Part shown: positions 1-64,000 of the stretch, one piece after another
How the letters are laid out: the number at the start of each line of letters is the position of its first letter
How positions within the stretch are numbered: the stretch's first letter is position 1
Translations under genes and position numbers: made by a program
Notes under the pieces: model-generated
Told to the model about the DNA's origin: nothing
Seen by the model: only the letters and a program-made list of their open reading frames with translations
Databases searched by the model: none
DNA from: Aeromonas rivipollensis
Lineage (GTDB): Bacteria > Pseudomonadota > Gammaproteobacteria > Enterobacterales > Aeromonadaceae
Assembly (NCBI RefSeq): GCF_037811135.1
Contig: NZ_CP149130.1
Span: 1,794,501 to 1,858,500 of the forward strand
Direction of reading: 5' to 3'
Length of the DNA: 64,000 bases

Positions 1-1
1 C

Positions 2-43
2 GGTTACCAGGGCTTCGTTCATCCGGCATTCCCATTGCCGTGA
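2..43 (+). CDS. C-terminal end of an upstream gene (partial)
   Basis: One frame is open from the window edge and ends in TGA at 41-43, reading GYQGFVHPAFPLP. It stops 18 bp before a strong intrinsic terminator, as expected for the 3' end of a plus-strand gene. The fragment is too short to identify. The other two plus frames read through the terminator, which makes them less likely. Confidence 0.35.
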   Translation, partial: GYQGFVHPAFPLP

Positions 44-60
44 ATCACGCAATTATATTG

Positions 61-88
61 AAAAGGGCCCCAATAAGGGCCCTTTTTT
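61..88 (+). terminator. Rho-independent terminator
   Basis: Inverted repeat AAAGGGCCC / GGGCCCTTT around a CAATAA loop, followed by a run of six T. It ends the transcription unit entering from the left edge and separates it from the adhesin gene. Confidence 0.85.
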
Positions 89-312
89 ATATCCATTTAG
101 AATATATGAAGGTGCTTTGCTGCGATGAAGATACAGAAAGCCTGAAAGGCGAGTTGTTAGTTTATTGATTTATCTGTGTAAAAAATATTCATTCGATTCG
201 CTGCATCGGATGAAGCCAAACAGATTCAATGTTGTACATTTTTGCAACTGAAGCTCGATGGGCGCGCATCTAGAGTGTACGCATCAAGATCTGTCACCCT
301 GGAGCAATGGAT
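89..312 (+). promoter_or_regulatory. Upstream region of the giant adhesin gene
   Basis: About 220 bp between the terminator and the adhesin start. It is AT-rich in its first half (for example the run around 165-195) and must carry the adhesin promoter. I cannot point to a convincing -35/-10 pair. GGAG at 301-304 is the Shine-Dalgarno sequence and lies 8 nt before ATG 313 but only 2 nt before ATG 307. Confidence 0.4.
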
Positions 313-3300
313 ATGCGCACCCAAATCATCGACAAAACCGTCGTCGTCTCTTCCGTGGAAGGCAATGTTCAGATCCTGCTTGCCGATGGCAGCAGCCGTC
401 CTCTCCAGCCTGGCGAGATATTGCAACCGGGCGCCAAGCTCAATATTGCCGACGATGCGAAATTGATGTTGGCACCCTACGATGACAACCCCGGGCAGGC
501 CGCAGCTGCCCCCGCCGAGACAGATACACCGGCCGAAGGGCAACCCTCATCATCGGCCGAGAACAGCAACCTCCCTCCAGAAATTGCGGCCTTGCAAGAA
601 TCCATCCTGCAAGGGGTCGACCCGACCAAGGACTTTGAAGCCGCCGCCGCCGGCGGGGCGCCTGCCGCTGGTGGGGGTGGCGGCATCGGCGGGGTCGCGG
701 GGGCCAGTGGCAACGGCGGCTTTGTCGTCATCGATCGTGTCGGTGATGCGACCATAGCCGAGGCCGGATTTGATACCAGTTATGACGCCTTGCTCGATCA
801 GAATGTGCTGCAGGAAGACGATCTTCTGCCAGAAAATGAGCTCGATGATCTGGATGAATCTGAAGTCACCCAGGAAGACCAAGCCATCAGTGGCAACCTG
901 CTGCTCAACAGCAGCAACTCGGATGGCCCTCAAGATACATCGATTGTTTCCTATAGCTGGGGCAGCAACATCGGCATTCTGGCCGGTGTCGAGAGTTCAT
1001 TGGACGGGATAGGCACCCTCATCATCAATGCCGACGGCTCCTACACCTTTACTCCGGCACTCAATTACACAGGCCCAGTGCCGCCAGCCAACTACATAGT
1101 GACCGATGGCGACGATACCAATAACTCCACTCTGACCATTACCATTACCCCCACGGATGAGACAGTCTCCTTGGGGGGGTTGCAGGTCGAGGGGGGCGAG
1201 CTTGTTCTGAATGAAGCTGCATTGGCCGATGGCAGCAGCCCGGATGCTGCTGGCCTGACCAAGAGCGGCGCCTTCACCTTCAATGCGGCAGATGGCATCC
1301 AGAGCCTGACGCTGGGTGGCGTGGTACTCATCAGTAACGGTCAGGTCATCAGCAGTTTCCCGCAGGCGATCCCGAGCCCTCTGGGCAATCAGCTGTTGGT
1401 GACAGGCATCAGCTACAACCCGGTGACTGGCGCTGGCACTGTGACTTACAGCTACACCCTGAGCGATAACGAGGCTCACACCCAGCCTGCCAATGACACT
1501 GCCCTGACCGAGAGCTTCAACGTTGTGCTGACGGACAGCGACGGTGACAGCACCAGCGCCAGTCTGGATGTGGTGATACTGGATGACGTACCCAGCGTGC
1601 GCCTGCTCCCTGGGGCCGGGGAGCTGGGCGTGGTCAGCGTGGACGAGAGCTTGCCTGCCTTGGGTGGTGCAGACGGCGATGGCATAGGTAGTGCGACCCT
1701 GGCGGCAGCTGTGGTGCAAGCCCAGTTCAGCCATGCCTTCGGGGCGGATGGTGCCGGCAGCATCGGCTACAACCTGGCCCTCAATGGCAGCAATGTGGCG
1801 AGCGGCCTCTATGCGGTTGATCCGCTGGCCGCCAATGGCCAGGGCACCCAGATAGTGCTCAATCAAGTGGGCAATGTCATCACCGGCAGCGCCAACGGGG
1901 TGAGCTACTTCACCCTCACCATAGATACGGCCACGGGTGCCGTGACCCTGAACCTCTTGGACAACGTCTGGCACGGCAATACCGGCAGTCACGATGACAG
2001 CGTCAGCCTGACGCTGAACAGCGGTGTGCTGACCCTGGTGCAGACAGTGACCGATGCCGATGGCGACAACGCCAAGGCCAGCATCGATCTGGGAACCGGC
2101 GGCGTGTTCCGCTTCGAGGACGATGGTCCGACCGCAGGACTGGCCGGTGAGGCCCCGAGTCTGGGGTCGGTGAAGGTGGACGAAAGTCTGCCGGCGCTGG
2201 GCGGCGTGGGCGGCGACGGAATCGTCAGCGCGACCCTGGCGGCAGCTGTGGTGCAAGCCCAGTTCAGCCATGCCTTCGGGGCGGATGGTGCCGGCAGCAT
2301 CGGCTACAACCTGGCCCTCAATGGCAGCAATGTGGCGAGCGGCCTCTATGCGGTTGATCCGCTGGCCGCCAATGGCCAGGGCACCCAGATCCTGCTCAAC
2401 CAAGTGGGCAATGTCATCACCGGCAGCGCCAACGGGGTGAGCTACTTCACCCTCACCATAGATACGGCCACGGGTGCCGTGACCCTGAACCTCTTGGACA
2501 ACGTCTGGCACGGCAATACCGGCAGTCACGATGACAGTGTCAGCCTGACCCTGAACAGCGGTGTGCTGACCCTGGTGCAGACAGTGACCGATGCCGATGG
2601 CGACAACGCCAAGGCCAGCATCGATCTGGGAACCGGCGGCGTGTTCCGCTTCGAGGACGATGGTCCGACCGCAGGACTGGCCGGTGAGGCCCCGAGTCTG
2701 GGGTCGGTGAAGGTGGACGAAAGTCTGCCGGCGCTGGGCGGCGTGGGCGGCGACGGAATCGTCAGCGCGACCCTGGCTGCCGCGACGGTGCAAGCCCAGT
2801 TCAGCCATGCCTTCGGTGCGGACGGAGCGGGCAATATCGGCTACAACCTGGCCCTCAATGGCAGCAATGTGGCGAGCGGCCTCTATGCGGTTGATCCGCT
2901 GGCCGCCAATGGCCAGGGCACCCAGATAGTGCTCAATCAAGTGGGCAATGTCATCACCGGCAGCGCCAACGGGGTGAGCTACTTCACCCTCACCATAGAT
3001 CCGGCCACGGGTGCCGTGACCCTGAACCTCTTGGACAACGTCTGGCACGGCAATACCGGCAGTCACGATGACAGCGTCAGCCTGACGCTGAACAGCGGTG
3101 TGCTGACCCTGGTGCAGACAGTGACCGATGCCGATGGCGACAACGCCAAGGCCAGCATCGATCTGGGGACGGGTGGCGTGTTCCGCTTCGAGGACGATGG
3201 CCCGACCGCGGGGCTGGCAACCCAGGCCCCGAGTCTGGGGTCGGTGAAGGTGGACGAGAGTCTGCCGGCGCTGGGCGGCGTAGGCGGTGACGGTATCGTC

Positions 3301-6300
3301 AGTGCGACCCTGGCCGCCGCCACGGTGCAAGCCCAGTTCAGCCATGCCTTCGGTGCGGATGGTGCGGGCAGCATCGGCTACACCCTGGCCCTCAATGGCA
3401 GCAATGTGGCGAGCGGCCTCTATGCGGTTGATCCGCTGGCCGCCAATGGCCAGGGCACCCAGATCCTGCTCAACCAAGTGGGCAATGTCATCACCGGCAG
3501 CGCCAACGGGGTGAGCTACTTCACCCTCACCATAGATCCGGCCACGGGCGCCGTGACCCTGAACCTCTTGGACAACGTCTGGCACGGCAATACCGGCAGT
3601 CACGATGACAGCGTCAGCCTGACCCTGAACAGCGGTGTGCTGACCCTGGTGCAGACAGTGACCGATGCCGATGGCGACAACGCCAAGGCCAGCATCGATC
3701 TGGGCGTCAACGGGACGTTCCGCTTCGAAGACGATGGCCCGACGGCCGGACTGGCAACTCAGGCCCCGAGTCTGGGGTCGGTGAAGGTGGACGAGAGTCT
3801 GCCGGCGCTGGGCGGCGTAGGCGGTGACGGTATCGTCAGTGCGACCCTGGCCGCCGCGACGGTGCAAGCCCAGTTCAGCCATGCCTTCGGTGCGGATGGT
3901 GCGGGCAGCATCGGCTACACCCTGGCCCTCAATGGCAGCAATGTGGCGAGCGGCCTCTATGCGGTTGACCCGCTGGCCGTCAATGGCCAGGGCACCCAGA
4001 TAGTGCTCAACCAAGTGGGCAATGTCATCACCGGCAGCGCCAACGGGGTGAGCTACTTCACCCTCACCATAGATCCGGTCACGGGTGCCGTGACCCTGAA
4101 CCTCTTGGACAACGTCTGGCACGGCAATACCGGCAGTCACGATGACAGTGTCAGCCTGACCCTGAACAGCGGTGTGCTGACCCTGGTGCAGACCATCACC
4201 GATGCCGATGGCGACAACGCCAAGGCCAGCATCGATCTGGGCGTCAACGGGACGTTCCGCTTCGAGGACGATGGCCCCGTGCAGTCTGGCAACGGGCAAG
4301 GCCCCATTGTGCATGGTTCGGTACAGGAGGATGCTCTGACGCTGGCTGGCGGAGCTCCCCATGAGGGCAACCATGAAGGGCCCGGGCAGACCACCACGGT
4401 CAGCGATACCTCGGGCTCTCTGAATACCTTGGTGGAATTCGGGGCAGATGGCCCTGGCGTGTTCAGTCTGTCGAATAATGTCAGTTCACTGGTCTCACAA
4501 GGGCTGAGCAGCGGCGGTGTGGCGCTGAGTTATAGCGTGGCGGGCAATGTGCTGACAGCAACCGCAGGCGGGACAGTGATCTTCACCTTGACGGTGGCTG
4601 CTGACGGTGATTATTCCTTCACCCTGAAGGGACCGCTGGATCATCCTGTCAAGGAAGGGTTGCCGAATGGCGATAATGAGTTGCTGCCGGTACCTATTGA
4701 CTTCTCGGGTGTCCTGGTTGCAACCGATGGGGATGGTGATCGGGTCCAGGGCTTCACGAAAGGGTCATTCGTCATCGATGTGCAGGATGATATTCCGGTG
4801 GCCCAAGATGACTACGCCACCGTGCTTGCCGGTCAGTCTCAGAACATCAATATGGTGTTTGTGCTCGACTTCAGCGGCAGTATCGATAATAACGAACTGA
4901 ATGTCATGCTCGATGCAGTACGTACCGCAGGGCAGGCGCTGTTCAATACCTCTGGTGGCCAAGTCAAGATCCAGATTGTGGCGTTTTCCGGCGATTCCAT
5001 TGCTTATCTGCCAACCGACAACATCGCCGCGTTTACGAATCTGGTGAACTCACTGAACCCGCAAGAGCCAGGCGGTGTTCGTCCATTCAATGGCAGCACC
5101 GACTTTACCGATGCCATCCAGGAGACCATTGCTTCCTATACCCCGATCTCGGGGTGGAACAATCAGGTGGTCTTTATCAGCGATGGTGACCCCAATGAGC
5201 AAACCGGCCCAGGTGGTGCTTCACTCACCAACACGGTGGCAACCAACTGGAACAATTTCGTCGATACCAACCTAGTCAATGTCACCACCATAGGCATTGG
5301 CAATGGGATCAATGATATCCGCCTGCAAGAAGTCGACCTGGATGCGGGTCCGAACAATACCCCGCTGCGAGTGAACAACTTCGGCGATCTGGTCGATACC
5401 CTGCTCAATCAGGTCATTGGTGGTCTGGTGCAAGGCAACGTACTCAACGGCTCCAACAACGTCGTGGGTGGTGGGGACGATGATGCCTATGGCGCTGATG
5501 GCCCGGGTTATATCCAGTCCATCAAGATTGGTGCGACTACCTACAGCTGGGACGGGGTGCTCGATGGCGATCAGCAGCTGACGGCCGTCACTACTCCCGC
5601 GGGTGGCAAGTTGAGCTTCAACTTCTCCACTGGGGCATGGAGTTACCAGGCCCCCGCCAATGTGAATGGCGATCTGACCGAGGACTTCCAATACACCCTC
5701 ATCGACAAGGACGGCGATCCGGCCACGGCTACCCTGCATCTATATGTCGAAGATGTGGGCTCGGTGGAGGCTTATGTCGATGAGGATGAGTTGCCAACTG
5801 GCCTCACCGATAATGACAGCGTCACCAGTAGCGTCAGTGGCACTGTAGCCCCCTTGATTGTCGGTCCGGATAATTCCGCGACCATCAGCCTCAGCACTGA
5901 TACCAGTGGTGTGACCCCGGCCAGTTCGGGTGGTGTGGCGCTGGTCTATACGGTAGTGGGCGATACCCTGACCGCCACGGCCAATGGGGCTACTGTGTTT
6001 ACGCTCCAGGTTGGTTCAAATGGCAGCTATCAGTTCAACTTGGTCAAGTCACTGAATCATCCGCTGGGTAACGGTGATGACAACGAACTGCTGACCCTAG
6101 ATTTCACCAGCATCCTGAAGGCCACCGGCGGCAGTGGCACTTTGGCTGGCAGCTTCCTGATCCATGTCGAAGACGACGTGCCAATGGCCAACAACGATGC
6201 GGACAGCGCCGTCGAAGGGGTGTTCACCCCGGTCACCGGCAACGTCATCACCGGGCTGGGTACCACGGGCGGCGCCGGTGGTGCGGGGGCGGACGTCAAG

Positions 6301-9300
6301 GGGGCGGACGACGCGGCGGTCAGCCAGGTCGTCGGCTTCAATGGCAGCACCGACAGCAACCCGTCGGGTGGCTTCACGGTCACGGGCCAGTACGGCAACC
6401 TGACCATGGGCCCGGATGGCGAGTACAGCTACACGCTGACCGCGGCCTCGGTGCCGGTCGGGGCAACGGACGTGTTCACCTACACACTCAAGGATGGTGA
6501 CAACGACACGGACCCGGCGACCCTGACCATCAACATCGGCCAGGATACCCGCACACCAGTGCTTACCATCGGCAATGCGACGGTGGACGAAGAGGGTCTG
6601 CCGGTCCGTGGCAGCGAGCCAGCCGGTTCGGCTGCGGCAGGCAACTCCGAGATATTCACCGGCAGCTTCACCGTCAATACGCAAGGTGAAAACCTCACCG
6701 GGCTGACCATCGGGGGTCAGGTCTACAACTTGGTCAGCGGCGGCAGCCAGACGCTGGTAGACAACGCGCAGGGAACGCTGGTCGTGACCGGGGTGACCGG
6801 TCCGAGCGGGGGTCTGTACACGGTGAACTACACCTACACGCTCAAGGACAATGTGCTCACGCACAGCGTGCAGGGGGATGATGACACGGTCAATGGCCCG
6901 CTGTTCGTGGTGTCTGCCACGGATGCCACGGGGGATGTTGGTACCGGTAATCTCCAGGTGGTCATCAGCGATGATGCCCCGACGGCCAACAACGATGCGG
7001 ACAGCGCCGTCGAAGGGGTGTTCACCCCGGTCACCGGCAACGTCATCACCGGGCTGGGTACCACGGGCGGCGCCGGTGGTGCGGGGGCGGACGTCAAGGG
7101 GGCGGACGACGCGGCGGTCAGCCAGGTTGTCGGCTTCAATGGCAGCACCGACAGCAACCCGTCGGGTGGCTTCACGGTCACGGGCCAGTACGGCAACCTG
7201 ACCATGGGCCCGGACGGCGAGTACAGCTACACGCTGACCGCGGCCTCTGTGCCGGTCGGGGCAACGGACGTGTTCACCTACACACTCAAGGATGGTGACA
7301 ACGACACGGACCCGGCCACCCTGACCATCAACATCGGCCAGGATACCCGCACACCGGTGCTTACCATCGGCAATGCGACGGTAGACGAAGAGGGTCTGCC
7401 GGTCCGTGGCAGCGAGCCGGCCGGTTCGGCTGCGGCAGGCAACTCCGAGATATTCACCGGCAGCTTCACCGTCAATACGCAAGGTGAAAACCTCACCGGG
7501 CTGACCATCGGGGGTCAGGTCTACAACCTGGTCAGCGGCGGCAGCCAGACGCTGGTAGACAACGCGCAGGGAACGCTGGTCGTGACCGGGGTGACCGGTC
7601 CGAGCGGTGGGCTGTACACGGTGAACTACACCTACACGCTCAAGGACAATGTGCTCACGCACAGCGTGCAAGGGGATGATGACACGGTCAACGGCCCGCT
7701 GTTCGTGGTGTCTGCCACGGATGCCACGGGGGATGTTGGTACCGGTAATCTCCAGGTGGTCATCAGCGATGATGCCCCGACGGCCAACAACGATGCGGAC
7801 AGCGCCGTCGAAGGGGTGTTCACCCCGGTCACCGGCAACGTCATCACCGGGCTGGGTACCACGGGCGGCGCCGGTGGTGCGGGGGCGGACGTCAAGGGGG
7901 CGGACGACGCGGCGGTCAGCCAGGTCGTCGGCTTCAATGGCAGCACCGACAGCAACCCGTCGGGTGGCTTCACGGTCACGGGCCAGTACGGCAACCTGAC
8001 CATGGGCCCGGATGGCGAGTACAGCTACACGCTGACCGCGGCCTCGGTGCCGGTCGGGGCAACGGACGTGTTCACCTACACACTCAAGGATGGTGACAAC
8101 GACACGGACCCGGCGACCCTGACCATCAACATCGGCCAGGATACCCGCACACCAGTGCTTACCATCGGCAATGCGACGGTGGACGAAGAGGGTCTGCCGG
8201 TCCGTGGCAGCGAGCCAGCCGGTTCGGCTGCGGCAGGCAACTCCGAGATATTCACCGGCAGCTTCACCGTCAATACGCAAGGTGAAAACCTCACCGGGCT
8301 GACCATCGGGGGTCAGGTCTACAACTTGGTCAGCGGCGGCAGCCAGACGCTGGTAGACAACGCGCAGGGAACGCTGGTCGTGACCGGGGTGACCGGTCCG
8401 AGCGGGGGTCTGTACACGGTGAACTACACCTACACGCTCAAGGACAATGTGCTCACGCACAGCGTGCAGGGGGATGATGACACGGTCAATGGCCCGCTGT
8501 TCGTGGTGTCTGCCACGGATGCCACGGGGGATGTTGGTACCGGTAATCTCCAGGTGGTCATCAGCGATGATGCCCCGACGGCCAACAACGATGCGGACAG
8601 CGCCGTCGAAGGGGTGTTCACCCCGGTCACCGGCAACGTCATCACCGGGCTGGGTACCACGGGCGGCGCCGGTGGTGCGGGGGCGGACGTCAAGGGGGCG
8701 GACGATGCGGCGGTCAGCCAGGTCGTCGGCTTCAATGGCAGCACCGACAGCAACCCGTCGGGTGGCTTCACGGTCACGGGCCAGTACGGCAACCTGACCA
8801 TGGGCCCGGACGGCGAGTACAGCTACACGCTGACCGCGGCCTCTGTGCCGGTCGGGGCAACGGACGTGTTCACCTACACACTCAAGGATGGTGACAACGA
8901 CACTGACCCGGCCACCCTGACCATCAACATCGGCCAGGATACCCGCACACCGGTGCTTACCATCGGCAATGCGACGGTAGACGAAGAGGGTCTGCCGGTC
9001 CGTGGCAGCGAGCCGGCCGGTTCGGCTGCGGCAGGCAACTCCGAGATATTCACCGGCAGCTTCACCGTCAATACGCAAGGTGAAAACCTCACCGGGCTGA
9101 CCATCGGGGGTCAGGTCTACAACCTGGTCAGCGGCGGCAGCCAGACGCTGGTAGACAACGCGCAGGGAACGCTGGTCGTGACCGGGGTGACCGGTCCGAG
9201 CGGTGGGCTGTACACGGTGAACTACACCTACACGCTCAAGGACAATGTGCTCACGCACAGCGTGCAGGGGGATGATGACACGGTCAATGGCCCGCTGTTC

Positions 9301-12300
9301 GTGGTGTCTGCCACGGATGCCACGGGGGATGTTGGTACCGGTAATCTCCAGGTGGTCATCAGCGATGATGCCCCGACGGCCAACAACGATGCGGACAGCG
9401 CCGTCGAAGGGGTGTTCACCCCGGTCACCGGCAACGTCATCACCGGGCTGGGTACCACGGGCGGCGCCGGTGGTGCGGGGGCGGACGTCAAGGGGGCGGA
9501 CGATGCGGCGGTCAGCCAGGTTGTCGGCTTCAATGGCAGCACCGACAGCAACCCGTCGGGCGGCTTCACGGTCACGGGCCAGTACGGCAACCTGACCATG
9601 GGCCCGGATGGCGAGTACAGCTACACGCTGACCGCGGCCTCGGTGCCGGTCGGGGCAACGGACGTGTTCACCTACACACTCAAGGATGGTGACAACGACA
9701 CGGACCCGGCGACCCTGACCATCAACATCGGCCAGGATACCCGCACACCAGTGCTTACCATCGGCAATGCGACGGTGGACGAAGAGGGTCTGCCGGTCCG
9801 TGGCAGCGAGCCAGCCGGTTCGGCTGCGGCAGGCAACTCCGAGATATTCACCGGCAGCTTCACCGTCAATACGCAAGGTGAAAACCTCACCGGGCTGACC
9901 ATCGGGGGTCAGGTCTACAACTTGGTCAGCGGCGGCAGCCAGACGCTGGTAGACAACGCGCAGGGAACGCTGGTCGTGACCGGGGTGACCGGTCCGAGCG
10001 GGGGTCTGTACACGGTGAACTACACCTACACGCTCAAGGACAATGTGCTCACGCACAGCGTGCAGGGGGATGATGACACGGTCAATGGCCCGCTGTTCGT
10101 GGTGTCTGCCACGGATGCCACGGGGGATGTTGGTACCGGTAATCTCCAGGTGGTCATCAGCGATGATGCCCCGACGGCCAACAACGATGCGGACAGCGCC
10201 GTCGAAGGGGTGTTCACCCCGGTCACCGGCAACGTCATCACCGGGCTGGGTACCACGGGCGGCGCCGGTGGTGCGGGGGCGGACGTCAAGGGGGCGGACG
10301 ACGCGGCGGTCAGCCAGGTTGTCGGCTTCAATGGCAGCACCGACAGCAACCCGTCGGGTGGCTTCACGGTCACGGGCCAGTACGGCAACCTGACCATGGG
10401 CCCGGATGGCGAGTACAGCTACACGCTGACCGCGGCCTCGGTGCCGGTCGGGGCAACGGACGTGTTCACCTACACACTCAAGGATGGTGACAACGACACG
10501 GACCCGGCGACCCTGACCATCAACATCGGCCAGGATACCCGCACACCGGTGCTTACCATCGGCAATGCGACGGTAGACGAAGAGGGTCTGCCGGTCCGTG
10601 GCAGCGAGCCGGCCGGTTCGGCTGCGGCAGGCAACTCCGAGATATTCACCGGCAGCTTCACCGTCAATACGCAAGGTGAAAACCTCACCGGGCTGACCAT
10701 CGGGGGTCAGGTCTACAACCTGGTCAGCGGCGGCAGCCAGACGCTGGTAGACAACGCGCAGGGAACGCTGGTCGTGACCGGGGTGACCGGTCCGAGCGGT
10801 GGGCTGTACACGGTGAACTACACCTACACGCTCAAGGACAATGTGCTCACGCACAGCGTGCAAGGGGATGATGACACGGTCAACGGCCCGCTGTTCGTGG
10901 TGTCTGCCACGGATGCCACGGGGGATGTTGGCACCGGCAATCTCCAGGTGGTCATCAGCGATGATGCCCCGACAGCGAATGCAGTGACCAATGCCGGTCA
11001 GGCTACTCAGGTGCAAAACACCAACCTGATGCTGATCCTCGATATCTCCGGCAGTATGGATGAATCATCTGGGTATCAGGGCATGAGTCGGTTGCAGGTC
11101 ATGCAGAAGTCGGCACTGGAGCTGCTAGATAAATACAGCGCTTATGGCAATGTGATGGTCAACATCATCACCTTTGCTACCTTGGCATCCAATCCCACAG
11201 GGACCTGGGTGAGCGTCGATGCGGCCAAGACGATCATTCTTGGCCTCTCGTCGACAGATTCGACAAACTACGATGATGCGCTGAACGATGCCATCAATGC
11301 CTTTGCGGCGAGCAACAAGATAGTCGGAGCGCAAAACGTCTCCTACTTCATGTCGGATGGTTTGCCCAACGCGAGCAACGTCAGCAACTCCGCAACTGTT
11401 CCCGATGGTTCAAACAGCTTCGGGGATGGTGATGGCATCAGTGCCGCCAACGAGAAAGACTGGACCGATTTCCTGACGGCGAACAACATCAACTCCTTTG
11501 CACTCGGGATGGGCTCTGGTGCAACCCAATCGGCACTCAATCCGATCGCCTACAACGGGGTCAGCGGAGCAAGCCCGGCGAACACCACAGCAGTGGTGGT
11601 GACGGACTTCAGCCAGCTGGCCGCCACTCTGCTCAGCACCGTTGTGGCGCCTCCTCTGTCCGGACAACTGATCGATGGTGTAACAGCGAGTACCGGGGCT
11701 GACGGTGGCTGGATCAATTCCATCACAGTTGCGGGCGTTACTTACAGCTATAACCAGAAGACTGATACTTCGGGCGTCTCGGGTGGGGCTTCAGCCGGTA
11801 CCTTTAATACGACGACCAACGAATGGTCAATCACGGTCGCCGGGGGCATCCTCAAGGTTGACATGGACAACGGTGTATATACCTATACTCCGCCATCATC
11901 CATACCAGTTGGTGGTATCAATCAGAGCTTTGGCTACAGCGTGATCGATAACGATGGGGATACTGCGTCCAGCACCTTGTCCATCATCGTCAATCCGGCG
12001 GTCGGTCCTACCGTGGTGCGTGATGACTTCATCATCACCAATCAGGATCCGTCCACCATCCCGGATTGGGCCCTGCTGGTCAACGATACGGGGCCGCTGG
12101 CGGCTACCCAGACGATCATAGGGGTCTCGGGCGCGGTCAGTGGTACGGTAACCGACAATGTGGGCTCGGTGACCTTCGATGATACCTCGGGCAATATCAC
12201 ACCCAACACTTATCAGGGGTCCTTCAACTACACCAACAGCACGACCTCGGATACTGCCAAGGTCTTCGTGGATGTGCAGAGCGGGACGCTCACCGGGAGC

Positions 12301-13071
12301 TATCTCGACGAGATCCTGATTGGTGGATCTGGCGATGAGACGCTCAACGGCAATGCCGGCAACGACATCCTGCTCGGTGGTGGCGGCAACGATGGGTTGA
12401 ACGGTGGAGATGGCAACGACATCCTCGTCGGCGGCGCAGGCAACGATACCTTGAACGGTGGTGCTGGCAACGACACTGCCAGTTACATCGACATCACGGG
12501 TGGCGTCGGAGTCACCGTGATAGTCAATGGCAACAACCAGGCTACCGGTGGCGCCGGCACCGATAGCCTGAGCAACATGGAGAACCTGGTCGGCTCGATG
12601 TTTGGTGACACTCTGACAGGTGATGGCAGTGCCAATATCCTCAGCGGCTTGGCCGGCAATGACTCCTTGATAGGAGGCGGTGGCGACGACCTGCTGATAG
12701 GTGGTATGGGCAGTGACACCCTGACAGGCAATGCTGGCAAGGATACCTTCAAGTGGCAGGCGGGAGATGCCGGTGGTACCGACATCATCAAGGACTTCAC
12801 CACGGGGGCCAACGGGGATGTGCTGGACCTGAGTGAGTTGCTCAGTGGCGAGCATGCCAATGCAGCGTCCTTGGATCAGTACCTCAACTTTGCATCAGGT
12901 CCGGGGGTGAATAAATCGACCCTGACGATCGATCTGGATGGTTCGGGGAGTGGCACCACGACTCACAGCATCTTCTTTGACAATGTGGATCTGACGGCCA
13001 ATTCGACACGGACCGACCTGCAGATCATTCAGGACTTGTTGGATCAAGGCAATCTCAAGGTTGATCCTTAA
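313..13071 (+). CDS. Giant LapA-type RTX adhesin (retention module, vWA, type I secreted)
   Basis: A cell-surface/biofilm adhesin of about 4252 aa. The N-terminus (residues ~1-60) resembles the LapA retention module that anchors such proteins in the outer-membrane TolC-like pore. An FEAAAAGG stretch at residues ~108-115 looks like a LapG-type dialanine cleavage site. Then come five ~179-aa repeats (~439-1322), a vWA domain with MIDAS DFSGS (Asp1519), Ig/cadherin-like segments, six 266-aa repeats (~1959-3554), a second vWA domain with DISGS (Asp3577), glycine/aspartate RTX nonapeptides (~4000-4150) and a C-terminal type I secretion region. There is no Sec signal peptide, as expected for type I export. 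No transporter or LapD/LapG gene is in the window. Start: ATG 313 has an ideal 8-nt spacing from GGAG at 301-304; ATG 307 (two residues longer) is the alternative. Confidence 0.93.
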   Translation: MRTQIIDKTVVVSSVEGNVQILLADGSSRPLQPGEILQPGAKLNIADDAKLMLAPYDDNPGQAAAAPAETDTPAEGQPSSSAENSNLPPEIAALQESILQGVDPTKDFEAAAAGGAPAAGGGGGIGGVAGASGNGGFVVIDRVGDATIAEAGFDTSYDALLDQNVLQEDDLLPENELDDLDESEVTQEDQAISGNLLLNSSNSDGPQDTSIVSYSWGSNIGILAGVESSLDGIGTLIINADGSYTFTPALNYTGPVPPANYIVTDGDDTNNSTLTITITPTDETVSLGGLQVEGGELVLNEAALADGSSPDAAGLTKSGAFTFNAADGIQSLTLGGVVLISNGQVISSFPQAIPSPLGNQLLVTGISYNPVTGAGTVTYSYTLSDNEAHTQPANDTALTESFNVVLTDSDGDSTSASLDVVILDDVPSVRLLPGAGELGVVSVDESLPALGGADGDGIGSATLAAAVVQAQFSHAFGADGAGSIGYNLALNGSNVASGLYAVDPLAANGQGTQIVLNQVGNVITGSANGVSYFTLTIDTATGAVTLNLLDNVWHGNTGSHDDSVSLTLNSGVLTLVQTVTDADGDNAKASIDLGTGGVFRFEDDGPTAGLAGEAPSLGSVKVDESLPALGGVGGDGIVSATLAAAVVQAQFSHAFGADGAGSIGYNLALNGSNVASGLYAVDPLAANGQGTQILLNQVGNVITGSANGVSYFTLTIDTATGAVTLNLLDNVWHGNTGSHDDSVSLTLNSGVLTLVQTVTDADGDNAKASIDLGTGGVFRFEDDGPTAGLAGEAPSLGSVKVDESLPALGGVGGDGIVSATLAAATVQAQFSHAFGADGAGNIGYNLALNGSNVASGLYAVDPLAANGQGTQIVLNQVGNVITGSANGVSYFTLTIDPATGAVTLNLLDNVWHGNTGSHDDSVSLTLNSGVLTLVQTVTDADGDNAKASIDLGTGGVFRFEDDGPTAGLATQAPSLGSVKVDESLPALGGVGGDGIVSATLAAATVQAQFSHAFGADGAGSIGYTLALNGSNVASGLYAVDPLAANGQGTQILLNQVGNVITGSANGVSYFTLTIDPATGAVTLNLLDNVWHGNTGSHDDSVSLTLNSGVLTLVQTVTDADGDNAKASIDLGVNGTFRFEDDGPTAGLATQAPSLGSVKVDESLPALGGVGGDGIVSATLAAATVQAQFSHAFGADGAGSIGYTLALNGSNVASGLYAVDPLAVNGQGTQIVLNQVGNVITGSANGVSYFTLTIDPVTGAVTLNLLDNVWHGNTGSHDDSVSLTLNSGVLTLVQTITDADGDNAKASIDLGVNGTFRFEDDGPVQSGNGQGPIVHGSVQEDALTLAGGAPHEGNHEGPGQTTTVSDTSGSLNTLVEFGADGPGVFSLSNNVSSLVSQGLSSGGVALSYSVAGNVLTATAGGTVIFTLTVAADGDYSFTLKGPLDHPVKEGLPNGDNELLPVPIDFSGVLVATDGDGDRVQGFTKGSFVIDVQDDIPVAQDDYATVLAGQSQNINMVFVLDFSGSIDNNELNVMLDAVRTAGQALFNTSGGQVKIQIVAFSGDSIAYLPTDNIAAFTNLVNSLNPQEPGGVRPFNGSTDFTDAIQETIASYTPISGWNNQVVFISDGDPNEQTGPGGASLTNTVATNWNNFVDTNLVNVTTIGIGNGINDIRLQEVDLDAGPNNTPLRVNNFGDLVDTLLNQVIGGLVQGNVLNGSNNVVGGGDDDAYGADGPGYIQSIKIGATTYSWDGVLDGDQQLTAVTTPAGGKLSFNFSTGAWSYQAPANVNGDLTEDFQYTLIDKDGDPATATLHLYVEDVGSVEAYVDEDELPTGLTDNDSVTSSVSGTVAPLIVGPDNSATISLSTDTSGVTPASSGGVALVYTVVGDTLTATANGATVFTLQVGSNGSYQFNLVKSLNHPLGNGDDNELLTLDFTSILKATGGSGTLAGSFLIHVEDDVPMANNDADSAVEGVFTPVTGNVITGLGTTGGAGGAGADVKGADDAAVSQVVGFNGSTDSNPSGGFTVTGQYGNLTMGPDGEYSYTLTAASVPVGATDVFTYTLKDGDNDTDPATLTINIGQDTRTPVLTIGNATVDEEGLPVRGSEPAGSAAAGNSEIFTGSFTVNTQGENLTGLTIGGQVYNLVSGGSQTLVDNAQGTLVVTGVTGPSGGLYTVNYTYTLKDNVLTHSVQGDDDTVNGPLFVVSATDATGDVGTGNLQVVISDDAPTANNDADSAVEGVFTPVTGNVITGLGTTGGAGGAGADVKGADDAAVSQVVGFNGSTDSNPSGGFTVTGQYGNLTMGPDGEYSYTLTAASVPVGATDVFTYTLKDGDNDTDPATLTINIGQDTRTPVLTIGNATVDEEGLPVRGSEPAGSAAAGNSEIFTGSFTVNTQGENLTGLTIGGQVYNLVSGGSQTLVDNAQGTLVVTGVTGPSGGLYTVNYTYTLKDNVLTHSVQGDDDTVNGPLFVVSATDATGDVGTGNLQVVISDDAPTANNDADSAVEGVFTPVTGNVITGLGTTGGAGGAGADVKGADDAAVSQVVGFNGSTDSNPSGGFTVTGQYGNLTMGPDGEYSYTLTAASVPVGATDVFTYTLKDGDNDTDPATLTINIGQDTRTPVLTIGNATVDEEGLPVRGSEPAGSAAAGNSEIFTGSFTVNTQGENLTGLTIGGQVYNLVSGGSQTLVDNAQGTLVVTGVTGPSGGLYTVNYTYTLKDNVLTHSVQGDDDTVNGPLFVVSATDATGDVGTGNLQVVISDDAPTANNDADSAVEGVFTPVTGNVITGLGTTGGAGGAGADVKGADDAAVSQVVGFNGSTDSNPSGGFTVTGQYGNLTMGPDGEYSYTLTAASVPVGATDVFTYTLKDGDNDTDPATLTINIGQDTRTPVLTIGNATVDEEGLPVRGSEPAGSAAAGNSEIFTGSFTVNTQGENLTGLTIGGQVYNLVSGGSQTLVDNAQGTLVVTGVTGPSGGLYTVNYTYTLKDNVLTHSVQGDDDTVNGPLFVVSATDATGDVGTGNLQVVISDDAPTANNDADSAVEGVFTPVTGNVITGLGTTGGAGGAGADVKGADDAAVSQVVGFNGSTDSNPSGGFTVTGQYGNLTMGPDGEYSYTLTAASVPVGATDVFTYTLKDGDNDTDPATLTINIGQDTRTPVLTIGNATVDEEGLPVRGSEPAGSAAAGNSEIFTGSFTVNTQGENLTGLTIGGQVYNLVSGGSQTLVDNAQGTLVVTGVTGPSGGLYTVNYTYTLKDNVLTHSVQGDDDTVNGPLFVVSATDATGDVGTGNLQVVISDDAPTANNDADSAVEGVFTPVTGNVITGLGTTGGAGGAGADVKGADDAAVSQVVGFNGSTDSNPSGGFTVTGQYGNLTMGPDGEYSYTLTAASVPVGATDVFTYTLKDGDNDTDPATLTINIGQDTRTPVLTIGNATVDEEGLPVRGSEPAGSAAAGNSEIFTGSFTVNTQGENLTGLTIGGQVYNLVSGGSQTLVDNAQGTLVVTGVTGPSGGLYTVNYTYTLKDNVLTHSVQGDDDTVNGPLFVVSATDATGDVGTGNLQVVISDDAPTANAVTNAGQATQVQNTNLMLILDISGSMDESSGYQGMSRLQVMQKSALELLDKYSAYGNVMVNIITFATLASNPTGTWVSVDAAKTIILGLSSTDSTNYDDALNDAINAFAASNKIVGAQNVSYFMSDGLPNASNVSNSATVPDGSNSFGDGDGISAANEKDWTDFLTANNINSFALGMGSGATQSALNPIAYNGVSGASPANTTAVVVTDFSQLAATLLSTVVAPPLSGQLIDGVTASTGADGGWINSITVAGVTYSYNQKTDTSGVSGGASAGTFNTTTNEWSITVAGGILKVDMDNGVYTYTPPSSIPVGGINQSFGYSVIDNDGDTASSTLSIIVNPAVGPTVVRDDFIITNQDPSTIPDWALLVNDTGPLAATQTIIGVSGAVSGTVTDNVGSVTFDDTSGNITPNTYQGSFNYTNSTTSDTAKVFVDVQSGTLTGSYLDEILIGGSGDETLNGNAGNDILLGGGGNDGLNGGDGNDILVGGAGNDTLNGGAGNDTASYIDITGGVGVTVIVNGNNQATGGAGTDSLSNMENLVGSMFGDTLTGDGSANILSGLAGNDSLIGGGGDDLLIGGMGSDTLTGNAGKDTFKWQAGDAGGTDIIKDFTTGANGDVLDLSELLSGEHANAASLDQYLNFASGPGVNKSTLTIDLDGSGSGTTTHSIFFDNVDLTANSTRTDLQIIQDLLDQGNLKVDP
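1627..4278 (+). repeat. Five tandem 537-bp repeats inside the adhesin gene
   Basis: Units are in register at 1633, 2170, 2707, 3244 and 3781, each beginning V-x-V-D-E-S-L-P-A-L-G-G and ending F-R-F-E-D-D-G-P. The period is 537 bp (179 aa). Copies are nearly identical at the DNA level. The first is the most diverged at its N-terminal edge (VVSVDES, GADGDGI), as expected for an array edge. Confidence 0.95.
6187..10974 (+). repeat. Six tandem 798-bp repeats inside the adhesin gene
   Basis: Units start at 6187, 6985, 7783, 8581, 9379 and 10177 (period exactly 798 bp, 266 aa). The translated units are identical or nearly so from NNDADSAVEG to VVISDDAPTA; copies differ almost only at synonymous sites. 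The silent differences fall into two alternating haplotypes, indicating an expanded 1596-bp dimer. Confidence 0.97.
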
Positions 13072-13081
13072 TCAAACCATG

Positions 13082-13110
13082 GGGGCCGGGTTTGCCCGGC
13101 CCCTGTTATT
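13082..13110 (+). terminator. Rho-independent terminator after the adhesin gene
   Basis: Stem GGGGCCGGG / CCCGGCCCC (9 bp) with TTTG loop, followed by a short T-rich stretch. It lies 10 bp after the adhesin stop codon. Confidence 0.75.
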
Positions 13111-13158
13111 TGATGAAGTGGACGGCTAAGATAGCGGCAGTATCAGGAGAGGGTCACC

Positions 13159-13716
13159 ATGCAGTCATTCAACTGGATCGACATCGATGGCATTCGCTAT
13201 AGCTGGGACGGACAGGACAACATCGTCTGTTCCGGCCGCTTTGGCTATCAGGCCACGATGACGGGTGACAAGCTCCACGGTCTGGAGCTGGAGAGTGAAG
13301 ATGGCGACGTGGCGGGGCTGCTCAATGTGGACTTTGCCGCCTCCAGCATCAGCTTCACGCCGGCAGAGGATGCTCCCTTGCCTCACATGGTGGTGCTGGT
13401 TGGCCATGAGTGGGGGCAGCAGGAGTACTCACTGCAGAGCCTGAGCGACAGCTCCTTGCAGGGGCTGCTCAGCCATGGTGAAGAGCTTGACTGGAGTAGC
13501 CTGGCGGTGGTGACGGCTTCCGAGCCGAGCATGCCATCCCAGGGTCACGTTCTGTCGTGGGATTCATTCCATTTCGAGGATGAGTCTTTGCTCGGGGCCG
13601 AAGTTCCGTCGTCCGTGATCGCGAGCCATGGCAATCCGCTTGGAGGAGAGATCAGCATCAACATCGACATGACCAATCAGGTGCTGGAGCAGATCCCCCC
13701 ATTGCACGATATATGA
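13159..13716 (+). CDS. Hypothetical protein downstream of the adhesin
   Basis: 185 aa, acidic, no signal peptide and no membrane segment. I do not recognise the family. A good ribosome site (AGGAGAGG, ~13145-13152) precedes the ATG. The N-terminus (WIDIDGIRYSWDG) resembles the short module that follows each vWA domain of the adjacent adhesin (SIKIGATTYSWDG; SITVAGVTYSY), so it may share a fold or evolutionary origin with adhesin modules. It is separated from the adhesin by a terminator and ends before another. A role linked to the adhesin is only an inference from position and this motif. Confidence 0.75.
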   Translation: MQSFNWIDIDGIRYSWDGQDNIVCSGRFGYQATMTGDKLHGLELESEDGDVAGLLNVDFAASSISFTPAEDAPLPHMVVLVGHEWGQQEYSLQSLSDSSLQGLLSHGEELDWSSLAVVTASEPSMPSQGHVLSWDSFHFEDESLLGAEVPSSVIASHGNPLGGEISINIDMTNQVLEQIPPLHDI

Positions 13717-13742
13717 ATCCCAATCGACGACGTGCATAATGA

Positions 13743-13769
13743 CCTCCATCTAATCGATGGAGGTTTTTT
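13743..13769 (+). terminator. Terminator whose 3' arm doubles as a Shine-Dalgarno
   Basis: Perfect 8-bp stem CCTCCATC / GATGGAGG with TAATC loop and six T. The GGAGG in the 3' arm (13759-13763) sits 8 nt before ATG 13772 of the next gene and is the only good ribosome site for it. Confidence 0.85.
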
Positions 13770-13771
13770 CT

Positions 13772-14473
13772 ATGTGGCGTCCCCTTCTTACCCTGTCTGC
13801 GCTCGTTGTCAGTGCTCCGCTGCTTGCCATCGAGGTGCCCCAGGCTCCCCATCTGGTGGTCAGCGGCTATGCGGAGCAGAAGGCAGAGCCCGATATGCTG
13901 ACGCTCAACGTCGCCGTGACCGCCCTGGAGAAACAGGGCATCAAGGCCAAGCAGCAGGTGGATACCAAGGTTGCCGCCTTCTTTGGTCAACTGGAGAGCC
14001 TCGGCATCAAGCGCAGCGATGTGGAGGCCGGCAATCTGGTGATCTCCCCCGAGTATCAGTATCCGCAGAACAAGCAGCCCGAGATGGTGGGTTATCGTGC
14101 CCAGCGCCAGCTGGCGGTCAAACTCTACCAGCTCGACAAGCTGAGCCAGCTGATGGACACCGCACTCAAGGCGGGTCTGGAGTCCGTCTCCCAGATTGAG
14201 TACGGCCTCAAATCACCACAGGTCATCAAGGAGCAGGCGCGTCTTGGCGCTGTGACAGATGCCACCAGCAAGGCGGAATCCCTGGCCAAGGCCTTTGGCA
14301 TGAAGCTTGGGAAGGTGTACAGCGTCGAGTACCGCAACAGCTCGCCCATGCCGGTCTATAGCCGTGCCATGAAGGCTGCCGCTGCCCCCGCCGCCGACAT
14401 GGCGGAGAACAGCTACCAACAGCAGCAGATCAGCATTACGGACAACGTGGAAGCCGTCTTCCTGCTGGAATGA
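13772..14473 (+). CDS. SIMPL (DUF541) domain periplasmic protein, YggE-like
   Basis: 233 aa with a clear Sec signal peptide (MWRPLLTLSALVVSAPLLA) and a mature part matching the SIMPL/DUF541 family typified by E. coli YggE: SGYAEQKAEPDMLTL near the N-terminus and the GYRAQRQLAVKL strand in the middle. YggE is a periplasmic protein linked to oxidative-stress protection; its biochemical activity is not established. Start: the longer ORF begins at ATG 13757 inside the terminator stem; ATG 13772 gives the signal peptide and sits 8 nt after GGAGG. A terminator follows, so the gene is probably monocistronic. Confidence 0.88.
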   Translation: MWRPLLTLSALVVSAPLLAIEVPQAPHLVVSGYAEQKAEPDMLTLNVAVTALEKQGIKAKQQVDTKVAAFFGQLESLGIKRSDVEAGNLVISPEYQYPQNKQPEMVGYRAQRQLAVKLYQLDKLSQLMDTALKAGLESVSQIEYGLKSPQVIKEQARLGAVTDATSKAESLAKAFGMKLGKVYSVEYRNSSPMPVYSRAMKAAAAPAADMAENSYQQQQISITDNVEAVFLLE

Positions 14474-14502
14474 TGAACCCTTCAACTTGTCCTGATCTCT
14501 CC

Positions 14503-14535
14503 AAACCCGAGGCTTCTGCCTCGGGTTTGTCGTTA
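14503..14535 (+). terminator. Stem-loop terminator after the SIMPL gene
   Basis: Perfect 11-bp stem AAACCCGAGGC / GCCTCGGGTTT with TTCT loop. The T-tract beyond the stem is short (GTCGTT), so efficiency is uncertain. Confidence 0.7.
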
Positions 14536-14650
14536 TGGAGGCCCTGATCATGGAAGCTGAATGGCAACGCCCAGAGGACGTTCTTATCTGGGCAGGCCCG
14601 GGGCAGGGGAGTGATGGACGGCTTCGCCCATGCCAGGGGAGCTGACGCAT

Positions 14651-14677
14651 AAAAAATGCCGGTCACTGACCGGCATT
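14651..14677 (-). terminator. Terminator of aroP
   Basis: Stem ATGCCGGTC / GACCGGCAT with ACT loop; six A on the plus strand become a T-run on the minus strand, 23 bp past the aroP stop. The convergent plus-strand unit could also use it (TTTT on the other side). Confidence 0.85.
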
Positions 14678-14699
14678 TTCGCAAGAGGCGCGGGGAGGA

Positions 14700-16076
14700 T
14701 TAGCCCAGATTGGTGGCGACCCGTTCCTGGCGCTTCTGCTTGAACAGATAGCCCAGACCCAGCACCAGTACCCAGGCCGGGATCAGCTCGACCGAGATGC
14801 GGGTGCCGTCGTTCATGTACATGATCACCAGGATGGCGGCCATGAAGGCGAGGCAGAGGTAGTTGCCAAAGGGGCTCCAGAGCGCCTTGAACTTGGTCGT
14901 CACCCCTTCGGCAGCCTTGACCTTGCGGAACTTGAGGTGCGCGAGGCTGATCATGGCCCAGTTGATGACCAGGGCGGAGACCACCAGGGACATCAAGAGG
15001 CCGAAAGCTTTGCCCGGGATCAGGTAGTTGATCAGCACGCACAGCAAGGTGGCCGCTGCCGATATGGTGATGGCGGTCAGGGGAACACCGCTCTTGTTGG
15101 TCTTGAGCAGGGCCTTGGGACCGTTGCCTTGCTTGGCTAGGCCAAACAGCATGCGGCTGTTGCAGTAGACACAGCTGTTGTAGACGGAGAGCGCGGCAGT
15201 CAGCACCACCAGGTTCAGCACGTTGGCCACCAGGTTGCTGTCGAGAGCATGGAAGATCATCACGAAGGGGCTACCGCCTTCGACCACCTTGCCCCAGGGG
15301 TAGAGGGAGAGCAGCACGGTCAGGGCGCCGATGTAGAAGATGAGGATGCGGTAGATCACCTGATTGGTGGCCTTGGGAATGCTCTTCTCGGGATTGTCCG
15401 CCTCTGCCGCCGTGATGCCGACCAGCTCCAGACCACCGAAGGAGAACATGATGAAGGCCATGGCCATTACCAGGCCGCCCACCCCGTTGGGGAAGAAGCC
15501 GCCCTGGGCCCACAGGTTGCTGACCGTGGCCTCGGGACCGCCGGTGCCGGAGAACAGCAGGTAACCACCGAAACCTATCATGCCGAGGATGGCCACGACC
15601 TTGATGATGGCGAACCAGAACTCCATCTCGCCGAACGCCTTGACGTTGGAGAGGTTGATGGCGTTGATCAGCACGAAGAAGAAGGCCGCCGACATCCAGG
15701 TCGGGATCTCGGGCCACCAGTACTGCACATAGATACCGACCGCCGTCAGCTCCGCCATGCTCACCAGCACATAGAGCACCCAGTAGTTCCAGCCGGAGGC
15801 GAAGCCGGCAAAGTCACCCCAATACTTGTAGGCGAAGTGGCTAAATGAACCGGCCACCGGCTCTTCCACCACCATCTCGCCGAGCTGGCGCATGATGAGG
15901 AAGGCGATAAAGCCGCCGATGGCGTAACCAAGCAGCACCGAGGGGCCTGCCATCTTGATGGTGTCGGCAATGCCGAGGAACAGGCCGGTACCTATGGCAC
16001 CGCCCAGTGCGATGAGCTGGATGTGGCGGTTTTTCAGGCCGCGCTTGAGCTCTTCGCCGTCTTGTTGAAGATCCAT
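14700..16076 (-). CDS. aroP: Aromatic amino acid permease
   Basis: 458-aa inner-membrane transporter of the amino acid-polyamine-organocation superfamily, about 12 membrane segments. It is close to E. coli AroP (H+-driven uptake of Phe, Tyr and Trp) along its whole length: LKRGLKNRHIQLIALGGAIG at residues 10-29, then GEMVVEEPVAGSFSHFAYKY and the ITAAEADNPEKSIPKA loop. PheP is a close paralogue, so exact substrate preference is not certain. Start ATG at 16076 has AGGAAGG 6 nt upstream. AroP is TyrR-regulated in E. coli, but I see no clear TyrR box (TGTAAA-N6-TTTACA) upstream. A strong terminator follows. Confidence 0.9.
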   Translation of the reverse strand: MDLQQDGEELKRGLKNRHIQLIALGGAIGTGLFLGIADTIKMAGPSVLLGYAIGGFIAFLIMRQLGEMVVEEPVAGSFSHFAYKYWGDFAGFASGWNYWVLYVLVSMAELTAVGIYVQYWWPEIPTWMSAAFFFVLINAINLSNVKAFGEMEFWFAIIKVVAILGMIGFGGYLLFSGTGGPEATVSNLWAQGGFFPNGVGGLVMAMAFIMFSFGGLELVGITAAEADNPEKSIPKATNQVIYRILIFYIGALTVLLSLYPWGKVVEGGSPFVMIFHALDSNLVANVLNLVVLTAALSVYNSCVYCNSRMLFGLAKQGNGPKALLKTNKSGVPLTAITISAAATLLCVLINYLIPGKAFGLLMSLVVSALVINWAMISLAHLKFRKVKAAEGVTTKFKALWSPFGNYLCLAFMAAILVIMYMNDGTRISVELIPAWVLVLGLGYLFKQKRQERVATNLG

Positions 16077-16431
16077 TCTTCCTTCCTTACGTCGCTGAAT
16101 TCACTCGTCTCGCGCCTCGTCTGCCATGGCACTTCCTGTGCCCGGCACGGCATCTTGTGCCGAAAACGTGACGAAATCCGTATTAATATCGTTACGGTTT
16201 GCCGCGCACTGTTTTTTGTAGCGGCTACCAACCCGAGCAGAATAGTGATAATCGACCGCTCGTGCACCTGTTTTCCTCATCATTGGTTTGCTTTGTGGCC
16301 AATGTTCAGGTTTTTCATGATCTGGGAAGGGGTTTTGGAAGTGATTGCTGGTTTTGTGATCAGTTGATTTTGGAGCTATTGACCTGGCGGTGGTTTGATG
16401 TGCTAGTAGCCCTTTTCAAGGAAGGACTCAT
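16077..16431. other. Intergenic region between divergent aroP and a small membrane gene
   Basis: 355 bp carrying the aroP promoter and that of the gene at 16432. One weak dyad is visible (CCGTA-N10-TACGG around 16178-16197). No convincing ORF or RNA gene was seen. Confidence 0.5.
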
Positions 16432-16725
16432 ATGATCGAAGGTATTGTCGGTGGCTTGCTGCTCGTCACGCTCTGGCTGGGGATCTGGCTCTCCCCTATG
16501 TTGTTGACCATGGCAGCGACCTGCTTGATGGTCTGGGGATGGCAGGGGGCGGATTATCTGGTGAACAACATCGCCATGGTGCTGACGCTCGCCGCCGGGC
16601 TTGGCCTGCTACCCGCCTGCTGGTTGAGTGAGCGGGTACGCAAACGCCACGGTTTGCTGCGTTTTCATGGCATCTTGATGAACAACCGGGAGCTCAACAA
16701 GCCCGGCTCCCGTCCTCGCCCCTGA
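16432..16725 (+). CDS. Small membrane protein, unknown function
   Basis: 97 aa with two or three hydrophobic segments (residues ~5-35 and ~45-62) followed by a basic cytoplasmic tail (SERVRKRHG). Strong ribosome site AGGAAGGA before ATG 16432. I do not recognise the family. It stands alone between divergent aroP and convergent ppsR and ends 5 bp before a stem-loop. Confidence 0.75.
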   Translation: MIEGIVGGLLLVTLWLGIWLSPMLLTMAATCLMVWGWQGADYLVNNIAMVLTLAAGLGLLPACWLSERVRKRHGLLRFHGILMNNRELNKPGSRPRP

Positions 16726-16730
16726 TCCTC

Positions 16731-16760
16731 ATGACGCCGAGGGATCTGCCGGCGTCATTT
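16731..16760 (+). terminator. Stem-loop terminator after the small membrane gene
   Basis: Stem ATGACGCCG / CGGCGTCAT (9 bp) with a 10-nt loop and a short T-rich tail. Located directly after the stop of the preceding gene. Confidence 0.55.
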
Positions 16761-16834
16761 CTCCCTGTCTTGCTGTCTTATTATCTTGCCACTCGCCAAT
16801 CTGATAGTGCTTGATATGGCTATTTTCATGCGGG

Positions 16835-17647
16835 CTAGCAGAGTTGGCGGCGAAGGCCGGTTGCCTCCAGGATCTTGGCGCTGATCTCCTCCACCGAGTG
16901 GGAGCTGGTGTCGAGGAAGCGGATCGCCTCCTGGCGGAACAGCCGCTCCACGCTTGCCAGCTCCTGCTCGCACTGCTCGAGAGAGGAGTAGCGACTGTTG
17001 GCGCGGCGCTGGTTGCGGATCTCATGCAGCCGCTGGGGGGCTATGGTGAGGCCGAACAGCTTGTGGCGGTTGGCCTTGAGCGGGGCGGGCAGCTCCAGTG
17101 AGCCCATGTCCTGCTCGATGAAGGGGTAGTTGGCGGCACGAATGCCAAACTGCAGTGCCAGATAGAGGCTGGTCGGCGTCTTGCCGCAGCGGGAGACCCC
17201 GATGAGGATGATGTCAGCCTCGTCATACTCCTTGGTGGTGATGCCGTCGTCATTGCTGAGGGCGAAGTTGACTGCCTCGATGCGATCGTCATAGAGCTTG
17301 CGGTTCTCCATGCCGTGGGTGCGATGGAGCCTGGGCTCGGCCTTGATCCCGAGCTCCTGCTCGAGGGGGCTCACGAAGGTGTTGAGAAAGTCGTGGCTGC
17401 TGGCCTGGGCCTTGAGCACCTCTTCCCGCACCAGGGGGTCGACTATGGTGTGAAACAGTATGGGGCGCACCCCGGTCTGGCGAAATTGTTCATCGATGCG
17501 GGCCCGCACCTGGCGCGCCTTTTCCAGGGTCTCCACGAAGGGGATGGTGACCTGTTCGAAGACCAGTGGAAACTGGCTCAACACGGCATGACCGAACACC
17601 TCGGCGGTGATGGCGGTGCCGTCGGATACATAGAATACGGTGTGCAC
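16835..17647 (-). CDS. ppsR: PEP synthase regulatory protein (bifunctional kinase/pyrophosphorylase)
   Basis: 270 aa. PpsR inactivates PEP synthase by ADP-dependent phosphorylation of an active-site threonine and reactivates it by Pi-dependent dephosphorylation. The family P-loop GVSRCGKT is at residues 150-157, and the N-terminus [14 protein letters not shown] is diagnostic. Start: the ORF stays open to 17758, but GTG 17647 is preceded by CAGGAG at 6-nt spacing and gives the usual family length (about 270-277 aa). Divergent from ppsA, its substrate, the common arrangement in gammaproteobacteria. Confidence 0.93.
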
Positions 17648-17813
17648 AGCGGACTCCTGTGGTGTGCTCCTGGGGGGTTGCGAGCAATCAGTATCTCTCG
17701 AAACCATATCTCTTTTGTCAACAGGTCTGCCATTCCCAAGTTGTGAACTCGCTTGCAAACCTGAGTCGTTACCTTTTTGTGTCGGTATTGTAGAATGCCT
17801 GTGTCAAACGGCC

Positions 17814-17842
17814 ATCCCCAACTCTTGCTCGGGGATTTTTTT
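17814..17842 (+). terminator. Terminator-like hairpin in the ppsR-ppsA intergenic region
   Basis: Stem ATCCCC / GGGGAT with an 11-nt loop followed by seven T, about 110 bp before the ppsA start. It could be an attenuator in a long ppsA leader or a barrier to upstream transcription. No leader peptide was evident. Confidence 0.45.
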
Positions 17843-17870
17843 GACAATAAGTAGAAAACGTTTTCATGGT
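17841..17870 (+). promoter_or_regulatory. Candidate ppsA promoter with a LacI-family-type operator
   Basis: TTGACA at 17841-17846 is followed by the 12-bp palindrome GAAAACGTTTTC (17854-17865). The CG-centred palindrome resembles sites of the LacI/GalR family; Cra (FruR) controls ppsA in enterobacteria. The -10 is poor, so the exact promoter is uncertain. Confidence 0.45.
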
Positions 17871-17955
17871 CGTTGGCAACAGACACTAACAAAAACACAC
17901 GACTTGGCACAGCTGGTGCGTTGACACCCTGGCCCACCAACCTGGAGACATGCAA

Positions 17956-20328
17956 ATGCAACAGTACGTACTTTGGTACGAACAGCTCGGTATGCAGGAC
18001 GTAGAGCGCGTCGGCGGCAAGAATGCATCCCTTGGCGAGATGATCAGCAACCTCTCCGGTGCCGGCGTGTCCGTGCCGGGCGGCTTTGCCACCACCGCCT
18101 TTGCGTTTAACGAGTTTCTGGAGTTAAGCGGCCTCAACGGCAAGATCCACGACCTGCTCGACAGCCTGGATGTGGACGACATCGCCGCCCTCAACCGGGC
18201 CGGTCAGCAGATCCGTGACTGGGTGGTGGACGCCCCCTTCCAGCCTGCGCTGGAACAGGCGGTGCGCGAGGCCTATGACAAGCTGAGCGCTGGCCTCGAG
18301 GCTTCCTTTGCGGTGCGCTCCTCCGCCACCGCCGAAGACATGCCGGACGCCTCCTTCGCCGGTCAGCAGGAGACCTTCCTCAACGTGCGCGGCATAGACT
18401 CTGTCATGACCGCCATCAAGCATGTGTTTGCGTCGCTCTTCAACGATCGCGCCATCTCCTACCGGGTGCATCAGGGCTATGACCACAAGGGTGTGGCGCT
18501 CTCGGCCGGGGTGCAGCGCATGGTGCGCTCGGATCTCGCCGCCTCCGGCGTCATGTTCACCCTGGATACCGAATCCGGCTTCAACGACGTGGTCTTCATC
18601 ACCGGCGCCCAGGGCCTGGGAGAGATGGTGGTGCAGGGGGCCGTCAACCCGGACGAGTTCTACGTCCACAAGCCGACCTTGAAGGGCGGCCGTCCCGCCG
18701 TGGTGCGCAAGACCCTCGGCTCGAAACTGATCAAGATGACCTACTCCGAGGATGCCGGCCACGGCCGTCAGGTGAAAATCGTCGACACCTCTGAGACCGA
18801 GCGCAGCCGCTTCTGCATCACGGATGACGAGGTGATGGCGCTGGCCAGGCAGGCCCTCATCATAGAGCAGCATTACGGTCGCCCGATGGACATCGAGTGG
18901 GCCAAGGATGGTCAGGATGGCAAGCTCTATATCGTCCAGGCCCGTCCGGAAACTGTACGCAGTCGCCAGGAGGCGAACACCCTCGAACGTTTTGCCCTCA
19001 AGCAATCCGGCAAGGTGCTGATCGAGGGGCGTGCCATCGGCCACAAGATTGGCTCTGGCCCGGCGCGGGTCATCTCCTCCATCAGCCAGATGGACGAGGT
19101 GCAGCCAGGCGATGTGCTGGTCACCGACATGACGGATCCGGACTGGGAGCCCATCATGAAGCGGGCCTCGGCCATCGTCACCAACCGGGGCGGCCGCACC
19201 TGCCACGCCGCCATCATAGCCCGTGAGCTCGGCATCCCGGCCGTGGTCGGCTGTGGCGACGCCACCGACCGCATCGAGGCGGGTCAGCTCATCACCGTCT
19301 CCTGCGCGGAAGGGGACACCGGCTTCATCTACGACGGCGAGCTCGACTTCGACGTGGCGGTGACCGAGGTGGGCAACATGCCGCGCCTGCCCATCAAGGT
19401 GATGATGAACGTCGGCAACCCAGACAGGGCCTTCGACTTCGCCCAGTTGCCCAATGCCGGCGTGGGTCTGGCCCGTCTCGAGTTCATCATCAACCGCATG
19501 ATAGGGGTGCACCCCAAGGCGCTGCTGGAGTTTGACAAGCAGAGCCCGGAGCTGCAGGCCACCATAGCCAAGATGATCGCCGGTTACGACAGCCCCCGTG
19601 AATACTACGTGGCCAAGCTGAGTGAAGGGATCGCCACCCTGGCCGCCGCCTTCTGGCCGGAGCGGGTCATAGTGCGGATGTCGGACTTCAAGTCCAACGA
19701 ATACGCCAACCTGGTGGGGGGTCGTGGCTACGAGCCCCACGAAGAGAACCCCATGATCGGCTTCCGGGGCGCGTCACGTTACATCGCCGACAGCTTCCGC
19801 CCCTGTTTCGCCCTCGAGTGTGAGGCGATGAAACGGGTGCGCGACGTCATGGGGCTGACCAACGTCGAGGTGATGATCCCCTTCGTGCGTACCGTGGGCG
19901 AGGCGGAGCAGGTGGTGGAGATCCTGGCGGAGAACGGCCTGCGTCGCGGCGAGCGGGGGCTGAAAGTCATCATGATGTGCGAGCTGCCCTCCAACGCCCT
20001 GTTGGCGGACAAGTTCCTCGAACACTTCGATGGCTTCTCCATCGGTTCCAACGACATGACCCAGTTGACCCTGGGGCTGGATCGGGATTCGGGCCTCATC
20101 GCCCACCTGTTCGATGAGCGCAACGAGGCGGTCAAGGCGCTGCTGGCGATGGCCATACAGGCCGCACGCAAGGCGGGCAAGTACGTAGGCATCTGCGGCC
20201 AGGGCCCGTCGGACCACCCGGACTTCGCCGCCTGGCTGGTCGAGCAGGGCATAGATTCTGTGTCGCTGAACCCCGATACCGTGGTCGACACCTGGCTCTA
20301 TCTGGCCGAGCAGAATAAGGCAAACTGA
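17956..20328 (+). CDS. ppsA: Phosphoenolpyruvate synthase
   Basis: 790 aa; converts pyruvate + ATP to PEP + AMP + Pi in gluconeogenesis. N-terminal ATP-binding domain ([11 protein letters not shown]), central phosphohistidine domain with GGRTCHAAI (His417) and C-terminal PEP/pyruvate TIM barrel with CGQGPSDHP (Cys747). Length matches E. coli PpsA (792). Start: GGAG at 17944-17947 is 8 nt from ATG 17956 but only 2 nt from the in-frame ATG 17950, so 17956 is preferred. Divergent from its regulator ppsR and ended by a strong terminator. Confidence 0.96.
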
Positions 20329-20361
20329 GCCAGCACAGGCAGTACCCTACCATAATCCATG

Positions 20362-20388
20362 ACGGCACCTTCTCGGTGCCGTTTTTTA
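20362..20388 (+). terminator. Rho-independent terminator of ppsA
   Basis: Stem ACGGCACC / GGTGCCGT with TTCTC loop and a T-run. Confidence 0.9.
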
Positions 20389-21099
20389 TTACCAATATGG
20401 TGCTGTGTTGATGATTCCTTCATGCAGATGAAACCGAAAGCCTTATTATGACTTGGCTCAAATAAGCACTGGCGGTCAACAGATCAAGCAGTGACCCCCT
20501 CTATTATCCATTTGCAATGGATAATAGAGGGGGCGTTCAAAAATAATACGGGTTCTTATCGGTGACGAAGGCCCGCAATTAGAGTCATGTCATATCTTGC
20601 TCGGGATCTCAGATTGGCTCATCCATAGCGATGGCCTATCTTCATGGCAGAACTTAAAATAATCCCTCTTCACATGAGCAGGGCGCTGTCATCATAAGGT
20701 CGCCCGATAGCCGAACTCCCAATCCAAAATACACTTCTAATCAGCTGATATAGCAATTTGTTTGGTCAGTGAAATATATAGAGTCATGGTGCTGCCTAGA
20801 GCGTTTGCACCACCATAAAACTCAACAAAATTAAAAAAACTAGTTTTTTATGCTTGGCATGTTGATTTTATGGTTGATTATATCGACTCATTAGGGGCTT
20901 TTTGTGATTTACCTCTTCATATGGGATTGAAATTAAACGGTTTTCATTATTTGTGGATAAATTATTTTATTATCATTAATTCACCTGCTGGTTCTGTGAG
21001 AATGATGTCATTCAGCCTAACCACAGTAATTGGGTTGGTAATGACAGTTCTCAGCGAGGGCGTAGAGTCATCAGTTACTGATTAACACGGAGGCTGCTC
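20389..21099. other. AT-rich non-coding region before the regulator/EAL pair
   Basis: About 710 bp markedly richer in A+T than the flanks, without a convincing gene. It holds the 39-bp palindrome at 20495-20533. A 71-codon ORF at 20870-21085 has no good ribosome site and no recognisable features. Composition and emptiness are consistent with an acquired or decayed segment. Confidence 0.6.
20495..20533. repeat. 39-bp palindrome, 18-bp perfect arms
   Basis: Left arm from 20495 (CCCCCTCTATTATCCATT) and right arm to 20533 are exact reverse complements around a TGC loop. No T-run follows on either strand, so it is not a standard terminator. Confidence 0.9.
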
Positions 21100-21501
21100 A
21101 TGCTTGAGTTGGAAATGATGAGAGGGCGTGCGGTAACAACATGCCTAATCAATAAAGATAGAAACGTCATTGTAGATTTAGACAATGGCACATTCACATT
21201 CCTTTTTTTTGCCGGAACGGATCAGCTGCAAGTTATAAAAATGGGGACGCGAGAGGCAGGGGTTTTAAGGTACCTGGTCCGTAATAGTGGTTATCTGGTA
21301 TCAAAAGATGAAATCCTTAATAGTGTCTGGCATGGGAGGATAGTATGTGAAAATACGGTGTCTGTGGCGCTATCAAATATCAGGAAATTATTAAGGAGAG
21401 TTGATCCAGACTGCCGCTGCCTGGTGACCGTTGCTCGCGCCGGGTACATATTTTATCCATATCGTTCAGGATTCACTATCGAGAATAGCAATGACATTTA
21501 A
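21100..21501 (+). CDS. Stand-alone OmpR/ToxR-type winged-helix DNA-binding protein
   Basis: 133 aa. Residues ~48-120 match the C-terminal winged-helix effector domain of OmpR/PhoB and of CadC/ToxR regulators: TREAGVLRYLVRNSGYLVSK, an ENTVSVALSNIRKLLR recognition-helix region and the final RAGYIF wing. There is no receiver domain and no membrane segment, so it is a DNA-binding domain with a short ~45-residue N-terminal extension. Start: GGAGG about 6 nt before ATG 21100. Its stop overlaps the next gene by 11 nt, indicating translational coupling. AT-rich codon use unlike the flanking genes suggests transfer. Confidence 0.8.
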   Translation: MLELEMMRGRAVTTCLINKDRNVIVDLDNGTFTFLFFAGTDQLQVIKMGTREAGVLRYLVRNSGYLVSKDEILNSVWHGRIVCENTVSVALSNIRKLLRRVDPDCRCLVTVARAGYIFYPYRSGFTIENSNDI

Positions 21502-22186
21502 GACAGATAATAAAAACCATCAGTATATAAAGCACACATTGGAACCTATCGTTGAGCTCAATGCCGGCAACATACTGTCATTCGAGATGGTATCCTATAC
21601 TGCCAACCGGATGGTATTGGATGAGCATTATTTCTGCAACGCAGAACGCCGGGCCCTGGTCTCTCTTTTCATACGTCAACTGGAGTTCTTCCAAAAACTG
21701 AACCGACATGACGAGCATCTCTATCACACGGTATTTATCAATGTAGAACCCGCGGCATTCAACGAGCTGATCTCATGGGAGGATTTTCTGCCATTCGTGC
21801 TGCAGTTCAACATCAACATTGAGTTTGATAATGAGGCCGTCAGCAACGGCATCCCTGACGAAACGATAAAAAATGTATCGCAACTCAGAGAGTTAGGAGT
21901 GAAATTCTGGATAAGAAACGCAGATGAGGCAGTGCGTAGCCTCGCAGATGAGCTGCAGAATGCTTTTGATGGCATCAAAATAAATAAGCGCTTCTTCTGG
22001 CAATGTTTTAATCGCAATGATACCACCTTTATCGAACATGTGGCCGCCATATGGGGTAGCGAAAGCGTCATTGTCGAGGGTGTCGAAAATAAACATCATC
22101 TCTCTTTTGTAAAAGCGCAGGGCCTTGTTCAGGGGCAGGGTTTTCATTGGCGAGCAAGGCTGTTACGCCATACCACCTGGCATTAA
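21491..22186 (+). CDS. Degenerate EAL-domain protein
   Basis: 231 aa, an EAL (c-di-GMP phosphodiesterase) fold with eroded catalytic residues. The EAL motif is replaced by FEMVSY near residue 30. The VNxSP strand appears as VFINVEP. The DDFG metal-binding motif is replaced by WIRNADEA. The usual K-x-D is KIN. VEGVEN and QGQGFHW near the C-terminus are kept. Loss of the metal ligands predicts no c-di-GMP hydrolysis; it may bind c-di-GMP or act by protein contacts like Salmonella YdiV (an analogy, not an orthology claim). ATG 21491 lies inside the end of the winged-helix gene, so the two are very likely co-translated. The longer ORF from 21431 is not favoured. Confidence 0.75.
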   Translation: MTFKTDNKNHQYIKHTLEPIVELNAGNILSFEMVSYTANRMVLDEHYFCNAERRALVSLFIRQLEFFQKLNRHDEHLYHTVFINVEPAAFNELISWEDFLPFVLQFNINIEFDNEAVSNGIPDETIKNVSQLRELGVKFWIRNADEAVRSLADELQNAFDGIKINKRFFWQCFNRNDTTFIEHVAAIWGSESVIVEGVENKHHLSFVKAQGLVQGQGFHWRARLLRHTTWH

Positions 22187-22299
22187 TGAACTGACCACGC
22201 CGAACCAATAATAGAACCTAATCTCTTACTCTCTATATGGATGTATTATCGCCGGGTGGGAATTGGCGGATGAGGTTGCTGCGGCGGCGTAGCTAATGA

Positions 22300-22322
22300 C
22301 GAGGGGGCCAATGGCCCCCTCG
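22300..22322 (-). terminator. GC-rich hairpin after the ASP chaperone gene
   Basis: Perfect arms CGAGGGGGCCA / TGGCCCCCTCG, 32 bp beyond the stop of the minus-strand chaperone gene. The T-tract is weak; it may serve both converging units. Confidence 0.55.
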
Positions 22323-22353
22323 ATGAGATGACGCTTTCAGTGCGAGGAGCGCT

Positions 22354-22815
22354 TCACCTGGGCTGCTGTTCGGCGCCAGCCAGTTCGATCTGCACCTTCA
22401 CGCCTTCCTGCTTGAGCCGGGCGCTGATGGCGTTCAGATCGGTGCCGGGTTTGGCCTCCAGCAGGGCGATGCCGCCACTGCTCTGCTTGAAGCTCAGACC
22501 GTGGCGCGTGGCCAGTGCCCTGGCTTGAGGCTCGTCGGCTTCGATCAGCAGGGTACCGCTGACGGTGAGCTCGGGGCTGGCGACCCCTTGCAGCAAGACG
22601 TCACCGCTGCGCAGGCCAGGTTGTGCCGCCTTGCCATCCGGGCTGCGGGCGACGCGCCTCTTGCTGCCGTTGTCCGGCGTGAGGTAGGTCTGACCGTTCA
22701 CCTCTATGGTGCTGTACTGCTTGCCCTCGATAACCACCGACTCTTCGGCCGTGGCCTGAGCGGAAACCGAAGCCAGCAGGCTTGCCAGGGCAAGGCTGAG
22801 TAAGCTGTGTTTCAT
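22354..22815 (-). CDS. External chaperone of Aeromonas serine protease (ORF2)
   Basis: 153 aa with a Sec signal peptide (MKHSLLSLALASLLASVSAQATA). Size, position directly downstream of the protease gene (18-bp gap) and periplasmic targeting match the ORF2 chaperone described for Aeromonas sobria ASP, needed for the protease to fold in the periplasm before secretion. C-terminal residues (LAGAEQQPR) are basic and polar; the C-terminal region of ORF2 is reported to contact ASP. Co-transcribed with the protease. Confidence 0.88.
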   Translation of the reverse strand: MKHSLLSLALASLLASVSAQATAEESVVIEGKQYSTIEVNGQTYLTPDNGSKRRVARSPDGKAAQPGLRSGDVLLQGVASPELTVSGTLLIEADEPQARALATRHGLSFKQSSGGIALLEAKPGTDLNAISARLKQEGVKVQIELAGAEQQPR

Positions 22816-22833
22816 GTTGTGACTCCTGTGCGA

Positions 22834-24711
22834 TTAGAGGGAAGCTGCTTCATGGCCGATCACCCGCAGGGACCAGTTGAGCAGTTGACCCGGCTGGCTG
22901 TTGTTGCGCTCGGTCAGGGTTGTGCGGGCGTTGGTGCTGCGATTGAGCAGCGAGACCTGACGAGTGCCGCTGGCGACGTCGGTCACCGCCAGCTGCCACT
23001 CGCCCTGGGCCGATTCACCGTAGAACTTGTGAGAGAGCATGCGCATGTCGCGCAGCCCCTTGGTGCGCACATAACCCAACTGCTGCCGGTCGAGGGATTG
23101 CCCCACCAGGCTGCTGTTGGGGTTGAGCAGCACGCTGCGGGTGCCGGAGGGCGAGACGAGCTCGATCAGCAGATCGGGCAGTCGCTGGTGATCCAGACTG
23201 ACCTGCACCTGTACCGCTTCCACCGTCAACGGCTGACTGACCCGGGTGCTGGAGGTGGTCGGGTTGCTGCCCAGATCCGGGATGGCGCCCGCGGCGCGAT
23301 CCTGCACCGTCACCTTCTGCCACGGCAGCTGTACCAGCGCCGGCAAGGGGGTGTGCGTGGCGGCGCTCGCCAGAGCCTTGTTCACATCGATGAGGCCAAA
23401 GCCATAGGTCGGGTTGAACCAGATCCCGGCGGCGTTGCGCTCCCAGCCTTCCAGCCCTGTCACTCTGCGTTGCTGACCATTGACGGCTGTGTAGCTCAGT
23501 GTTACCGCTGCCTGGTTGGCATCGATGCGGGTGGCGTTGCGTGCCAGCAGATCCCGCAGATCCCGCACCGACAGGTCCGGATAGGCTGACATCAGCAGCG
23601 CCATGGCGCCAGCGGTATTCGGAGTGGCCGAAGAGGTGCCGTTCATGGTGCCGTTGTAGTCGCAGCTGGCATCCAGCGCCGGGTTGCCGTGCAGCCGGTT
23701 GGCGCTCTGACGATCGGTACGGTTGTAGCCCATGTCGCAGCCGGGCAGATCCGTGGTGACCATGGCCGGTGAGGCGGTGCCGTACTCGCCGCCCGGGGCC
23801 GTCAGGAAGACGTTGCTGCCGACGCTGGAGTAGGAGGAACGCACGCCGTCCGCGTTGCTTGCACTGACCACCAGGTTCCAGAAGTTACTGTTGGAAGGGT
23901 CTATGTTGCTGTTTTCAAACGGCAGTCTGAGCTCGCCGCCGATGCGGTTGAGCACATAGTTGCCGGCGGCAATGCGGCTGAAGCCGTTGCCCGCGGCCTT
24001 GATGTAAGCGGCCCCTTGCGCCTTCAGGGTCATCTGCTCGAACAGGCGATCCAGTTGCACCTGGTTGAGATCGCCGGCTCCCTGGGGGTCGACCAGGCTC
24101 ATGCCGTAGCTCTGGTTGAAGACGCGGTTGTCGCGGCTGGCCTGGCTGTTGCCGAGGGCATAGAGCCAGTCTTGCTGCAACTGCTGGCTATTGTCGTCGA
24201 GCAGGTTGAAGCCTTGCAGCTGGGCACGGGGGGCCACGCCCCGGGTGCCGATGGCGTTGTCGACCGCGGCTATGATGCCGGAGACAGAGGTGCCGTGGGC
24301 ACTGTCCGGATCGGTTGGCGTCGGATCGTCGCTGCCGGTTACCACGTTGCGCGAACCGGGCCGGACGTTGTCGGCGAGATCCGGGTGGGCTATGGCCAGG
24401 CCGTCGTCCACGACGGCCACATTGATCCCCTGGCCGAGCACCTCTGTGCGATGGGCCCACCAGAGGTTGAGGTCATTGCCCGCCACGCCGCCACGGGCAC
24501 TGAAGGCATGCTGGCCACTGTTGAGCAGGTGCCACTGCTGGTCCTGCAAGGGGTTGATGCCGGGCAGACAGCGCTGTGCGCTGGTGCGGCCGGTATCCAT
24601 GTCGACTTCTCTGCCGGTGAGGGGGGTACAACTCTCGGCAGCCTGAGCCGAGACGACAGGCAGGGCCGAGAGCAGGGCCGTGATTGCCAATGCTAACGAT
24701 GTTTTTCTCAT
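22834..24711 (-). CDS. aspA: Kexin-like extracellular serine protease (ASP)
   Basis: 625 aa secreted subtilase with a C-terminal P-domain. Signal peptide at residues 1-24. Catalytic Asp102 (VVDDG), His139 (DSAHGTS) and Ser360 (NGTSSATP) correspond to 78, 115 and 336 after signal removal, the published numbering of A. sobria ASP. Residues ~480-625 form the proprotein-convertase P-domain (LIELVSPSGTRSVLL, GEWQLAVTD). Start: the ORF is open to 24783, but ATG 24711 has GGAG at 7-nt spacing and starts a proper signal peptide. ASP cleaves host proteins and is a virulence factor; it needs the chaperone encoded immediately downstream. Divergent from modF. Confidence 0.94.
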   Translation of the reverse strand: MRKTSLALAITALLSALPVVSAQAAESCTPLTGREVDMDTGRTSAQRCLPGINPLQDQQWHLLNSGQHAFSARGGVAGNDLNLWWAHRTEVLGQGINVAVVDDGLAIAHPDLADNVRPGSRNVVTGSDDPTPTDPDSAHGTSVSGIIAAVDNAIGTRGVAPRAQLQGFNLLDDNSQQLQQDWLYALGNSQASRDNRVFNQSYGMSLVDPQGAGDLNQVQLDRLFEQMTLKAQGAAYIKAAGNGFSRIAAGNYVLNRIGGELRLPFENSNIDPSNSNFWNLVVSASNADGVRSSYSSVGSNVFLTAPGGEYGTASPAMVTTDLPGCDMGYNRTDRQSANRLHGNPALDASCDYNGTMNGTSSATPNTAGAMALLMSAYPDLSVRDLRDLLARNATRIDANQAAVTLSYTAVNGQQRRVTGLEGWERNAAGIWFNPTYGFGLIDVNKALASAATHTPLPALVQLPWQKVTVQDRAAGAIPDLGSNPTTSSTRVSQPLTVEAVQVQVSLDHQRLPDLLIELVSPSGTRSVLLNPNSSLVGQSLDRQQLGYVRTKGLRDMRMLSHKFYGESAQGEWQLAVTDVASGTRQVSLLNRSTNARTTLTERNNSQPGQLLNWSLRVIGHEAASL

Positions 24712-25013
24712 TGATAAACTCCATCTTAAGGGCGCACCGTCCGAGGTGCGACGGGCATCTATACATGAGAAAAGACGATTCATAAGGCTCTCATTTCGGA
24801 GTTGAGAGGGGGCTCAAAGAAATCTCATTTGAGCCCATATGGGGGTATCAATGGGGCTGATTACGTGTTTTATTGAGAGTAATTCGCATTCAATGCTAAT
24901 GTTCTTTTTGTCGATAGGATGCCTGTTGTCAAGCGCCCCTCACCACCTGACATGGCTGCCGCTGGTCGCTATCCCTGTTAAGGTAAGGGCAAAACAGCAC
25001 TCAGGACGGATCC
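24712..25013. other. Intergenic region between divergent aspA and modF
   Basis: About 300 bp that must hold both promoters. The most visible structure is a dyad GGGCTCAAA / TTTGAGCCC with a 9-nt spacer at 24810-24836, about 100 bp upstream of the aspA start; it could be an operator or an mRNA leader hairpin. No ModE site was recognisable. Confidence 0.5.
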
Positions 25014-26480
25014 ATGACTCTTTTGCAGTGGCAATCAGCCAGCTTGGCTCTTCACGGCGACCAGACCCTCTTCATCCCCGATCTCACCCTGGCGCCTCAG
25101 GCATGCTGGGCCTTTGTCGGCAGCAACGGCAGCGGCAAGACGGCCCTGGCCTCTGCTTTGTGTGGCGAGCTGGCCGTCCGTGCAGGGGGGGTGACCGGCC
25201 GGGTGAGGGCCGAGCGCCTCTCGTTTGAGTCGCAGCAGCGGCTGGGGGAGCTGGACTGGCAGCGGCGCAACACCGACATGCTGGGGGAAGAGGAGGAGGC
25301 GGGCTATCGGGTGTCGACCCTGATGCTGGAGGAGGGGGGAGAGGAGGCGCAAGCCCGATCGCTGCTGGCGCGCTTCGGCATCGAGTCCCTGTGGGATCGC
25401 CCCTATCGCCATCTCTCGAGCGGGGAGGGGCGCAAGCTGCTGCTGGCCCGTGCCCTGCTGGGTCGGCCCGAGCTGCTGGTGCTGGACGAGCCGTTCGATG
25501 GCCTGGATCAGGGCTCGCGCAGGGATCTGATGTCGCTGCTGGCGCAATTGGTGGCGCAGGGGCAACGTCTGGTGGTGATCGTCAACCGCTTCGACGAGAT
25601 CCCCCCCTTCGCCAGTCACCTCGGCCTGCTCGGGGAGCGTCGCCTGCTGCTGGCGGGGGAGCGTGACGCCGTGCTCGGCAGTCAGGAGGTGGCCCAGCTG
25701 GCACGGGCCGAGGGGCAGAGTCCGCAGCTGCCCCCTCCGCTCCAGGCACCCGCCCCCCTGCCCGTCGGCCCCCGGGTACAGATGCGCGCCCTGCGCGTCG
25801 CCTACGGGGACCAGGTCATCATCGACGGGCTCGACTGGACCATTGCCGAGGGGGAACACTGGCAACTGGTGGGGCCCAACGGCGCCGGCAAGTCGACCCT
25901 GCTCGCCCTTATCACAGGGGATCATCCGCAGGGGTACAGCAATGATCTGCGCCTGTTCGGGGTGCGGCGGGGCAGCGGCGAGAGCATCTGGGAGATCAAG
26001 CGCCACATCGGCCTGGTCAGCCCGGCCCTGCACCTGGACTATCGCGTCCATTGTTCGGTGCAGACGGTGATCCTCTCCGGCTTTTATGACTCCATCGGCC
26101 TCTATACCCGCCCGGGGGATCGCCAGCTGGCGCTCGCCAACCAGTGGCTGGCACTGCTGGGGCTAAAGGATCAGGGGGCGCTGCCCTTCCACGCCCTCTC
26201 CTTTGGTCAGCAGCGCCTGGTGCTGATTGCCCGAGCCCTGGTCAAGCATCCGCCACTGCTCATTTTGGATGAGCCCCTCCAGGGGCTGGATCCCTTGAAC
26301 CGTCATCTGGTGCGGGAGATGGTGGTGCGCCTCATCGGCGAAGGCACCCAGTTGCTGTTCGTCTCCCACCACCCCGAGGATGCGCCCCCCGGCCTCACGC
26401 ACCGCTTGAGCTTTGTACCCGACGGCGACGGTGGTTATGGCTATGTGCAGGAGAAGCTGGGGAAGGGGGAATCATCGTGA
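25014..26480 (+). CDS. modF: ModF-type tandem ABC ATPase
   Basis: 488 aa (E. coli ModF is 490) with two ATP-binding cassettes: Walker A GSNGSGKT (residues 36-43) with LSSGEGRK signature and VLDEPFDGLD Walker B, and a second set GPNGAGKST (~290) with LSFGQQRL and ILDEPLQGLD. There is no membrane domain, and none is encoded nearby. ModF sits beside molybdate-transport genes in enterobacteria, but its function is undefined and modABC is absent here. ATG 25014 follows AGGA at 8 nt. Confidence 0.88.
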   Translation: MTLLQWQSASLALHGDQTLFIPDLTLAPQACWAFVGSNGSGKTALASALCGELAVRAGGVTGRVRAERLSFESQQRLGELDWQRRNTDMLGEEEEAGYRVSTLMLEEGGEEAQARSLLARFGIESLWDRPYRHLSSGEGRKLLLARALLGRPELLVLDEPFDGLDQGSRRDLMSLLAQLVAQGQRLVVIVNRFDEIPPFASHLGLLGERRLLLAGERDAVLGSQEVAQLARAEGQSPQLPPPLQAPAPLPVGPRVQMRALRVAYGDQVIIDGLDWTIAEGEHWQLVGPNGAGKSTLLALITGDHPQGYSNDLRLFGVRRGSGESIWEIKRHIGLVSPALHLDYRVHCSVQTVILSGFYDSIGLYTRPGDRQLALANQWLALLGLKDQGALPFHALSFGQQRLVLIARALVKHPPLLILDEPLQGLDPLNRHLVREMVVRLIGEGTQLLFVSHHPEDAPPGLTHRLSFVPDGDGGYGYVQEKLGKGESS

Positions 26481-26502
26481 TTGGCCCGGGTCTCGGTGCT
26501 CT

Positions 26503-26703
26503 TTATGGGGACGGCGTTGGCCACCCCTCGGGAAGGAGTGGAGGGTAGCCCAGGAGCAGCCAACAGAGTGCATAAAAGAGCATGGCACCAATCCATATCC
26601 AACCCAGATAGAGGCGGGTTGCCGCCATGCCGATGATGGTCACTACCAGTGCGACCAGGAAAGCGGCCACTCCGAACATAAAAGGCGCCATGTTATCCAT
26701 CAT
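26503..26703 (-). CDS. Small two-helix membrane protein
   Basis: 66 aa starting MMDNMAPFMFGVAAFLVALV, with hydrophobic segments at residues ~8-28 and ~33-53 and a Pro-rich tail. ATG 26703 is 5 bp beyond the stop of the isochorismatase-fold gene on the same strand, so it is probably co-transcribed. The ribosome site is weak, so translation may be coupled. Family not recognised. Confidence 0.6.
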   Translation of the reverse strand: MMDNMAPFMFGVAAFLVALVVTIIGMAATRLYLGWIWIGAMLFYALCWLLLGYPPLLPEGWPTPSP

Positions 26704-26708
26704 GGCGC

Positions 26709-27248
26709 TTATCTCACCAGGGCCAGGATCTCCCGAAATGCCGGATGGCGGCAATCTCCCATCAGCTCGTAGAGGCACATCTCCACCGAGGTGAGGGATG
26801 CGCCCCGGGCCGCCAGCTGGCTGATGGCGAGATCCCGGTTGGCGGCGGTGCGGGATGACGTTGCGTCCACCACCAAAGAGACCCGGGCGCCGCTTGCCAG
26901 AAGCCCCAGCACGCTCTGGTAGACGCAGATATGGGCCTCGATGCCGCACACCAGCCAGTGACTGACCCCGGTTCCGGCGAGGGCATTGGCGACCGTCGGC
27001 TCCCCCAGGGCGCCGAAGCTGAATTTCGGCAGCACAAGGGCGCCTGCCTGCTGCGGCTGCAACTCGGGCACTGTGGCCCCGAGCTTGTCCGGGTTCTGCT
27101 CCAGCCAGACAACCGGCAGGTCCAGCGCCTTGGCTCCCTGCACCAGTCGGGCCGTGTTGGTGATGAGCGACTCGCTCCCCTCGACCAGACGGGCCAGCTT
27201 GCCCTGGATATCGACGACCAGCAGGCCGGTATCGCGGCGTTCAAGCAT
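26709..27248 (-). CDS. Isochorismatase-family (YcaC-like) hydrolase
   Basis: 179 aa cysteine-hydrolase-fold enzyme: LLVVDIQGKLA with the catalytic Asp near the N-terminus, LPKFSFGAL with the catalytic Lys, and GIEAHICVYQS with the nucleophile Cys. Closest in style to the YcaC subgroup; substrate unknown. Start: the longer ORF is rejected because ATG 27248 has AGGAG at proper spacing and matches the family start. The small membrane gene at 26503 follows directly. Confidence 0.85.
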   Translation of the reverse strand: MLERRDTGLLVVDIQGKLARLVEGSESLITNTARLVQGAKALDLPVVWLEQNPDKLGATVPELQPQQAGALVLPKFSFGALGEPTVANALAGTGVSHWLVCGIEAHICVYQSVLGLLASGARVSLVVDATSSRTAANRDLAISQLAARGASLTSVEMCLYELMGDCRHPAFREILALVR

Positions 27249-27332
27249 GATTTTCTCCTTTGTTTGTGGCGAGTTTCCTTGCACCGAGGTCAACGACGCC
27301 GGGCTTCTGCTGACAAGCTGCACGGCGCTTCT

Positions 27333-27719
27333 TCACGGGCTCGCCATGCCAGGGGGTTCAAGGCAGGCCAGTGCCTCTATGTTGTTGCCGTCCGGATCGC
27401 GCAGGAAGGCGGCGTAGTAATTGGGGGCATAGTGGGGGCGCAGCCCCGGCTGCCCGTTACAGGCAAAGCCGGCCCTGACGCCAGCCTGGTGAAACTCATC
27501 CACCTGCGCAGCGGTGCTTGCCGCGAAGGCGAGATGGCAGGGGGCACCCTGTTCGCCCCGCTCTATCAGGAAGCCCACCTTGTCGTGACCAACCAGGCCG
27601 AAACCTGCGGCGTCTTTGTCTGCCCATTTGAGTTCTATCAAGAGGGGCGCCAGCACTGTGCCGTAGAAGCGTCGGCAGTCGTCGAAGCACACCACCTTGA
27701 TTTCAACATGATCGAACAC
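27333..27719 (-). CDS. VOC (glyoxalase/bleomycin resistance) family protein
   Basis: 128 aa with the vicinal-oxygen-chelate fold: FDHVEIKV at the start, HLAFAA in the middle and a YYAAFLRDPDGNNIEAL C-terminal strand carrying the metal-site Glu. Substrate unknown. Start: GTG 27719 sits 5 nt after AAGGAG and fits the usual MFDHVEI start; GTG 27725 would overlap the ribosome site. Confidence 0.83.
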   Translation of the reverse strand: MFDHVEIKVVCFDDCRRFYGTVLAPLLIELKWADKDAAGFGLVGHDKVGFLIERGEQGAPCHLAFAASTAAQVDEFHQAGVRAGFACNGQPGLRPHYAPNYYAAFLRDPDGNNIEALACLEPPGMASP

Positions 27720-27960
27720 TGTCACTCCTTGTGCTGTCTGGGTGCTGGGCAGGCTCTAGGCACCGTTAGCGGATCCCGTGATGATGGGTATCGAATGACC
27801 ACAATAAGCCGGTTGTGTGTCAAGGGGGGAGAGTGCAAGCAGCATAACTGCGTGCTCTGTCAAAGATTTCTCATCAAGGGGCCGGATGGGCTTTGCCTCT
27901 CTTTGGCCAAGCTTGCCCGGTTTTGTTGCTTGGCGAAGGGGAAAAGCTCTGTTATGGTGT

Positions 27961-27990
27961 CCCTAGTTAGCCATTTGGATGGCTAGATGG
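27961..27990 (+). promoter_or_regulatory. Candidate operator upstream of the metQ-like gene
   Basis: Perfect dyad TAGCCAT-TTGG-ATGGCTA (27968-27985), 70 bp before the metQ-like start, with further partial AGATGG-type repeats beside it. The layout resembles tandem 8-bp met boxes bound by MetJ, but the match to AGACGTCT is only partial. Confidence 0.4.
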
Positions 27991-28055
27991 TTGTGGTGTT
28001 CGCCTTCGACAGGTCACCCGACCCACCGTTTTGATCATGTCTACAGGGAGTTTCT

Positions 28056-28877
28056 ATGCAGCGTCGTTCCTTCTTCACCCTCTCCGCCCTTGCGCTGCTC
28101 GCCAGCAGCCTGCCGCTGTCAGCCTTTGCCATCGATGAGGCGAAGAAAGAGATAGTGATAGGCACCACTGTCGGGGACTTTGCCGACATGGTGACCGACT
28201 CCATCAAGCCGCAGCTGGAGGCCAAGGGCTACAAGGTCAAACTGGTGGAGTTCACCGACTACGTGACCCCCAACATCGCCCTGGCGGACGGGTCGCTAGA
28301 CGTCAACTGCTTCCAGCACAAGCCCTATCTGGACAGCTTCTCCAAAGACAGGGGCCTCTCCCTGGCCCCCATCACTCAGGTGCCGACCGGCCCAATGGGG
28401 CTCTATGCCGGCAAGCTGGGGGATCTCAAGGCCCTGAAAGAGGGGAGCACAGTCGCCATTCCCAACGACCCCACCAACCAGGCGCGGGCCCTGCTGATGC
28501 TGCAGGACCTGGGCTGGCTTACCCTCAAAGAGGGGATCAACCCCCTCAAGGCGAGCGAGTTTGACGTGGTGAGCAATCCCCACGACATCAAGCTGGTGCT
28601 GCTGGAGGCGGCGCAACTGCCTCGCTCCCGTGAAGATGTGGACTTCTCCGTCATCAATGGCAACTTCGCCGCCTCGAGCGGGATCCCCTTCAGCACAGGT
28701 CTCTTCCTCGAGCGCAGCTATGACTTCATCAACTGGGTGGTGGTCAAAGGGGCCGATGCGGACAAGCCGTTCGCCAAGGATGTGGCGGCCGCCTACAACT
28801 CCCCCGAGTTCAAGGCCTATGCCGCCAAGCGCTTCGTCGGCTACAAGTACCCCCAGGGCTGGCAGAGCCAAGGCTGA
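28056..28877 (+). CDS. metQ: NlpA/MetQ-family substrate-binding protein
   Basis: 273 aa periplasmic binding protein of the NlpA family, which binds methionine or related ligands for the MetNI ABC transporter. Diagnostic stretches: EIVIGTTVGDFADMV, VEFTDYVTPN, CFQHKPYLD and AIPNDPTNQARAL. The leader ends in an AFA site without a lipobox cysteine, so it is a soluble periplasmic protein rather than a lipoprotein, unlike typical MetQ. No metN or metI gene adjoins it, so it must share a transporter encoded elsewhere. RBS CAGGGAG before ATG 28056; strong terminator after. Confidence 0.83.
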   Translation: MQRRSFFTLSALALLASSLPLSAFAIDEAKKEIVIGTTVGDFADMVTDSIKPQLEAKGYKVKLVEFTDYVTPNIALADGSLDVNCFQHKPYLDSFSKDRGLSLAPITQVPTGPMGLYAGKLGDLKALKEGSTVAIPNDPTNQARALLMLQDLGWLTLKEGINPLKASEFDVVSNPHDIKLVLLEAAQLPRSREDVDFSVINGNFAASSGIPFSTGLFLERSYDFINWVVVKGADADKPFAKDVAAAYNSPEFKAYAAKRFVGYKYPQGWQSQG

Positions 28878-28890
28878 GGGCAGCACCTGC

Positions 28891-28927
28891 GATAAAAAAA
28901 CGGGCACCAGGGTGCCCGTTTTTTATC
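28891..28927. terminator. Bidirectional terminator between metQ and pgpB
   Basis: Stem AACGGGCACC / GGTGCCCGTT with AG at the tip, flanked by A-run and T-run so it works for both convergent genes. Confidence 0.92.
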
Positions 28928-28935
28928 TGGGAGAA

Positions 28936-29658
28936 TCAGTAGTGGTGCAGCCACCAGCGGGCGGCGACGAGGGCGGTGAGGCTGCCAAGCAGGGCGCTCG
29001 CCAGCACGTCCAGGGGCCAGTGCATGCCGATCAGGGTGCGCGACAGGCCGATGCCGATGGCCCAGAGTGGCAGCAGCCAGACCCCGGCGGGGGCCCGGGC
29101 CAGCCAGATCAGCCCGAAGAACTGGGCCAGGCTCATGGCGGCTATGCTGTGGCCGGAGGGGAAGGCGTAGTTCACCTCCGTCTGCCAGTGGTGGCCTAGC
29201 CAGGCGGGCAGCGCCAGCAACTGGGTCGCGGCGTGGACCTGTTCACTGCGAAGTGTACTGCTGCCGGCATAGAACTGGCGGATGGCGGGGATAAGCTCCT
29301 GGCTCTCCAGCCAGAGCAGATAGGGTCTTGGCTCCTCGGTCAGCAGCTTGATGAGGCTCTTGATGATCCAGTCGCTCGCGAGCGCGGCAAAGAGGGCGCC
29401 CGCGAGGGCCAGCAGGGCGGTGTGGCCGAGCGTCAGCTTGTGTCGGGTCAGCAGCAAGAGGGCGGCGATGGTGATGGCAAGGCCGGGCAGGTCCACCATG
29501 CGGGTGAGGGCATAGGGCCACCAGAGCCAGTCCGATTGCAGGGCACTCGTCATGAAGGGCTGCCAGGGCAGGCAGACGAGCAGCAACAGCGGCAGCAGCA
29601 GTATGGCGTTGAAACCAAGTACCCGGCGGCGTGGCAACGAAGAGGCATGAGTCGGCAT
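28936..29658 (-). CDS. pgpB: PAP2-type phosphatase (phosphatidylglycerophosphatase B-like)
   Basis: 240 aa, about six membrane helices. All three PAP2 motifs are present: KLLTEEPRP, FPSGHS and SRTLIGMHWPLD (catalytic His). Like E. coli PgpB it probably removes phosphate from phosphatidylglycerophosphate and/or undecaprenyl pyrophosphate at the periplasmic face. Start: the ORF extends to 29880, but the upstream part is low-complexity and poorly compatible with an export topology; ATG 29658 gives a basic N-terminus before the first helix. The ribosome site there is weak, so ATG 29712 cannot be ruled out. Confidence 0.85.
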   Translation of the reverse strand: MPTHASSLPRRRVLGFNAILLLPLLLLVCLPWQPFMTSALQSDWLWWPYALTRMVDLPGLAITIAALLLLTRHKLTLGHTALLALAGALFAALASDWIIKSLIKLLTEEPRPYLLWLESQELIPAIRQFYAGSSTLRSEQVHAATQLLALPAWLGHHWQTEVNYAFPSGHSIAAMSLAQFFGLIWLARAPAGVWLLPLWAIGIGLSRTLIGMHWPLDVLASALLGSLTALVAARWWLHHY

Positions 29659-29884
29659 GAGAGGGCTCGTAACAGGTGCGCATGACAGGGGCGGATGATA
29701 AGGAGGCGTCATTGTGCCAGCCAGGCCCCCCTGGTCAAGCCGGGGGGCGCGAGGGCAACATGTTGTTACATATGAGTGCTGTACCTCATCCATGGATGCC
29801 CGGGAAGCCCCTTCGATGCCCTGGCGCTCTGTGCCCTTAAGAGAGCGGCGCACTCTTTGCCCATGGCAGCCCGAGAACAAGTCT

Positions 29885-29913
29885 CTGAAAATTCGGCCCG
29901 CTTGGGCTAGAAT
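29885..29913 (+). promoter_or_regulatory. Candidate pdxB promoter
   Basis: CTGAAA - 17 bp - TAGAAT (within GCTAGAAT), about 38 bp upstream of the pdxB start. Confidence 0.5.
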
Positions 29914-29951
29914 GGCGCGCCTGTGGCCGGTAGTGGATGAGAAGATAGCCG

Positions 29952-31073
29952 ATGAAGATCGTCGTTGATGAAAATATGCCCCATGCCTGCGAGCTGTTTG
30001 CCGAATTTGGCGAGGTCGTCCCCCTGCCTGGGCGGCAGATAGGGGCGGCGGATCTGCAGGATGCCGACGTGCTGCTGGTGCGCTCGGTGACCCGGGTCGA
30101 TGCCGGGCTGCTCGCCGACTGCCCGCGGCTCGGCTTCGTCGGCACCGCCACCATAGGCACGGATCACATAGACACCGCCCTCCTGGCCGAGCGGGGCATA
30201 CCCTTCTTCAGCGCCCCCGGCTGCAACAAATATTCGGTCGGTGACTATGTGCTCTCGGCCCTGCTGGTGCTGGCGGAGCGCCATGAGCTCAGCCTCGATC
30301 AGATGAGCCTCGCCGTCATCGGCGCCGGCAACACAGGGGAGTGCGTGGCGGGCAAGGCAGAGGCGCTCGGCATGCGGGTGCTGCGCTGCGATCCGCCGCG
30401 GGCACGCCTGGAAGGCGCTGCCGGCTTCGTCGACTACCCCACGGCACTCTTGGCCGACATCGTCAGCTTCCATGTGCCCCTGACCCGCGAGGGGCAGGAT
30501 GCCACCTTCCACCTGATGGGGGAGCGGGAGATCGTGGCGCTGCCAAAGGGGCAGTTCCTTATCAACGCCTCCCGGGGGGAGGTGTGGGACAACCAGGCCC
30601 TGCTTGCCCGTCAGTTGGGTGACGAGCCATTGCGGCTGGTGATGGATGTGTGGGAAGGGGAGCCTGAGCCGCTCGCCGCCCTGGTGCCCCATACCGAGAT
30701 TGCGACCCCGCACATCGCCGGCTACAGCCTGGAGGGCAAGGCCCGCGGCACCTGGATGCTTTATCAGGCGCTCTGCCAGCAGCTTGGCCACATGTCACGC
30801 CAGGATCTGCAATCCCTGCTGCCCGCCCCCGAGGTGCGCGAGCTGACGCCCGGTCAGCCCGCCGATCAGGGGCTGATCAAGCAGCTGGTCCACCTCATCT
30901 ATGACGTGCGCCGGGACGATGCCCGCTTTCGCAACCGGATTGGGGTGCCCGGCAGCTTCGATGGGCAGCGCAAGGACTACCCGGAGCGGCGCGAGCTCTC
31001 CTCCTTGCAGGTCAGCGGCCCCTTCGCCTGCGACAGGCTGGCCCGGCTGGGCTTTGCCATCTCGCAAAAATAA
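29952..31073 (+). CDS. pdxB: 4-phosphoerythronate dehydrogenase
   Basis: 373 aa; second step of the deoxyxylulose-5-phosphate-dependent pyridoxal phosphate pathway (4-phosphoerythronate oxidation). D-2-hydroxyacid dehydrogenase fold: N-terminal MKIVVDENMPHA, NAD-binding VIGAGNTGE, catalytic Arg in INASRGE, Glu in EGEPEP, His in PHIAGYS, and the PdxB-specific C-terminal dimerisation domain. Close to E. coli PdxB (378 aa). Followed by asd 155 bp downstream on the same strand. Confidence 0.95.
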   Translation: MKIVVDENMPHACELFAEFGEVVPLPGRQIGAADLQDADVLLVRSVTRVDAGLLADCPRLGFVGTATIGTDHIDTALLAERGIPFFSAPGCNKYSVGDYVLSALLVLAERHELSLDQMSLAVIGAGNTGECVAGKAEALGMRVLRCDPPRARLEGAAGFVDYPTALLADIVSFHVPLTREGQDATFHLMGEREIVALPKGQFLINASRGEVWDNQALLARQLGDEPLRLVMDVWEGEPEPLAALVPHTEIATPHIAGYSLEGKARGTWMLYQALCQQLGHMSRQDLQSLLPAPEVRELTPGQPADQGLIKQLVHLIYDVRRDDARFRNRIGVPGSFDGQRKDYPERRELSSLQVSGPFACDRLARLGFAISQK

Positions 31074-31228
31074 ACCGGAATTCATGCGGGGGGCTTCGAT
31101 CACCAGATCGGGGTCATCCGTCTCGGCCCGGCACCCTGCCGGCCGACCATCAGACAGATCACGCTTGCCACCCCTGATGCCGACCCGGTCGGCATCATCG
31201 GCGGGCAATATCACAGGAGAGAACATCA

Positions 31229-32245
31229 GTGAGTCAACAATTCAACGTAGCTGTACTGGGCGCGAGCGGCGCCGTGGGTCAGGCCATGATCGAGATCCTG
31301 GAGGAGCGTGCCTTCCCGGTCGCCACCCTCTATCCCCTGGCCTCCAGCCGCAGCGCCGGTGACACTGTGCGCTTTGGCGGCAAGAACATCGAGATCAAGG
31401 ATGTCGAGGAGTTTGACTGGAGCCAGGTGCAGATCGCCCTCTTCTCTGCCGGGGCCGAGGTCTCTGCCAAGTGGGCGCCGATTGCCGCCGAGCAGGGCTG
31501 CATCGTCATCGACAACACCTCCTGCTTCCGTTACGACGAAGACATCCCCCTGGTGATCCCGGAAGTGAACCCGGATGCCCTGGCGGATTTTCGCAATCGC
31601 AACATCATCGCCAACCCCAACTGCTCCACCATACAGATGCTGGTCGCCCTCAAGCCCCTGCAGGACGAGGTGGGCATAGCCCGCATCAACGTGGCGACCT
31701 ACCAGTCCGTCTCCGGCTCCGGCAAGGAAGGGGTGAGCGAGCTGGCCGGCCAGACCGCCCATCTGCTCAACGGCCGTCCGGTGGAGCCGACCCTCTACCC
31801 GCAGCAGATCGCCTTCAACCTGATCCCGCAGATCGACAGCTTCACCGACAACGGTTACACCCGTGAAGAGATGAAGATGGTGTGGGAGACCCAGAAGATC
31901 CTGGGGGATGCCAGCATAGCCGTGAACCCCACCTGCGTGCGGGTGCCTGTCTTCTACGGTCACGCCGAGGCGGTTCACGTCGAGCTGCACCAGCCGCTGG
32001 ACGCCGAGCAGGTCAAGGAGCTGCTGCGCAATGCCCCGGGTGTCACCCTGTTCGAAGACGATGCCGACTACCCGACCCCGGTGCGCGACGGCACCGGCAA
32101 GGACGAGGTGCTGGTTGGTCGGGTGCGCCAGGATATTTCTCATCCGAGCGGTATCAATATGTGGATCGTGGCCGATAACGTTCGTAAGGGCGCGGCGACC
32201 AACAGCGTGCAGATCGCCGAACTGCTGGTGCGCGACTACCTCTGA
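31229..32245 (+). CDS. asd: Aspartate-semialdehyde dehydrogenase
   Basis: 338 aa; reduces beta-aspartyl phosphate to aspartate semialdehyde on the way to Lys, Met, Thr and diaminopimelate. NADP-binding GASGAVG (11-17) and active-site Cys132 in NPNCSTIQ are intact, so this is a true enzyme and not the Cys-less Usg paralogue found at this locus in E. coli. GTG start at 31229 with AGGAG 9 nt upstream. The pdxB-asd/usg-fimV-truA order is conserved in gammaproteobacteria. Confidence 0.93.
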   Translation: MSQQFNVAVLGASGAVGQAMIEILEERAFPVATLYPLASSRSAGDTVRFGGKNIEIKDVEEFDWSQVQIALFSAGAEVSAKWAPIAAEQGCIVIDNTSCFRYDEDIPLVIPEVNPDALADFRNRNIIANPNCSTIQMLVALKPLQDEVGIARINVATYQSVSGSGKEGVSELAGQTAHLLNGRPVEPTLYPQQIAFNLIPQIDSFTDNGYTREEMKMVWETQKILGDASIAVNPTCVRVPVFYGHAEAVHVELHQPLDAEQVKELLRNAPGVTLFEDDADYPTPVRDGTGKDEVLVGRVRQDISHPSGINMWIVADNVRKGAATNSVQIAELLVRDYL

Positions 32246-32560
32246 GTCCGTTTTGCGGCCTGTGGCGGGGAGGGAACCCCGCCCGAGGAGGTGAGCCAGG
32301 GTCCCGGGGTGTGACCGGGGGCGCACTCTCCGGTTTTAAGAATGTCGCGTGATATCAGTGGACTAGGTTTTTTTCTACACTCGGGTTCAGGTCTGGGACT
32401 CATGTCTGGCCTGGATCGGGCTCGTGCCTGATAGGCGCCGGACGCGAAATATGTCGGATCGCTGGCTTGAGACCGGCGCCTGATTTATATTGAGCCGATT
32501 GTTTTGGGGTAACTATCCAGATTTTTCAATGTGATAGGGCCATCATACGAAGGAACGAAT
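32246..32560. other. asd-fimV intergenic region with inverted repeats
   Basis: 315 bp. Contains a hairpin GGCGGGG / CCCCGCC at 32264-32283 (possible asd 3' end, no T-run) and a long-range dyad AGGCGCCGG (32433-32441) / CCGGCGCCT (32473-32481) upstream of fimV. The fimV promoter must lie here but was not resolved. Confidence 0.5.
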
Positions 32561-34654
32561 ATGGGACATTCCCGCATAACGCTGGCAACGCTACTCGCAT
32601 TGGGTCTTCTGGGCACGGCTCAGGCCGATGAGGCGGGGCGAGAGCCTTTCTTTGTCGAGCTCAAGGGTCCGGACGGTGCCGCGCCTCCTGTCGTTCAACC
32701 TCAGGCCCAGCCCGTGGCACCGGCCCAGCCGGTTCCCAGGGCTCAGCCCATAGTGCGTCAGGCGCCCAGCGCGTCGGCTGGCAGCTATGGCCCTGTCCGT
32801 TCTACCGATACCCTCTGGAGCCTGGCGAGCAAACATCGCCCCTCCAGCCGGGTGACCGTCTACCAGACCATGGTGGCGATCTATGACAAGAATCCCAAGA
32901 GCTTTGCCGACGGCAACATCAACCACATCCTGGTGGGATCCCGCATTCTGCTGCCCAGCGCCGCCGAGGCGGGGCGCATCACGGACGCCGAGGCCCGTCG
33001 CCGCTTCAACAGCGACAACGCCAGCTGGAAAGGGCTGAGCCCCAAATACCTGGCCGAGAAGCAGGCCCATCCGGTGGCGACCAAGCCGGCGGCCAGCGCG
33101 CCGGTCAAGGCCGTGGCCAAGGCGGCCCCCATTCCGACGGCCGCTCCCAAGGTGAGCGCACCCCAGGCGGCCACCGAGGTGACGGCGATCGCCAAGGCGG
33201 TCGAACCGGCCCCGGTGGCGAGTGCCGCCGCGTCAACCGCTGCCCCGGCCCCCTTGCCGGTCAGTGCCGCAACCCTGGTGGGCAAGCCCTCCACCGAGAT
33301 GGCGCTGGCGCTGGAAGATGCCAACGCCCAGCTCGGTCAGGTCACAGAGATGAACCACAGGCTCAAGTTGCGCTTGCAGTCCCTGACCGAAGAGGTGGAG
33401 ACCCTCAAGGCCCAGTTGCAGGATCAGACCGCGCTGCAAAAAGAGGTGGCGGAACTCAAGGCCAAGCCGGTGCCGCCCGTGGTGGCCCCCGAACCCAAGC
33501 AGAACTGGGTGATGGAGCTGCTCGCCTCGCCGCTGAACCTCGCCATGATCATTTTGCTGCCTGTGCTGCTGGTGCTGGCGCTGGTGACGCTCTGGCTGCG
33601 GGCCCGCGCCCGCCGCGAGCTGGAAGAACAGGAGAAGAGCCTGTCGGAGTCCACCTCCATGGTGATGGGGGAGGAGAGCAGCGAGTTTGACCAGCTGATG
33701 ACGGTCGGCATCGCCGATGACGAGCCCATGCACCCCATGCCGGATCTCAATGGGCCGGGTGAAAATGGCAGTCAGGAGGGGGCCAAGTCCCCGACTGACG
33801 TCATCTTCAGCGATGATGAGATGGCCCTGTCCGCCTTCGATGTGGAGCCTGCGGTGACGACGGCCAACCGGGATCCGGATCTGGTGCCCGAGCTCGATCT
33901 GGCCCACGAGGGAGACTTCGGTCTGCCGCTGGCCCCTGAGCTGGATCTCTCCGGCGAGTCCGAGGCCAAGGCCCGGGCCAGCGACGAGATCATGAGCGAG
34001 GAGGAGCTGCAAGCGGCCCTGTTCGCCGAGCTGGATGCCGATCTCGAGGCCGATCTCAGCCAGGCGCAGGAGCAGGGCAGAAGCCAGCGCGATGCGGCGC
34101 TCGCCAACTTCGATCTCAGCGATCTCGAGACCGACTTCCACGAGCCTGCCACCGACACCTCTGCCCGGGGCGACGACGCCTATGGCAAGGATGATATCGA
34201 TGACATGCTGGCCGAACTCGGGCTGGAGCCCACCAAGTCGGCGGCGCCGGCCTGGGATCCCAACGAGCTGGCCCTGGCCGACTTCGAGGATGCCTTCACC
34301 GAGGTGGAGCCCCATCAGGGCGATCTGAAACCCCGTGAGCAGGCGCAGGCGAACGACTACGTTGAGATAGACAAACTCCTGGCCGAGGCCAACGCCAGCA
34401 GCACCGAGCAGGAGCCCTACCAGGGCTTCTCCCTGGACGTGGGGCTGGATGGCTTCCCCGAGGTGTTGCCGGAGTCTAACGGGTTCGATGTGGATGCCGA
34501 CGACGGCGGGGTGGGGGCCAAGCTGGATCTGGCCAGGGCCTACCTCGAGATCGACGACAAGGAGAGTGCCCGCGAGCTGCTGCAGGAGGCGGCGGCCCAG
34601 GGCAGCGAGCACCAGCGCAGCGAAGCCGAGAAGCTGCTCAAGCGCCTGGGGTGA
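32561..34654 (+). CDS. fimV: FimV-like polar/motility hub protein
   Basis: 697 aa. FimV proteins bind peptidoglycan and organise the cell pole and type IV pili or flagella. Seen here: signal peptide (residues 1-25), a LysM-like FimV N-terminal domain at ~76-130, an Ala/Pro-rich linker, a coiled coil at ~255-305, a membrane helix at ~322-345, a long acidic cytoplasmic region and a C-terminal TPR-like FimV domain (KLDLARAYLEIDD). Start ATG 32561 has AAGGA at 6 nt; the ORF extension to 32531 lacks a site. A palindromic terminator follows. Confidence 0.9.
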   Translation: MGHSRITLATLLALGLLGTAQADEAGREPFFVELKGPDGAAPPVVQPQAQPVAPAQPVPRAQPIVRQAPSASAGSYGPVRSTDTLWSLASKHRPSSRVTVYQTMVAIYDKNPKSFADGNINHILVGSRILLPSAAEAGRITDAEARRRFNSDNASWKGLSPKYLAEKQAHPVATKPAASAPVKAVAKAAPIPTAAPKVSAPQAATEVTAIAKAVEPAPVASAAASTAAPAPLPVSAATLVGKPSTEMALALEDANAQLGQVTEMNHRLKLRLQSLTEEVETLKAQLQDQTALQKEVAELKAKPVPPVVAPEPKQNWVMELLASPLNLAMIILLPVLLVLALVTLWLRARARRELEEQEKSLSESTSMVMGEESSEFDQLMTVGIADDEPMHPMPDLNGPGENGSQEGAKSPTDVIFSDDEMALSAFDVEPAVTTANRDPDLVPELDLAHEGDFGLPLAPELDLSGESEAKARASDEIMSEEELQAALFAELDADLEADLSQAQEQGRSQRDAALANFDLSDLETDFHEPATDTSARGDDAYGKDDIDDMLAELGLEPTKSAAPAWDPNELALADFEDAFTEVEPHQGDLKPREQAQANDYVEIDKLLAEANASSTEQEPYQGFSLDVGLDGFPEVLPESNGFDVDADDGGVGAKLDLARAYLEIDDKESARELLQEAAAQGSEHQRSEAEKLLKRLG

Positions 34655-34677
34655 TCACCTTTGCCGGTGATGAACAC

Positions 34678-34706
34678 AGAGGGCAGCCCGCGGGCTGCCC
34701 TCTTTC
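34678..34706 (+). terminator. Terminator between fimV and truA
   Basis: 26-bp perfect palindrome AGAGGGCAGCCCG / CGGGCTGCCCTCT followed by TTCATT. Confidence 0.75.
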
Positions 34707-34727
34707 ATTCTGGTCGCCGGTACGAAC

Positions 34728-34756
34728 TGGGACTTTTCGGCCCAAGGGCGTATAAT
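34728..34756 (+). promoter_or_regulatory. Candidate truA promoter
   Basis: Perfect -10 TATAAT at 34751-34756, 45 bp before the truA start. The -35 (TGGGAC region, 17-bp spacing) is poor. Confidence 0.5.
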
Positions 34757-34801
34757 CCAGCCCGTTTCTTTCATCCTTTCCCCACAAGACAAGATTCATC
34801 C

Positions 34802-35611
34802 ATGCGAATTGCCCTAGGTATTGAATACGACGGCAGCCGGTATTTCGGCTGGCAGCGTCAGCGCGAAGTGATCAGCGTGCAGGCCGAACTGGAAAAAGCC
34901 CTCAGCCGCATCGCCAACCACCCCGTCTCCATCCAGTGCGCCGGTCGTACCGATGCCGGGGTGCACGCCACCGGTCAGGTGATCCATTTCGATACCGAGG
35001 CGAACCGCGCCGAGGGTGCCTGGACCCTGGGGCTCAACTCCAACCTGCCACCTGACATCGCCGTGCGCTGGGTCAAGGAGGTGGACGAGCGCTTCCATGC
35101 CCGCTTCAGCGCCACCGCCCGTCGCTACCGTTATGTCATCTACAACCATAACTATCGCCCGGCCATTCTCGGCAGCGGCGTCAGCCACTACCACGAGACC
35201 ATAGACGCCGACCTGATGCACCAGGCGGGCCAGAGCCTGCTCGGGGAGCACGACTTCAGCACCTTCCGCGCCATCGCCTGCCAGTCCAACACCCCCTGGC
35301 GCAATGTGACCCACCTGTGCGTCAGCCGCTCCGGCCCCTACATAGTGCTCGACATCAAGGCCAACGCCTTCCTGCACCATATGGTGCGCAACATCACCGG
35401 CTCCCTGCTGCTGGTGGGGCAGGGCCTCAAACCCGTGGAGTGGATAGCCGAGGTGCTGGCGGCCAGGGATCGCAATCTGGCGGGGCCGACCGCCAAGGCG
35501 GGAGGGCTCTATCTGGTGGACGTGGATTACCCGGCCGAGTTTGCCCTGCCGCAGTTGCCGCTCGGCCCGCTGTGGCTGCCGGACTCGGCACCGGGTACGA
35601 CCAGTTTTTAG
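34802..35611 (+). CDS. truA: tRNA pseudouridine(38-40) synthase
   Basis: 269 aa; isomerises uridines 38-40 in the anticodon arm of tRNAs. Catalytic Asp51 in [15 protein letters not shown]; other family stretches are [29 protein letters not shown] and FLHHMVRNI. The ORF runs upstream to 34661 through the terminator and promoter, so ATG 34802 is the start despite a weak ribosome site. accD follows about 120 bp downstream. Confidence 0.95.
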
Positions 35612-35729
35612 TAACTGGGCCCGAAAATTTGTGGTTTAATGATCCGTCATTTATTGCCATCGAGCCGTAAGTCATTGAACAATCAAGGCCCGATGCGTTT
35701 TGTCAGGCACAAAAGCATTAAGGAATTCC

Positions 35730-36593
35730 ATGAGCTGGCTTGAGAAGATCCTTCCCAAGAGCAAGATCACTACACCGCGTCGTCACAACATTCCGGAAGG
35801 GGTGTGGACCAAGTGTACCGCTTGCGAACAGGTGCTCTACCGGGCAGAACTGGAGCGCAATCTCGAAGTGTGCCCCAAGTGTGATCATCATATGCGGATC
35901 AGCGCCCGCGCCCGCCTCGAGAGCTTCCTCGACGAGCAGGGCCGCACCGAAGTCGGTGCCGAGCTGGAACCGCAGGACATCTTGAAATTCAAGGATTCCA
36001 AGCGCTACAAGGATCGTTTGTCTGCCGCTCAGAAAGAGACGGGAGAAAAAGATGCGCTGGTGGTGATGAAGGGGACCCTCAAGGGGGTGCCGGTCGTCGC
36101 CTGTTCATTCGAGTTCTCCTTCATCGGTGGCTCCATGTCCTCCGTGGTCGGCGCCCGCTTCGTGCGCGCCGTCGAGGAGTGCATCAAGGAAGGCCGCGGT
36201 CTGGTCTGCTTCTCCACCTCAGGTGGGGCGCGGATGCAGGAAGCGCTCTTCTCCCTGATGCAGATGGCCAAGACCAGTGCGGCGCTCGATCGCCTCACCA
36301 AGGCGGGCCTGCCCTTCATCTCTGTGCTGACCGACCCCACCATGGGGGGCGTCTCCGCCAGTCTGGCCATGTTGGGTGACATCAACGTGGGCGAGCCCAA
36401 GGCGCTGATCGGCTTCGCCGGTCCCCGCGTCATCGAGCAGACAGTGCGCGAGAAGCTGCCGGAAGGCTTCCAGCGCTCCGAGTTCCTGCTGGAGAAGGGC
36501 GCCATCGATCTCATCATCGACAGGCGCGAAATGCGCAACCGTCTGGCCGGCCTGCTGGCCAAGCTGATGAACACTCAGGTCATCGAAGACTGA
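35730..36593 (+). CDS. accD: Acetyl-CoA carboxylase carboxyltransferase subunit beta
   Basis: 287 aa; beta subunit of the carboxyltransferase that makes malonyl-CoA for fatty acid synthesis. N-terminal zinc ribbon with Cys29, Cys32, Cys48 and Cys51, then the crotonase-like core with SGGARMQE and [15 protein letters not shown] 35730 has AAGGA about 6 nt upstream. The folC ATG lies 2 nt after its stop, so the two are co-transcribed. Confidence 0.96.
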
Positions 36594-36595
36594 AC

Positions 36596-37852
36596 ATGAG
36601 TTCGCACATGCAACAATCTCAAAGCCGGTCGCTGGTCGACTGGCTTTCTTATTTGGAACAGATCCACCCGGTCAACATCGACATGGGGCTGGAGCGGGTC
36701 GGTGCCGTTGCCCGGCGCATGGGTCTCACCCAGTTGCCGTTCAAGGTGATCACGGTGGCGGGCACCAACGGCAAGGGTTCCTCCTGCGCCATGGCCGCCA
36801 GCATACTGATGGCCGCCGGTTACAAGGTAGGGGTCTACTCCTCGCCGCACCTGCTGCGCTTTACCGAGCGGGTGCGTATCGACGGTGCCGAGCTCTCTGA
36901 CAGCGAGCACTGCGCCGCCTTTGCCGAGGTGGAAGCCGCTCGCGGCGAGATTGCTCTCACCTTCTTCGAGTTTGCCACCCTGGCGGGCCTGTGGCTCTTC
37001 TGCCGCGCCGCGCCCGATGTGCTGCTGCTGGAAGTGGGGCTGGGCGGCCGGCTCGACGCCACCAATGTGGTGGAGTCCGATGTGGCCATGATCACCTCCA
37101 TCGCGCTCGATCACTGCGACTGGCTCGGGGATACCCGGGAAGCGGTAGCGGTGGAAAAAGCGGGTGTCTACCGCCCAGGCAAACCCGCCATCAGCGGCGA
37201 GCCCAACCCCCCTGCGACCATCGCCTCAGAGGCGCAGCGCCTCGGTGCCTGCCTTCGTCAGGTCGGCCGCGACTTCCACGGCGATGAGCACTCTACCGGT
37301 TGGGATTACCACGGCCTGAATCACTGGCTGGGGCTGCCCAAACCGGCCCTGCCGCTGATGAACGCGGTCACAGTGCTGGCGGCGCTGGAGTCCCTCGGCC
37401 TGCCATTGGCGGAGTCCGCCATCCGTGAAGGGCTGGCCAATGCCCGGCTGGCGGGGCGGATGCAGCGGCTGCAAAGCGAGCCGCTGGTCATCGTCGATGT
37501 GGCTCACAATCCCCATTCGGCGGCTTATCTGGCGAGCCAGCTGCGCCAGATCCCCGGCACAGGCAAGCGCCGCGCCGTGGTCGGCATGCTCAAAGACAAG
37601 GACATGGCGGGGTCGCTCGCCGAGCTCGATGGCCTCATCGACCAGTGGTTCCTGGCAAGTCTCACTGGTCCGCGCGCCGCCACTGCAGAGCAGCTTGCCG
37701 CCGCTCTCGGGGACGGGCAGGGCCCGGCGGCGACCTTTGACGGCGTGAGCGCGGCTTATCGGGCTGCCCTGGCCGCATCGAGTCCTGATGATATGGTCAT
37801 CGTCTTTGGTTCGTTTTACACTGTCGCCGACGTGCTGGCGGCGAGCGCCTGA
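36596..37852 (+). CDS. folC: Dihydrofolate synthase / folylpolyglutamate synthase
   Basis: 418 aa (E. coli FolC 422); adds glutamate to dihydropteroate and to folates. Mur-ligase type ATP-binding loop GTNGKGS at 56-62, and the ligase motifs LEVGLGGRLDATN and VDVAHNPHS. ATG 36596 is 2 nt after accD; ATG 36608 is an alternative. No strong ribosome site, consistent with coupling to accD. dedD follows. Confidence 0.93.
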   Translation: MSSHMQQSQSRSLVDWLSYLEQIHPVNIDMGLERVGAVARRMGLTQLPFKVITVAGTNGKGSSCAMAASILMAAGYKVGVYSSPHLLRFTERVRIDGAELSDSEHCAAFAEVEAARGEIALTFFEFATLAGLWLFCRAAPDVLLLEVGLGGRLDATNVVESDVAMITSIALDHCDWLGDTREAVAVEKAGVYRPGKPAISGEPNPPATIASEAQRLGACLRQVGRDFHGDEHSTGWDYHGLNHWLGLPKPALPLMNAVTVLAALESLGLPLAESAIREGLANARLAGRMQRLQSEPLVIVDVAHNPHSAAYLASQLRQIPGTGKRRAVVGMLKDKDMAGSLAELDGLIDQWFLASLTGPRAATAEQLAAALGDGQGPAATFDGVSAAYRAALAASSPDDMVIVFGSFYTVADVLAASA

Positions 37853-37996
37853 GCCGTTTCTGAGCATCATGGGGCCAGCGACACGGGCAGGGAGCTGCCT
37901 GGCGCTGAGGTTTCAAAACGGAATGGCGTGAGGGGCCGTTCATGGTTGATGCCAGCAAAATTGCAAAAATTCTAAGCAACATGGGTGGGAATTAAC

Positions 37997-38803
37997 TTGG
38001 CTTCGAAGTTTCAAAACAGATTGGTGGGGACCGTCATCTTGGTCGCCCTGGTTGTCATTTTTCTGCCGGATCTGATGGACGGCAACAAGCTGGAGCAGAA
38101 GGAAGAGGCGTTTGCCAAGATCCCGCTGCGCCCTGAGCTGGAGCCCGCCAAGCCCGCCCTTCAGGTCTCGGCGGCGAGCACCCTGCCGGCCGATCACCTA
38201 GCGAGCCAGCAGCAGGCCTCTGCCGCCACCCAGTGGCAGGTAGAAGAGATTGGGGATACGGTGACCCTGGCCAATCAGGCTGGTACCAACCCGGCGGCGA
38301 CCAACCAGGCGCCCGTCACCCAGCAGCAGCCGGTGCAGGCCGTGACGCAGCCGCAGCCCAAAGCCGTACCCAAGCCCGAGGTGGTGGCCAAGAAACCGGT
38401 GGAGCAACCCAAGCCCAAGCCGGTGCCCCCCAAGCCGGTCGAGGTGAAGAAGCCGGTGGAGAGCAAGCCGCAGGTGGGTCAGATCAAGTCCATGGATGAT
38501 CTCATCGCGAGCAAGATGACGACCCAGGCGACTACCCCGGCACCCGCAGCGGCAGCCCCTGCCCAGGGCAGCTGGATCCTGCAGCTCGGCGCCTTCAAGA
38601 ATGCTGACAGCGTCAATGCCCTGGTGGGCAAGCTGAGGGCGGCCGGCTACTCTGCCCAGACCGCGCCGAGAACCCCGGTGCAGGGGCAGATCAACCGGGT
38701 CTTTATCGGGCCGGATGTCTCCAAGGCCAAGCTGCAGGGCATGCAGAGCAGGATAAGCCAGATGACGGGGCTGAGCGGCTCAGTGGTGGCTTACAACCCC
38801 TGA
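37997..38803 (+). CDS. dedD: SPOR-domain cell-division protein
   Basis: 268 aa. DedD localises to the septum through a SPOR domain that binds denuded peptidoglycan. N-terminus matches E. coli DedD (xASKFQNRLVGT), with one membrane helix at ~9-25, a long Pro/Lys-rich linker (~90-170) and the SPOR domain at ~190-268 (GSWILQLGAFKNADSVN). Start: the homology begins at TTG 37997, preceded by GGTGGG at 7 nt; an in-frame GTG at 37985 overlaps that site. A strong terminator follows, so the usual neighbours cvpA and purF are not here. Confidence 0.88.
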   Translation: MASKFQNRLVGTVILVALVVIFLPDLMDGNKLEQKEEAFAKIPLRPELEPAKPALQVSAASTLPADHLASQQQASAATQWQVEEIGDTVTLANQAGTNPAATNQAPVTQQQPVQAVTQPQPKAVPKPEVVAKKPVEQPKPKPVPPKPVEVKKPVESKPQVGQIKSMDDLIASKMTTQATTPAPAAAAPAQGSWILQLGAFKNADSVNALVGKLRAAGYSAQTAPRTPVQGQINRVFIGPDVSKAKLQGMQSRISQMTGLSGSVVAYNP

Positions 38804-38826
38804 TGCGGGTTTGACGAACGCCGAAC

Positions 38827-38872
38827 GAAAAATACCGCGCCTCATTTCACAGATGGGCGCGGTATTTTTTTT
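38827..38872. terminator. Bidirectional terminator between dedD and tusE
   Basis: Stem AAATACCGCGCC / GGCGCGGTATTT with flanking A and T runs, serving the convergent genes. Confidence 0.9.
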
Positions 38873-38914
38873 GGCCTCCGTTCGGGGGCGGGTAGCAAGA
38901 CATCAAACCGGTGT

Positions 38915-39271
38915 TTAGATGCACTTCACCGGTTTGGGCAGGCCGGCAATCTTGGTGGCCTGCTTGGCAGGTCCCTCGGGGAACAGCTTGTAGAGGTAGC
39001 GGCTGTTGCCCTTCTCGGGGCCGTATTGTTTCTCCATCGCCTTGACCAGGGCGCGGATGGCGGGGGAGGTGTTGAACTCCAGATAGAAGGCCCGCACGAA
39101 GCGCACCACTTCCCAGTGCGGCTCCTCCAGCACTATGCCCTCCTGCTCGGCCAACACCAGCGCCAGCGCCTCGCTCCACTCTTCGCTGTGGCGCAGATAG
39201 CCCTTGGCATCGGTCTCGATGAGTTGGCCGTTGAAATGCAGCTGATGTTGTTCGGACGGGTGCTCTGACAT
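38915..39271 (-). CDS. tusE: Sulfur-relay protein TusE (DsrC family)
   Basis: 118 aa; accepts persulfide sulfur from TusBCD and passes it to MnmA for 2-thiolation of tRNA wobble uridine. DsrC/TusE family: [24 protein letters not shown], and the penultimate Cys117 of the C-terminal arm. AGGAG precedes the ATG at 39271. Downstream of yccS on the same strand. Confidence 0.92.
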
Positions 39272-39425
39272 GGAGGCTCCTCGGGCTGTCGGGATTGGGC
39301 GGGCATGGTAGCGCCTTGATCTTCGGTGAGCAACCAGCCAAGGCGCGCCAAGGCACAGAATTCACCGGGCAGGGCCGTCGTCCCGCCTGGTGAATGCTCT
39401 CTGGACTGCTGTCTTCCTTCAGCCG

Positions 39426-41561
39426 TCAGGCGTTGCCTTGCCGGGTGAGCAGATGGCCGTCGTTGGCCAGCATCAGCAGTTCATCCGCCAGCTGGCTGAT
39501 GAGGGTGAGCTGCTGGGTCAGCATCAGCTGCTCCTCGCTGCTGTCCGGGGCGATGGCCGGGCATGAGCCCTCGAGCTGGGCCGGCATCTCCCCCGCCAGA
39601 TGGCCGGCGGCCCGCTCCAGGGTATGGCTGATGTGGCGGCTGATCTCGTCAAGGCCTTCTATGGGCTCCAGCCTGTCACGGTGTGCCCCTAGGGCCGAGA
39701 TGTAGGAGAGCAGGGCGTGGTTGCGCCAGGTGAGGGTGAAGCAGAGATCGAGGAAGCGGCGGCGCTTGCTCGGCTCCACCAGCATGCTCTGCCAGGCCAT
39801 GGCCAGCTCGCTGTCGGCCAGGTGGGCACACTTGCGGGCCACCCGGTAGTCGAGGGACTCGTCGCGCTGGCGGTGCAGGCTGGCGAGCACAGCCGACAGG
39901 TAGCGGGCGTTGGCGGAGAGGGAGTTGGCAATCAGGGTCGGCAGCCGCTTGTATTGCCAGTCCGGCCAGAGCCAGGCCACCAGGGCGTAGGAGAGCAGGC
40001 AGCCGAGCAGGGTATCGAGCAGGCGCGGCCCCAGGATGGCGAAGCCGATGCCGTCCAGCAGGTTGAACGCCATCAGCACATAGAGGGTGATGAAGCAGAC
40101 GGCGGCGCTGTAGTTGCTGCGCACCTGGGTGAAGAACAGGAAGGCGGCCAGCCCCATGATCCCCAGTTGCAGGTGCAATTCGGGGAAGAGCCAGAGCACG
40201 GGCACGCCTATCAAGATGCCAGCGAAGGTGCCGAGCATCCGCTGCACCAGGCGGCGGCGGGTGGCGCTGTAGCTCGGCTGACAGACGAAGAGCACCGTCA
40301 GCAGTATCCAGTAGCCCTTGTCCAGACTGAATGCCTGCAGGATGCCGTAACCCACCACCAGGCCCAGCGACAGTCGCAGGGCGTGGCGAAACACCATGGA
40401 GTTCGGGGTCAGGTGCTGCTTGAGCAGGGTCAGCAACGGCAAGGAGGCAGGCCTCGCCAGGGGCGGCAGGCTGGTGGGAGGCGAGGCGGGGTTTTGCAGC
40501 TCCTCGGCGCTGGCCAGCAGCTCGTTGATGCTGGCCAGGTTGCGGCGCAGGAACTTCATCGGCGTCAGCAGGGTCTTGGGATAGTGCTGCTTGAGATGGG
40601 TGAACTCCAGCTGGTCGCCAAGGGCCTCCAGGGTCCAGTGGATGCGCTTGTGATGGGCATAGGGCTTGTGCACCAGGATGGCGTAACCGAGCCGCTGGCA
40701 CGCCTCAGAGAGCTGCAGGAACACTTCCTGGAAGCCGTCGAGCACTATGCCCTGCTTGAGCTCGGCCTCGAGCCGGCTGTAGGGGTAGTGGCTGGAGGTG
40801 GCCCGCTCCTGGATCTCCAGTGCAAGCAGGTAGAGCCGCAGCAGGCCGGCGAGCTCGGGTGCCGCCTGATGGCGGGTACTGAGGCGGGCATTGAGCGCCG
40901 TCTTGGTCAGATTCAGGGCATTGACCAGGTTGATGTTGAGCTGGGCCAGGTTGTGGCGAATGGCCTGGGCGCCGTGCTCGTCCGCCGGGAAGAAGCGGGA
41001 CTTTTCCAGCAGGTAGCGGCCGAGGGCGAAATAGCTCTGGGCGAGCTGCTCGTGCAGCGTCTTGTAGGGCAGCAGCCAGAGCCAGACGAGAGAGACCAGG
41101 CCGTACCAGAGGGCGCCGGCACCGAGCGCCAGCGGCTGGTAGAAGAGATCCGGCGCCTTGGCGGCTCCCAGCATGGTGTAGATGGCGATGAGCAGGGAGC
41201 CGAAGCTGATGGTGGCGTAGCGCTGACCGAGCGCCCCCACCATCACGAAGATGAAGGTGGAGCCCGCGAGCCCCAGGGCAAACAGCCAGGGGGTGGGGAA
41301 GAGGTACTGCACGCACAGGGAGGCAAACAGGAAACAGACCAGCGTCATGGCGAGGTTCTTGACCCGGCCCCACAGGCTGTCATCTGTCTCGGCGATGGCC
41401 CCCGCCACTACCCCGAGGGAGAGCAGCACTGTGAGCTGGATGTCACCTGTGGCCAGGGCGAAGGCGAGCAGCCCCAGGATGGCCAGCAGCACCTTGAGGG
41501 CGAAGTAGATGTGGCTGTCGGTCAGCAGACGGCGCAACAGGCTTGAGAAATCCATGGGCAT
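39426..41561 (-). CDS. yccS: YccS-type FUSC-family inner-membrane transporter
   Basis: 711 aa (E. coli YccS 717). Two blocks of membrane helices (~20-170 and ~370-520), each followed by a large soluble region: the FUSC/YccS-YhfK architecture linked to efflux of aromatic or phenolic acids. Conserved stretches: GQRYATISFGSLLIAIYTMLG (N-terminal block) and GYWILLTVLFVCQP (C-terminal block). Start: the ORF is open to a GTG at 41645 inside a hairpin; ATG 41561 fits the family, with ATG 41555 as alternative. Ribosome site unclear. Transport substrate unknown. Confidence 0.87.
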   Translation of the reverse strand: MPMDFSSLLRRLLTDSHIYFALKVLLAILGLLAFALATGDIQLTVLLSLGVVAGAIAETDDSLWGRVKNLAMTLVCFLFASLCVQYLFPTPWLFALGLAGSTFIFVMVGALGQRYATISFGSLLIAIYTMLGAAKAPDLFYQPLALGAGALWYGLVSLVWLWLLPYKTLHEQLAQSYFALGRYLLEKSRFFPADEHGAQAIRHNLAQLNINLVNALNLTKTALNARLSTRHQAAPELAGLLRLYLLALEIQERATSSHYPYSRLEAELKQGIVLDGFQEVFLQLSEACQRLGYAILVHKPYAHHKRIHWTLEALGDQLEFTHLKQHYPKTLLTPMKFLRRNLASINELLASAEELQNPASPPTSLPPLARPASLPLLTLLKQHLTPNSMVFRHALRLSLGLVVGYGILQAFSLDKGYWILLTVLFVCQPSYSATRRRLVQRMLGTFAGILIGVPVLWLFPELHLQLGIMGLAAFLFFTQVRSNYSAAVCFITLYVLMAFNLLDGIGFAILGPRLLDTLLGCLLSYALVAWLWPDWQYKRLPTLIANSLSANARYLSAVLASLHRQRDESLDYRVARKCAHLADSELAMAWQSMLVEPSKRRRFLDLCFTLTWRNHALLSYISALGAHRDRLEPIEGLDEISRHISHTLERAAGHLAGEMPAQLEGSCPAIAPDSSEEQLMLTQQLTLISQLADELLMLANDGHLLTRQGNA

Positions 41562-41617
41562 GGGATGAAGGCAACCCTTGAGCGAAACGAAAGTGACAGC
41601 ATAACCCGTCGGCAACG

Positions 41618-41647
41618 AAGTGGCCCTGATTTGGATCAGGGCCACTT
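41618..41647. repeat. Perfect 13-bp hairpin between yccA and yccS
   Basis: Arms AAGTGGCCCTGAT / ATCAGGGCCACTT with TTGG loop. No T-run on either strand. It lies in the leader of yccS. Confidence 0.7.
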
Positions 41648-41697
41648 AGCTTCATATCCTTGATTTGCAACTTATCCTGACAGAAAGAGGTGCCAAT

Positions 41698-41723
41698 AAA
41701 AACCCCGCCGAAGCGGGGTTTTT
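41698..41723 (-). terminator. Terminator of yccA
   Basis: Stem AACCCCGC / GCGGGGTT with CGAA loop flanked by A- and T-runs, just past the yccA stop codon. Confidence 0.9.
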
Positions 41724-41725
41724 CA

Positions 41726-42382
41726 TCAGTTGCGGTTGCCGCCAAGCAGGCTCAGCAGACTCAGGAAGATGTTGTAGATGGAGACATACAGGGTCACGGT
41801 GGCGGAGATGTAGTTGGTCTCGCCGCCGCGCACTATCTGCTGGGTGGTCAGCAGGATGGCGCCGGAGGAGAACAGCATGAACATGGCGGACAGGGCCAGG
41901 CTCAGGGCGCTCATCTGCAGGAAGATGTTGGCGACCATGGCCACCAGCAACACCCAGAAACCGACGAACAGCATGCCGCCGATGAAGGAGAGGTCACGCT
42001 TGGTGGTCAGGGCATAGGCCGACAGACCGAAGAAGGTGAGCGCCGTGCCGCCAAGGGCCGTCATCACTATCTCGCCGCCACCGTTGTTCATGTACATGTT
42101 GATGATGGGGCCCAGGCTGTAGCCGAGCAGACCGGTCAGGGCGAAGGTGAACACCAGCCCCATGCCGTTGTCACGATTCTTCTCGGTCAGGAACATCAGA
42201 CCGTAGACACCGACGAGGAAGATGGCCCAGTGCAGGGGCGGCATATTCATGACGGTGGCAACCCCGGCAACCACGGCAGAGAAGCCAAGAGTGAGGGAGA
42301 GCAGCATATAGGTATTGCGAAGCACCTTGTTGGTGTCGCGCACGGCACCCTGGGTGCCAGTGTAGATAGAACGGGTATCCAT
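41726..42382 (-). CDS. yccA: BAX inhibitor-1 family protein YccA
   Basis: 218 aa, about seven membrane helices. In E. coli YccA (219 aa) is a substrate and modulator of the FtsH protease. Recognised by the N-terminus DTRSIYTGTQGAVRDTNKVL and the C-terminal SIYNIFLSLLSLLGG. Start ATG 42382 with GAGGA upstream; the longer ORF to 42613 is non-coding in character. Confidence 0.92.
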   Translation of the reverse strand: MDTRSIYTGTQGAVRDTNKVLRNTYMLLSLTLGFSAVVAGVATVMNMPPLHWAIFLVGVYGLMFLTEKNRDNGMGLVFTFALTGLLGYSLGPIINMYMNNGGGEIVMTALGGTALTFFGLSAYALTTKRDLSFIGGMLFVGFWVLLVAMVANIFLQMSALSLALSAMFMLFSSGAILLTTQQIVRGGETNYISATVTLYVSIYNIFLSLLSLLGGNRN

Positions 42383-42718
42383 CTTGATGTCCTCTTGATT
42401 TCCGGGGTGAGGCGGAAGATTCCGCTTCGTTAACGCATTGTATGCACTGAATGTGTGGATGACGAGCGCTGATTTCAAGCGCCCCCCAACTGTGTCGGCC
42501 TCTACTATTCCAGAGCAAAGATGTATTGCGCATGAACAAGAGGATGAGGCTGCACTGTCAGCCAGGCCTGGGTAGTGTGATTGTACCTGTCTTGCTGTGT
42601 CTGGAATCGTCACAGCGCCGCTCAGGGTGGCTGTCGGCCCAAGGGGATGGCTGGCACACTGCTGGTGTGCACGGGAGCTTGCCGGTGCGCGTAATCAGAT
42701 CACGACAGGGAGTGGCCT

Positions 42719-42970
42719 ATGGCTGTCATATGGAAGAGCGCGCTGTTGTCAGGGGGGCTGTTGCTGGGCTTGGTGTCGGGTTGCGCCCATTTAGCGCCGA
42801 CCCCCATCAGCTATCTGAGCCAGGATCCCGCGCCGGGCAAGCTCCCTTATGGGCAGGTTGCCTATGTGGACGATGGCCAATGCCCGGATGGTCAGGTGAA
42901 GCGGCTGATCGGTGGCGATGCGAAGAAGAGCATACCGCGCCATGTGGAGTGCGTGGCGCGCCCGCAATAA
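42719..42970 (+). CDS. Small lipoprotein
   Basis: 83 aa with a lipoprotein signal: basic start, hydrophobic core and lipobox LVSGC (Cys22). The mature part is about 60 residues and contains YVDDGQCPDGQVKRLIGG with a second Cys pair partner near the C-terminus, so a disulfide is plausible. GGGAG precedes ATG 42719. Single gene; function unknown. Confidence 0.75.
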   Translation: MAVIWKSALLSGGLLLGLVSGCAHLAPTPISYLSQDPAPGKLPYGQVAYVDDGQCPDGQVKRLIGGDAKKSIPRHVECVARPQ

Positions 42971-43045
42971 TGGGTGGATAAGCAGGGGAGTAGCCTTGCC
43001 TGAAAGCAGGGTAGATCAGCCCCCAATCCGAAGGGCACCACAAAA

Positions 43046-43066
43046 AGGCCCGGGCCTCTTCATTTT
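43046..43066 (-). terminator. Possible weak terminator of the prp operon
   Basis: On the minus strand a short self-complementary AGGCCCGGGCCT is followed by TTTTTG, 25 bp past the prpF stop. The stem is short. Confidence 0.35.
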
Positions 43067-43090
43067 GGTGGTGTGCAGGCTTGTTGCGGG

Positions 43091-44293
43091 CTAGAAGGCA
43101 TCCCCCGGCACCCGCACCCAGCCTTCCATCAGGATGCGGGCGGAGCGGGACATGACCGCCTTGGTGACCGTCCACTCGCCATTCACCTGCTGCGCCTCGG
43201 CGCCCACCCGCAAGGTGCCTGAAGGGTGGCCGAAGCGCACCGCCTCACGCTCGCCGCCACCGGCCGCCAGATTCACCAGGGTGCCGGGGATGGCCGCCGC
43301 TGTGCCTATGGCCACGGCGCAGGTGCCCATCATGGCGTGGTGCAGCTTGCCCATGGAGAGGGCCCGTACCAGCAGATCGATCTCGTTCGCCTGCACTTGC
43401 TTGCCGCTGGAGGTGCGGTACTCCCTGGCCGGCGCGATGAAGGCAATCTTGGGGGTGTGCTGGCGGGTGGCCGCCTCGGCGGGCGTCTTGATCAGCCCCA
43501 TGCGCAGGGCGCCAGCAACCCGGATGGCCTCGAAGCGCGCCAGCGCCTCGGGGTCTGTGTTGATCGCTTCGCGCAGCTCGGTGCCCTGATAACCGATCTC
43601 CTCGGCGTTGACGAAGACGGTGGGGATGCCAGCGCTGATCAGGGTGGCCTTGATGTTGCCAAGGCCGGGCACCTCGAGATCGTCGATGAGGTTGCCGGTG
43701 GGGAAGAGGGCGCCGCCGTCCTCGCCATCGTCGGACGGGTCGAGAAACTCCAGCACGATTTCGGCGGCGGGGAAGCTGACCCCGTCCAGCTCGAAGTCAC
43801 CGGTCTCCTGCACCTGACCGTTGGTCACCGGCACCTGGGCGATGATGGTCTTGCCGATATTGGCCTGCCAGATCCGCACCACGCAGATGCCGTTGTCCGG
43901 GATGCGGGCGGGATCCACCAGGCCGGCGTGGATGGCGAAGGCGCCGGCTCCGGTGGAGAGGTTGCCGCAGTTGCCGCTCCAGTCCACAAATGCCTTGTCG
44001 ATGGCGATCTGGCCGTAGAGGTAGTCCACGTCGTGATCGGGCTGCTGGCTCCTGGAGAGGATCACGCACTTGGAGGTGGAGGAGGTGGCGCCCCCCATGC
44101 CGTCCATGTGGGCCGAGTAGGGGTCGGGGCTGCCGATGACGCGCATGAAGAGTGCGTCGCGGGCAGGGCCCGGCACCTGGCAGCGTTCTGGCAGATCGGT
44201 CAGGCGAAAGAAGACGCCCTTGCTGGTGCCGCCGCGCATATAGGTGGCCGGGATCCTGACTTGAGGTGTGTGAATCGAAGAGAGTGTGGCCAT
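43091..44293 (-). CDS. prpF: PrpF, 2-methylaconitate isomerase
   Basis: 400 aa; isomerises trans-2-methylaconitate to the cis form, required together with AcnD in the AcnD-type methylcitrate cycle. PrpF family marks: PATYMRGGTSKGVFF at the start, MDGMGGATSSTSK, and CGNLSTGAGAFA with the active-site Cys region. ATG 44293 has AGGA about 9 nt upstream; the ORF extension to 44407 is a palindromic repeat. Last gene of prpB-prpC-acnD-prpF, separated from acnD by that repeat. Confidence 0.94.
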   Translation of the reverse strand: MATLSSIHTPQVRIPATYMRGGTSKGVFFRLTDLPERCQVPGPARDALFMRVIGSPDPYSAHMDGMGGATSSTSKCVILSRSQQPDHDVDYLYGQIAIDKAFVDWSGNCGNLSTGAGAFAIHAGLVDPARIPDNGICVVRIWQANIGKTIIAQVPVTNGQVQETGDFELDGVSFPAAEIVLEFLDPSDDGEDGGALFPTGNLIDDLEVPGLGNIKATLISAGIPTVFVNAEEIGYQGTELREAINTDPEALARFEAIRVAGALRMGLIKTPAEAATRQHTPKIAFIAPAREYRTSSGKQVQANEIDLLVRALSMGKLHHAMMGTCAVAIGTAAAIPGTLVNLAAGGGEREAVRFGHPSGTLRVGAEAQQVNGEWTVTKAVMSRSARILMEGWVRVPGDAF

Positions 44294-44338
44294 GAATCTT
44301 GTCCTGAAAAGGGGGACGGATCCTTCTTCCTCGGGGAG

Positions 44339-44440
44339 AAGGTGCCCTAAGGGGGGATGAGGGGAGATCCCCTCACCCCAACCCTCTCCCTTTGGGAGAG
44401 GGAGCACATCATGCCTCTCCCGGTGAAGGGGAGGGGAATA
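44339..44440. repeat. GC-rich palindromic intergenic element (copy 1)
   Basis: Lies between acnD and prpF. Contains TGAGGGGA-GA-TCCCCTCA and CTCTCCC-TTT-GGGAGAG hairpins and a CTCCC/GGGAG-rich tail. In one frame it reads LPLPKGEGWGEG. A related element is at 61451-61530. Confidence 0.7.
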
Positions 44441-44447
44441 CCATATA

Positions 44448-47066
44448 TCAGCTGGCGGCCTTGTGGGTGGTCGCTTCCAGGAAGTCCTGGGCGAAGCGTT
44501 GCAGCACGCCGCCCGCCTCGTAGACCGAGACCTCCTCGGCGGTATCGAGACGGCAGGTCATGGGCACCTCGACCACTTCACCATTGCGACGAGTCACCAC
44601 GAGCACGAGATCGGTGCGCGGGGTGCGGGTCCCTTTCACGTCATAGGTCTCGGTGCCATCCAGTCCCAGGGTGAGGCGGCTGGTGCCCGGTTTGAACTCC
44701 AGCGGCAGCACCCCCATGCCGATCAGGTTGGTGCGGTGAATGCGCTCGAAGCCTTCCGCTGCTATCACCTCCACCCCCGCCAGCCGCACCCCCTTGGCCG
44801 CCCAGTCACGGGACGAACCCTGGCCGTAGTCGGCGCCGGCGACGATGATCAGCGGCTGTTTGCGCGCCATGTAGGTCTCGATAGCTTCCCACATCCGCAT
44901 GACCCGGCCCTCCGGCTCAACCCGGGCGAGGGAGCCTTTCTTCACTGCGCCGTTCACCACCGCCATCTCGTTCACCAGCTGGGGGTTGGCGAAGGTGGCG
45001 CGCTGGGCGGTCAGGTGATCGCCGCGGTGGGTGGCGTAGGAGTTGAAGTCCTCCTCCGGCAGGCCCATCTTGTGCAAATATTCCCCCGCCGCGCTGCTCA
45101 TCATGATGGCGTTGGAGGGGGAGAGGTGATCCGTGGTGATGTTGTCCGGCAACAGCGCCAGCGGCCTCATGCCACTCAGGGTGCGCTCGCCCGCCAGGGC
45201 CCCTTCCCAATAGGGGGGGCGACGGATATAGGTACTCATGGGACGCCAGTCATACAGGGGCGCGACCTTGGGGCCATGGTCCTCCTCTATGGTGAACATG
45301 GGGATATAGACCTGGCGGAACTGCTCAGGCTTCACCGAGGCCCTTACCACGGCATCGATCTCGTCATCTGACGGCCAGATGTCTTTCAGGCGAATTTCCT
45401 TACCGTTCACCACTCCCAGCACATCCTTCTCGATGTCAAAACGCATGGTGCCCGCGATGGCGTAGGCCACCACCAGCGGCGGCGAGGCGAGGAAGGCCTG
45501 TTTGGCGTAGGGGTGGATGCGGCCATCGAAGTTGCGGTTGCCCGACAGCACCGCGGTGGCGTAGAGATCACGGTCGATGATCTCCTGCTGGATGGCGGGA
45601 TCCAGGGCGCCGGACATGCCGTTGCAGGTGGTGCAGGCGAAGGCCACCACGCCGAACCCGAGCCGCTCCAGCTCGTGATCCAGTCCCGCCTCTTTCAAGT
45701 AAAGCGCGACCGTCTTGGAGCCGGGCGCCAGAGAGGACTTCACCCAGGGCTTGCGGGTCAGGCCGAGCTGGTTGGCGTTGCGCGCCAAGAGCCCCGCTGC
45801 AATCACGTTGCGCGGGTTGCTGGTGTTGGTGCAGCTGGTGATGGCGGCGATGATGACGGCCCCATCCGGCAGCAGGCCGTCGGCCTCCTGGGCGCGGGCC
45901 TTGTCCAGATCCACCGCTATGCCGCGGGTGGCAAGATCGGCCACCGGCAGGCGGCGGTGGGGGTTGGAGGGGCCCGCCAGGGTGCGTACCACGGTGGAGA
46001 GATCGAAGTGCAGCACGCGCTCGTACCGGGCGCTCGCCAGGGCGTCGGCCCAGAGGCCCGCCTCCTTGGCATAGGTCTCCACCAGCTTGACCTGTTCACT
46101 ATCACGGCCGGTGAGGCGCAGGTAGTCGAGGGTCTGCTGGTCGATGAAGAACATGGCCGCGGTGGCGCCATATTCCGGTGCCATGTTGGAGATGGTGGCG
46201 CGATCGCCGAGGGTGAGGGCGGCGGCGCCCTCGCCACGGAACTCCAGGTAGGCGCCGACCACCTTCTGCTGACGCAGGAACTCGGTCAGCGACAGCACCA
46301 GATCTGTGGCGGTAATGCCGGCTTGCGGCTTGCCACTGAGCTCCACGCCGACGATCTCCGGCAGCCGCATCCAGGAGGCGCGCCCCAGCATGACGTTCTC
46401 CGCTTCCAGCCCGCCCACCCCCACCGCTATCACCCCGAGGGCGTCGACGTGGGGGGTGTGGCTGTCGGTGCCGACACAGGTGTCCGGGTAGGCGATGCCT
46501 CGGTCGTTGTGAATGACCGGCGACATCTTCTCCAGGTTGATCTGATGCATGATGCCGTTGCCCGGCGGGATCACCTCTATGTTCTTGAACGCCTGCTTGG
46601 TCCAGTTGATGAAGTGGAAGCGATCCTCGTTACGGCGATCCTCGATGGCGCGGTTCTTGGCAAAGGCATCCGGGTCGAAGCCGCCGCACTCCACGGCCAG
46701 GGAATGATCGACGATGAGCTGCACCGGCACCACCGGGTTGACCTGGGCAGGATCCCCCCCCTGATCGGCGATGGCATCGCGCAGGCCGGCCAGGTCCACC
46801 AGGGCGGTCTGGCCCAGGATGTCGTGGCACACCACCCGGGCCGGGAACCAGGGGAAGTCGCGATCGCGCTTGTTATGGACTATCTGGCCGAGGCACTCGC
46901 CGAGGATGGCCGGATCGCACTTTCGAACCAGGTTTTCGGCATAGACGCGGGCGGTATAGGAGAGTCTGTCCCAGGCGCCGGGGGCGATGGCGTTCACCGC
47001 CTCACGGGCGTCGAAGTAGTCCAGCACCGTGCCAGGCAGCGGCTTGCGGTATTGAGTGTTGGTCAT
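44448..47066 (-). CDS. acnD: AcnD, 2-methylcitrate dehydratase (Fe/S-dependent)
   Basis: 872 aa aconitase-family enzyme that dehydrates 2-methylcitrate to trans-2-methylaconitate. The [4Fe-4S] cysteines are in ITSCTNTSNP and FACTTCNGMSG. ATG 47066 overlaps the prpC stop (TGATG), showing translational coupling; the ORF extension to 47294 runs into prpC. The prpF partner downstream confirms AcnD rather than AcnA. Confidence 0.95.
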   Translation of the reverse strand: MTNTQYRKPLPGTVLDYFDAREAVNAIAPGAWDRLSYTARVYAENLVRKCDPAILGECLGQIVHNKRDRDFPWFPARVVCHDILGQTALVDLAGLRDAIADQGGDPAQVNPVVPVQLIVDHSLAVECGGFDPDAFAKNRAIEDRRNEDRFHFINWTKQAFKNIEVIPPGNGIMHQINLEKMSPVIHNDRGIAYPDTCVGTDSHTPHVDALGVIAVGVGGLEAENVMLGRASWMRLPEIVGVELSGKPQAGITATDLVLSLTEFLRQQKVVGAYLEFRGEGAAALTLGDRATISNMAPEYGATAAMFFIDQQTLDYLRLTGRDSEQVKLVETYAKEAGLWADALASARYERVLHFDLSTVVRTLAGPSNPHRRLPVADLATRGIAVDLDKARAQEADGLLPDGAVIIAAITSCTNTSNPRNVIAAGLLARNANQLGLTRKPWVKSSLAPGSKTVALYLKEAGLDHELERLGFGVVAFACTTCNGMSGALDPAIQQEIIDRDLYATAVLSGNRNFDGRIHPYAKQAFLASPPLVVAYAIAGTMRFDIEKDVLGVVNGKEIRLKDIWPSDDEIDAVVRASVKPEQFRQVYIPMFTIEEDHGPKVAPLYDWRPMSTYIRRPPYWEGALAGERTLSGMRPLALLPDNITTDHLSPSNAIMMSSAAGEYLHKMGLPEEDFNSYATHRGDHLTAQRATFANPQLVNEMAVVNGAVKKGSLARVEPEGRVMRMWEAIETYMARKQPLIIVAGADYGQGSSRDWAAKGVRLAGVEVIAAEGFERIHRTNLIGMGVLPLEFKPGTSRLTLGLDGTETYDVKGTRTPRTDLVLVVTRRNGEVVEVPMTCRLDTAEEVSVYEAGGVLQRFAQDFLEATTHKAAS

Positions 47067-48226
47067 CACTTGCGCTCCTTGAGCGGCACGAAGGTCAGAT
47101 CCTCCGGGCCCACGTAGTTGGCGCTCGGGCGGATGATCTTGCCGTCGATGCGCTGCTCGATGACGTGGGCCGACCAGCCGGAGGTGCGGGCGATGACGAA
47201 CAGCGGGGTGAACATGGCGGTGGGCACCCCCATCATGTGGTAGCTGACGGCGCTGAACCAGTCGAGGTTCGGGAACATCTTCTTGGCTTCCCACATGGTG
47301 GACTCCAGGCGCTCGGCGATGTCGAACATCTTGGTGTTGTGCTGCTCCTCGCTGAGTGAGCGTGCCACCTCTTTGATCACCTTGTTGCGGGGATCCGAGA
47401 CGGTGTAGACGGGGTGACCAAAGCCGATGACCACCTCTTTCTTCTCGATGCGGGCGCGGATGTCGGCCTCGGCTTCATCGGGATTGTCATAACGCTTCTG
47501 GATCTCGAAGGCCACCTCGTTGGCGCCGCCGTGCTTGGGCCCGCGCAGGGCACCGATGGCGCCGGTGATGCAGGAGAACATGTCGGAGCCGGTGCCGGCG
47601 ATGACGCGGCCGGTGAAGGTGGAGGCGTTGAACTCGTGCTCGGCGTAGAGGATGAGGGAGGTATGCATGGCGCGCACCCAGGAGTCACGCGGCTTCTCAC
47701 CGTGCAGCAGGTGCAGGAAGTGGCCGCCGATGGAGTCGTCGTCGGTCTCCACCTCGATGCGCTTGCCGTTGTGGCTGAAGTGGTACCAGTAGAGCAGCAC
47801 CGAGCCTAAGCAGGCCATCAGCTTGTCGGCGATGTCCCGGGCACCCGGGTGGTTGTGGTCGTCCTTCTCCGGCGACACGCAGCCCAGCACCGAGACGGCG
47901 CTGCGCATCACATCCATGGGATGGGCGGAGGGGGGCAGTTGCTCCAGTGCGGTCCTGACACCGGAGGGCAGGCCACGCAGGGCCTTGAGTTTTGCCTTGT
48001 AGGCGGCGAGCTCCGCCACATTGGGCAGATGACCATGCACCAGCAGGTGGGCTATTTCCTCGAATTCGCAGCTGGTGGCCACATCCAGAATGTCATAGCC
48101 ACGGTAGTGCAGATCGTTGCCGGAGAGGCCCACTGTACAGAGGGCGGTATTGCCGGCGGCGGTGCCGGAAAGGGCGACGGATTTCTTCGGCTTGAAGCCG
48201 GGGGGGGTTTCCACAAGTGCGCTCAT
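47066..48226 (-). CDS. prpC: 2-methylcitrate synthase
   Basis: 386 aa; condenses propionyl-CoA with oxaloacetate. Citrate-synthase fold with the catalytic His in GPKHGGANE and GFGHPVY and Asp in the C-terminal region; the short N-terminus ([20 protein letters not shown]) is typical of PrpC. ATG 48226 has AGGAAA at 8 nt; ATG 48241 lies upstream of that site and is not favoured. Stop codon overlaps acnD. Confidence 0.95.
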
Positions 48227-48290
48227 CACAGGTTTCCTCATTCAGTCCGTTGAAGCGCCGGCTGCCAGCATGAGGCGGCCGGTCGGCATG

Positions 48291-49190
48291 TTATTCCTTG
48301 GTAGACAGGTCCTTGGTGAACAGCCTGTCCAGGGTCTGCTCGTAGTGGTGGTAGCCGAGGAAGTCGTAGAGGGACTCTCGGGTCTGCATGGTGTCGACCA
48401 CGGCACGCTGGTGGCCGTCGCGGCGAAGCTGCTGATAGACGTTGAGGGCGGCCTGGTTGGCGGCGCGGGCGGCGCTCAGGGGGTAGAGCACCATGTCGAC
48501 GCCGTGGGCAGCGAGGGCCTCCTTGTCAAACAGCTCCGTCTTGCCGAATTCGGTCATGTTGGCGAGGATGGGGACGCCAGCCGCCTGCTTGAAGCTGTCG
48601 TACTGGTGAAGTTCGGTGACCGCCTCGGCGAAGATCATGTCGGCCCCGGCGGCGGCGTAGGCCGCGGCGCGCTCCAGGGCCGAGCCCAGCCCTTCCACCG
48701 CCAGGGCGTCGGTGCGGGCCATGATGACGAAGCTCTCGTCCTGGCGGGCATCCACCGCCGCCTTGATGCGATCCACCATCTCGGCCATGCTCACCACCGC
48801 CTTGTTGGGCCTGTGGCCGCAACGTTTCTGGGCAACCTGATCCTCCATGTGGACGGCGGCGACCCCGCCGCGCTCGAAGGCACGGACGGTGCGGGCTATG
48901 TTGAAGGCGCCGCCCCAGCCGGTGTCGATGTCCACCAGCAGTGGCACCTGGGTGGCGGCGGTGATGCGTTCGGCATCGATGAGCACGTCGTTCATGGAGG
49001 TCATGCCGAGATCCGGCAGGCCATAGGAGGCGTTGGCCACCCCGGCACCGGACAGATAGAGGGCCTTGAAGCCGCTGCGTTCGGCCATCAGCGCCATGTA
49101 GGCGTTGATGGTGCCGACGATCTGCAGGGGTTTCTCATTGGCCAGCGCGGTGCGAAAACGCGCCCCGGCCGAGGGGGACAAGTTAGACAT
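48291..49190 (-). CDS. prpB: 2-methylisocitrate lyase
   Basis: 299 aa; cleaves 2-methylisocitrate to pyruvate and succinate, last step of the methylcitrate cycle. Signature KRCGHRP with catalytic Cys124; [13 protein letters not shown] binds Mg2+. ATG 49190 has AGGAG at 6 nt. First gene of the prp operon, divergent from the quinone reductase gene. No prpR regulator gene or prpE is in the window. Confidence 0.96.
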
Positions 49191-49247
49191 AGTGACTCCT
49201 TTCATGCTGCTCATGTTTTGCTGTGAATAGAACCATCTCACACTACG

Positions 49248-49263
49248 TTGACGTTAACGTCAA
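49248..49263. promoter_or_regulatory. 16-bp perfect palindrome upstream of prpB (candidate operator)
   Basis: TTGACGTTAACGTCAA, centred about 65 bp upstream of the prpB start. Size and symmetry suit a dimeric repressor such as a GntR-family PrpR; the minus-strand TTGACG could double as a -35 box. The identity of the regulator is inference. Confidence 0.55.
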
Positions 49264-49450
49264 TTATGCTTAGGTCCAAGGCCCGTCACTGAGCGGGCAC
49301 AGGCGGCTGCTTCCTGGATAAATCCCTGTAATTCAATTAAATACCTTCAGGCTCCAACACCTTGCCCGGCCATGTCGCCTCGCCGTCATGGGGGAACAGG
49401 GCCGATTCTGTCGTCTTCCCCGAGGGCGGGCAACGAATTCGAAGGGGGGT

Positions 49451-49491
49451 GTCATGAGATGAAAAGTGGCTGTCGCCCGATGAAAAGCGGC
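49451..49491 (+). promoter_or_regulatory. Tandem direct repeat upstream of the quinone reductase operon (candidate operator)
   Basis: GATGAAAAGTGGC (49458-49470) and GATGAAAAGCGGC (49479-49491) repeat with a 21-bp period, about two helical turns, ending 68 bp before the start codon. A nearly identical 22-bp element (starting GTCATNARATGAAAAG) recurs at 57849-57870 before the second operon. Confidence 0.6.
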
Positions 49492-49559
49492 CATTCACCC
49501 AACCCCCTAGATTCAATCCGGACGATGCATTTCATTCACGAACGGATTGGAGAACAGAG

Positions 49560-50540
49560 ATGGCCAACGCCATACGCTTTTATGAAACCGGGGGCCCGGA
49601 CGTGCTGCGCTACGAAGAGGTGGCGGTGGGCGAGCCCGGTCCCGGCCAGGTGCGTCTGCGTCATGCCGCGGTCGGCCTGAACTATGCCGACACCTATTTT
49701 CGCAACGGCACCTACCCCATCCCCATGCCCAATGGCCTCGGTGTCGAGGCGGCCGGGGTGGTGGAGGCGGTGGGCGAGGGGGTCAGCAACGTGGCGGTGG
49801 GCGATCGCGTCACCTACACCGGCTTTATCAACACCCTAGGCGCTTATTCTACCGAGCGCCTGATCCCGGCCGCCCCCCTCATCAGACTGCCGGACAGCAT
49901 CAGCTGCGAGACCGCCGCCGCCATGACAATGCGGGGCCTGACGTCTGCCTACCTGATGCGCCGCATCCATGACTTCAAGCCCGGTGACAGCATCTTGCTG
50001 CACGCGGCCGCGGGGGGCGTCGGCCTCATCGTCGCCCAGTGGGCCAAGCTGCTGGGGCTGACGGTGATAGGCACCGTCTCGAGCGACGCCAAGGCCGAGC
50101 TGGCCCGTGCCCACGGCTGCGACTTCACTATCGACTACAGCCGCGAAGATGTGGCCACCCGGGTGCGCGCCCTGACCGGCGGCGCCGGGGTCGAGGTGGT
50201 GTTTGACAGCGTCGGCAAGAGCACCTTCATGGGCTCGCTCGATTCCCTCAAGCGTCGCGGCCTCATGGTCTGCGTCGGCACCGCCTCCGGTCCCATCGAG
50301 GGCTTCAACCCGCAGCTGCTGGCCATGAAGGGCTCCCTCTACCTGACCCGTCCGGCGCTCGCCGACTACATTGCCGATCCCGCCGAGAAGGAGGCCCTGG
50401 CCGGCGAGCTGTTCGAACACGTGGCCAGCGGGCGGATCAAGATAGAGATCAACCAGCGTTACGCGCTGCAGGACGCAGCACAGGCTCACCGCGATCTCGA
50501 GTCGCGCCAGACCACGGGCTCCTCCGTGTTCATCATCTAG
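49560..50540 (+). CDS. Zinc-free quinone oxidoreductase (QOR family)
   Basis: 326 aa NADPH-dependent medium-chain reductase of the zeta-crystallin/QOR group. Seen: GLNYADTYFRNGTYP near residue 40, the nucleotide-binding AAAGGVGLIVAQWAK, and no zinc-ligand cysteines. ATG 49560 with GGAG upstream. It is the first gene of the plus-strand cluster, 73 bp before the TauD-like gene. It may reduce a quinone or an alpha,beta-unsaturated carbonyl intermediate; substrate not deducible. Confidence 0.88.
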   Translation: MANAIRFYETGGPDVLRYEEVAVGEPGPGQVRLRHAAVGLNYADTYFRNGTYPIPMPNGLGVEAAGVVEAVGEGVSNVAVGDRVTYTGFINTLGAYSTERLIPAAPLIRLPDSISCETAAAMTMRGLTSAYLMRRIHDFKPGDSILLHAAAGGVGLIVAQWAKLLGLTVIGTVSSDAKAELARAHGCDFTIDYSREDVATRVRALTGGAGVEVVFDSVGKSTFMGSLDSLKRRGLMVCVGTASGPIEGFNPQLLAMKGSLYLTRPALADYIADPAEKEALAGELFEHVASGRIKIEINQRYALQDAAQAHRDLESRQTTGSSVFII

Positions 50541-50613
50541 GCCAAGGATCCCAGGCCAGCCCGCACTGGAGGGCGGCGCCTGCAGCACTGACTTGTCATT
50601 CAGGGAGAGAGAC

Positions 50614-51462
50614 ATGCGTGTAGAACAACTGACCTGCCACATAGGCGCCGAACTGAGCGGCGTCAACCTGGCGGACGCCGTTCACGATGAGGGGCTGTTC
50701 GCCGAGATCCGTACCCTCTTGCTCAGGCACAGGGTGCTGTTCTTGCGCAAGCAGGATATCAGCCGCGCCGATCACGTGGCCTTCGCCCGCCGCTTCGGCG
50801 AGCTGGAGGATCACCCTGTGGCGGGCAGTGACCCGGAGAACCCCGGCCTGGTGCGCATCTACAAGTCCCCCGAGGTACCCAACGATCGCTACGAGAATGC
50901 CTGGCACACCGACGCCACCTGGCGCGCCCAACCGCCCATGGGGTGCGTGCTGCGCTGCGTGGAGTGTCCGCCCGTGGGGGGCGACACCCTCTGGGCCAAC
51001 ATGGTGGTGGCCTACGAGCAGTTGCCGGGGGAGATCAAGGAGAAGATCGCCGGCCTGCGTGCCCGTCACAGCATAGAGGCGAGCTTCGGGGCGGCCATGC
51101 CCATCGAGAAGCGGTTGGCCTTGAAGGCCCAGTTCCCGGATGCGGAGCACCCCGTGGTGCGCACCCACCCGGAGACCGACGAGAAGATCCTCTTCGTCAA
51201 CGCCTTCGCCACCCATCTCACCAATTTCCACACCCCGGCCCACGTGCGTGTCGGTCAGGACTACAGCATGGGGGGCAGCGATCTGCTGCGCTACCTCATC
51301 AGCCAGGCCTATATCCCCGAGTATCAGGTGCGCTGGCGCTGGCAGCCGGGCAGCATCGCCATCTGGGACAATCGCAGCACCCAGCACTATGCCGCCATGG
51401 ACTACCCCCCCAGCCATCGCAAGATGGAGCGGGCCGGGATCATGGGAGATACCCCCTTCTGA
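50614..51462 (+). CDS. TauD/TfdA-family Fe(II)/2-oxoglutarate dioxygenase
   Basis: 282 aa. The 2-His-1-carboxylate iron site is visible: His98-x-Asp100 (WHTDATW) and distal His258 (TQHYAAMDY), with the 2-oxoglutarate-binding Arg in HRKMERAGI. The family hydroxylates taurine, alkyl sulfates, aryloxy acids or carnitine precursors, so the substrate cannot be read from sequence alone. Start ATG 50614 follows AGGGAGAG; the ORF extension to 50593 is not needed. Lies between the quinone reductase and BKACE genes. Confidence 0.87.
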   Translation: MRVEQLTCHIGAELSGVNLADAVHDEGLFAEIRTLLLRHRVLFLRKQDISRADHVAFARRFGELEDHPVAGSDPENPGLVRIYKSPEVPNDRYENAWHTDATWRAQPPMGCVLRCVECPPVGGDTLWANMVVAYEQLPGEIKEKIAGLRARHSIEASFGAAMPIEKRLALKAQFPDAEHPVVRTHPETDEKILFVNAFATHLTNFHTPAHVRVGQDYSMGGSDLLRYLISQAYIPEYQVRWRWQPGSIAIWDNRSTQHYAAMDYPPSHRKMERAGIMGDTPF

Positions 51463-51543
51463 TCAAATCCCGGGCCCCGCGCCCGGGAGATATCACCACG
51501 CCCGGCTCTTCATGGAAGGCCAGCCAATTTAAGGAATGAACAG

Positions 51544-52596
51544 ATGCAATTTTTTGACGATTCCCTGCACCCGGAAAACATGGAAAAAGTGGTCATCACA
51601 GTGGCCCCCTATGGCCCAGAGTGGGCCCCCGGCGACTTCCCGGAAGACATTCCGGTGACCATGGAGGAGCAAGTCCAGAAGGCGGTCGACTGCTACGAGG
51701 CGGGAGCCACAGTGCTGCACCTGCACGTACGCGAGCTGGACGGCACCGGCTCCAAGCGCCTCTCCAAGTTCAACGAGCTGATCGCCGGGGTGCGCAAGGC
51801 GGTGCCCGACATGATCATCCAGGTCGGCGGCTCCATCTCCTTCGCGCCGGAAGGGGAAGGCGAGGCGGCCAAGTGGCTCTCCGATGACACCCGCCACATG
51901 CTGGCCGAGCTGACCCCGAAGCCGGATCAGGTCACTGTGGCCATCAACACCACCCAGATGAACATCATGGAGCTGCTCTACCCCGAGTACCTGGCTGGCA
52001 CCTCCCTGGCGAACCCCGCCTACCAGGCGGCCTACAGCGAGATGACGGTGCCGGCCGGCCCGGCCTGGGTGGCGGAGCACCTCAAGCGGCTGATGACCAA
52101 TGGCATCCAGCCCCACTTCCAGCTGACCGGCATGCACGCCCTCGAGACCCTGGAGCGGCTGGTGCGCCGGGGTGTCTACATGGGCCCGCTCAACCTCACC
52201 TGGATCGGTATCGGCGGCGGCTTCGACGGTCCCAATCCGTTCAACTTCATGAACTTCGTCCACCGTGCGCCGGACGGTGCCTGCGTCACCGCCGAGTCGC
52301 TGCTCAAGAACGTGCTGCCCTTCAACATGATGGCCATGGCCATGGGGCTGCACCCCCGCTGCGGCATCGAGGACACCATCATAGGCCAGCACGGCCAGCG
52401 CATGAGCTCGGTGGAGCAGATCCGCCAGTGCGTGCGGGTCGCTCACGAGCTAGGCCGCGAGGTGGCCAACGGTAAGGAGGCGCGCGCCATCTACCGCATC
52501 GGCGTGCAGTACGACAGCGTGGAGGAGACGCTGCTGGCCAACGGCATGGCGCCGAACCGGACCCCGGGCCAGAAAGGGGTGCCACAGCGGTCCTGA
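51544..52596 (+). CDS. BKACE (DUF849) beta-keto acid cleavage enzyme
   Basis: 350 aa TIM-barrel, zinc-dependent enzyme of the 3-keto-5-aminohexanoate-cleavage family: a beta-keto acid plus acetyl-CoA gives acetoacetate plus the acyl-CoA. Metal motif HLHVR (His59, His61) is present, as are VITVAPYGPEW and the QVGGSISF loop. Members differ in substrate (3-keto-5-aminohexanoate, dehydrocarnitine and others); this one is unassigned. AAGGA before ATG 51544. A CoA-transferase fit to use the acetoacetate is encoded 3.6 kb downstream in the same cluster. Confidence 0.9.
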   Translation: MQFFDDSLHPENMEKVVITVAPYGPEWAPGDFPEDIPVTMEEQVQKAVDCYEAGATVLHLHVRELDGTGSKRLSKFNELIAGVRKAVPDMIIQVGGSISFAPEGEGEAAKWLSDDTRHMLAELTPKPDQVTVAINTTQMNIMELLYPEYLAGTSLANPAYQAAYSEMTVPAGPAWVAEHLKRLMTNGIQPHFQLTGMHALETLERLVRRGVYMGPLNLTWIGIGGGFDGPNPFNFMNFVHRAPDGACVTAESLLKNVLPFNMMAMAMGLHPRCGIEDTIIGQHGQRMSSVEQIRQCVRVAHELGREVANGKEARAIYRIGVQYDSVEETLLANGMAPNRTPGQKGVPQRS

Positions 52597-52603
52597 GCCA
52601 GAT

Positions 52604-52635
52604 GGGTCGCCGCAAAAATAGCGGGGCGGCGACCC
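52604..52635 (+). other. Strong stem-loop between BKACE and MFS genes
   Basis: Arms GGGTCGCCGC / GCGGCGACCC, 12-nt loop, no T-run. It may stabilise or partly terminate the upstream mRNA within a 190-bp gap. Confidence 0.6.
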
Positions 52636-52786
52636 CCCAACACTGTTTGCCAAACGGCCTTGCGCCTTGCAGTATGCAGCACGCAGGGCAACTGAGTGAT
52701 GAATCAATATTGTCTGGCCGGGGGCCTCTGCCGCCGGTCCGTCGACCGAAAAACCCAACCCAATTTGCAGTAGCGCGAGGGATTGT

Positions 52787-54109
52787 ATGGCTACGTATCA
52801 TATCGATGACGACCCAGAGGCCGGCAAGGTTGCCGTGCCCCGTCGTTATGCCTGGATAGTGTTTGCGCTGACCTTCGGTCTGCTCATCTCCGATTACATG
52901 TCGCGTCAGGTGCTCAACGCCGTCTTTCCCATGCTCAAGGGGGAGTGGGCGCTCTCGGACACCCAGCTGGGCCTGCTCAGCGGCATAGTGGCGCTCATGG
53001 TCGGGCTCTTGACCTTTCCCCTCTCCCTGCTCGCCGATCGTTTCGGGCGAGTCAAGAGCCTGGCCCTGATGGCCGCGCTCTGGAGCCTGGCGACCCTGGG
53101 CTGCGCCCTGGCCCAGAACTACGAACAGATGTTCGTCGCCCGCTTCCTGGTGGGGGTGGGGGAGGCCGCCTACGGCAGCGTCGGCATCGCCGTGGTGGTC
53201 TCTGTGTTCCCGCGGGAGATGCGGGCCACCCTCTCCGGCGCCTTCATCTCCGGCGGCATGTTCGGCTCCGTGCTCGGCATGGCCACCGGGGGCGTGCTGG
53301 CGCACCTCCTCGGCTGGCGCTGGGCCTTCGCCGGCATGGCCCTGTTCGGCCTGGTGCTGGCGGCGCTCTACCCCATGGTGGTGAAGGAGTCGCGCATCGC
53401 GACCCCTTGCCGCGCAACCAAGAGCAAGGCTGGAGAAAGAAGCCCGCTGCGCAGTCTCTATTCCAGCCGCTCGGTGATCTCGGCCTATGTGGGCAGCGGT
53501 CTGCAGCTGTTCGTCGGCGGCACCGTCATCGTCTGGATGCCGAGCTATTTCAACCGCTACTACGGGCTGGACACGGACAAGGCGGGGCTCATGGCCGCCA
53601 TCATAGTGCTGTGCAGCGGCGCCGGCATGATCCTCTGCGGCATGCTGAGCGATCGGCTCTGCCGCAACCGGCCGGATCGCAAGATAAGCCTCGCCATCGC
53701 CTATTGCCTCGGGAGCTGTCTGCTGCTCTCCCTGGCGTTTGCCCTGCCGGCCGGGCTGCCCCAGCTGCTGCTGATAGGTCTGGGGATGTTCATCGCCACC
53801 GGCACCTCGGGTCCCGCCGGTGCCATGGTGGCCAACCTCACCCACGCCAGCGTGCACGGCACGGCCTTTGCCACCCTGACCCTTGCCAACAACCTGCTCG
53901 GGCTGGCCCCAGGCCCCTTCATCACCGGCAAGGTGTCCGACCACATAGGCCTGGACAACGCCTTCCAGCTGGTGCCCCTCATCAGCGTCGCGGCGGCCGC
54001 CGTCTTCTTCTACGGCAAGCGCCACTACCACAAGGACGTGGCCCGGCTCGACGGTGACGCCGGCCGCCAGATCATCACTGGTCCCCAGGGCTCGGAGGTG
54101 AGGGCATGA
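52787..54109 (+). CDS. MFS transporter
   Basis: 440 aa, 12 predicted membrane helices. The MFS loop 2-3 motif is seen as DRFGRVKSLALM, and the N-terminal helix carries SDYMSRQVLNAVFP, a form seen in organic/aromatic acid-type symporters. Likely imports the substrate of the cluster, but this is inferred from context. AGGGA before ATG 52787. The stop overlaps the next ATG (ATGA), so it is coupled to the DsbA-Rieske gene. Confidence 0.88.
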   Translation: MATYHIDDDPEAGKVAVPRRYAWIVFALTFGLLISDYMSRQVLNAVFPMLKGEWALSDTQLGLLSGIVALMVGLLTFPLSLLADRFGRVKSLALMAALWSLATLGCALAQNYEQMFVARFLVGVGEAAYGSVGIAVVVSVFPREMRATLSGAFISGGMFGSVLGMATGGVLAHLLGWRWAFAGMALFGLVLAALYPMVVKESRIATPCRATKSKAGERSPLRSLYSSRSVISAYVGSGLQLFVGGTVIVWMPSYFNRYYGLDTDKAGLMAAIIVLCSGAGMILCGMLSDRLCRNRPDRKISLAIAYCLGSCLLLSLAFALPAGLPQLLLIGLGMFIATGTSGPAGAMVANLTHASVHGTAFATLTLANNLLGLAPGPFITGKVSDHIGLDNAFQLVPLISVAAAAVFFYGKRHYHKDVARLDGDAGRQIITGPQGSEVRA

Positions 54110-55089
54110 GGCTCAGCATCGAGGTCTATGTCGATTTCATCTGCCCCTGGTGCCTCATCGGCAAACGCCAGCTGGTGCAGGCCCTGGCCCAACTGCGGGC
54201 AGAGCGGCCCGAGGTGCGGGTCGATGTGCACTGGCGCGGGGTGCAGCTGCTGCCCGCGCTGCCGGTGCAGGGGGAGGATTTTCACGACTTCTACCTGCGG
54301 CGCCTTGGCAGCGAACAGGCCATGGGCCTGCGTCAGGCCCAGGTGCGGCAGGCGGCGGCCAGCGTCGGCATTGCGCTGGACTTTGGCCATATCTCCCGCA
54401 TGCCGAATACGGCCGATGCCCACCGCCTGTGGCAGCGGGCCTGCCAGCTGGGATCGCCGGCGCAGCTGGACGAGTTGCTGGAGCGGCTGTTCGCCTGTCA
54501 CTTCCTGCACGGCGGGGATCTGGGGGATGGTGCTACCTTGCTGGGGCTGGCCGAGGCGGCGGGCTTTGGGTCCGCCGATCTGGTGAGCTGCCTGCAGGGG
54601 GACGGGACTCCCTTCCTCTGTGATCTGCCCGGGGCGGCCCAGCAGGGGGTGCCCAGCTTCGTGTTGGGGGAGGGCTTGACTCTCAGCGGGGCCCAGCCGG
54701 TGGCGAAGCTGCTGGCCAGCCTGCGCCAGGCGCTGGATGCGGCGGCCGGGGCGACGGCTGCGCGGATCTGGGTGCCAGCCGAGCGAGTGCCTGAACCGGG
54801 CAAACGTATCCTCATCGAGGCCCAGGGCAAGAGCCTGGTGCTGTTCAACGTCGATGGCCGCTTCCACGCCATCGACGACGGCTGCCCCCACCAGGGGGCC
54901 TCATTGTGCGGCGGTCGGCTGGAGGGGGAGGTGATCCAGTGCCTGGCCCATGGCCTGCGCTTCAACCTGACGACGGGGCTGCTGTTGAACTCGACCCAGC
55001 TCAGGGTCGGCCGCTACCCGGTCGAGCGGGAGGGAGAGGGGCTCTCCATCCTCATCCCATCCCGGGAGGTCAGCCCATGCTCACCCTGA
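54106..55089 (+). CDS. DsbA/FrnE-like thioredoxin-fold protein fused to a Rieske ferredoxin
   Basis: 327 aa, two domains. Residues 1-~215: cytoplasmic DsbA-family (FrnE/HCCA-isomerase-like) fold with CPWC at 13-16 and the cis-Pro loop GVPSFVLG. Residues ~222-320: Rieske-type [2Fe-2S] domain with Cys260-Pro-His262 and Cys279-x-x-His282, all four ligands present. There is no signal peptide or membrane segment. Overlaps the MFS gene by 4 nt and YeiH by 13 nt, so it is firmly in the operon. The combination suggests a redox/electron-transfer or isomerase role; I do not know a described protein with this architecture. Confidence 0.85.
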   Translation: MRLSIEVYVDFICPWCLIGKRQLVQALAQLRAERPEVRVDVHWRGVQLLPALPVQGEDFHDFYLRRLGSEQAMGLRQAQVRQAAASVGIALDFGHISRMPNTADAHRLWQRACQLGSPAQLDELLERLFACHFLHGGDLGDGATLLGLAEAAGFGSADLVSCLQGDGTPFLCDLPGAAQQGVPSFVLGEGLTLSGAQPVAKLLASLRQALDAAAGATAARIWVPAERVPEPGKRILIEAQGKSLVLFNVDGRFHAIDDGCPHQGASLCGGRLEGEVIQCLAHGLRFNLTTGLLLNSTQLRVGRYPVEREGEGLSILIPSREVSPCSP

Positions 55090-56096
55090 CCATGACGGAT
55101 CGCTATCAGCGGGTGCGAACCCTGGCCCCCGGCATGGCGGTCAGCATCACGGTGGCGGCCGCCGCCACCTTCCTCGCCGAACACTACGGCGCCCCCGTGC
55201 TGCTGTTCGCCCTGCTGCTCGGCATGGGGCTGAACTTCCTCAGCGCCGAGGGGACCTGCAAGGCGGGCATCGAATTCACCGCGCGCAGCGTGCTGCGGAT
55301 CGGGGTCGCCCTGCTCGGCATGCGCATCACCCTGGGACAGATCGCCGAGCTGGGCTGGATGCCGGTGCTGCTGGTGGTCACCCTGGTGGTGGTCACCATC
55401 GGGCTCTCGGTGGTAGCGGCCAGGCTGATAGGGTTCCAGCGGCTGTTCGGCATGCTGACCGGGGGGGCGACCGCCATCTGCGGCGCCTCCGCCGCCCTGG
55501 CCCTGGCCGCCTCCTTGCCCAATCACCCCCAGAAGGAGCGCGCCACCCTGTTCACCGTGATCGGGGTCTCGGTGCTCTCCACCCTGGCGATGATCCTCTA
55601 CCCCATGATCGCCCGCTTCTTCGAGCTGACGCCGGTGGAGGCGGGGGTCTTCCTCGGCGCCACCATTCACGACGTGGCCCAGGTGGTGGGCGCCGGCTAC
55701 AGCATGTCCACCGAGACAGGTGACGTGGCGACCGTGGTCAAGCTGATGCGGGTCGCCATGCTGCTGCCGGTGATCCTGGTGGCCGCCATGATCACCCGCA
55801 GGCAGGGGGCGGATCCCGCCTCTGGCAAGCGTCCGCCCCTGCTGCCCCTGTTTGCCGTCGGCTTCCTGGTGCTGGCCTGCATCAACAGCACAGGCTGGGT
55901 GCCCGTCCCGTTGCAGGAGGGGGTCAACGGCCTGTCACGCTGGTGCCTGGTGATCGCCATCGCCGCCATCGGCATGAAGACCCAGCTCAAGGAGCTGGCG
56001 GCGGTCGGCATCAAGCCCATCCTGCTGATGGTGGGGGAGACCGCCTTCCTGGTCGCCCTGGTGCTGACCCTGATGCATTGGGGCATCAAGCCTTAG
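55077..56096 (+). CDS. YeiH/UPF0324 family membrane protein (TauZ-like putative sulfate exporter)
   Basis: 339 aa, about ten membrane helices. Family marks: ALLLGMGLNFL, GVALLGMRITLGQI, GGATAICGASAA, GATIHDVAQVVGAGY and IAAIGMKTQL near the C-terminus. The family includes TauZ, proposed to export sulfite or sulfate in taurine degradation. Start: ATG 55077 has GGAGG at 8 nt; the longer ORF from 54906 belongs to another frame of the upstream gene. Overlaps the DsbA-Rieske gene by 13 nt. Confidence 0.87.
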   Translation: MLTLTMTDRYQRVRTLAPGMAVSITVAAAATFLAEHYGAPVLLFALLLGMGLNFLSAEGTCKAGIEFTARSVLRIGVALLGMRITLGQIAELGWMPVLLVVTLVVVTIGLSVVAARLIGFQRLFGMLTGGATAICGASAALALAASLPNHPQKERATLFTVIGVSVLSTLAMILYPMIARFFELTPVEAGVFLGATIHDVAQVVGAGYSMSTETGDVATVVKLMRVAMLLPVILVAAMITRRQGADPASGKRPPLLPLFAVGFLVLACINSTGWVPVPLQEGVNGLSRWCLVIAIAAIGMKTQLKELAAVGIKPILLMVGETAFLVALVLTLMHWGIKP

Positions 56097-56185
56097 GAAG
56101 GTCATGGATGCCGACTCAAAAAAACAGCCATAAAACGAACGCGCCCCTGTGGCCAACGGACTAGCCAGAGAGCAGAGAGGTAGTT

Positions 56186-56881
56186 ATGAACAAGGTTTAT
56201 CCCAGCGCCCAGGCCGCCCTGAGCGGCCTGGTGCAGGACGACATCACCATCGCCTCGGGGGGCTTCGGCCTGTGCGGCATCCCCGAGCAGCTCATCGAGG
56301 CGCTGAAGGACAGCGGCAAGGGCGGCTTCACCATCATCAGCAACAACTGCGGGGTGGATGACTTCGGGTTGGGGCCGCTGCTCCACAGCCGCCAGATAAA
56401 GAAGATGATCTCCTCCTACGTGGGGGGCAACAAGGAGTTCGAGCGCCAGTACCTCGCGGGGGAACTTGAGCTTGAGTTCACCCCCCAGGGGACGCTCGCC
56501 GAGAAGCTCAGAGCCGGCGGCGCCGGCATCCCGGCCTTCTTCACCCGCACCGGCTACGGCACGCTCATTGCTGAGGGCAAGGAGACCCGCCAGTTTGATG
56601 GCGAGTGGTATGTGATGGAACACGCCCTGACCGCCGACATCGCGCTGATCAAGGGGGCCAAGGCCGACAAGGCGGGCAACCTGATGTTCAACAAGACGGC
56701 GCGCAACTTCAACCCGCTCTGTGCCAAGGCGGGCCGGGTCTGCGTGGCCGAGGTGGAGGATATAGTCGAGGTGGGGGAGCTGGCCCCGGACGAGATCCAC
56801 CTGCCCGGCATCTATGTGCAGCGGCTGGTCTTGAACCCCAACCCCGAGAAACGCATCGAAGTGCGCACGGTGAGAAGCTGA
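56186..56881 (+). CDS. scoA: 3-oxoacid CoA-transferase subunit A
   Basis: 231 aa; alpha subunit of a SCOT-type CoA-transferase (succinyl-CoA + acetoacetate to succinate + acetoacetyl-CoA, or a related acid). [14 protein letters not shown] near residue 24, [12 protein letters not shown], and [16 protein letters not shown] in the middle. GAGAGG precedes ATG 56186. scoB is 104 bp downstream, an unusually wide gap that contains a decayed copy of the scoA 3' end. Confidence 0.92.
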
Positions 56882-56985
56882 TTGCGCAACGCTCATGCCC
56901 TGCAGGGATGTGCCGCCACAGGCGCTCTATCCACCTTATTTTGAAATGCGCATCGACCCGCGCACAGTGAGAAAGGACTTATCAC

Positions 56986-57615
56986 ATGGCCTGGACCCGT
57001 GAAGAGATGGCGCAGCGCGCCGCAAAGGAGCTGCAAGACGGCTTCTACGTCAACCTGGGGATCGGCCTGCCGACCCTGGTGGCCAACTACATCCCGGACG
57101 GCATGGAGGTGTGGCTGCAGAGCGAGAACGGCCTGCTCGGCATAGGCCCCTTCCCGAGCGAGGCCGAGCTGGATCCGGATCTTATCAACGCCGGCAAGCA
57201 GACCATCACCACACTGCCCGGCAGCAGCTTCTTCGACAGCGCCGAGAGCTTTGCCATGATCCGCGGCGGCCACATCAACCTGGCCCTGCTCGGGGCCATG
57301 CAGGTCTCCGAGCGTGGCGATCTCGCCAACTGGATGATACCGGGCAAGCTGGTCAAGGGGATGGGGGGAGCCATGGATCTGGTGGCCGGGGTCAAGCGGG
57401 TGGTGGTGCTGATGGAGCACTGCGCCAAGGGGGGCGAGCACAAGATACTGGAGTGGTGCTCCCTGCCGCTGACCGGGGTCGGGGTGGTGGATCGCATCAT
57501 CAGCGATCTCGCCGTGCTGGACGTGACCCCCGGCGGCCTTCGCCTAGTGGAGCTTGCCCCCGGCATCGAGTTCGAGGCGCTGCAAGCCGCCACCGGCTGC
57601 GCCATAGCGCGCTGA
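56986..57615 (+). CDS. scoB: 3-oxoacid CoA-transferase subunit B
   Basis: 209 aa; beta subunit carrying the catalytic glutamate, Glu47 in [10 protein letters not shown]. Other family marks: [13 protein letters not shown] and [19 protein letters not shown] precedes ATG 56986. Last gene of the first plus-strand unit; a terminator follows. With BKACE in the same unit, acetoacetate is the likely CoA acceptor; dehydrocarnitine-type acids are alternatives. Confidence 0.92.
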
Positions 57616-57629
57616 CGCTTAGCCATCCA

Positions 57630-57664
57630 CGGGGAGGGCGCTCACTTACTCCCCGCTATTTTTT
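57630..57664 (+). terminator. Terminator after scoB
   Basis: Stem CGGGGAG / CTCCCCG with a 12-nt loop, then CTATTTTTT. Separates the two halves of the cluster. Confidence 0.8.
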
Positions 57665-58122
57665 CTCGCCATCTACGTCTCTTGCCCCTTGGCTATCCTG
57701 CACCGACCCGTCGCCTCCCGCTTGTCTCCATCTCCTGTTTCCTTCGCGCCTTGTCTGTCGCCCGGATCACTGTTCTCAGCTGAACAAGGGCTGTATGGGG
57801 CCGGTCGTCGACGAGCGAATCCCGCGCCAGCCGCGGGATGCATCCCCTGTCATCAAATGAAAAGTGGCTGACGTTCAATGGCAAGCGCCGCCCTGGAACT
57901 AGGCCTTACAGTCGGCACACAAGAGAGAAAGACCGTCTCATCATAGTGAGCGACACCCCGGGGCCGATGCAAAAACAGAGCTGCATCCTCGAGAGCCAAA
58001 CAAGGCGGTGCGCCATGAGGAAGGTCATCTCCCCTTGCATGAAGAAAAAGCCAACGGAAACGGCGATTAAACACAGAACAACAAATAACAAATAACAGAT
58101 GACGATACTCGGAGAGACTGTA
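57665..58122 (+). promoter_or_regulatory. Upstream region of the DUF1302 operon
   Basis: About 460 bp without a supported gene. It holds the candidate operator at 57849-57890. The last ~80 bp are A-rich (AACAAATAACAAATAACAG) and form the mRNA leader. GGAGAG at 58111 serves ATG 58123. Confidence 0.55.
57849..57890 (+). promoter_or_regulatory. Candidate operator upstream of the DUF1302 operon
   Basis: GTCATCAAATGAAAAGTGGC begins at 57849; with the next two bases (TG) it matches 20 of 22 positions of 49451-49472. A weaker second half-site (ATGGCAAGCGCCG, from 57878) follows with the same 21-bp period. 232 bp before the start codon. Confidence 0.55.
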
Positions 58123-60036
58123 ATGGATTACAAGCACACGAGTCATGGTTGCGGTGCCCTGCGCCTCAGCCTGCTGGCGACGGCCATCGCGGCCGTTCTC
58201 CTGCCAACCGTTCAGGCGGTCGAGATCGACACGGACAGTGAAGACTGGTCCGTGCGTTTCGACAACACCGGCAAGTTCAACTACGGCGTGCGCACCGAGA
58301 GCGCGGACTCCCGCATGCTCGCCACCCCGAACAACAACGACGGTGACTACAACTTCAAAGATTCCGGCGACACCGTCACCACCCGCTTCGATCTCTTGAC
58401 CGAGCTGGACGTGGTGAACAAGGGCAATACCGGTTTTCGCATCAGTGCGGCGAGCTGGTATGACTATGCCTATGAGGATGTCGGTTCGGATGAGAACCCC
58501 TTTATCAATGGCAACAGCGCGACGTCCGGCATCATTGGACAGCCGCCCGTAGCGGGCAACCGTCACCTGAGCCCCTATGCCGATCGCTACTACCATGGCC
58601 CCTCCGGCGAGCTGCTCGATGCCTTCGTGTTCCACAACATGGAGTTGGGCGACGAATCCCTGCTCGGGGTCAAGATAGGCCAGCACAACATCTTCTGGGG
58701 GGAAACCCTGCTGAGCCCGGTGCACGCCCTCAGCTATGGCCAGTCCGGCCTGGATCTCGCCAAACTTGCGGCATCCCCGGGGACGGAGGCGAAAGAGCTG
58801 TTCGTGCCCCGCAACCAGATCTCCGCCTCCTTCACCCTGAACCCGGAGTGGACCTTCGCCGCCCAGTACTTCCTCGACTGGAACGCCGCCCGGCTGCCGG
58901 AAGCCGGCACCTACTACGGCAGCTCCGATCTGGTGGGCTTCGGGGCCCAGTCCTTCCTGTTGGGTCACACCGGTGGCCCCGGCCTGGCCGGGCCAAATGG
59001 TACCCTGACCAATATCCGCCGCGGCGAAGACATAGAGCCGGGCAAGCACGGTGACTGGGGCGTCATGACCAAGTGGTCCCCCGAGGCGCTGGATGCCACC
59101 CTGGGTGCCTTCTACCGCCGCACCGCCGACATCCTGCCCCAGGCGGTACTGGATGCACGTGGCATGACGATCAGAGGCGCCGCGCCGTTGCCGGCCGGGG
59201 CGATCCCCAACCTGCGCAACTCCATCGCGACCACCAGCTACTCCCTGGCCTATGGCGAAGACATCGATATCTTCGGCCTCAGCCTTTCCAAGGACGTGGC
59301 CGGGGTGAGCGTCGGCAGCGATCTGAACTATCGCCACAAGATGCCGCTTGCCAGCATCCCGGCACTGCGCAGCGCCTCGGGACCGGGCGGGTTGGCCAAC
59401 GGCTTCGGCGCCCTGCCTCCCCGTCACGCCGGGACCGGGGTGATCACCGATGACACCGATGGCTACAGCGCCACCGGCGAGACCCTGCACTGGACCCTCA
59501 ACGGCCTGATGACCTTCGCGGACACGGCGCTGTTCGATGGCGCCGCCCTGCTGGGGGAGCTCTACTACAGCAACCTGCTGAGCCTGGATGACCATAACAA
59601 GGCGCTCTACAAGGGCGAGGAGAGCTATCAGGGCATCGACAAGCCCACCCGGGATAACTGGGGGCTGGCGGTCAACTTCACCCCGACCTGGTATCAGGTG
59701 TTTCCGGGCGTCGACATGAGCATGCCGCTCTCGGTCAACTGGGGGCTGAGTGGTATCTCTCCGGTGCAGGCCGGCGGTGCGAAAGACACCGGCAACTACG
59801 CGGTGGGGCTCGGTGCCACCCTCTACAACCAGTATTTCGTCGATCTGAAGTACGTGGACTCCTTCGGCAAGTCTGCCGACTGTAATGACGGCGCCACCGA
59901 TGGCTCCACCCCCAACGCCCTGGATGCGACCCAGCGCAACACCTGTTATGCCGGTGGTTACTCCTCCTTCTCCGGTGGCGGCGCCACCACGGAAGACAGG
60001 GGTGCCGTCTACCTGACCCTGAAGACCACTTATTGA
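58123..60036 (+). CDS. DUF1302 family outer-membrane beta-barrel protein
   Basis: 637 aa. Signal peptide at residues ~1-33 (hydrophobic LSLLATAIAAVLLP, cleavage after VQA). The mature part is rich in alternating strands (DWSVRFDNTGKFNYG, NKGNTGFRISAASWYDY) and ends VYLTLKTTY, an outer-membrane barrel C-terminus with a terminal aromatic residue. DUF1302 proteins occur beside DUF1329 and RND genes in clusters for hydrophobic substrates; function unproven. ATG 58123 has GGAGAG at ~8 nt. Its stop lies 26 nt before the DUF1329 start. Confidence 0.88.
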   Translation: MDYKHTSHGCGALRLSLLATAIAAVLLPTVQAVEIDTDSEDWSVRFDNTGKFNYGVRTESADSRMLATPNNNDGDYNFKDSGDTVTTRFDLLTELDVVNKGNTGFRISAASWYDYAYEDVGSDENPFINGNSATSGIIGQPPVAGNRHLSPYADRYYHGPSGELLDAFVFHNMELGDESLLGVKIGQHNIFWGETLLSPVHALSYGQSGLDLAKLAASPGTEAKELFVPRNQISASFTLNPEWTFAAQYFLDWNAARLPEAGTYYGSSDLVGFGAQSFLLGHTGGPGLAGPNGTLTNIRRGEDIEPGKHGDWGVMTKWSPEALDATLGAFYRRTADILPQAVLDARGMTIRGAAPLPAGAIPNLRNSIATTSYSLAYGEDIDIFGLSLSKDVAGVSVGSDLNYRHKMPLASIPALRSASGPGGLANGFGALPPRHAGTGVITDDTDGYSATGETLHWTLNGLMTFADTALFDGAALLGELYYSNLLSLDDHNKALYKGEESYQGIDKPTRDNWGLAVNFTPTWYQVFPGVDMSMPLSVNWGLSGISPVQAGGAKDTGNYAVGLGATLYNQYFVDLKYVDSFGKSADCNDGATDGSTPNALDATQRNTCYAGGYSSFSGGGATTEDRGAVYLTLKTTY

Positions 60037-60062
60037 GTCAAGCGACCGAGTCGGAGAACAAG

Positions 60063-61424
60063 ATGATGAAACATAAACAGACCCTGCTGGCCCTGTCCCT
60101 CGCCCTGGCCTTCACCAGCCAAGCCCAGGCGGCCGTCTCCAGCAGCGAAGCACAACAGCTTGGCACCAGCCTGACCCAGGTCGGCGCCGATGCCGCGGCC
60201 AACGCCGACGGCTCCATTCCTGCCTATGCCGGCGGCCTGACCACGCCACCGGCCGGCTTCAAGGCAGGGGACAGCATGCGCCCGGATCCCTATGCGGGGG
60301 ACAAGCCGCTGCTGGTGATCGACGGCAAGAACGCATCGCAGTACAAGGGCGAACTGACCGCCACCACCGCCGAGTTGCTGAGCCGTTTCCCGGAGTTCAG
60401 AGTCGATGTCTATCCGACTCACCGCAGCGTGGCCTTGCCCAAGGCGGTGCTGGACAACACCAAACAGAACGCCCTGAACGCCAAGACCCTGGCGGGGGGC
60501 ATGGCGGTGGATCAGGTGCTGCCGGGCATTCCTTTCCCGATCCCCAAGACAGGGGCCGAGGCGATGTGGAACTTCCTGCTGCGCTACCAGGGGGTGAACA
60601 TCGCCACCAAATATGACTCCTGGAACGTGGACGCCGCCGGCACGGCGGCGCTCTCCACCACGGGGCAGGCGTTCATCAACTACGCCATCTACGAGGACAT
60701 GGCCAAGCCCATCTCGGCCAAGGACACCTACTACCAGATGAAGCTGTACTACACCGGGCCCGCCCGTCGTGCCGGTGAAGCCATCATGCTGCGCGATGCC
60801 GCCAACCCCCTTGAGCAACCGCGCAAGGCCTGGCAGTACCTGCCGGGGCAGCGCCGGGTCAAGCTGGCACCGAACCTGGCCTATGACACCCCGAACCCGG
60901 GTACCTCGGGCGCCGGCACCTATGACGACGTCTTCGTCTTCAACGGTGCGCTGGACCGCTTCGATTGGAAGCTGGTGGGCAAGCAGGAGATGATAGTTCC
61001 CTACAACACCTACAAGCTGACCTATGAGCCGGATGCCAAGGCGCTGACCACCCCGAACTTCCTGTCGCCGGATCACGTGCGCTGGGAGAAACACCGGGTC
61101 TGGGTGGTGGAGGGCAACCTCAAGGCCGGCGAGCGCCACATCTATGCCAAGCGTCGCTTCTACCTGGACGAAGACAGCTGGGTGGCCCTGGCCTCCGATC
61201 AGTACGACGCCCGTGGTCAGCTCTATCGCGGCTCCTTCGCCTTCCTGAGCCAGAGCTACGACAAGCAGACCCCGGATGCCACCCCCTTCATGATCTATGA
61301 CCTGGTGGCGGGGACCTACAACATCAACGGTGTGGTGGGCCCCTACGGCGGCATCAAGTACGGCGCCTCCCTGTCCAAGGCGAAGTGGTCGCCGGAGTCC
61401 CTGGCTGGCGCCGGGATCCGCTAA
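60063..61424 (+). CDS. DUF1329 family periplasmic protein
   Basis: 453 aa with a Sec signal (MMKHKQTLLALSLALAFTSQ, cleavage after AQA). Typical DUF1329 stretches: LTQVGADAAANADGSIPAY near the mature N-terminus and VWVVEGNLKAGERHIYAKR in the C-terminal half. The fold of this family resembles lipoprotein-binding LolA/LolB, suggesting it ferries a lipophilic ligand; role unproven. GGAG before ATG 60063 (ATG 60066 possible). Second gene of the DUF1302 operon. Confidence 0.88.
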   Translation: MMKHKQTLLALSLALAFTSQAQAAVSSSEAQQLGTSLTQVGADAAANADGSIPAYAGGLTTPPAGFKAGDSMRPDPYAGDKPLLVIDGKNASQYKGELTATTAELLSRFPEFRVDVYPTHRSVALPKAVLDNTKQNALNAKTLAGGMAVDQVLPGIPFPIPKTGAEAMWNFLLRYQGVNIATKYDSWNVDAAGTAALSTTGQAFINYAIYEDMAKPISAKDTYYQMKLYYTGPARRAGEAIMLRDAANPLEQPRKAWQYLPGQRRVKLAPNLAYDTPNPGTSGAGTYDDVFVFNGALDRFDWKLVGKQEMIVPYNTYKLTYEPDAKALTTPNFLSPDHVRWEKHRVWVVEGNLKAGERHIYAKRRFYLDEDSWVALASDQYDARGQLYRGSFAFLSQSYDKQTPDATPFMIYDLVAGTYNINGVVGPYGGIKYGASLSKAKWSPESLAGAGIR

Positions 61425-61450
61425 GCGGTAACAAGCCGTGCTGATCCCCA

Positions 61451-61530
61451 CTGACCCCCTCCCGGCCTCCCCCTTCAAAAGGGAGTAGGTGAATCGCACC
61501 CTCCCCTTGCCAAGGGGAGGGCTGGGGTGG
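61451..61530. repeat. GC-rich palindromic intergenic element (copy 2)
   Basis: Between the DUF1329 and YCF48-like genes. Contains CTCCCCTTG-CC-AAGGGGAG and CCCCCTTCAAAAGGGAG hairpins. Same family as the element at 44339-44440. Confidence 0.7.
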
Positions 61531-61574
61531 GGTGATTGTGGCCATCCGATGGGTTTCGAAGACAAGGACGTGGT

Positions 61575-62690
61575 ATGGGTTCATTCAACAAGTTGGCGCC
61601 CTGGCTGTGCTGCGCCCTGCTGCTGCCGGGTCTCGCGCAAGGGGCAGAGGCGATGGCAGGGCAGAGCGGGGAGACGCTGGCCACGCAAGGGGCCGAATAC
61701 AGAGACGTGCTGGACTTGCCGGCCAAACCGAGCGCGCTGGCCCAGCGCAGCCCCCTGCTGGATCTGGCCCGTGCCGGCAGCCGGCTGGTGGCGGTAGGGC
61801 AGCGGGGTCACATCCTCTACTCGGACGACGAGGGAAGGCGCTGGCAGCAGGCCAGGGTGCCGGTGAGCTCGGATCTCACTGCCGTCACCTTCCCCACTTC
61901 CGAGCAGGGCTGGGCCGTGGGGGGGGATGGGGTGGTGCTGCACAGCCAGGACGGTGGCGCCAGCTGGCAAAAACAGCTGGATGGCAGCCAGATAGGGGAT
62001 CTGGTCCTGCGCCATTACTCGGCCTTGGCCAAGGCCGAGCCGGACAACGAACAGTGGGCCGCCCTGGTGGAAGAGGGCCAGCGCCTGGTGGAGGAGGGGG
62101 CCGACAAACCCCTGCTCGACGTCTGGTTTGAGGACGACAAAGTCGGCTACGTGGTCGGGGTCTTCAACCTGATACTGCGCACCCAGGATGGCGGCCTGCA
62201 CTGGACGCCCATGCAGGATCGCACCGACAACCCGGATGGGCTCCATCTCAATGCCATCGCCCGGGCCGGTGACGCCCTCTATCTGGTGGGCGAGCAGGGC
62301 CTGCTGCGCAAATGGGAGCCGCAGACGCAGCGCTTCGTCTCACTGCCCAGCCCCTATGACGGCAGCTTTTTCGGCCTTATCGGCCGCCCGGATGAGGTGA
62401 TCGTCTATGGCCTGCGGGGCCATGTCTATCGCAGCACGGATGGAGGCGAAAACTGGACCCGGCTCGTGAGCCCGCTGCCCATCAGCATCAGCGCCGCTAT
62501 GCAGGGGGCCGATGGCCAGTTCCGCCTGTTTACCCAGGCCGGCCATATGCTGCTGCAACGGGGCAACGAGCCGCTGACCCTGGCACCCCTGGCCGAGCCA
62601 TCGCCGGTGGCGGGCGCCGCCCTGACCGCCGATGGCACCCTGGCGCTGGTGGGCAGCCGCGGGGTGCGCACCCTGACGGTGGTCAAATAA
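61575..62690 (+). CDS. YCF48-related beta-propeller exported protein
   Basis: 371 aa with a signal peptide (residues ~1-24, cleavage after AQG). Repeated BNR/Asp-box propeller units: LYSDDEGRRWQQ, LHSQDGGASWQK, LRTQDGGLHWTP and YRSTDGGENWTR. Resembles YCF48/Hcf136-type assembly factors and glycosyl-hydrolase-like propellers; no catalytic role is evident. AAGGA 7 nt before ATG 61575. Located between DUF1329 and the RND gene, a linkage seen in several proteobacteria. Confidence 0.86.
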   Translation: MGSFNKLAPWLCCALLLPGLAQGAEAMAGQSGETLATQGAEYRDVLDLPAKPSALAQRSPLLDLARAGSRLVAVGQRGHILYSDDEGRRWQQARVPVSSDLTAVTFPTSEQGWAVGGDGVVLHSQDGGASWQKQLDGSQIGDLVLRHYSALAKAEPDNEQWAALVEEGQRLVEEGADKPLLDVWFEDDKVGYVVGVFNLILRTQDGGLHWTPMQDRTDNPDGLHLNAIARAGDALYLVGEQGLLRKWEPQTQRFVSLPSPYDGSFFGLIGRPDEVIVYGLRGHVYRSTDGGENWTRLVSPLPISISAAMQGADGQFRLFTQAGHMLLQRGNEPLTLAPLAEPSPVAGAALTADGTLALVGSRGVRTLTVVK

Positions 62691-62750
62691 GGTTTGTCAA
62701 AGCAGGCCGTCACCGGATGACGGCCCAATAACGATAACGAGGATCCAGAC

Positions 62751-64000
62751 ATGGGCCATGTGAAGCAAGATTCGATGCCGGTGATCCGCGAGCTGAGCGC
62801 GTTCGACAGGCACTCCGGCAACCTGCTGGAGCGGCTGGTGTTCAACCACAGGGCGCTCTTCATGCTGGCGATGACGCTGGCGACCCTGGTGCTTGGCTAC
62901 ATGGGCGCGACTCGCCTGGCGCTGGCACCCAGCTTCGAGAAGATGATCCCCCAGAGCCAGCCCTACATCAAAAACTTCCTGGAGAACCGGGACTCTCTGC
63001 GTGGCCTCGGCAACTCGGTGCGGGTGGTGGTGGAGAATACCCGGGGGGACATCTTCGACCCCGACTATTTAAGCGTTCTCAAGCGGGTCAATGACGAGCT
63101 GTTCCTGACCGAAGGGGTCGACAGGGCCTGGATGAAGTCCCTCTGGAGCCCGGCAGTGCGCTGGACCGAGGTGACCGAGGAGGGCTTCCAGGGCGGGCCC
63201 GTGATGCCGGATGCCTATCAGGGATCGGCCTCTGACATCGAGCAGCTGCGCCAGAACATCAACAGAGCCGGCATCGTCGGCAGTCTGGTGGCGAGCGATT
63301 TCAAGTCCAGCATGCTGATAGTGCCCCTGCTGGACAAGGCCTCTGTAACCGGCAAGCCCCTCAATTACCATGACTTCTCCCAGCGCATCGAGGCGCTGCG
63401 CAGCCAGATAGAGTTCGCAGGCGCCCCCCATCAGGCGGGGGAGGAGGGGACGGGCCAGTACAAGATCCGGGTGATCGGCTTTGCCAAGCTGGTGGGCGAT
63501 CTCATCGACGGCCTCATCCAGGTGATCCTCTTCTTCGCCCTGGCGGTGGCGACCTCGCTCGCCATCATCTTCCTCTACACCCGCTGCGTGCGCAGCACCC
63601 TGCTGGTGGTGGGCTGCTCTCTGGTCGCCGTGATCTGGCAGCTCGGCATCATCGCCTGGCTCGGCTACGCCATCGACCCTTACTCTGTGCTGGTGCCTTT
63701 CCTCATCTTCGCCATCGGGGTCTCCCACGCAGCCCAGAAGATGAACGGCATCATGCAGGACATCGCCCGCGGCACCCACCGCCAGATAGCGGCGCGCTAC
63801 ACCTTCCGCCGCCTCTTCCTCGCCGGGGTCACGGCGCTGCTGGCCGATGCGGTGGGGTTCGCCGTGCTGATGCTGATCGACATCCCCGTCATCCAGGATC
63901 TCGCCATCACCGCCAGCATCGGCGTGGCGGTGCTCATCTTCACCTCGCTGCTGCTGATGCCGGTGGCCCTCTCCTATGTGGGGGTGGGCCGCAAGGCGGC
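62751..64000 (+). CDS. MMPL/RND-family transporter (N-terminal part, cut by window end)
   Basis: 416 codons are visible and the frame is open at the window edge. First membrane helix at ~39-58 (ALFMLAMTLATLVLGYMGA), then a large periplasmic loop (~60-245), then a helix bundle from ~255 (VILFFALAVATSLAIIFLYT) with VPFLIFAIGVSHAAQ, typical of hydrophobe/amphiphile RND (MMPL) pumps. AGGA 8 nt before ATG 62751. Probably works with the DUF1302, DUF1329 and YCF48-like proteins across the envelope. Confidence 0.88.
   Translation, partial: MGHVKQDSMPVIRELSAFDRHSGNLLERLVFNHRALFMLAMTLATLVLGYMGATRLALAPSFEKMIPQSQPYIKNFLENRDSLRGLGNSVRVVVENTRGDIFDPDYLSVLKRVNDELFLTEGVDRAWMKSLWSPAVRWTEVTEEGFQGGPVMPDAYQGSASDIEQLRQNINRAGIVGSLVASDFKSSMLIVPLLDKASVTGKPLNYHDFSQRIEALRSQIEFAGAPHQAGEEGTGQYKIRVIGFAKLVGDLIDGLIQVILFFALAVATSLAIIFLYTRCVRSTLLVVGCSLVAVIWQLGIIAWLGYAIDPYSVLVPFLIFAIGVSHAAQKMNGIMQDIARGTHRQIAARYTFRRLFLAGVTALLADAVGFAVLMLIDIPVIQDLAITASIGVAVLIFTSLLLMPVALSYVGVGRKA

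Follow-up and report, generated by a model that had tools for sequence, protein, structure and literature searches.

TauD enzymes are known mainly as sulfur scavengers. A precedent for part of the pathway proposed below is the catabolism of the organosulfur acid DTDP by Advenella mimigardefordensis, which yields sulfite and propionyl-CoA, has clustered prp genes nearby and for which a PSE exporter is invoked (PMC5373536), all as proposed here; it uses, however, a thiol dioxygenase and a desulfinase, and the portion of that article drawn on mentions neither TauD nor BKACE. Salmonella YeiH confers sulfite resistance (PMC12880088). In the monoterpene transporter AmeABCD of Castellaniella defragrans, which serves growth on monoterpenes, a DUF1302 protein, a DUF1329/LolA-like protein, a COG4447 (photosystem II assembly-like) protein and an HAE3 RND transporter are encoded in that order (PMC6394551), and DUF1302/DUF1329 genes of P. 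putida are required on Tween 20 (PMC10866462). Among canonical BKACEs, Glu171 is the catalytic base of BKACE15, the activity of which is abolished by Glu171Leu (PMC11961710), and Tyr173 of PdKce is a conserved residue held to be catalytic; in BsfD, a biosynthetic DUF849 enzyme for the phosphonate flavophos, that Tyr is replaced by Phe and the chemistry is different (PMC12871164).

Pfam and NCBIfam family scans of the genes in the window (the whole 64,000-nucleotide stretch of Aeromonas rivipollensis DNA that was analysed) identified twelve plus-strand genes at 49560–64000. The first encodes an MDR quinone oxidoreductase (qor; 49560..50540), which scores 368 bits against the NF008024 cut-off of 348 and has QOR and 2-haloacrylate reductase among its PDB relatives. 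It is followed by a TauD-family 2-oxoglutarate dioxygenase (50611..51462; PF02668), a DUF849/BKACE-fold enzyme of 350 residues (51544..52596; PF05853, 204 bits) and an MFS carrier (52787..54109; MFS_1) whose best NCBIfam match, TIGR00893, lies far below the cut-off of that model. A FrnE-like DsbA fused to a Rieske ferredoxin in one 327-residue frame (54106..55089), the two parts of which are separate genes in Pseudomonas (for example, at locus L133), precedes a YeiH/PSE-family exporter (55062..56096; Cons_hypoth698/YeiH, PF03601) and subunits A (56186..56881) and B (56986..57615) of a 3-oxoacid CoA-transferase (CoA_trans), which exceed the TIGR02429 and TIGR02428 cut-offs, respectively. The last four genes encode a DUF1302 protein predicted to be in the outer membrane (58099..60036), a predicted periplasmic DUF1329 protein (60060..61424), a YCF48-like protein (YCF48/PSII_BNR; 61572..62690) and an 836-residue HAE3/MMPL RND transporter (62751..64000) that is cut by the window end and has its true end at window-equivalent position 65261. 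Beyond the window lie, in stretch L002, an AraC regulator (2845–3942, minus strand) and, on the plus strand, a PF06821 serine hydrolase (about 4190–4780) and an AMP-ligase (acyl-CoA ligase; about 4839–6497) that reaches about window-equivalent 68996. The twelve genes, their families and the divergent prp operon named in the original prediction were thus all borne out by the family scans, inspection and tblastn. The conserved set is genuine and, at nearly 20 genes, extends beyond what was described there; the AraC–hydrolase–ligase part, the link to sulfite and the AmeABCD identity were absent from that account. Consensus promoters (1 found, 1.6 expected) and terminators (10 found, 6.9 expected, s.d. 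2.7) are near chance, and there was no match in an Rfam scan of window positions 40000–64000 or a tRNA scan of the whole window.

The DUF1302, DUF1329, YCF48 and HAE3 RND genes are AmeA-, AmeB-, AmeC- and AmeD-like by family and stand in AmeABCD order, a likeness of family and order that makes the set one of the known AmeABCD kind. The RND protein is below the cut-off of the HAE3 model TIGR00921 (139 versus 352 bits). Unlike the Castellaniella set, the one described here is joined to a TauD/DUF849/QOR/YeiH cluster, with no monoterpene gene among the cluster genes scanned, and the AmeABCD-like set thereby gains another kind of setting.

To place the cluster, 80 homologous loci, four from Aeromonas and 76 from other bacteria, were taken as those with the best of 378 BKACE matches, and neighbouring genes were called with a codon-scored gene finder and with the cluster proteins as tblastn queries, the DNA being G+C-rich with shadow ORFs. 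In these loci, chosen by BKACE similarity, qor, tauD, BKACE and the MFS gene are contiguous in 76 of 80 (4/4 in Aeromonas and 72/76 elsewhere), and the gene set is therefore no chance neighbourhood. The same core is also present in Citrobacter, Burkholderiales, Novosphingobium, Azoarcus and Actinomycetota, and the block is common to many soil and water bacteria; in Aeromonas it lies, with an acnD/prpF-type prp operon, within a patchy island. A TauD-seeded search of the phylum was positive in 14 of 398 genomes, including the window's own. It gave 20 matches; not counting the window's own, the flanking DNA of 16 was taken as 15 stretches, two of them overlapping. A BKACE relative is present in 13 of the 15; in the other two (L130 and L134) a contig end adjoins tauD, and in one match outside them (G058) a PF05853 gene adjoins tauD. 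Overall, BKACE directly follows tauD in 97 of 111 tauD places. The gene set hence co-occurs widely elsewhere, which supports the catabolic and transport unit originally predicted. No description of the set was found among the open-licence PMC articles listed in literature searches, in keeping with the earlier statement that no described pathway has it, although such absence is weak evidence.

The dioxygenase shares with taurine dioxygenase TauD all of the positions for iron, 2-oxoglutarate and His70/Arg270. The HxD...H iron triad and 2-oxoglutarate-binding Arg266 are conserved in 93/93 homologues, which likewise all keep the E. coli TauD positions His70, Phe159, Phe206 and Arg270. In contrast, the Tyr73 position is Ala in 85 of the 93 and the Asn95 position is Glu in all of them, and the protein is below the cut-off of the taurine-dioxygenase equivalog NF007104 (249 versus 313 bits). 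It also differs in its AraC-linked catabolic setting, and the cluster genes include no tauABC transporter. The crystal structure 5vn6 is that of a close homologue. PlaO1, to our knowledge no sulfonate enzyme, likewise keeps His70 and Arg270, and hence these residues are no proof of a sulfonate substrate.

The DUF849 enzyme has the fold, PF05853 match and zinc-site motifs of canonical BKACEs such as Kce and BKACE15 (8RIP); the motifs HxH and RxGxED are kept in 97/97 subfamily members. Structure comparison was by VIA-align over Foldseek's own candidates only. A Glu occupies the position of Kce Glu14, which we take to have a role in Kce, in 95 of 97 members. The enzyme differs from canonical BKACEs, however, at the residues on which their catalysis depends. 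The Glu171 position is Gln193 in the window gene (profile alignment E171–Q193) and Gln in every one of the 97 members, while the Tyr173 position (Tyr145 of Kce) is Thr195 in the window gene and Thr, Ala, Ser or Val in 95/97, with Tyr in only two. Glu251, which is invariant, or Glu26, which is nearly so, might stand in for Glu171. The (S/T)TGG loop is two residues shorter, and the chain is longer (350 residues versus 282–334 in Kce and BKACE15). In the absence of the usual catalytic residues, the enzyme may carry out a new, non-canonical reaction. BsfD is a parallel in that its catalytic Tyr is likewise replaced, with non-canonical chemistry, but it is biosynthetic and has Phe at that position (PMC12871164).

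The best clue to the substrate is the YeiH exporter. It is 54–57% identical to four compared exporters that adjoin xsc in taurine operons, but shares only 30% identity with E. coli YeiH. Five YeiH neighbourhoods away from the cluster loci were inspected: those four are beside xsc, and the fifth (79% identity) is on plasmid H15. Among 38 plasmid matches listed at less than 60% identity, at least 25 are beside an xsc match when coordinates are compared by eye and two more are so by annotation (nine of these being from one species), while the other 11 lie apart or were not placed relative to the xsc matches listed. The exporter matches PF03601 and falls below the TIGR00698 cut-off (154 versus 232.6 bits). 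In a YeiH tree the window row is in no starred set, so the kinship rests on identity and gene context; no relative was found in a PDB sequence search. The gene is present in 68 of the 80 loci, as at L019 of Pseudomonas citronellolis LMG 18378, and also in Novosphingobium and, among the loci of the phylum-wide search, at L127–L129, while that of Rhodococcus is a distant homologue (32%). The H15 plasmid, a river plasmid of P. aeruginosa, carries the DUF1302/DUF1329/YCF48/RND genes and YeiH; also present, no more than about 30 kb away, are a TauD (64%), a ligase, a sulfurtransferase and a soxC sulfite dehydrogenase. The two H15 stretches have neither a DUF849 nor a qor match, and so the plasmid pathway is not identical throughout. 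The cluster genes scanned lack a sulfite oxidase, a sulfatase and an ABC transporter for sulfonates.

The genes divergent from the cluster form the methylcitrate operon prpF–acnD–prpC–prpB (43091..49241, minus strand), in which PrpF was identified by PF04303; the remaining three were assigned by inspection and from tblastn matches to a plasmid locus that carries the annotation prpB/prpC/acnD/prpF. The acnD reading frame as listed has its start placed too far upstream. In each of the seven Aeromonas loci inspected that have the cluster, the operon adjoins it divergently, and in Caballeronia (L083) prp lies beside the cluster in the same direction. The methylcitrate link made originally thus recurs in two arrangements, seen beside the cluster only in Aeromonas and the one Caballeronia, with none in the 76 stretches L007–L082.

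We tentatively favour the view that the locus is an AraC-linked, and presumably AraC-controlled, catabolic island whose substrate, an organic sulfonic acid that is probably amphiphilic, would be desulfonated oxidatively. Sulfonates rank among the major organic sulfur forms of soil (PMC4267179). Transport of the compound or its products would fall to the MFS carrier and the AmeABCD-like envelope set, and the hydrolase and acyl-CoA ligase would prepare or activate acids. The dioxygenase would hydroxylate the sulfonate-bearing carbon such that sulfite is released and a carbonyl is left; were the sulfonate beta to a carboxylate, perhaps in a beta-sulfo acid, a beta-keto acid would result. YeiH would export the sulfite, the quinone-reductase-like enzyme would reduce an activated double bond, and the DUF849 enzyme would cleave the keto acid by a mechanism other than that of canonical BKACEs, with carbon going to propionyl-CoA, for the methylcitrate operon, and to acetoacetate where scoAB is present. 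The fullest form of this proposal is rather doubtful: a widespread undescribed pathway in which TauD converts a beta-sulfo acid to a beta-keto acid and sulfite, a rewired DUF849 enzyme catalyses a new C–C cleavage, propionyl-CoA enters the linked methylcitrate operon and tauD–DUF849 is a specificity module. No result favours any of the other substrates considered, which were acesulfame, sulfosuccinate, alkyl sulfates and sulfonolipids.

The sulfonate reading competes with one in which the same unit handles a sulfur-free substrate, TauD oxidising a hydrophobic carboxylic acid, an ether or an ester-derived acid and YeiH exporting some other anion. This is possible, if on balance it seems to us not the case. 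The TauD family includes sulfate-ester, phenoxy-acid and natural-product enzymes, the monoterpene and Tween 20 roles of Ame-type genes (PMC6394551, PMC10866462) are in line with such a substrate, and yeiH is absent from the examined stretch, some stretches being cut, in 30 of 104 tauD loci (including Citrobacter, Tsukamurella and Caballeronia), and so sulfite export is no constant feature. Also weighing against a sulfonate pathway are the TauD and YeiH scores below the NF007104 and TIGR00698 cut-offs, the His70 and Arg270 kept by PlaO1, the lack of sulfite oxidase, sulfatase and sulfonate transporter genes among those scanned, the absence of DUF849 and qor matches from the H15 stretches and the few loci with prp alongside. 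The kinship of YeiH with xsc-linked exporters and the sulfite dehydrogenase on the related plasmid nevertheless argue for sulfur.

Irrespective of sulfur, a canonical BKACE could convert a beta-keto acid to acetoacetate and an acyl-CoA (propionyl-CoA), with ScoAB and the prp enzymes taking up the products. It was through such a BKACE that the chemistry was originally thought to close, but this is unlikely given the Glu171 and Tyr173 replacements and the shortened loop, the loss of activity in Glu171Leu BKACE15 (PMC11961710) and the altered chemistry of the Tyr-to-Phe enzyme (PMC12871164). Degradation of carnitine or another quaternary amine, by a gamma-butyrobetaine hydroxylase-type dioxygenase and a BKACE acting on dehydrocarnitine, would suit the Glu kept at the Kce Glu14 position and has a counterpart in a SAR11 region that joins BKACE, butyrobetaine dioxygenase and carnitine dehydrogenase (PMC12421898). 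This known route, named originally as one that would refute the prediction, is very improbable and not favoured here because no carnitine dehydrogenase-like family, nor any choline/betaine family, is among the cluster genes scanned; moreover, TauD is the closest well-characterised kin of the dioxygenase and the envelope set suits hydrophobic compounds.

If the sulfonate pathway is right, it would place TauD enzymes in carbon catabolism from Aeromonas and Pseudomonas to Burkholderiales, Novosphingobium and Actinomycetota, and would give a testable function to a DUF849 subfamily whose annotation, '3-keto-5-aminohexanoate cleavage protein', is at odds with its active site. The tauD–BKACE pair is duplicated in five Pseudomonas loci. 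A joint exchange of tauD and BKACE in one Aeromonas locus (L132) was considered and rejected, since tauD (88%) is not below DsbA (84%) or DUF1302 (87%) there and only BKACE (65%) stands out.

The twelve plus-strand genes at 49560-64000, on a complete chromosome of 4.55 Mb, were all recovered by gene calls and family searches with the families named in the original prediction, and the BKACE (DUF849) gene is the only PF05853 gene in the genome. The RND gene is truncated by the window edge. Its end is visible in the continuation of the same genome (L002); the next genes there encode a minus-strand AraC regulator, then a PF06821 serine hydrolase and then an AMP-dependent acyl-CoA ligase. These three genes belong to the same unit, since they are found with it in other loci: two Citrobacter loci have a minus-strand AraC gene followed by hydrolase-ligase-qor-tauD-BKACE-MFS-Rieske, Pluralibacter has this type of order plus DsbA and scoAB, and in most remaining loci the AraC and hydrolase genes sit between the qor-YeiH or scoAB part and DUF1302, which follows downstream. 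The DsbA (FrnE-like, CPWC) and Rieske ferredoxin domains share a single reading frame at 54106-55089. They are encoded by separate genes in Pseudomonas, and the window protein is a fusion of both, which suggests that electrons pass directly between them.

When a collection with one genome per species was scanned with BKACE as seed, 378 relatives came up; the 80 best-matching loci were retained, a sample biased towards the window's BKACE. Within these 80, tblastn detected tauD (the 2-oxoglutarate (2OG) dioxygenase) in 80, qor (quinone reductase) in 79, MFS in 77, Rieske in 76, DsbA in 75, YeiH in 68, AraC in 66, the hydrolase in 62, scoA and scoB (CoA-transferase) in 10 each, the ligase in 7 and prp (methylcitrate operon) in 4. 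The counts for DUF1302 (at least 61), DUF1329 (at least 56), YCF48 (at least 43) and RND (at least 4) are lower bounds because many stretches stop in or before the DUF1302 block. The core qor-tauD-BKACE-MFS is contiguous in 76 of the 80. The closest named loci by BKACE, from Aeromonas media, lusitana, aquatica and sanarellii, are 96-98% identical and have the same gene order. Rearranged yet recognisable sets occur in plasmid records of Caballeronia, Cupriavidus, Novosphingobium, Azoarcus, Diaphorobacter, Rhodococcus and Tsukamurella; among the twelve plasmid loci opened, the set was partial only in L084 and L094. With TauD as seed, 398 genomes of the phylum were searched and 14 had an ortholog, its own genome counted; a BKACE relative is present in 13 of the 15 stretches fetched around the matches. 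The gene set co-occurs widely and the cluster is a real, conserved catabolic unit. No published description of it was found among the papers listed in searches of open-licence PMC, in agreement with its prediction as undescribed. Some Burkholderiales have a TctC-type binding protein and a porin alongside the set (annotated in Diaphorobacter, read from translations in the others). In four Pseudomonas loci (L043, L045, L057 and L071), qor has a gene of the MmgE/PrpD family upstream of it, assigned by Pfam for L071 and by clustering for the rest.

Within Aeromonas the distribution is patchy, with a BKACE of at least 95% identity in 8 of 37 genomes (own counted) and one of 66% in 3. The prpB gene is divergent to qor in all seven cluster-positive Aeromonas loci inspected besides the window (L003-L006, L132/L199, L186 and L198), some of which could be one strain counted twice, and is located elsewhere in five cluster-negative genomes. 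In the three of these five that were read further (L182, L183 and L184), the prp operon is of another type, because its prpC is only 50% identical to that of the island (prpB, 87-90%). An empty site, in which yccA and the gene at L002:8269-9915 adjoin, was seen in one of three cluster-negative genomes inspected, the stretches fetched for the other two not having both flanking genes in view. The G+C content is 64.6-68.0% across the parts of the island, 61.2 and 62.6% in the two stretches before it and 63.5-64.0% after it. Caballeronia grimmiae has a second, differently arranged prp link, with qor-tauD-BKACE-MFS-hydrolase-Rieske running directly into prpB-prpC-acnD-prpF; tblastn found no prp in any of the 76 stretches L007-L082. 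Beyond the island, L002:11480-15532 contains genes read as HPD, HGD, FAH and maleylacetoacetate isomerase (MAI) of tyrosine degradation.

BKACE directly follows tauD in 97 of 111 tauD places, and in five Pseudomonas loci (L007:5869-11047; also L011, L024, L028 and L052) qor-tauD-BKACE is immediately preceded by another such pair (tauD 75-79% and BKACE 63-65% identical by tblastn), as expected of a specificity module. A divergent BKACE version (65-66%) is found inside an otherwise conserved cluster in L132 (Aeromonas) and L120 (Pseudomonas-like order), where qor is 96 and 85% and tauD 88 and 87% identical, respectively; in L132, qor, MFS, YeiH and scoAB are 93-96% and tauD, DsbA and DUF1302 84-88% identical.

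The window DUF849 protein keeps the family fold and the HxH and RxGxED motifs. According to published studies, the catalytic base of BKACE15 is Glu171, with Glu171Leu inactive (PMC11961710), a tyrosine (Tyr173/Tyr145) present in all BKACE sequences is thought to be catalytic, and a DUF849 enzyme with Phe at that position has other chemistry (PMC12871164). The subfamily was aligned with canonical members by MAFFT and by hhalign profiles (E 6e-32), both of which place Gln193 opposite Glu171 and Thr195 opposite Tyr173. Among 97 subfamily sequences from 92 loci (61-98% identity, window excluded), the first position is Gln in 97/97 and the second is Thr in 85, Ala in 7, Ser in 2, Val in 1 and Tyr in 2, in contrast to the one canonical BKACE also recovered by the search and set apart from the count, which has both Glu and Tyr. 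The (S/T)TGG loop is replaced by V-GGS and is two residues shorter (MAFFT). Glu26, in place of Kce Glu14, is retained in 95 of the 97, and Glu251, which the profile alignment pairs with a Leu of BKACE15, in all 97. With Glu171 replaced throughout and Tyr173 in 95 of 97, the canonical chemistry originally predicted, yielding acetoacetate and an acyl-CoA, is doubtful. Groups without BKACE activity appear in an earlier family classification (PMC4922564).

The products are suggested by neighbouring genes. The prp operon points to propionyl-CoA. Acetoacetate is pointed to only by scoAB, present in 10 of the 80 retained loci, and in Aeromonas scoAB could alternatively serve the HPD-HGD-FAH-MAI genes a few kb past the ligase, which by our reading make acetoacetate from tyrosine. 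For the substrate, a sulfonate is the best lead. If TauD acts on an acid with a sulfonate at its beta carbon and removes that group, a beta-keto acid results, and its pairing with a keto-acid enzyme would be chemically sensible. A close homologue with a deposited structure is 5vn6 (536 bits). The iron and 2OG positions and those of E. coli TauD His70, Phe159, Phe206 and Arg270 are invariant in 93 homologues, and that of Ser158 is kept in 91; Tyr73 is Ala in 85 and Asn95 is Glu in all 93. In the E. coli enzyme we take the sulfonate to be held by His70 and Arg270 and the amine end by Tyr73 and Asn95. Since the former pair is conserved while the latter is replaced, the substrate likely keeps the oxyanion end and differs at the other. 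PlaO1 likewise keeps the His70 and Arg270 positions, and their conservation is therefore not proof of a sulfonate.

The putative sulfite exporter YeiH is 30% identical to E. coli YeiH, and protection from sulfite is reported for Salmonella YeiH (PMC12880088). Of four exporters opened at 54-57% identity, three lie between xsc, a gene of taurine operons, and pta, and one is beside xsc. Among the 38 matches listed below 60% identity, at least 25 adjoin an xsc match by coordinates and two more by annotation, the remaining 11 being apart from xsc or of unsettled placement. On a river plasmid of P. aeruginosa H15, the DUF1302-RND block occurs together with a YeiH of 79-80% identity. A TauD (64%), soxC and genes for a ligase, an AraC regulator and a sulfurtransferase are no more than about 30 kb away, and beta-oxidation genes flank both sides; DUF849 and qor had no match in the two plasmid stretches (L207 and L201). 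These stretches (NZ_CP093017, 361745-418000) form a large catabolic region that also contains three TauD/TfdA genes and a 2,4'-dihydroxyacetophenone dioxygenase-family gene.
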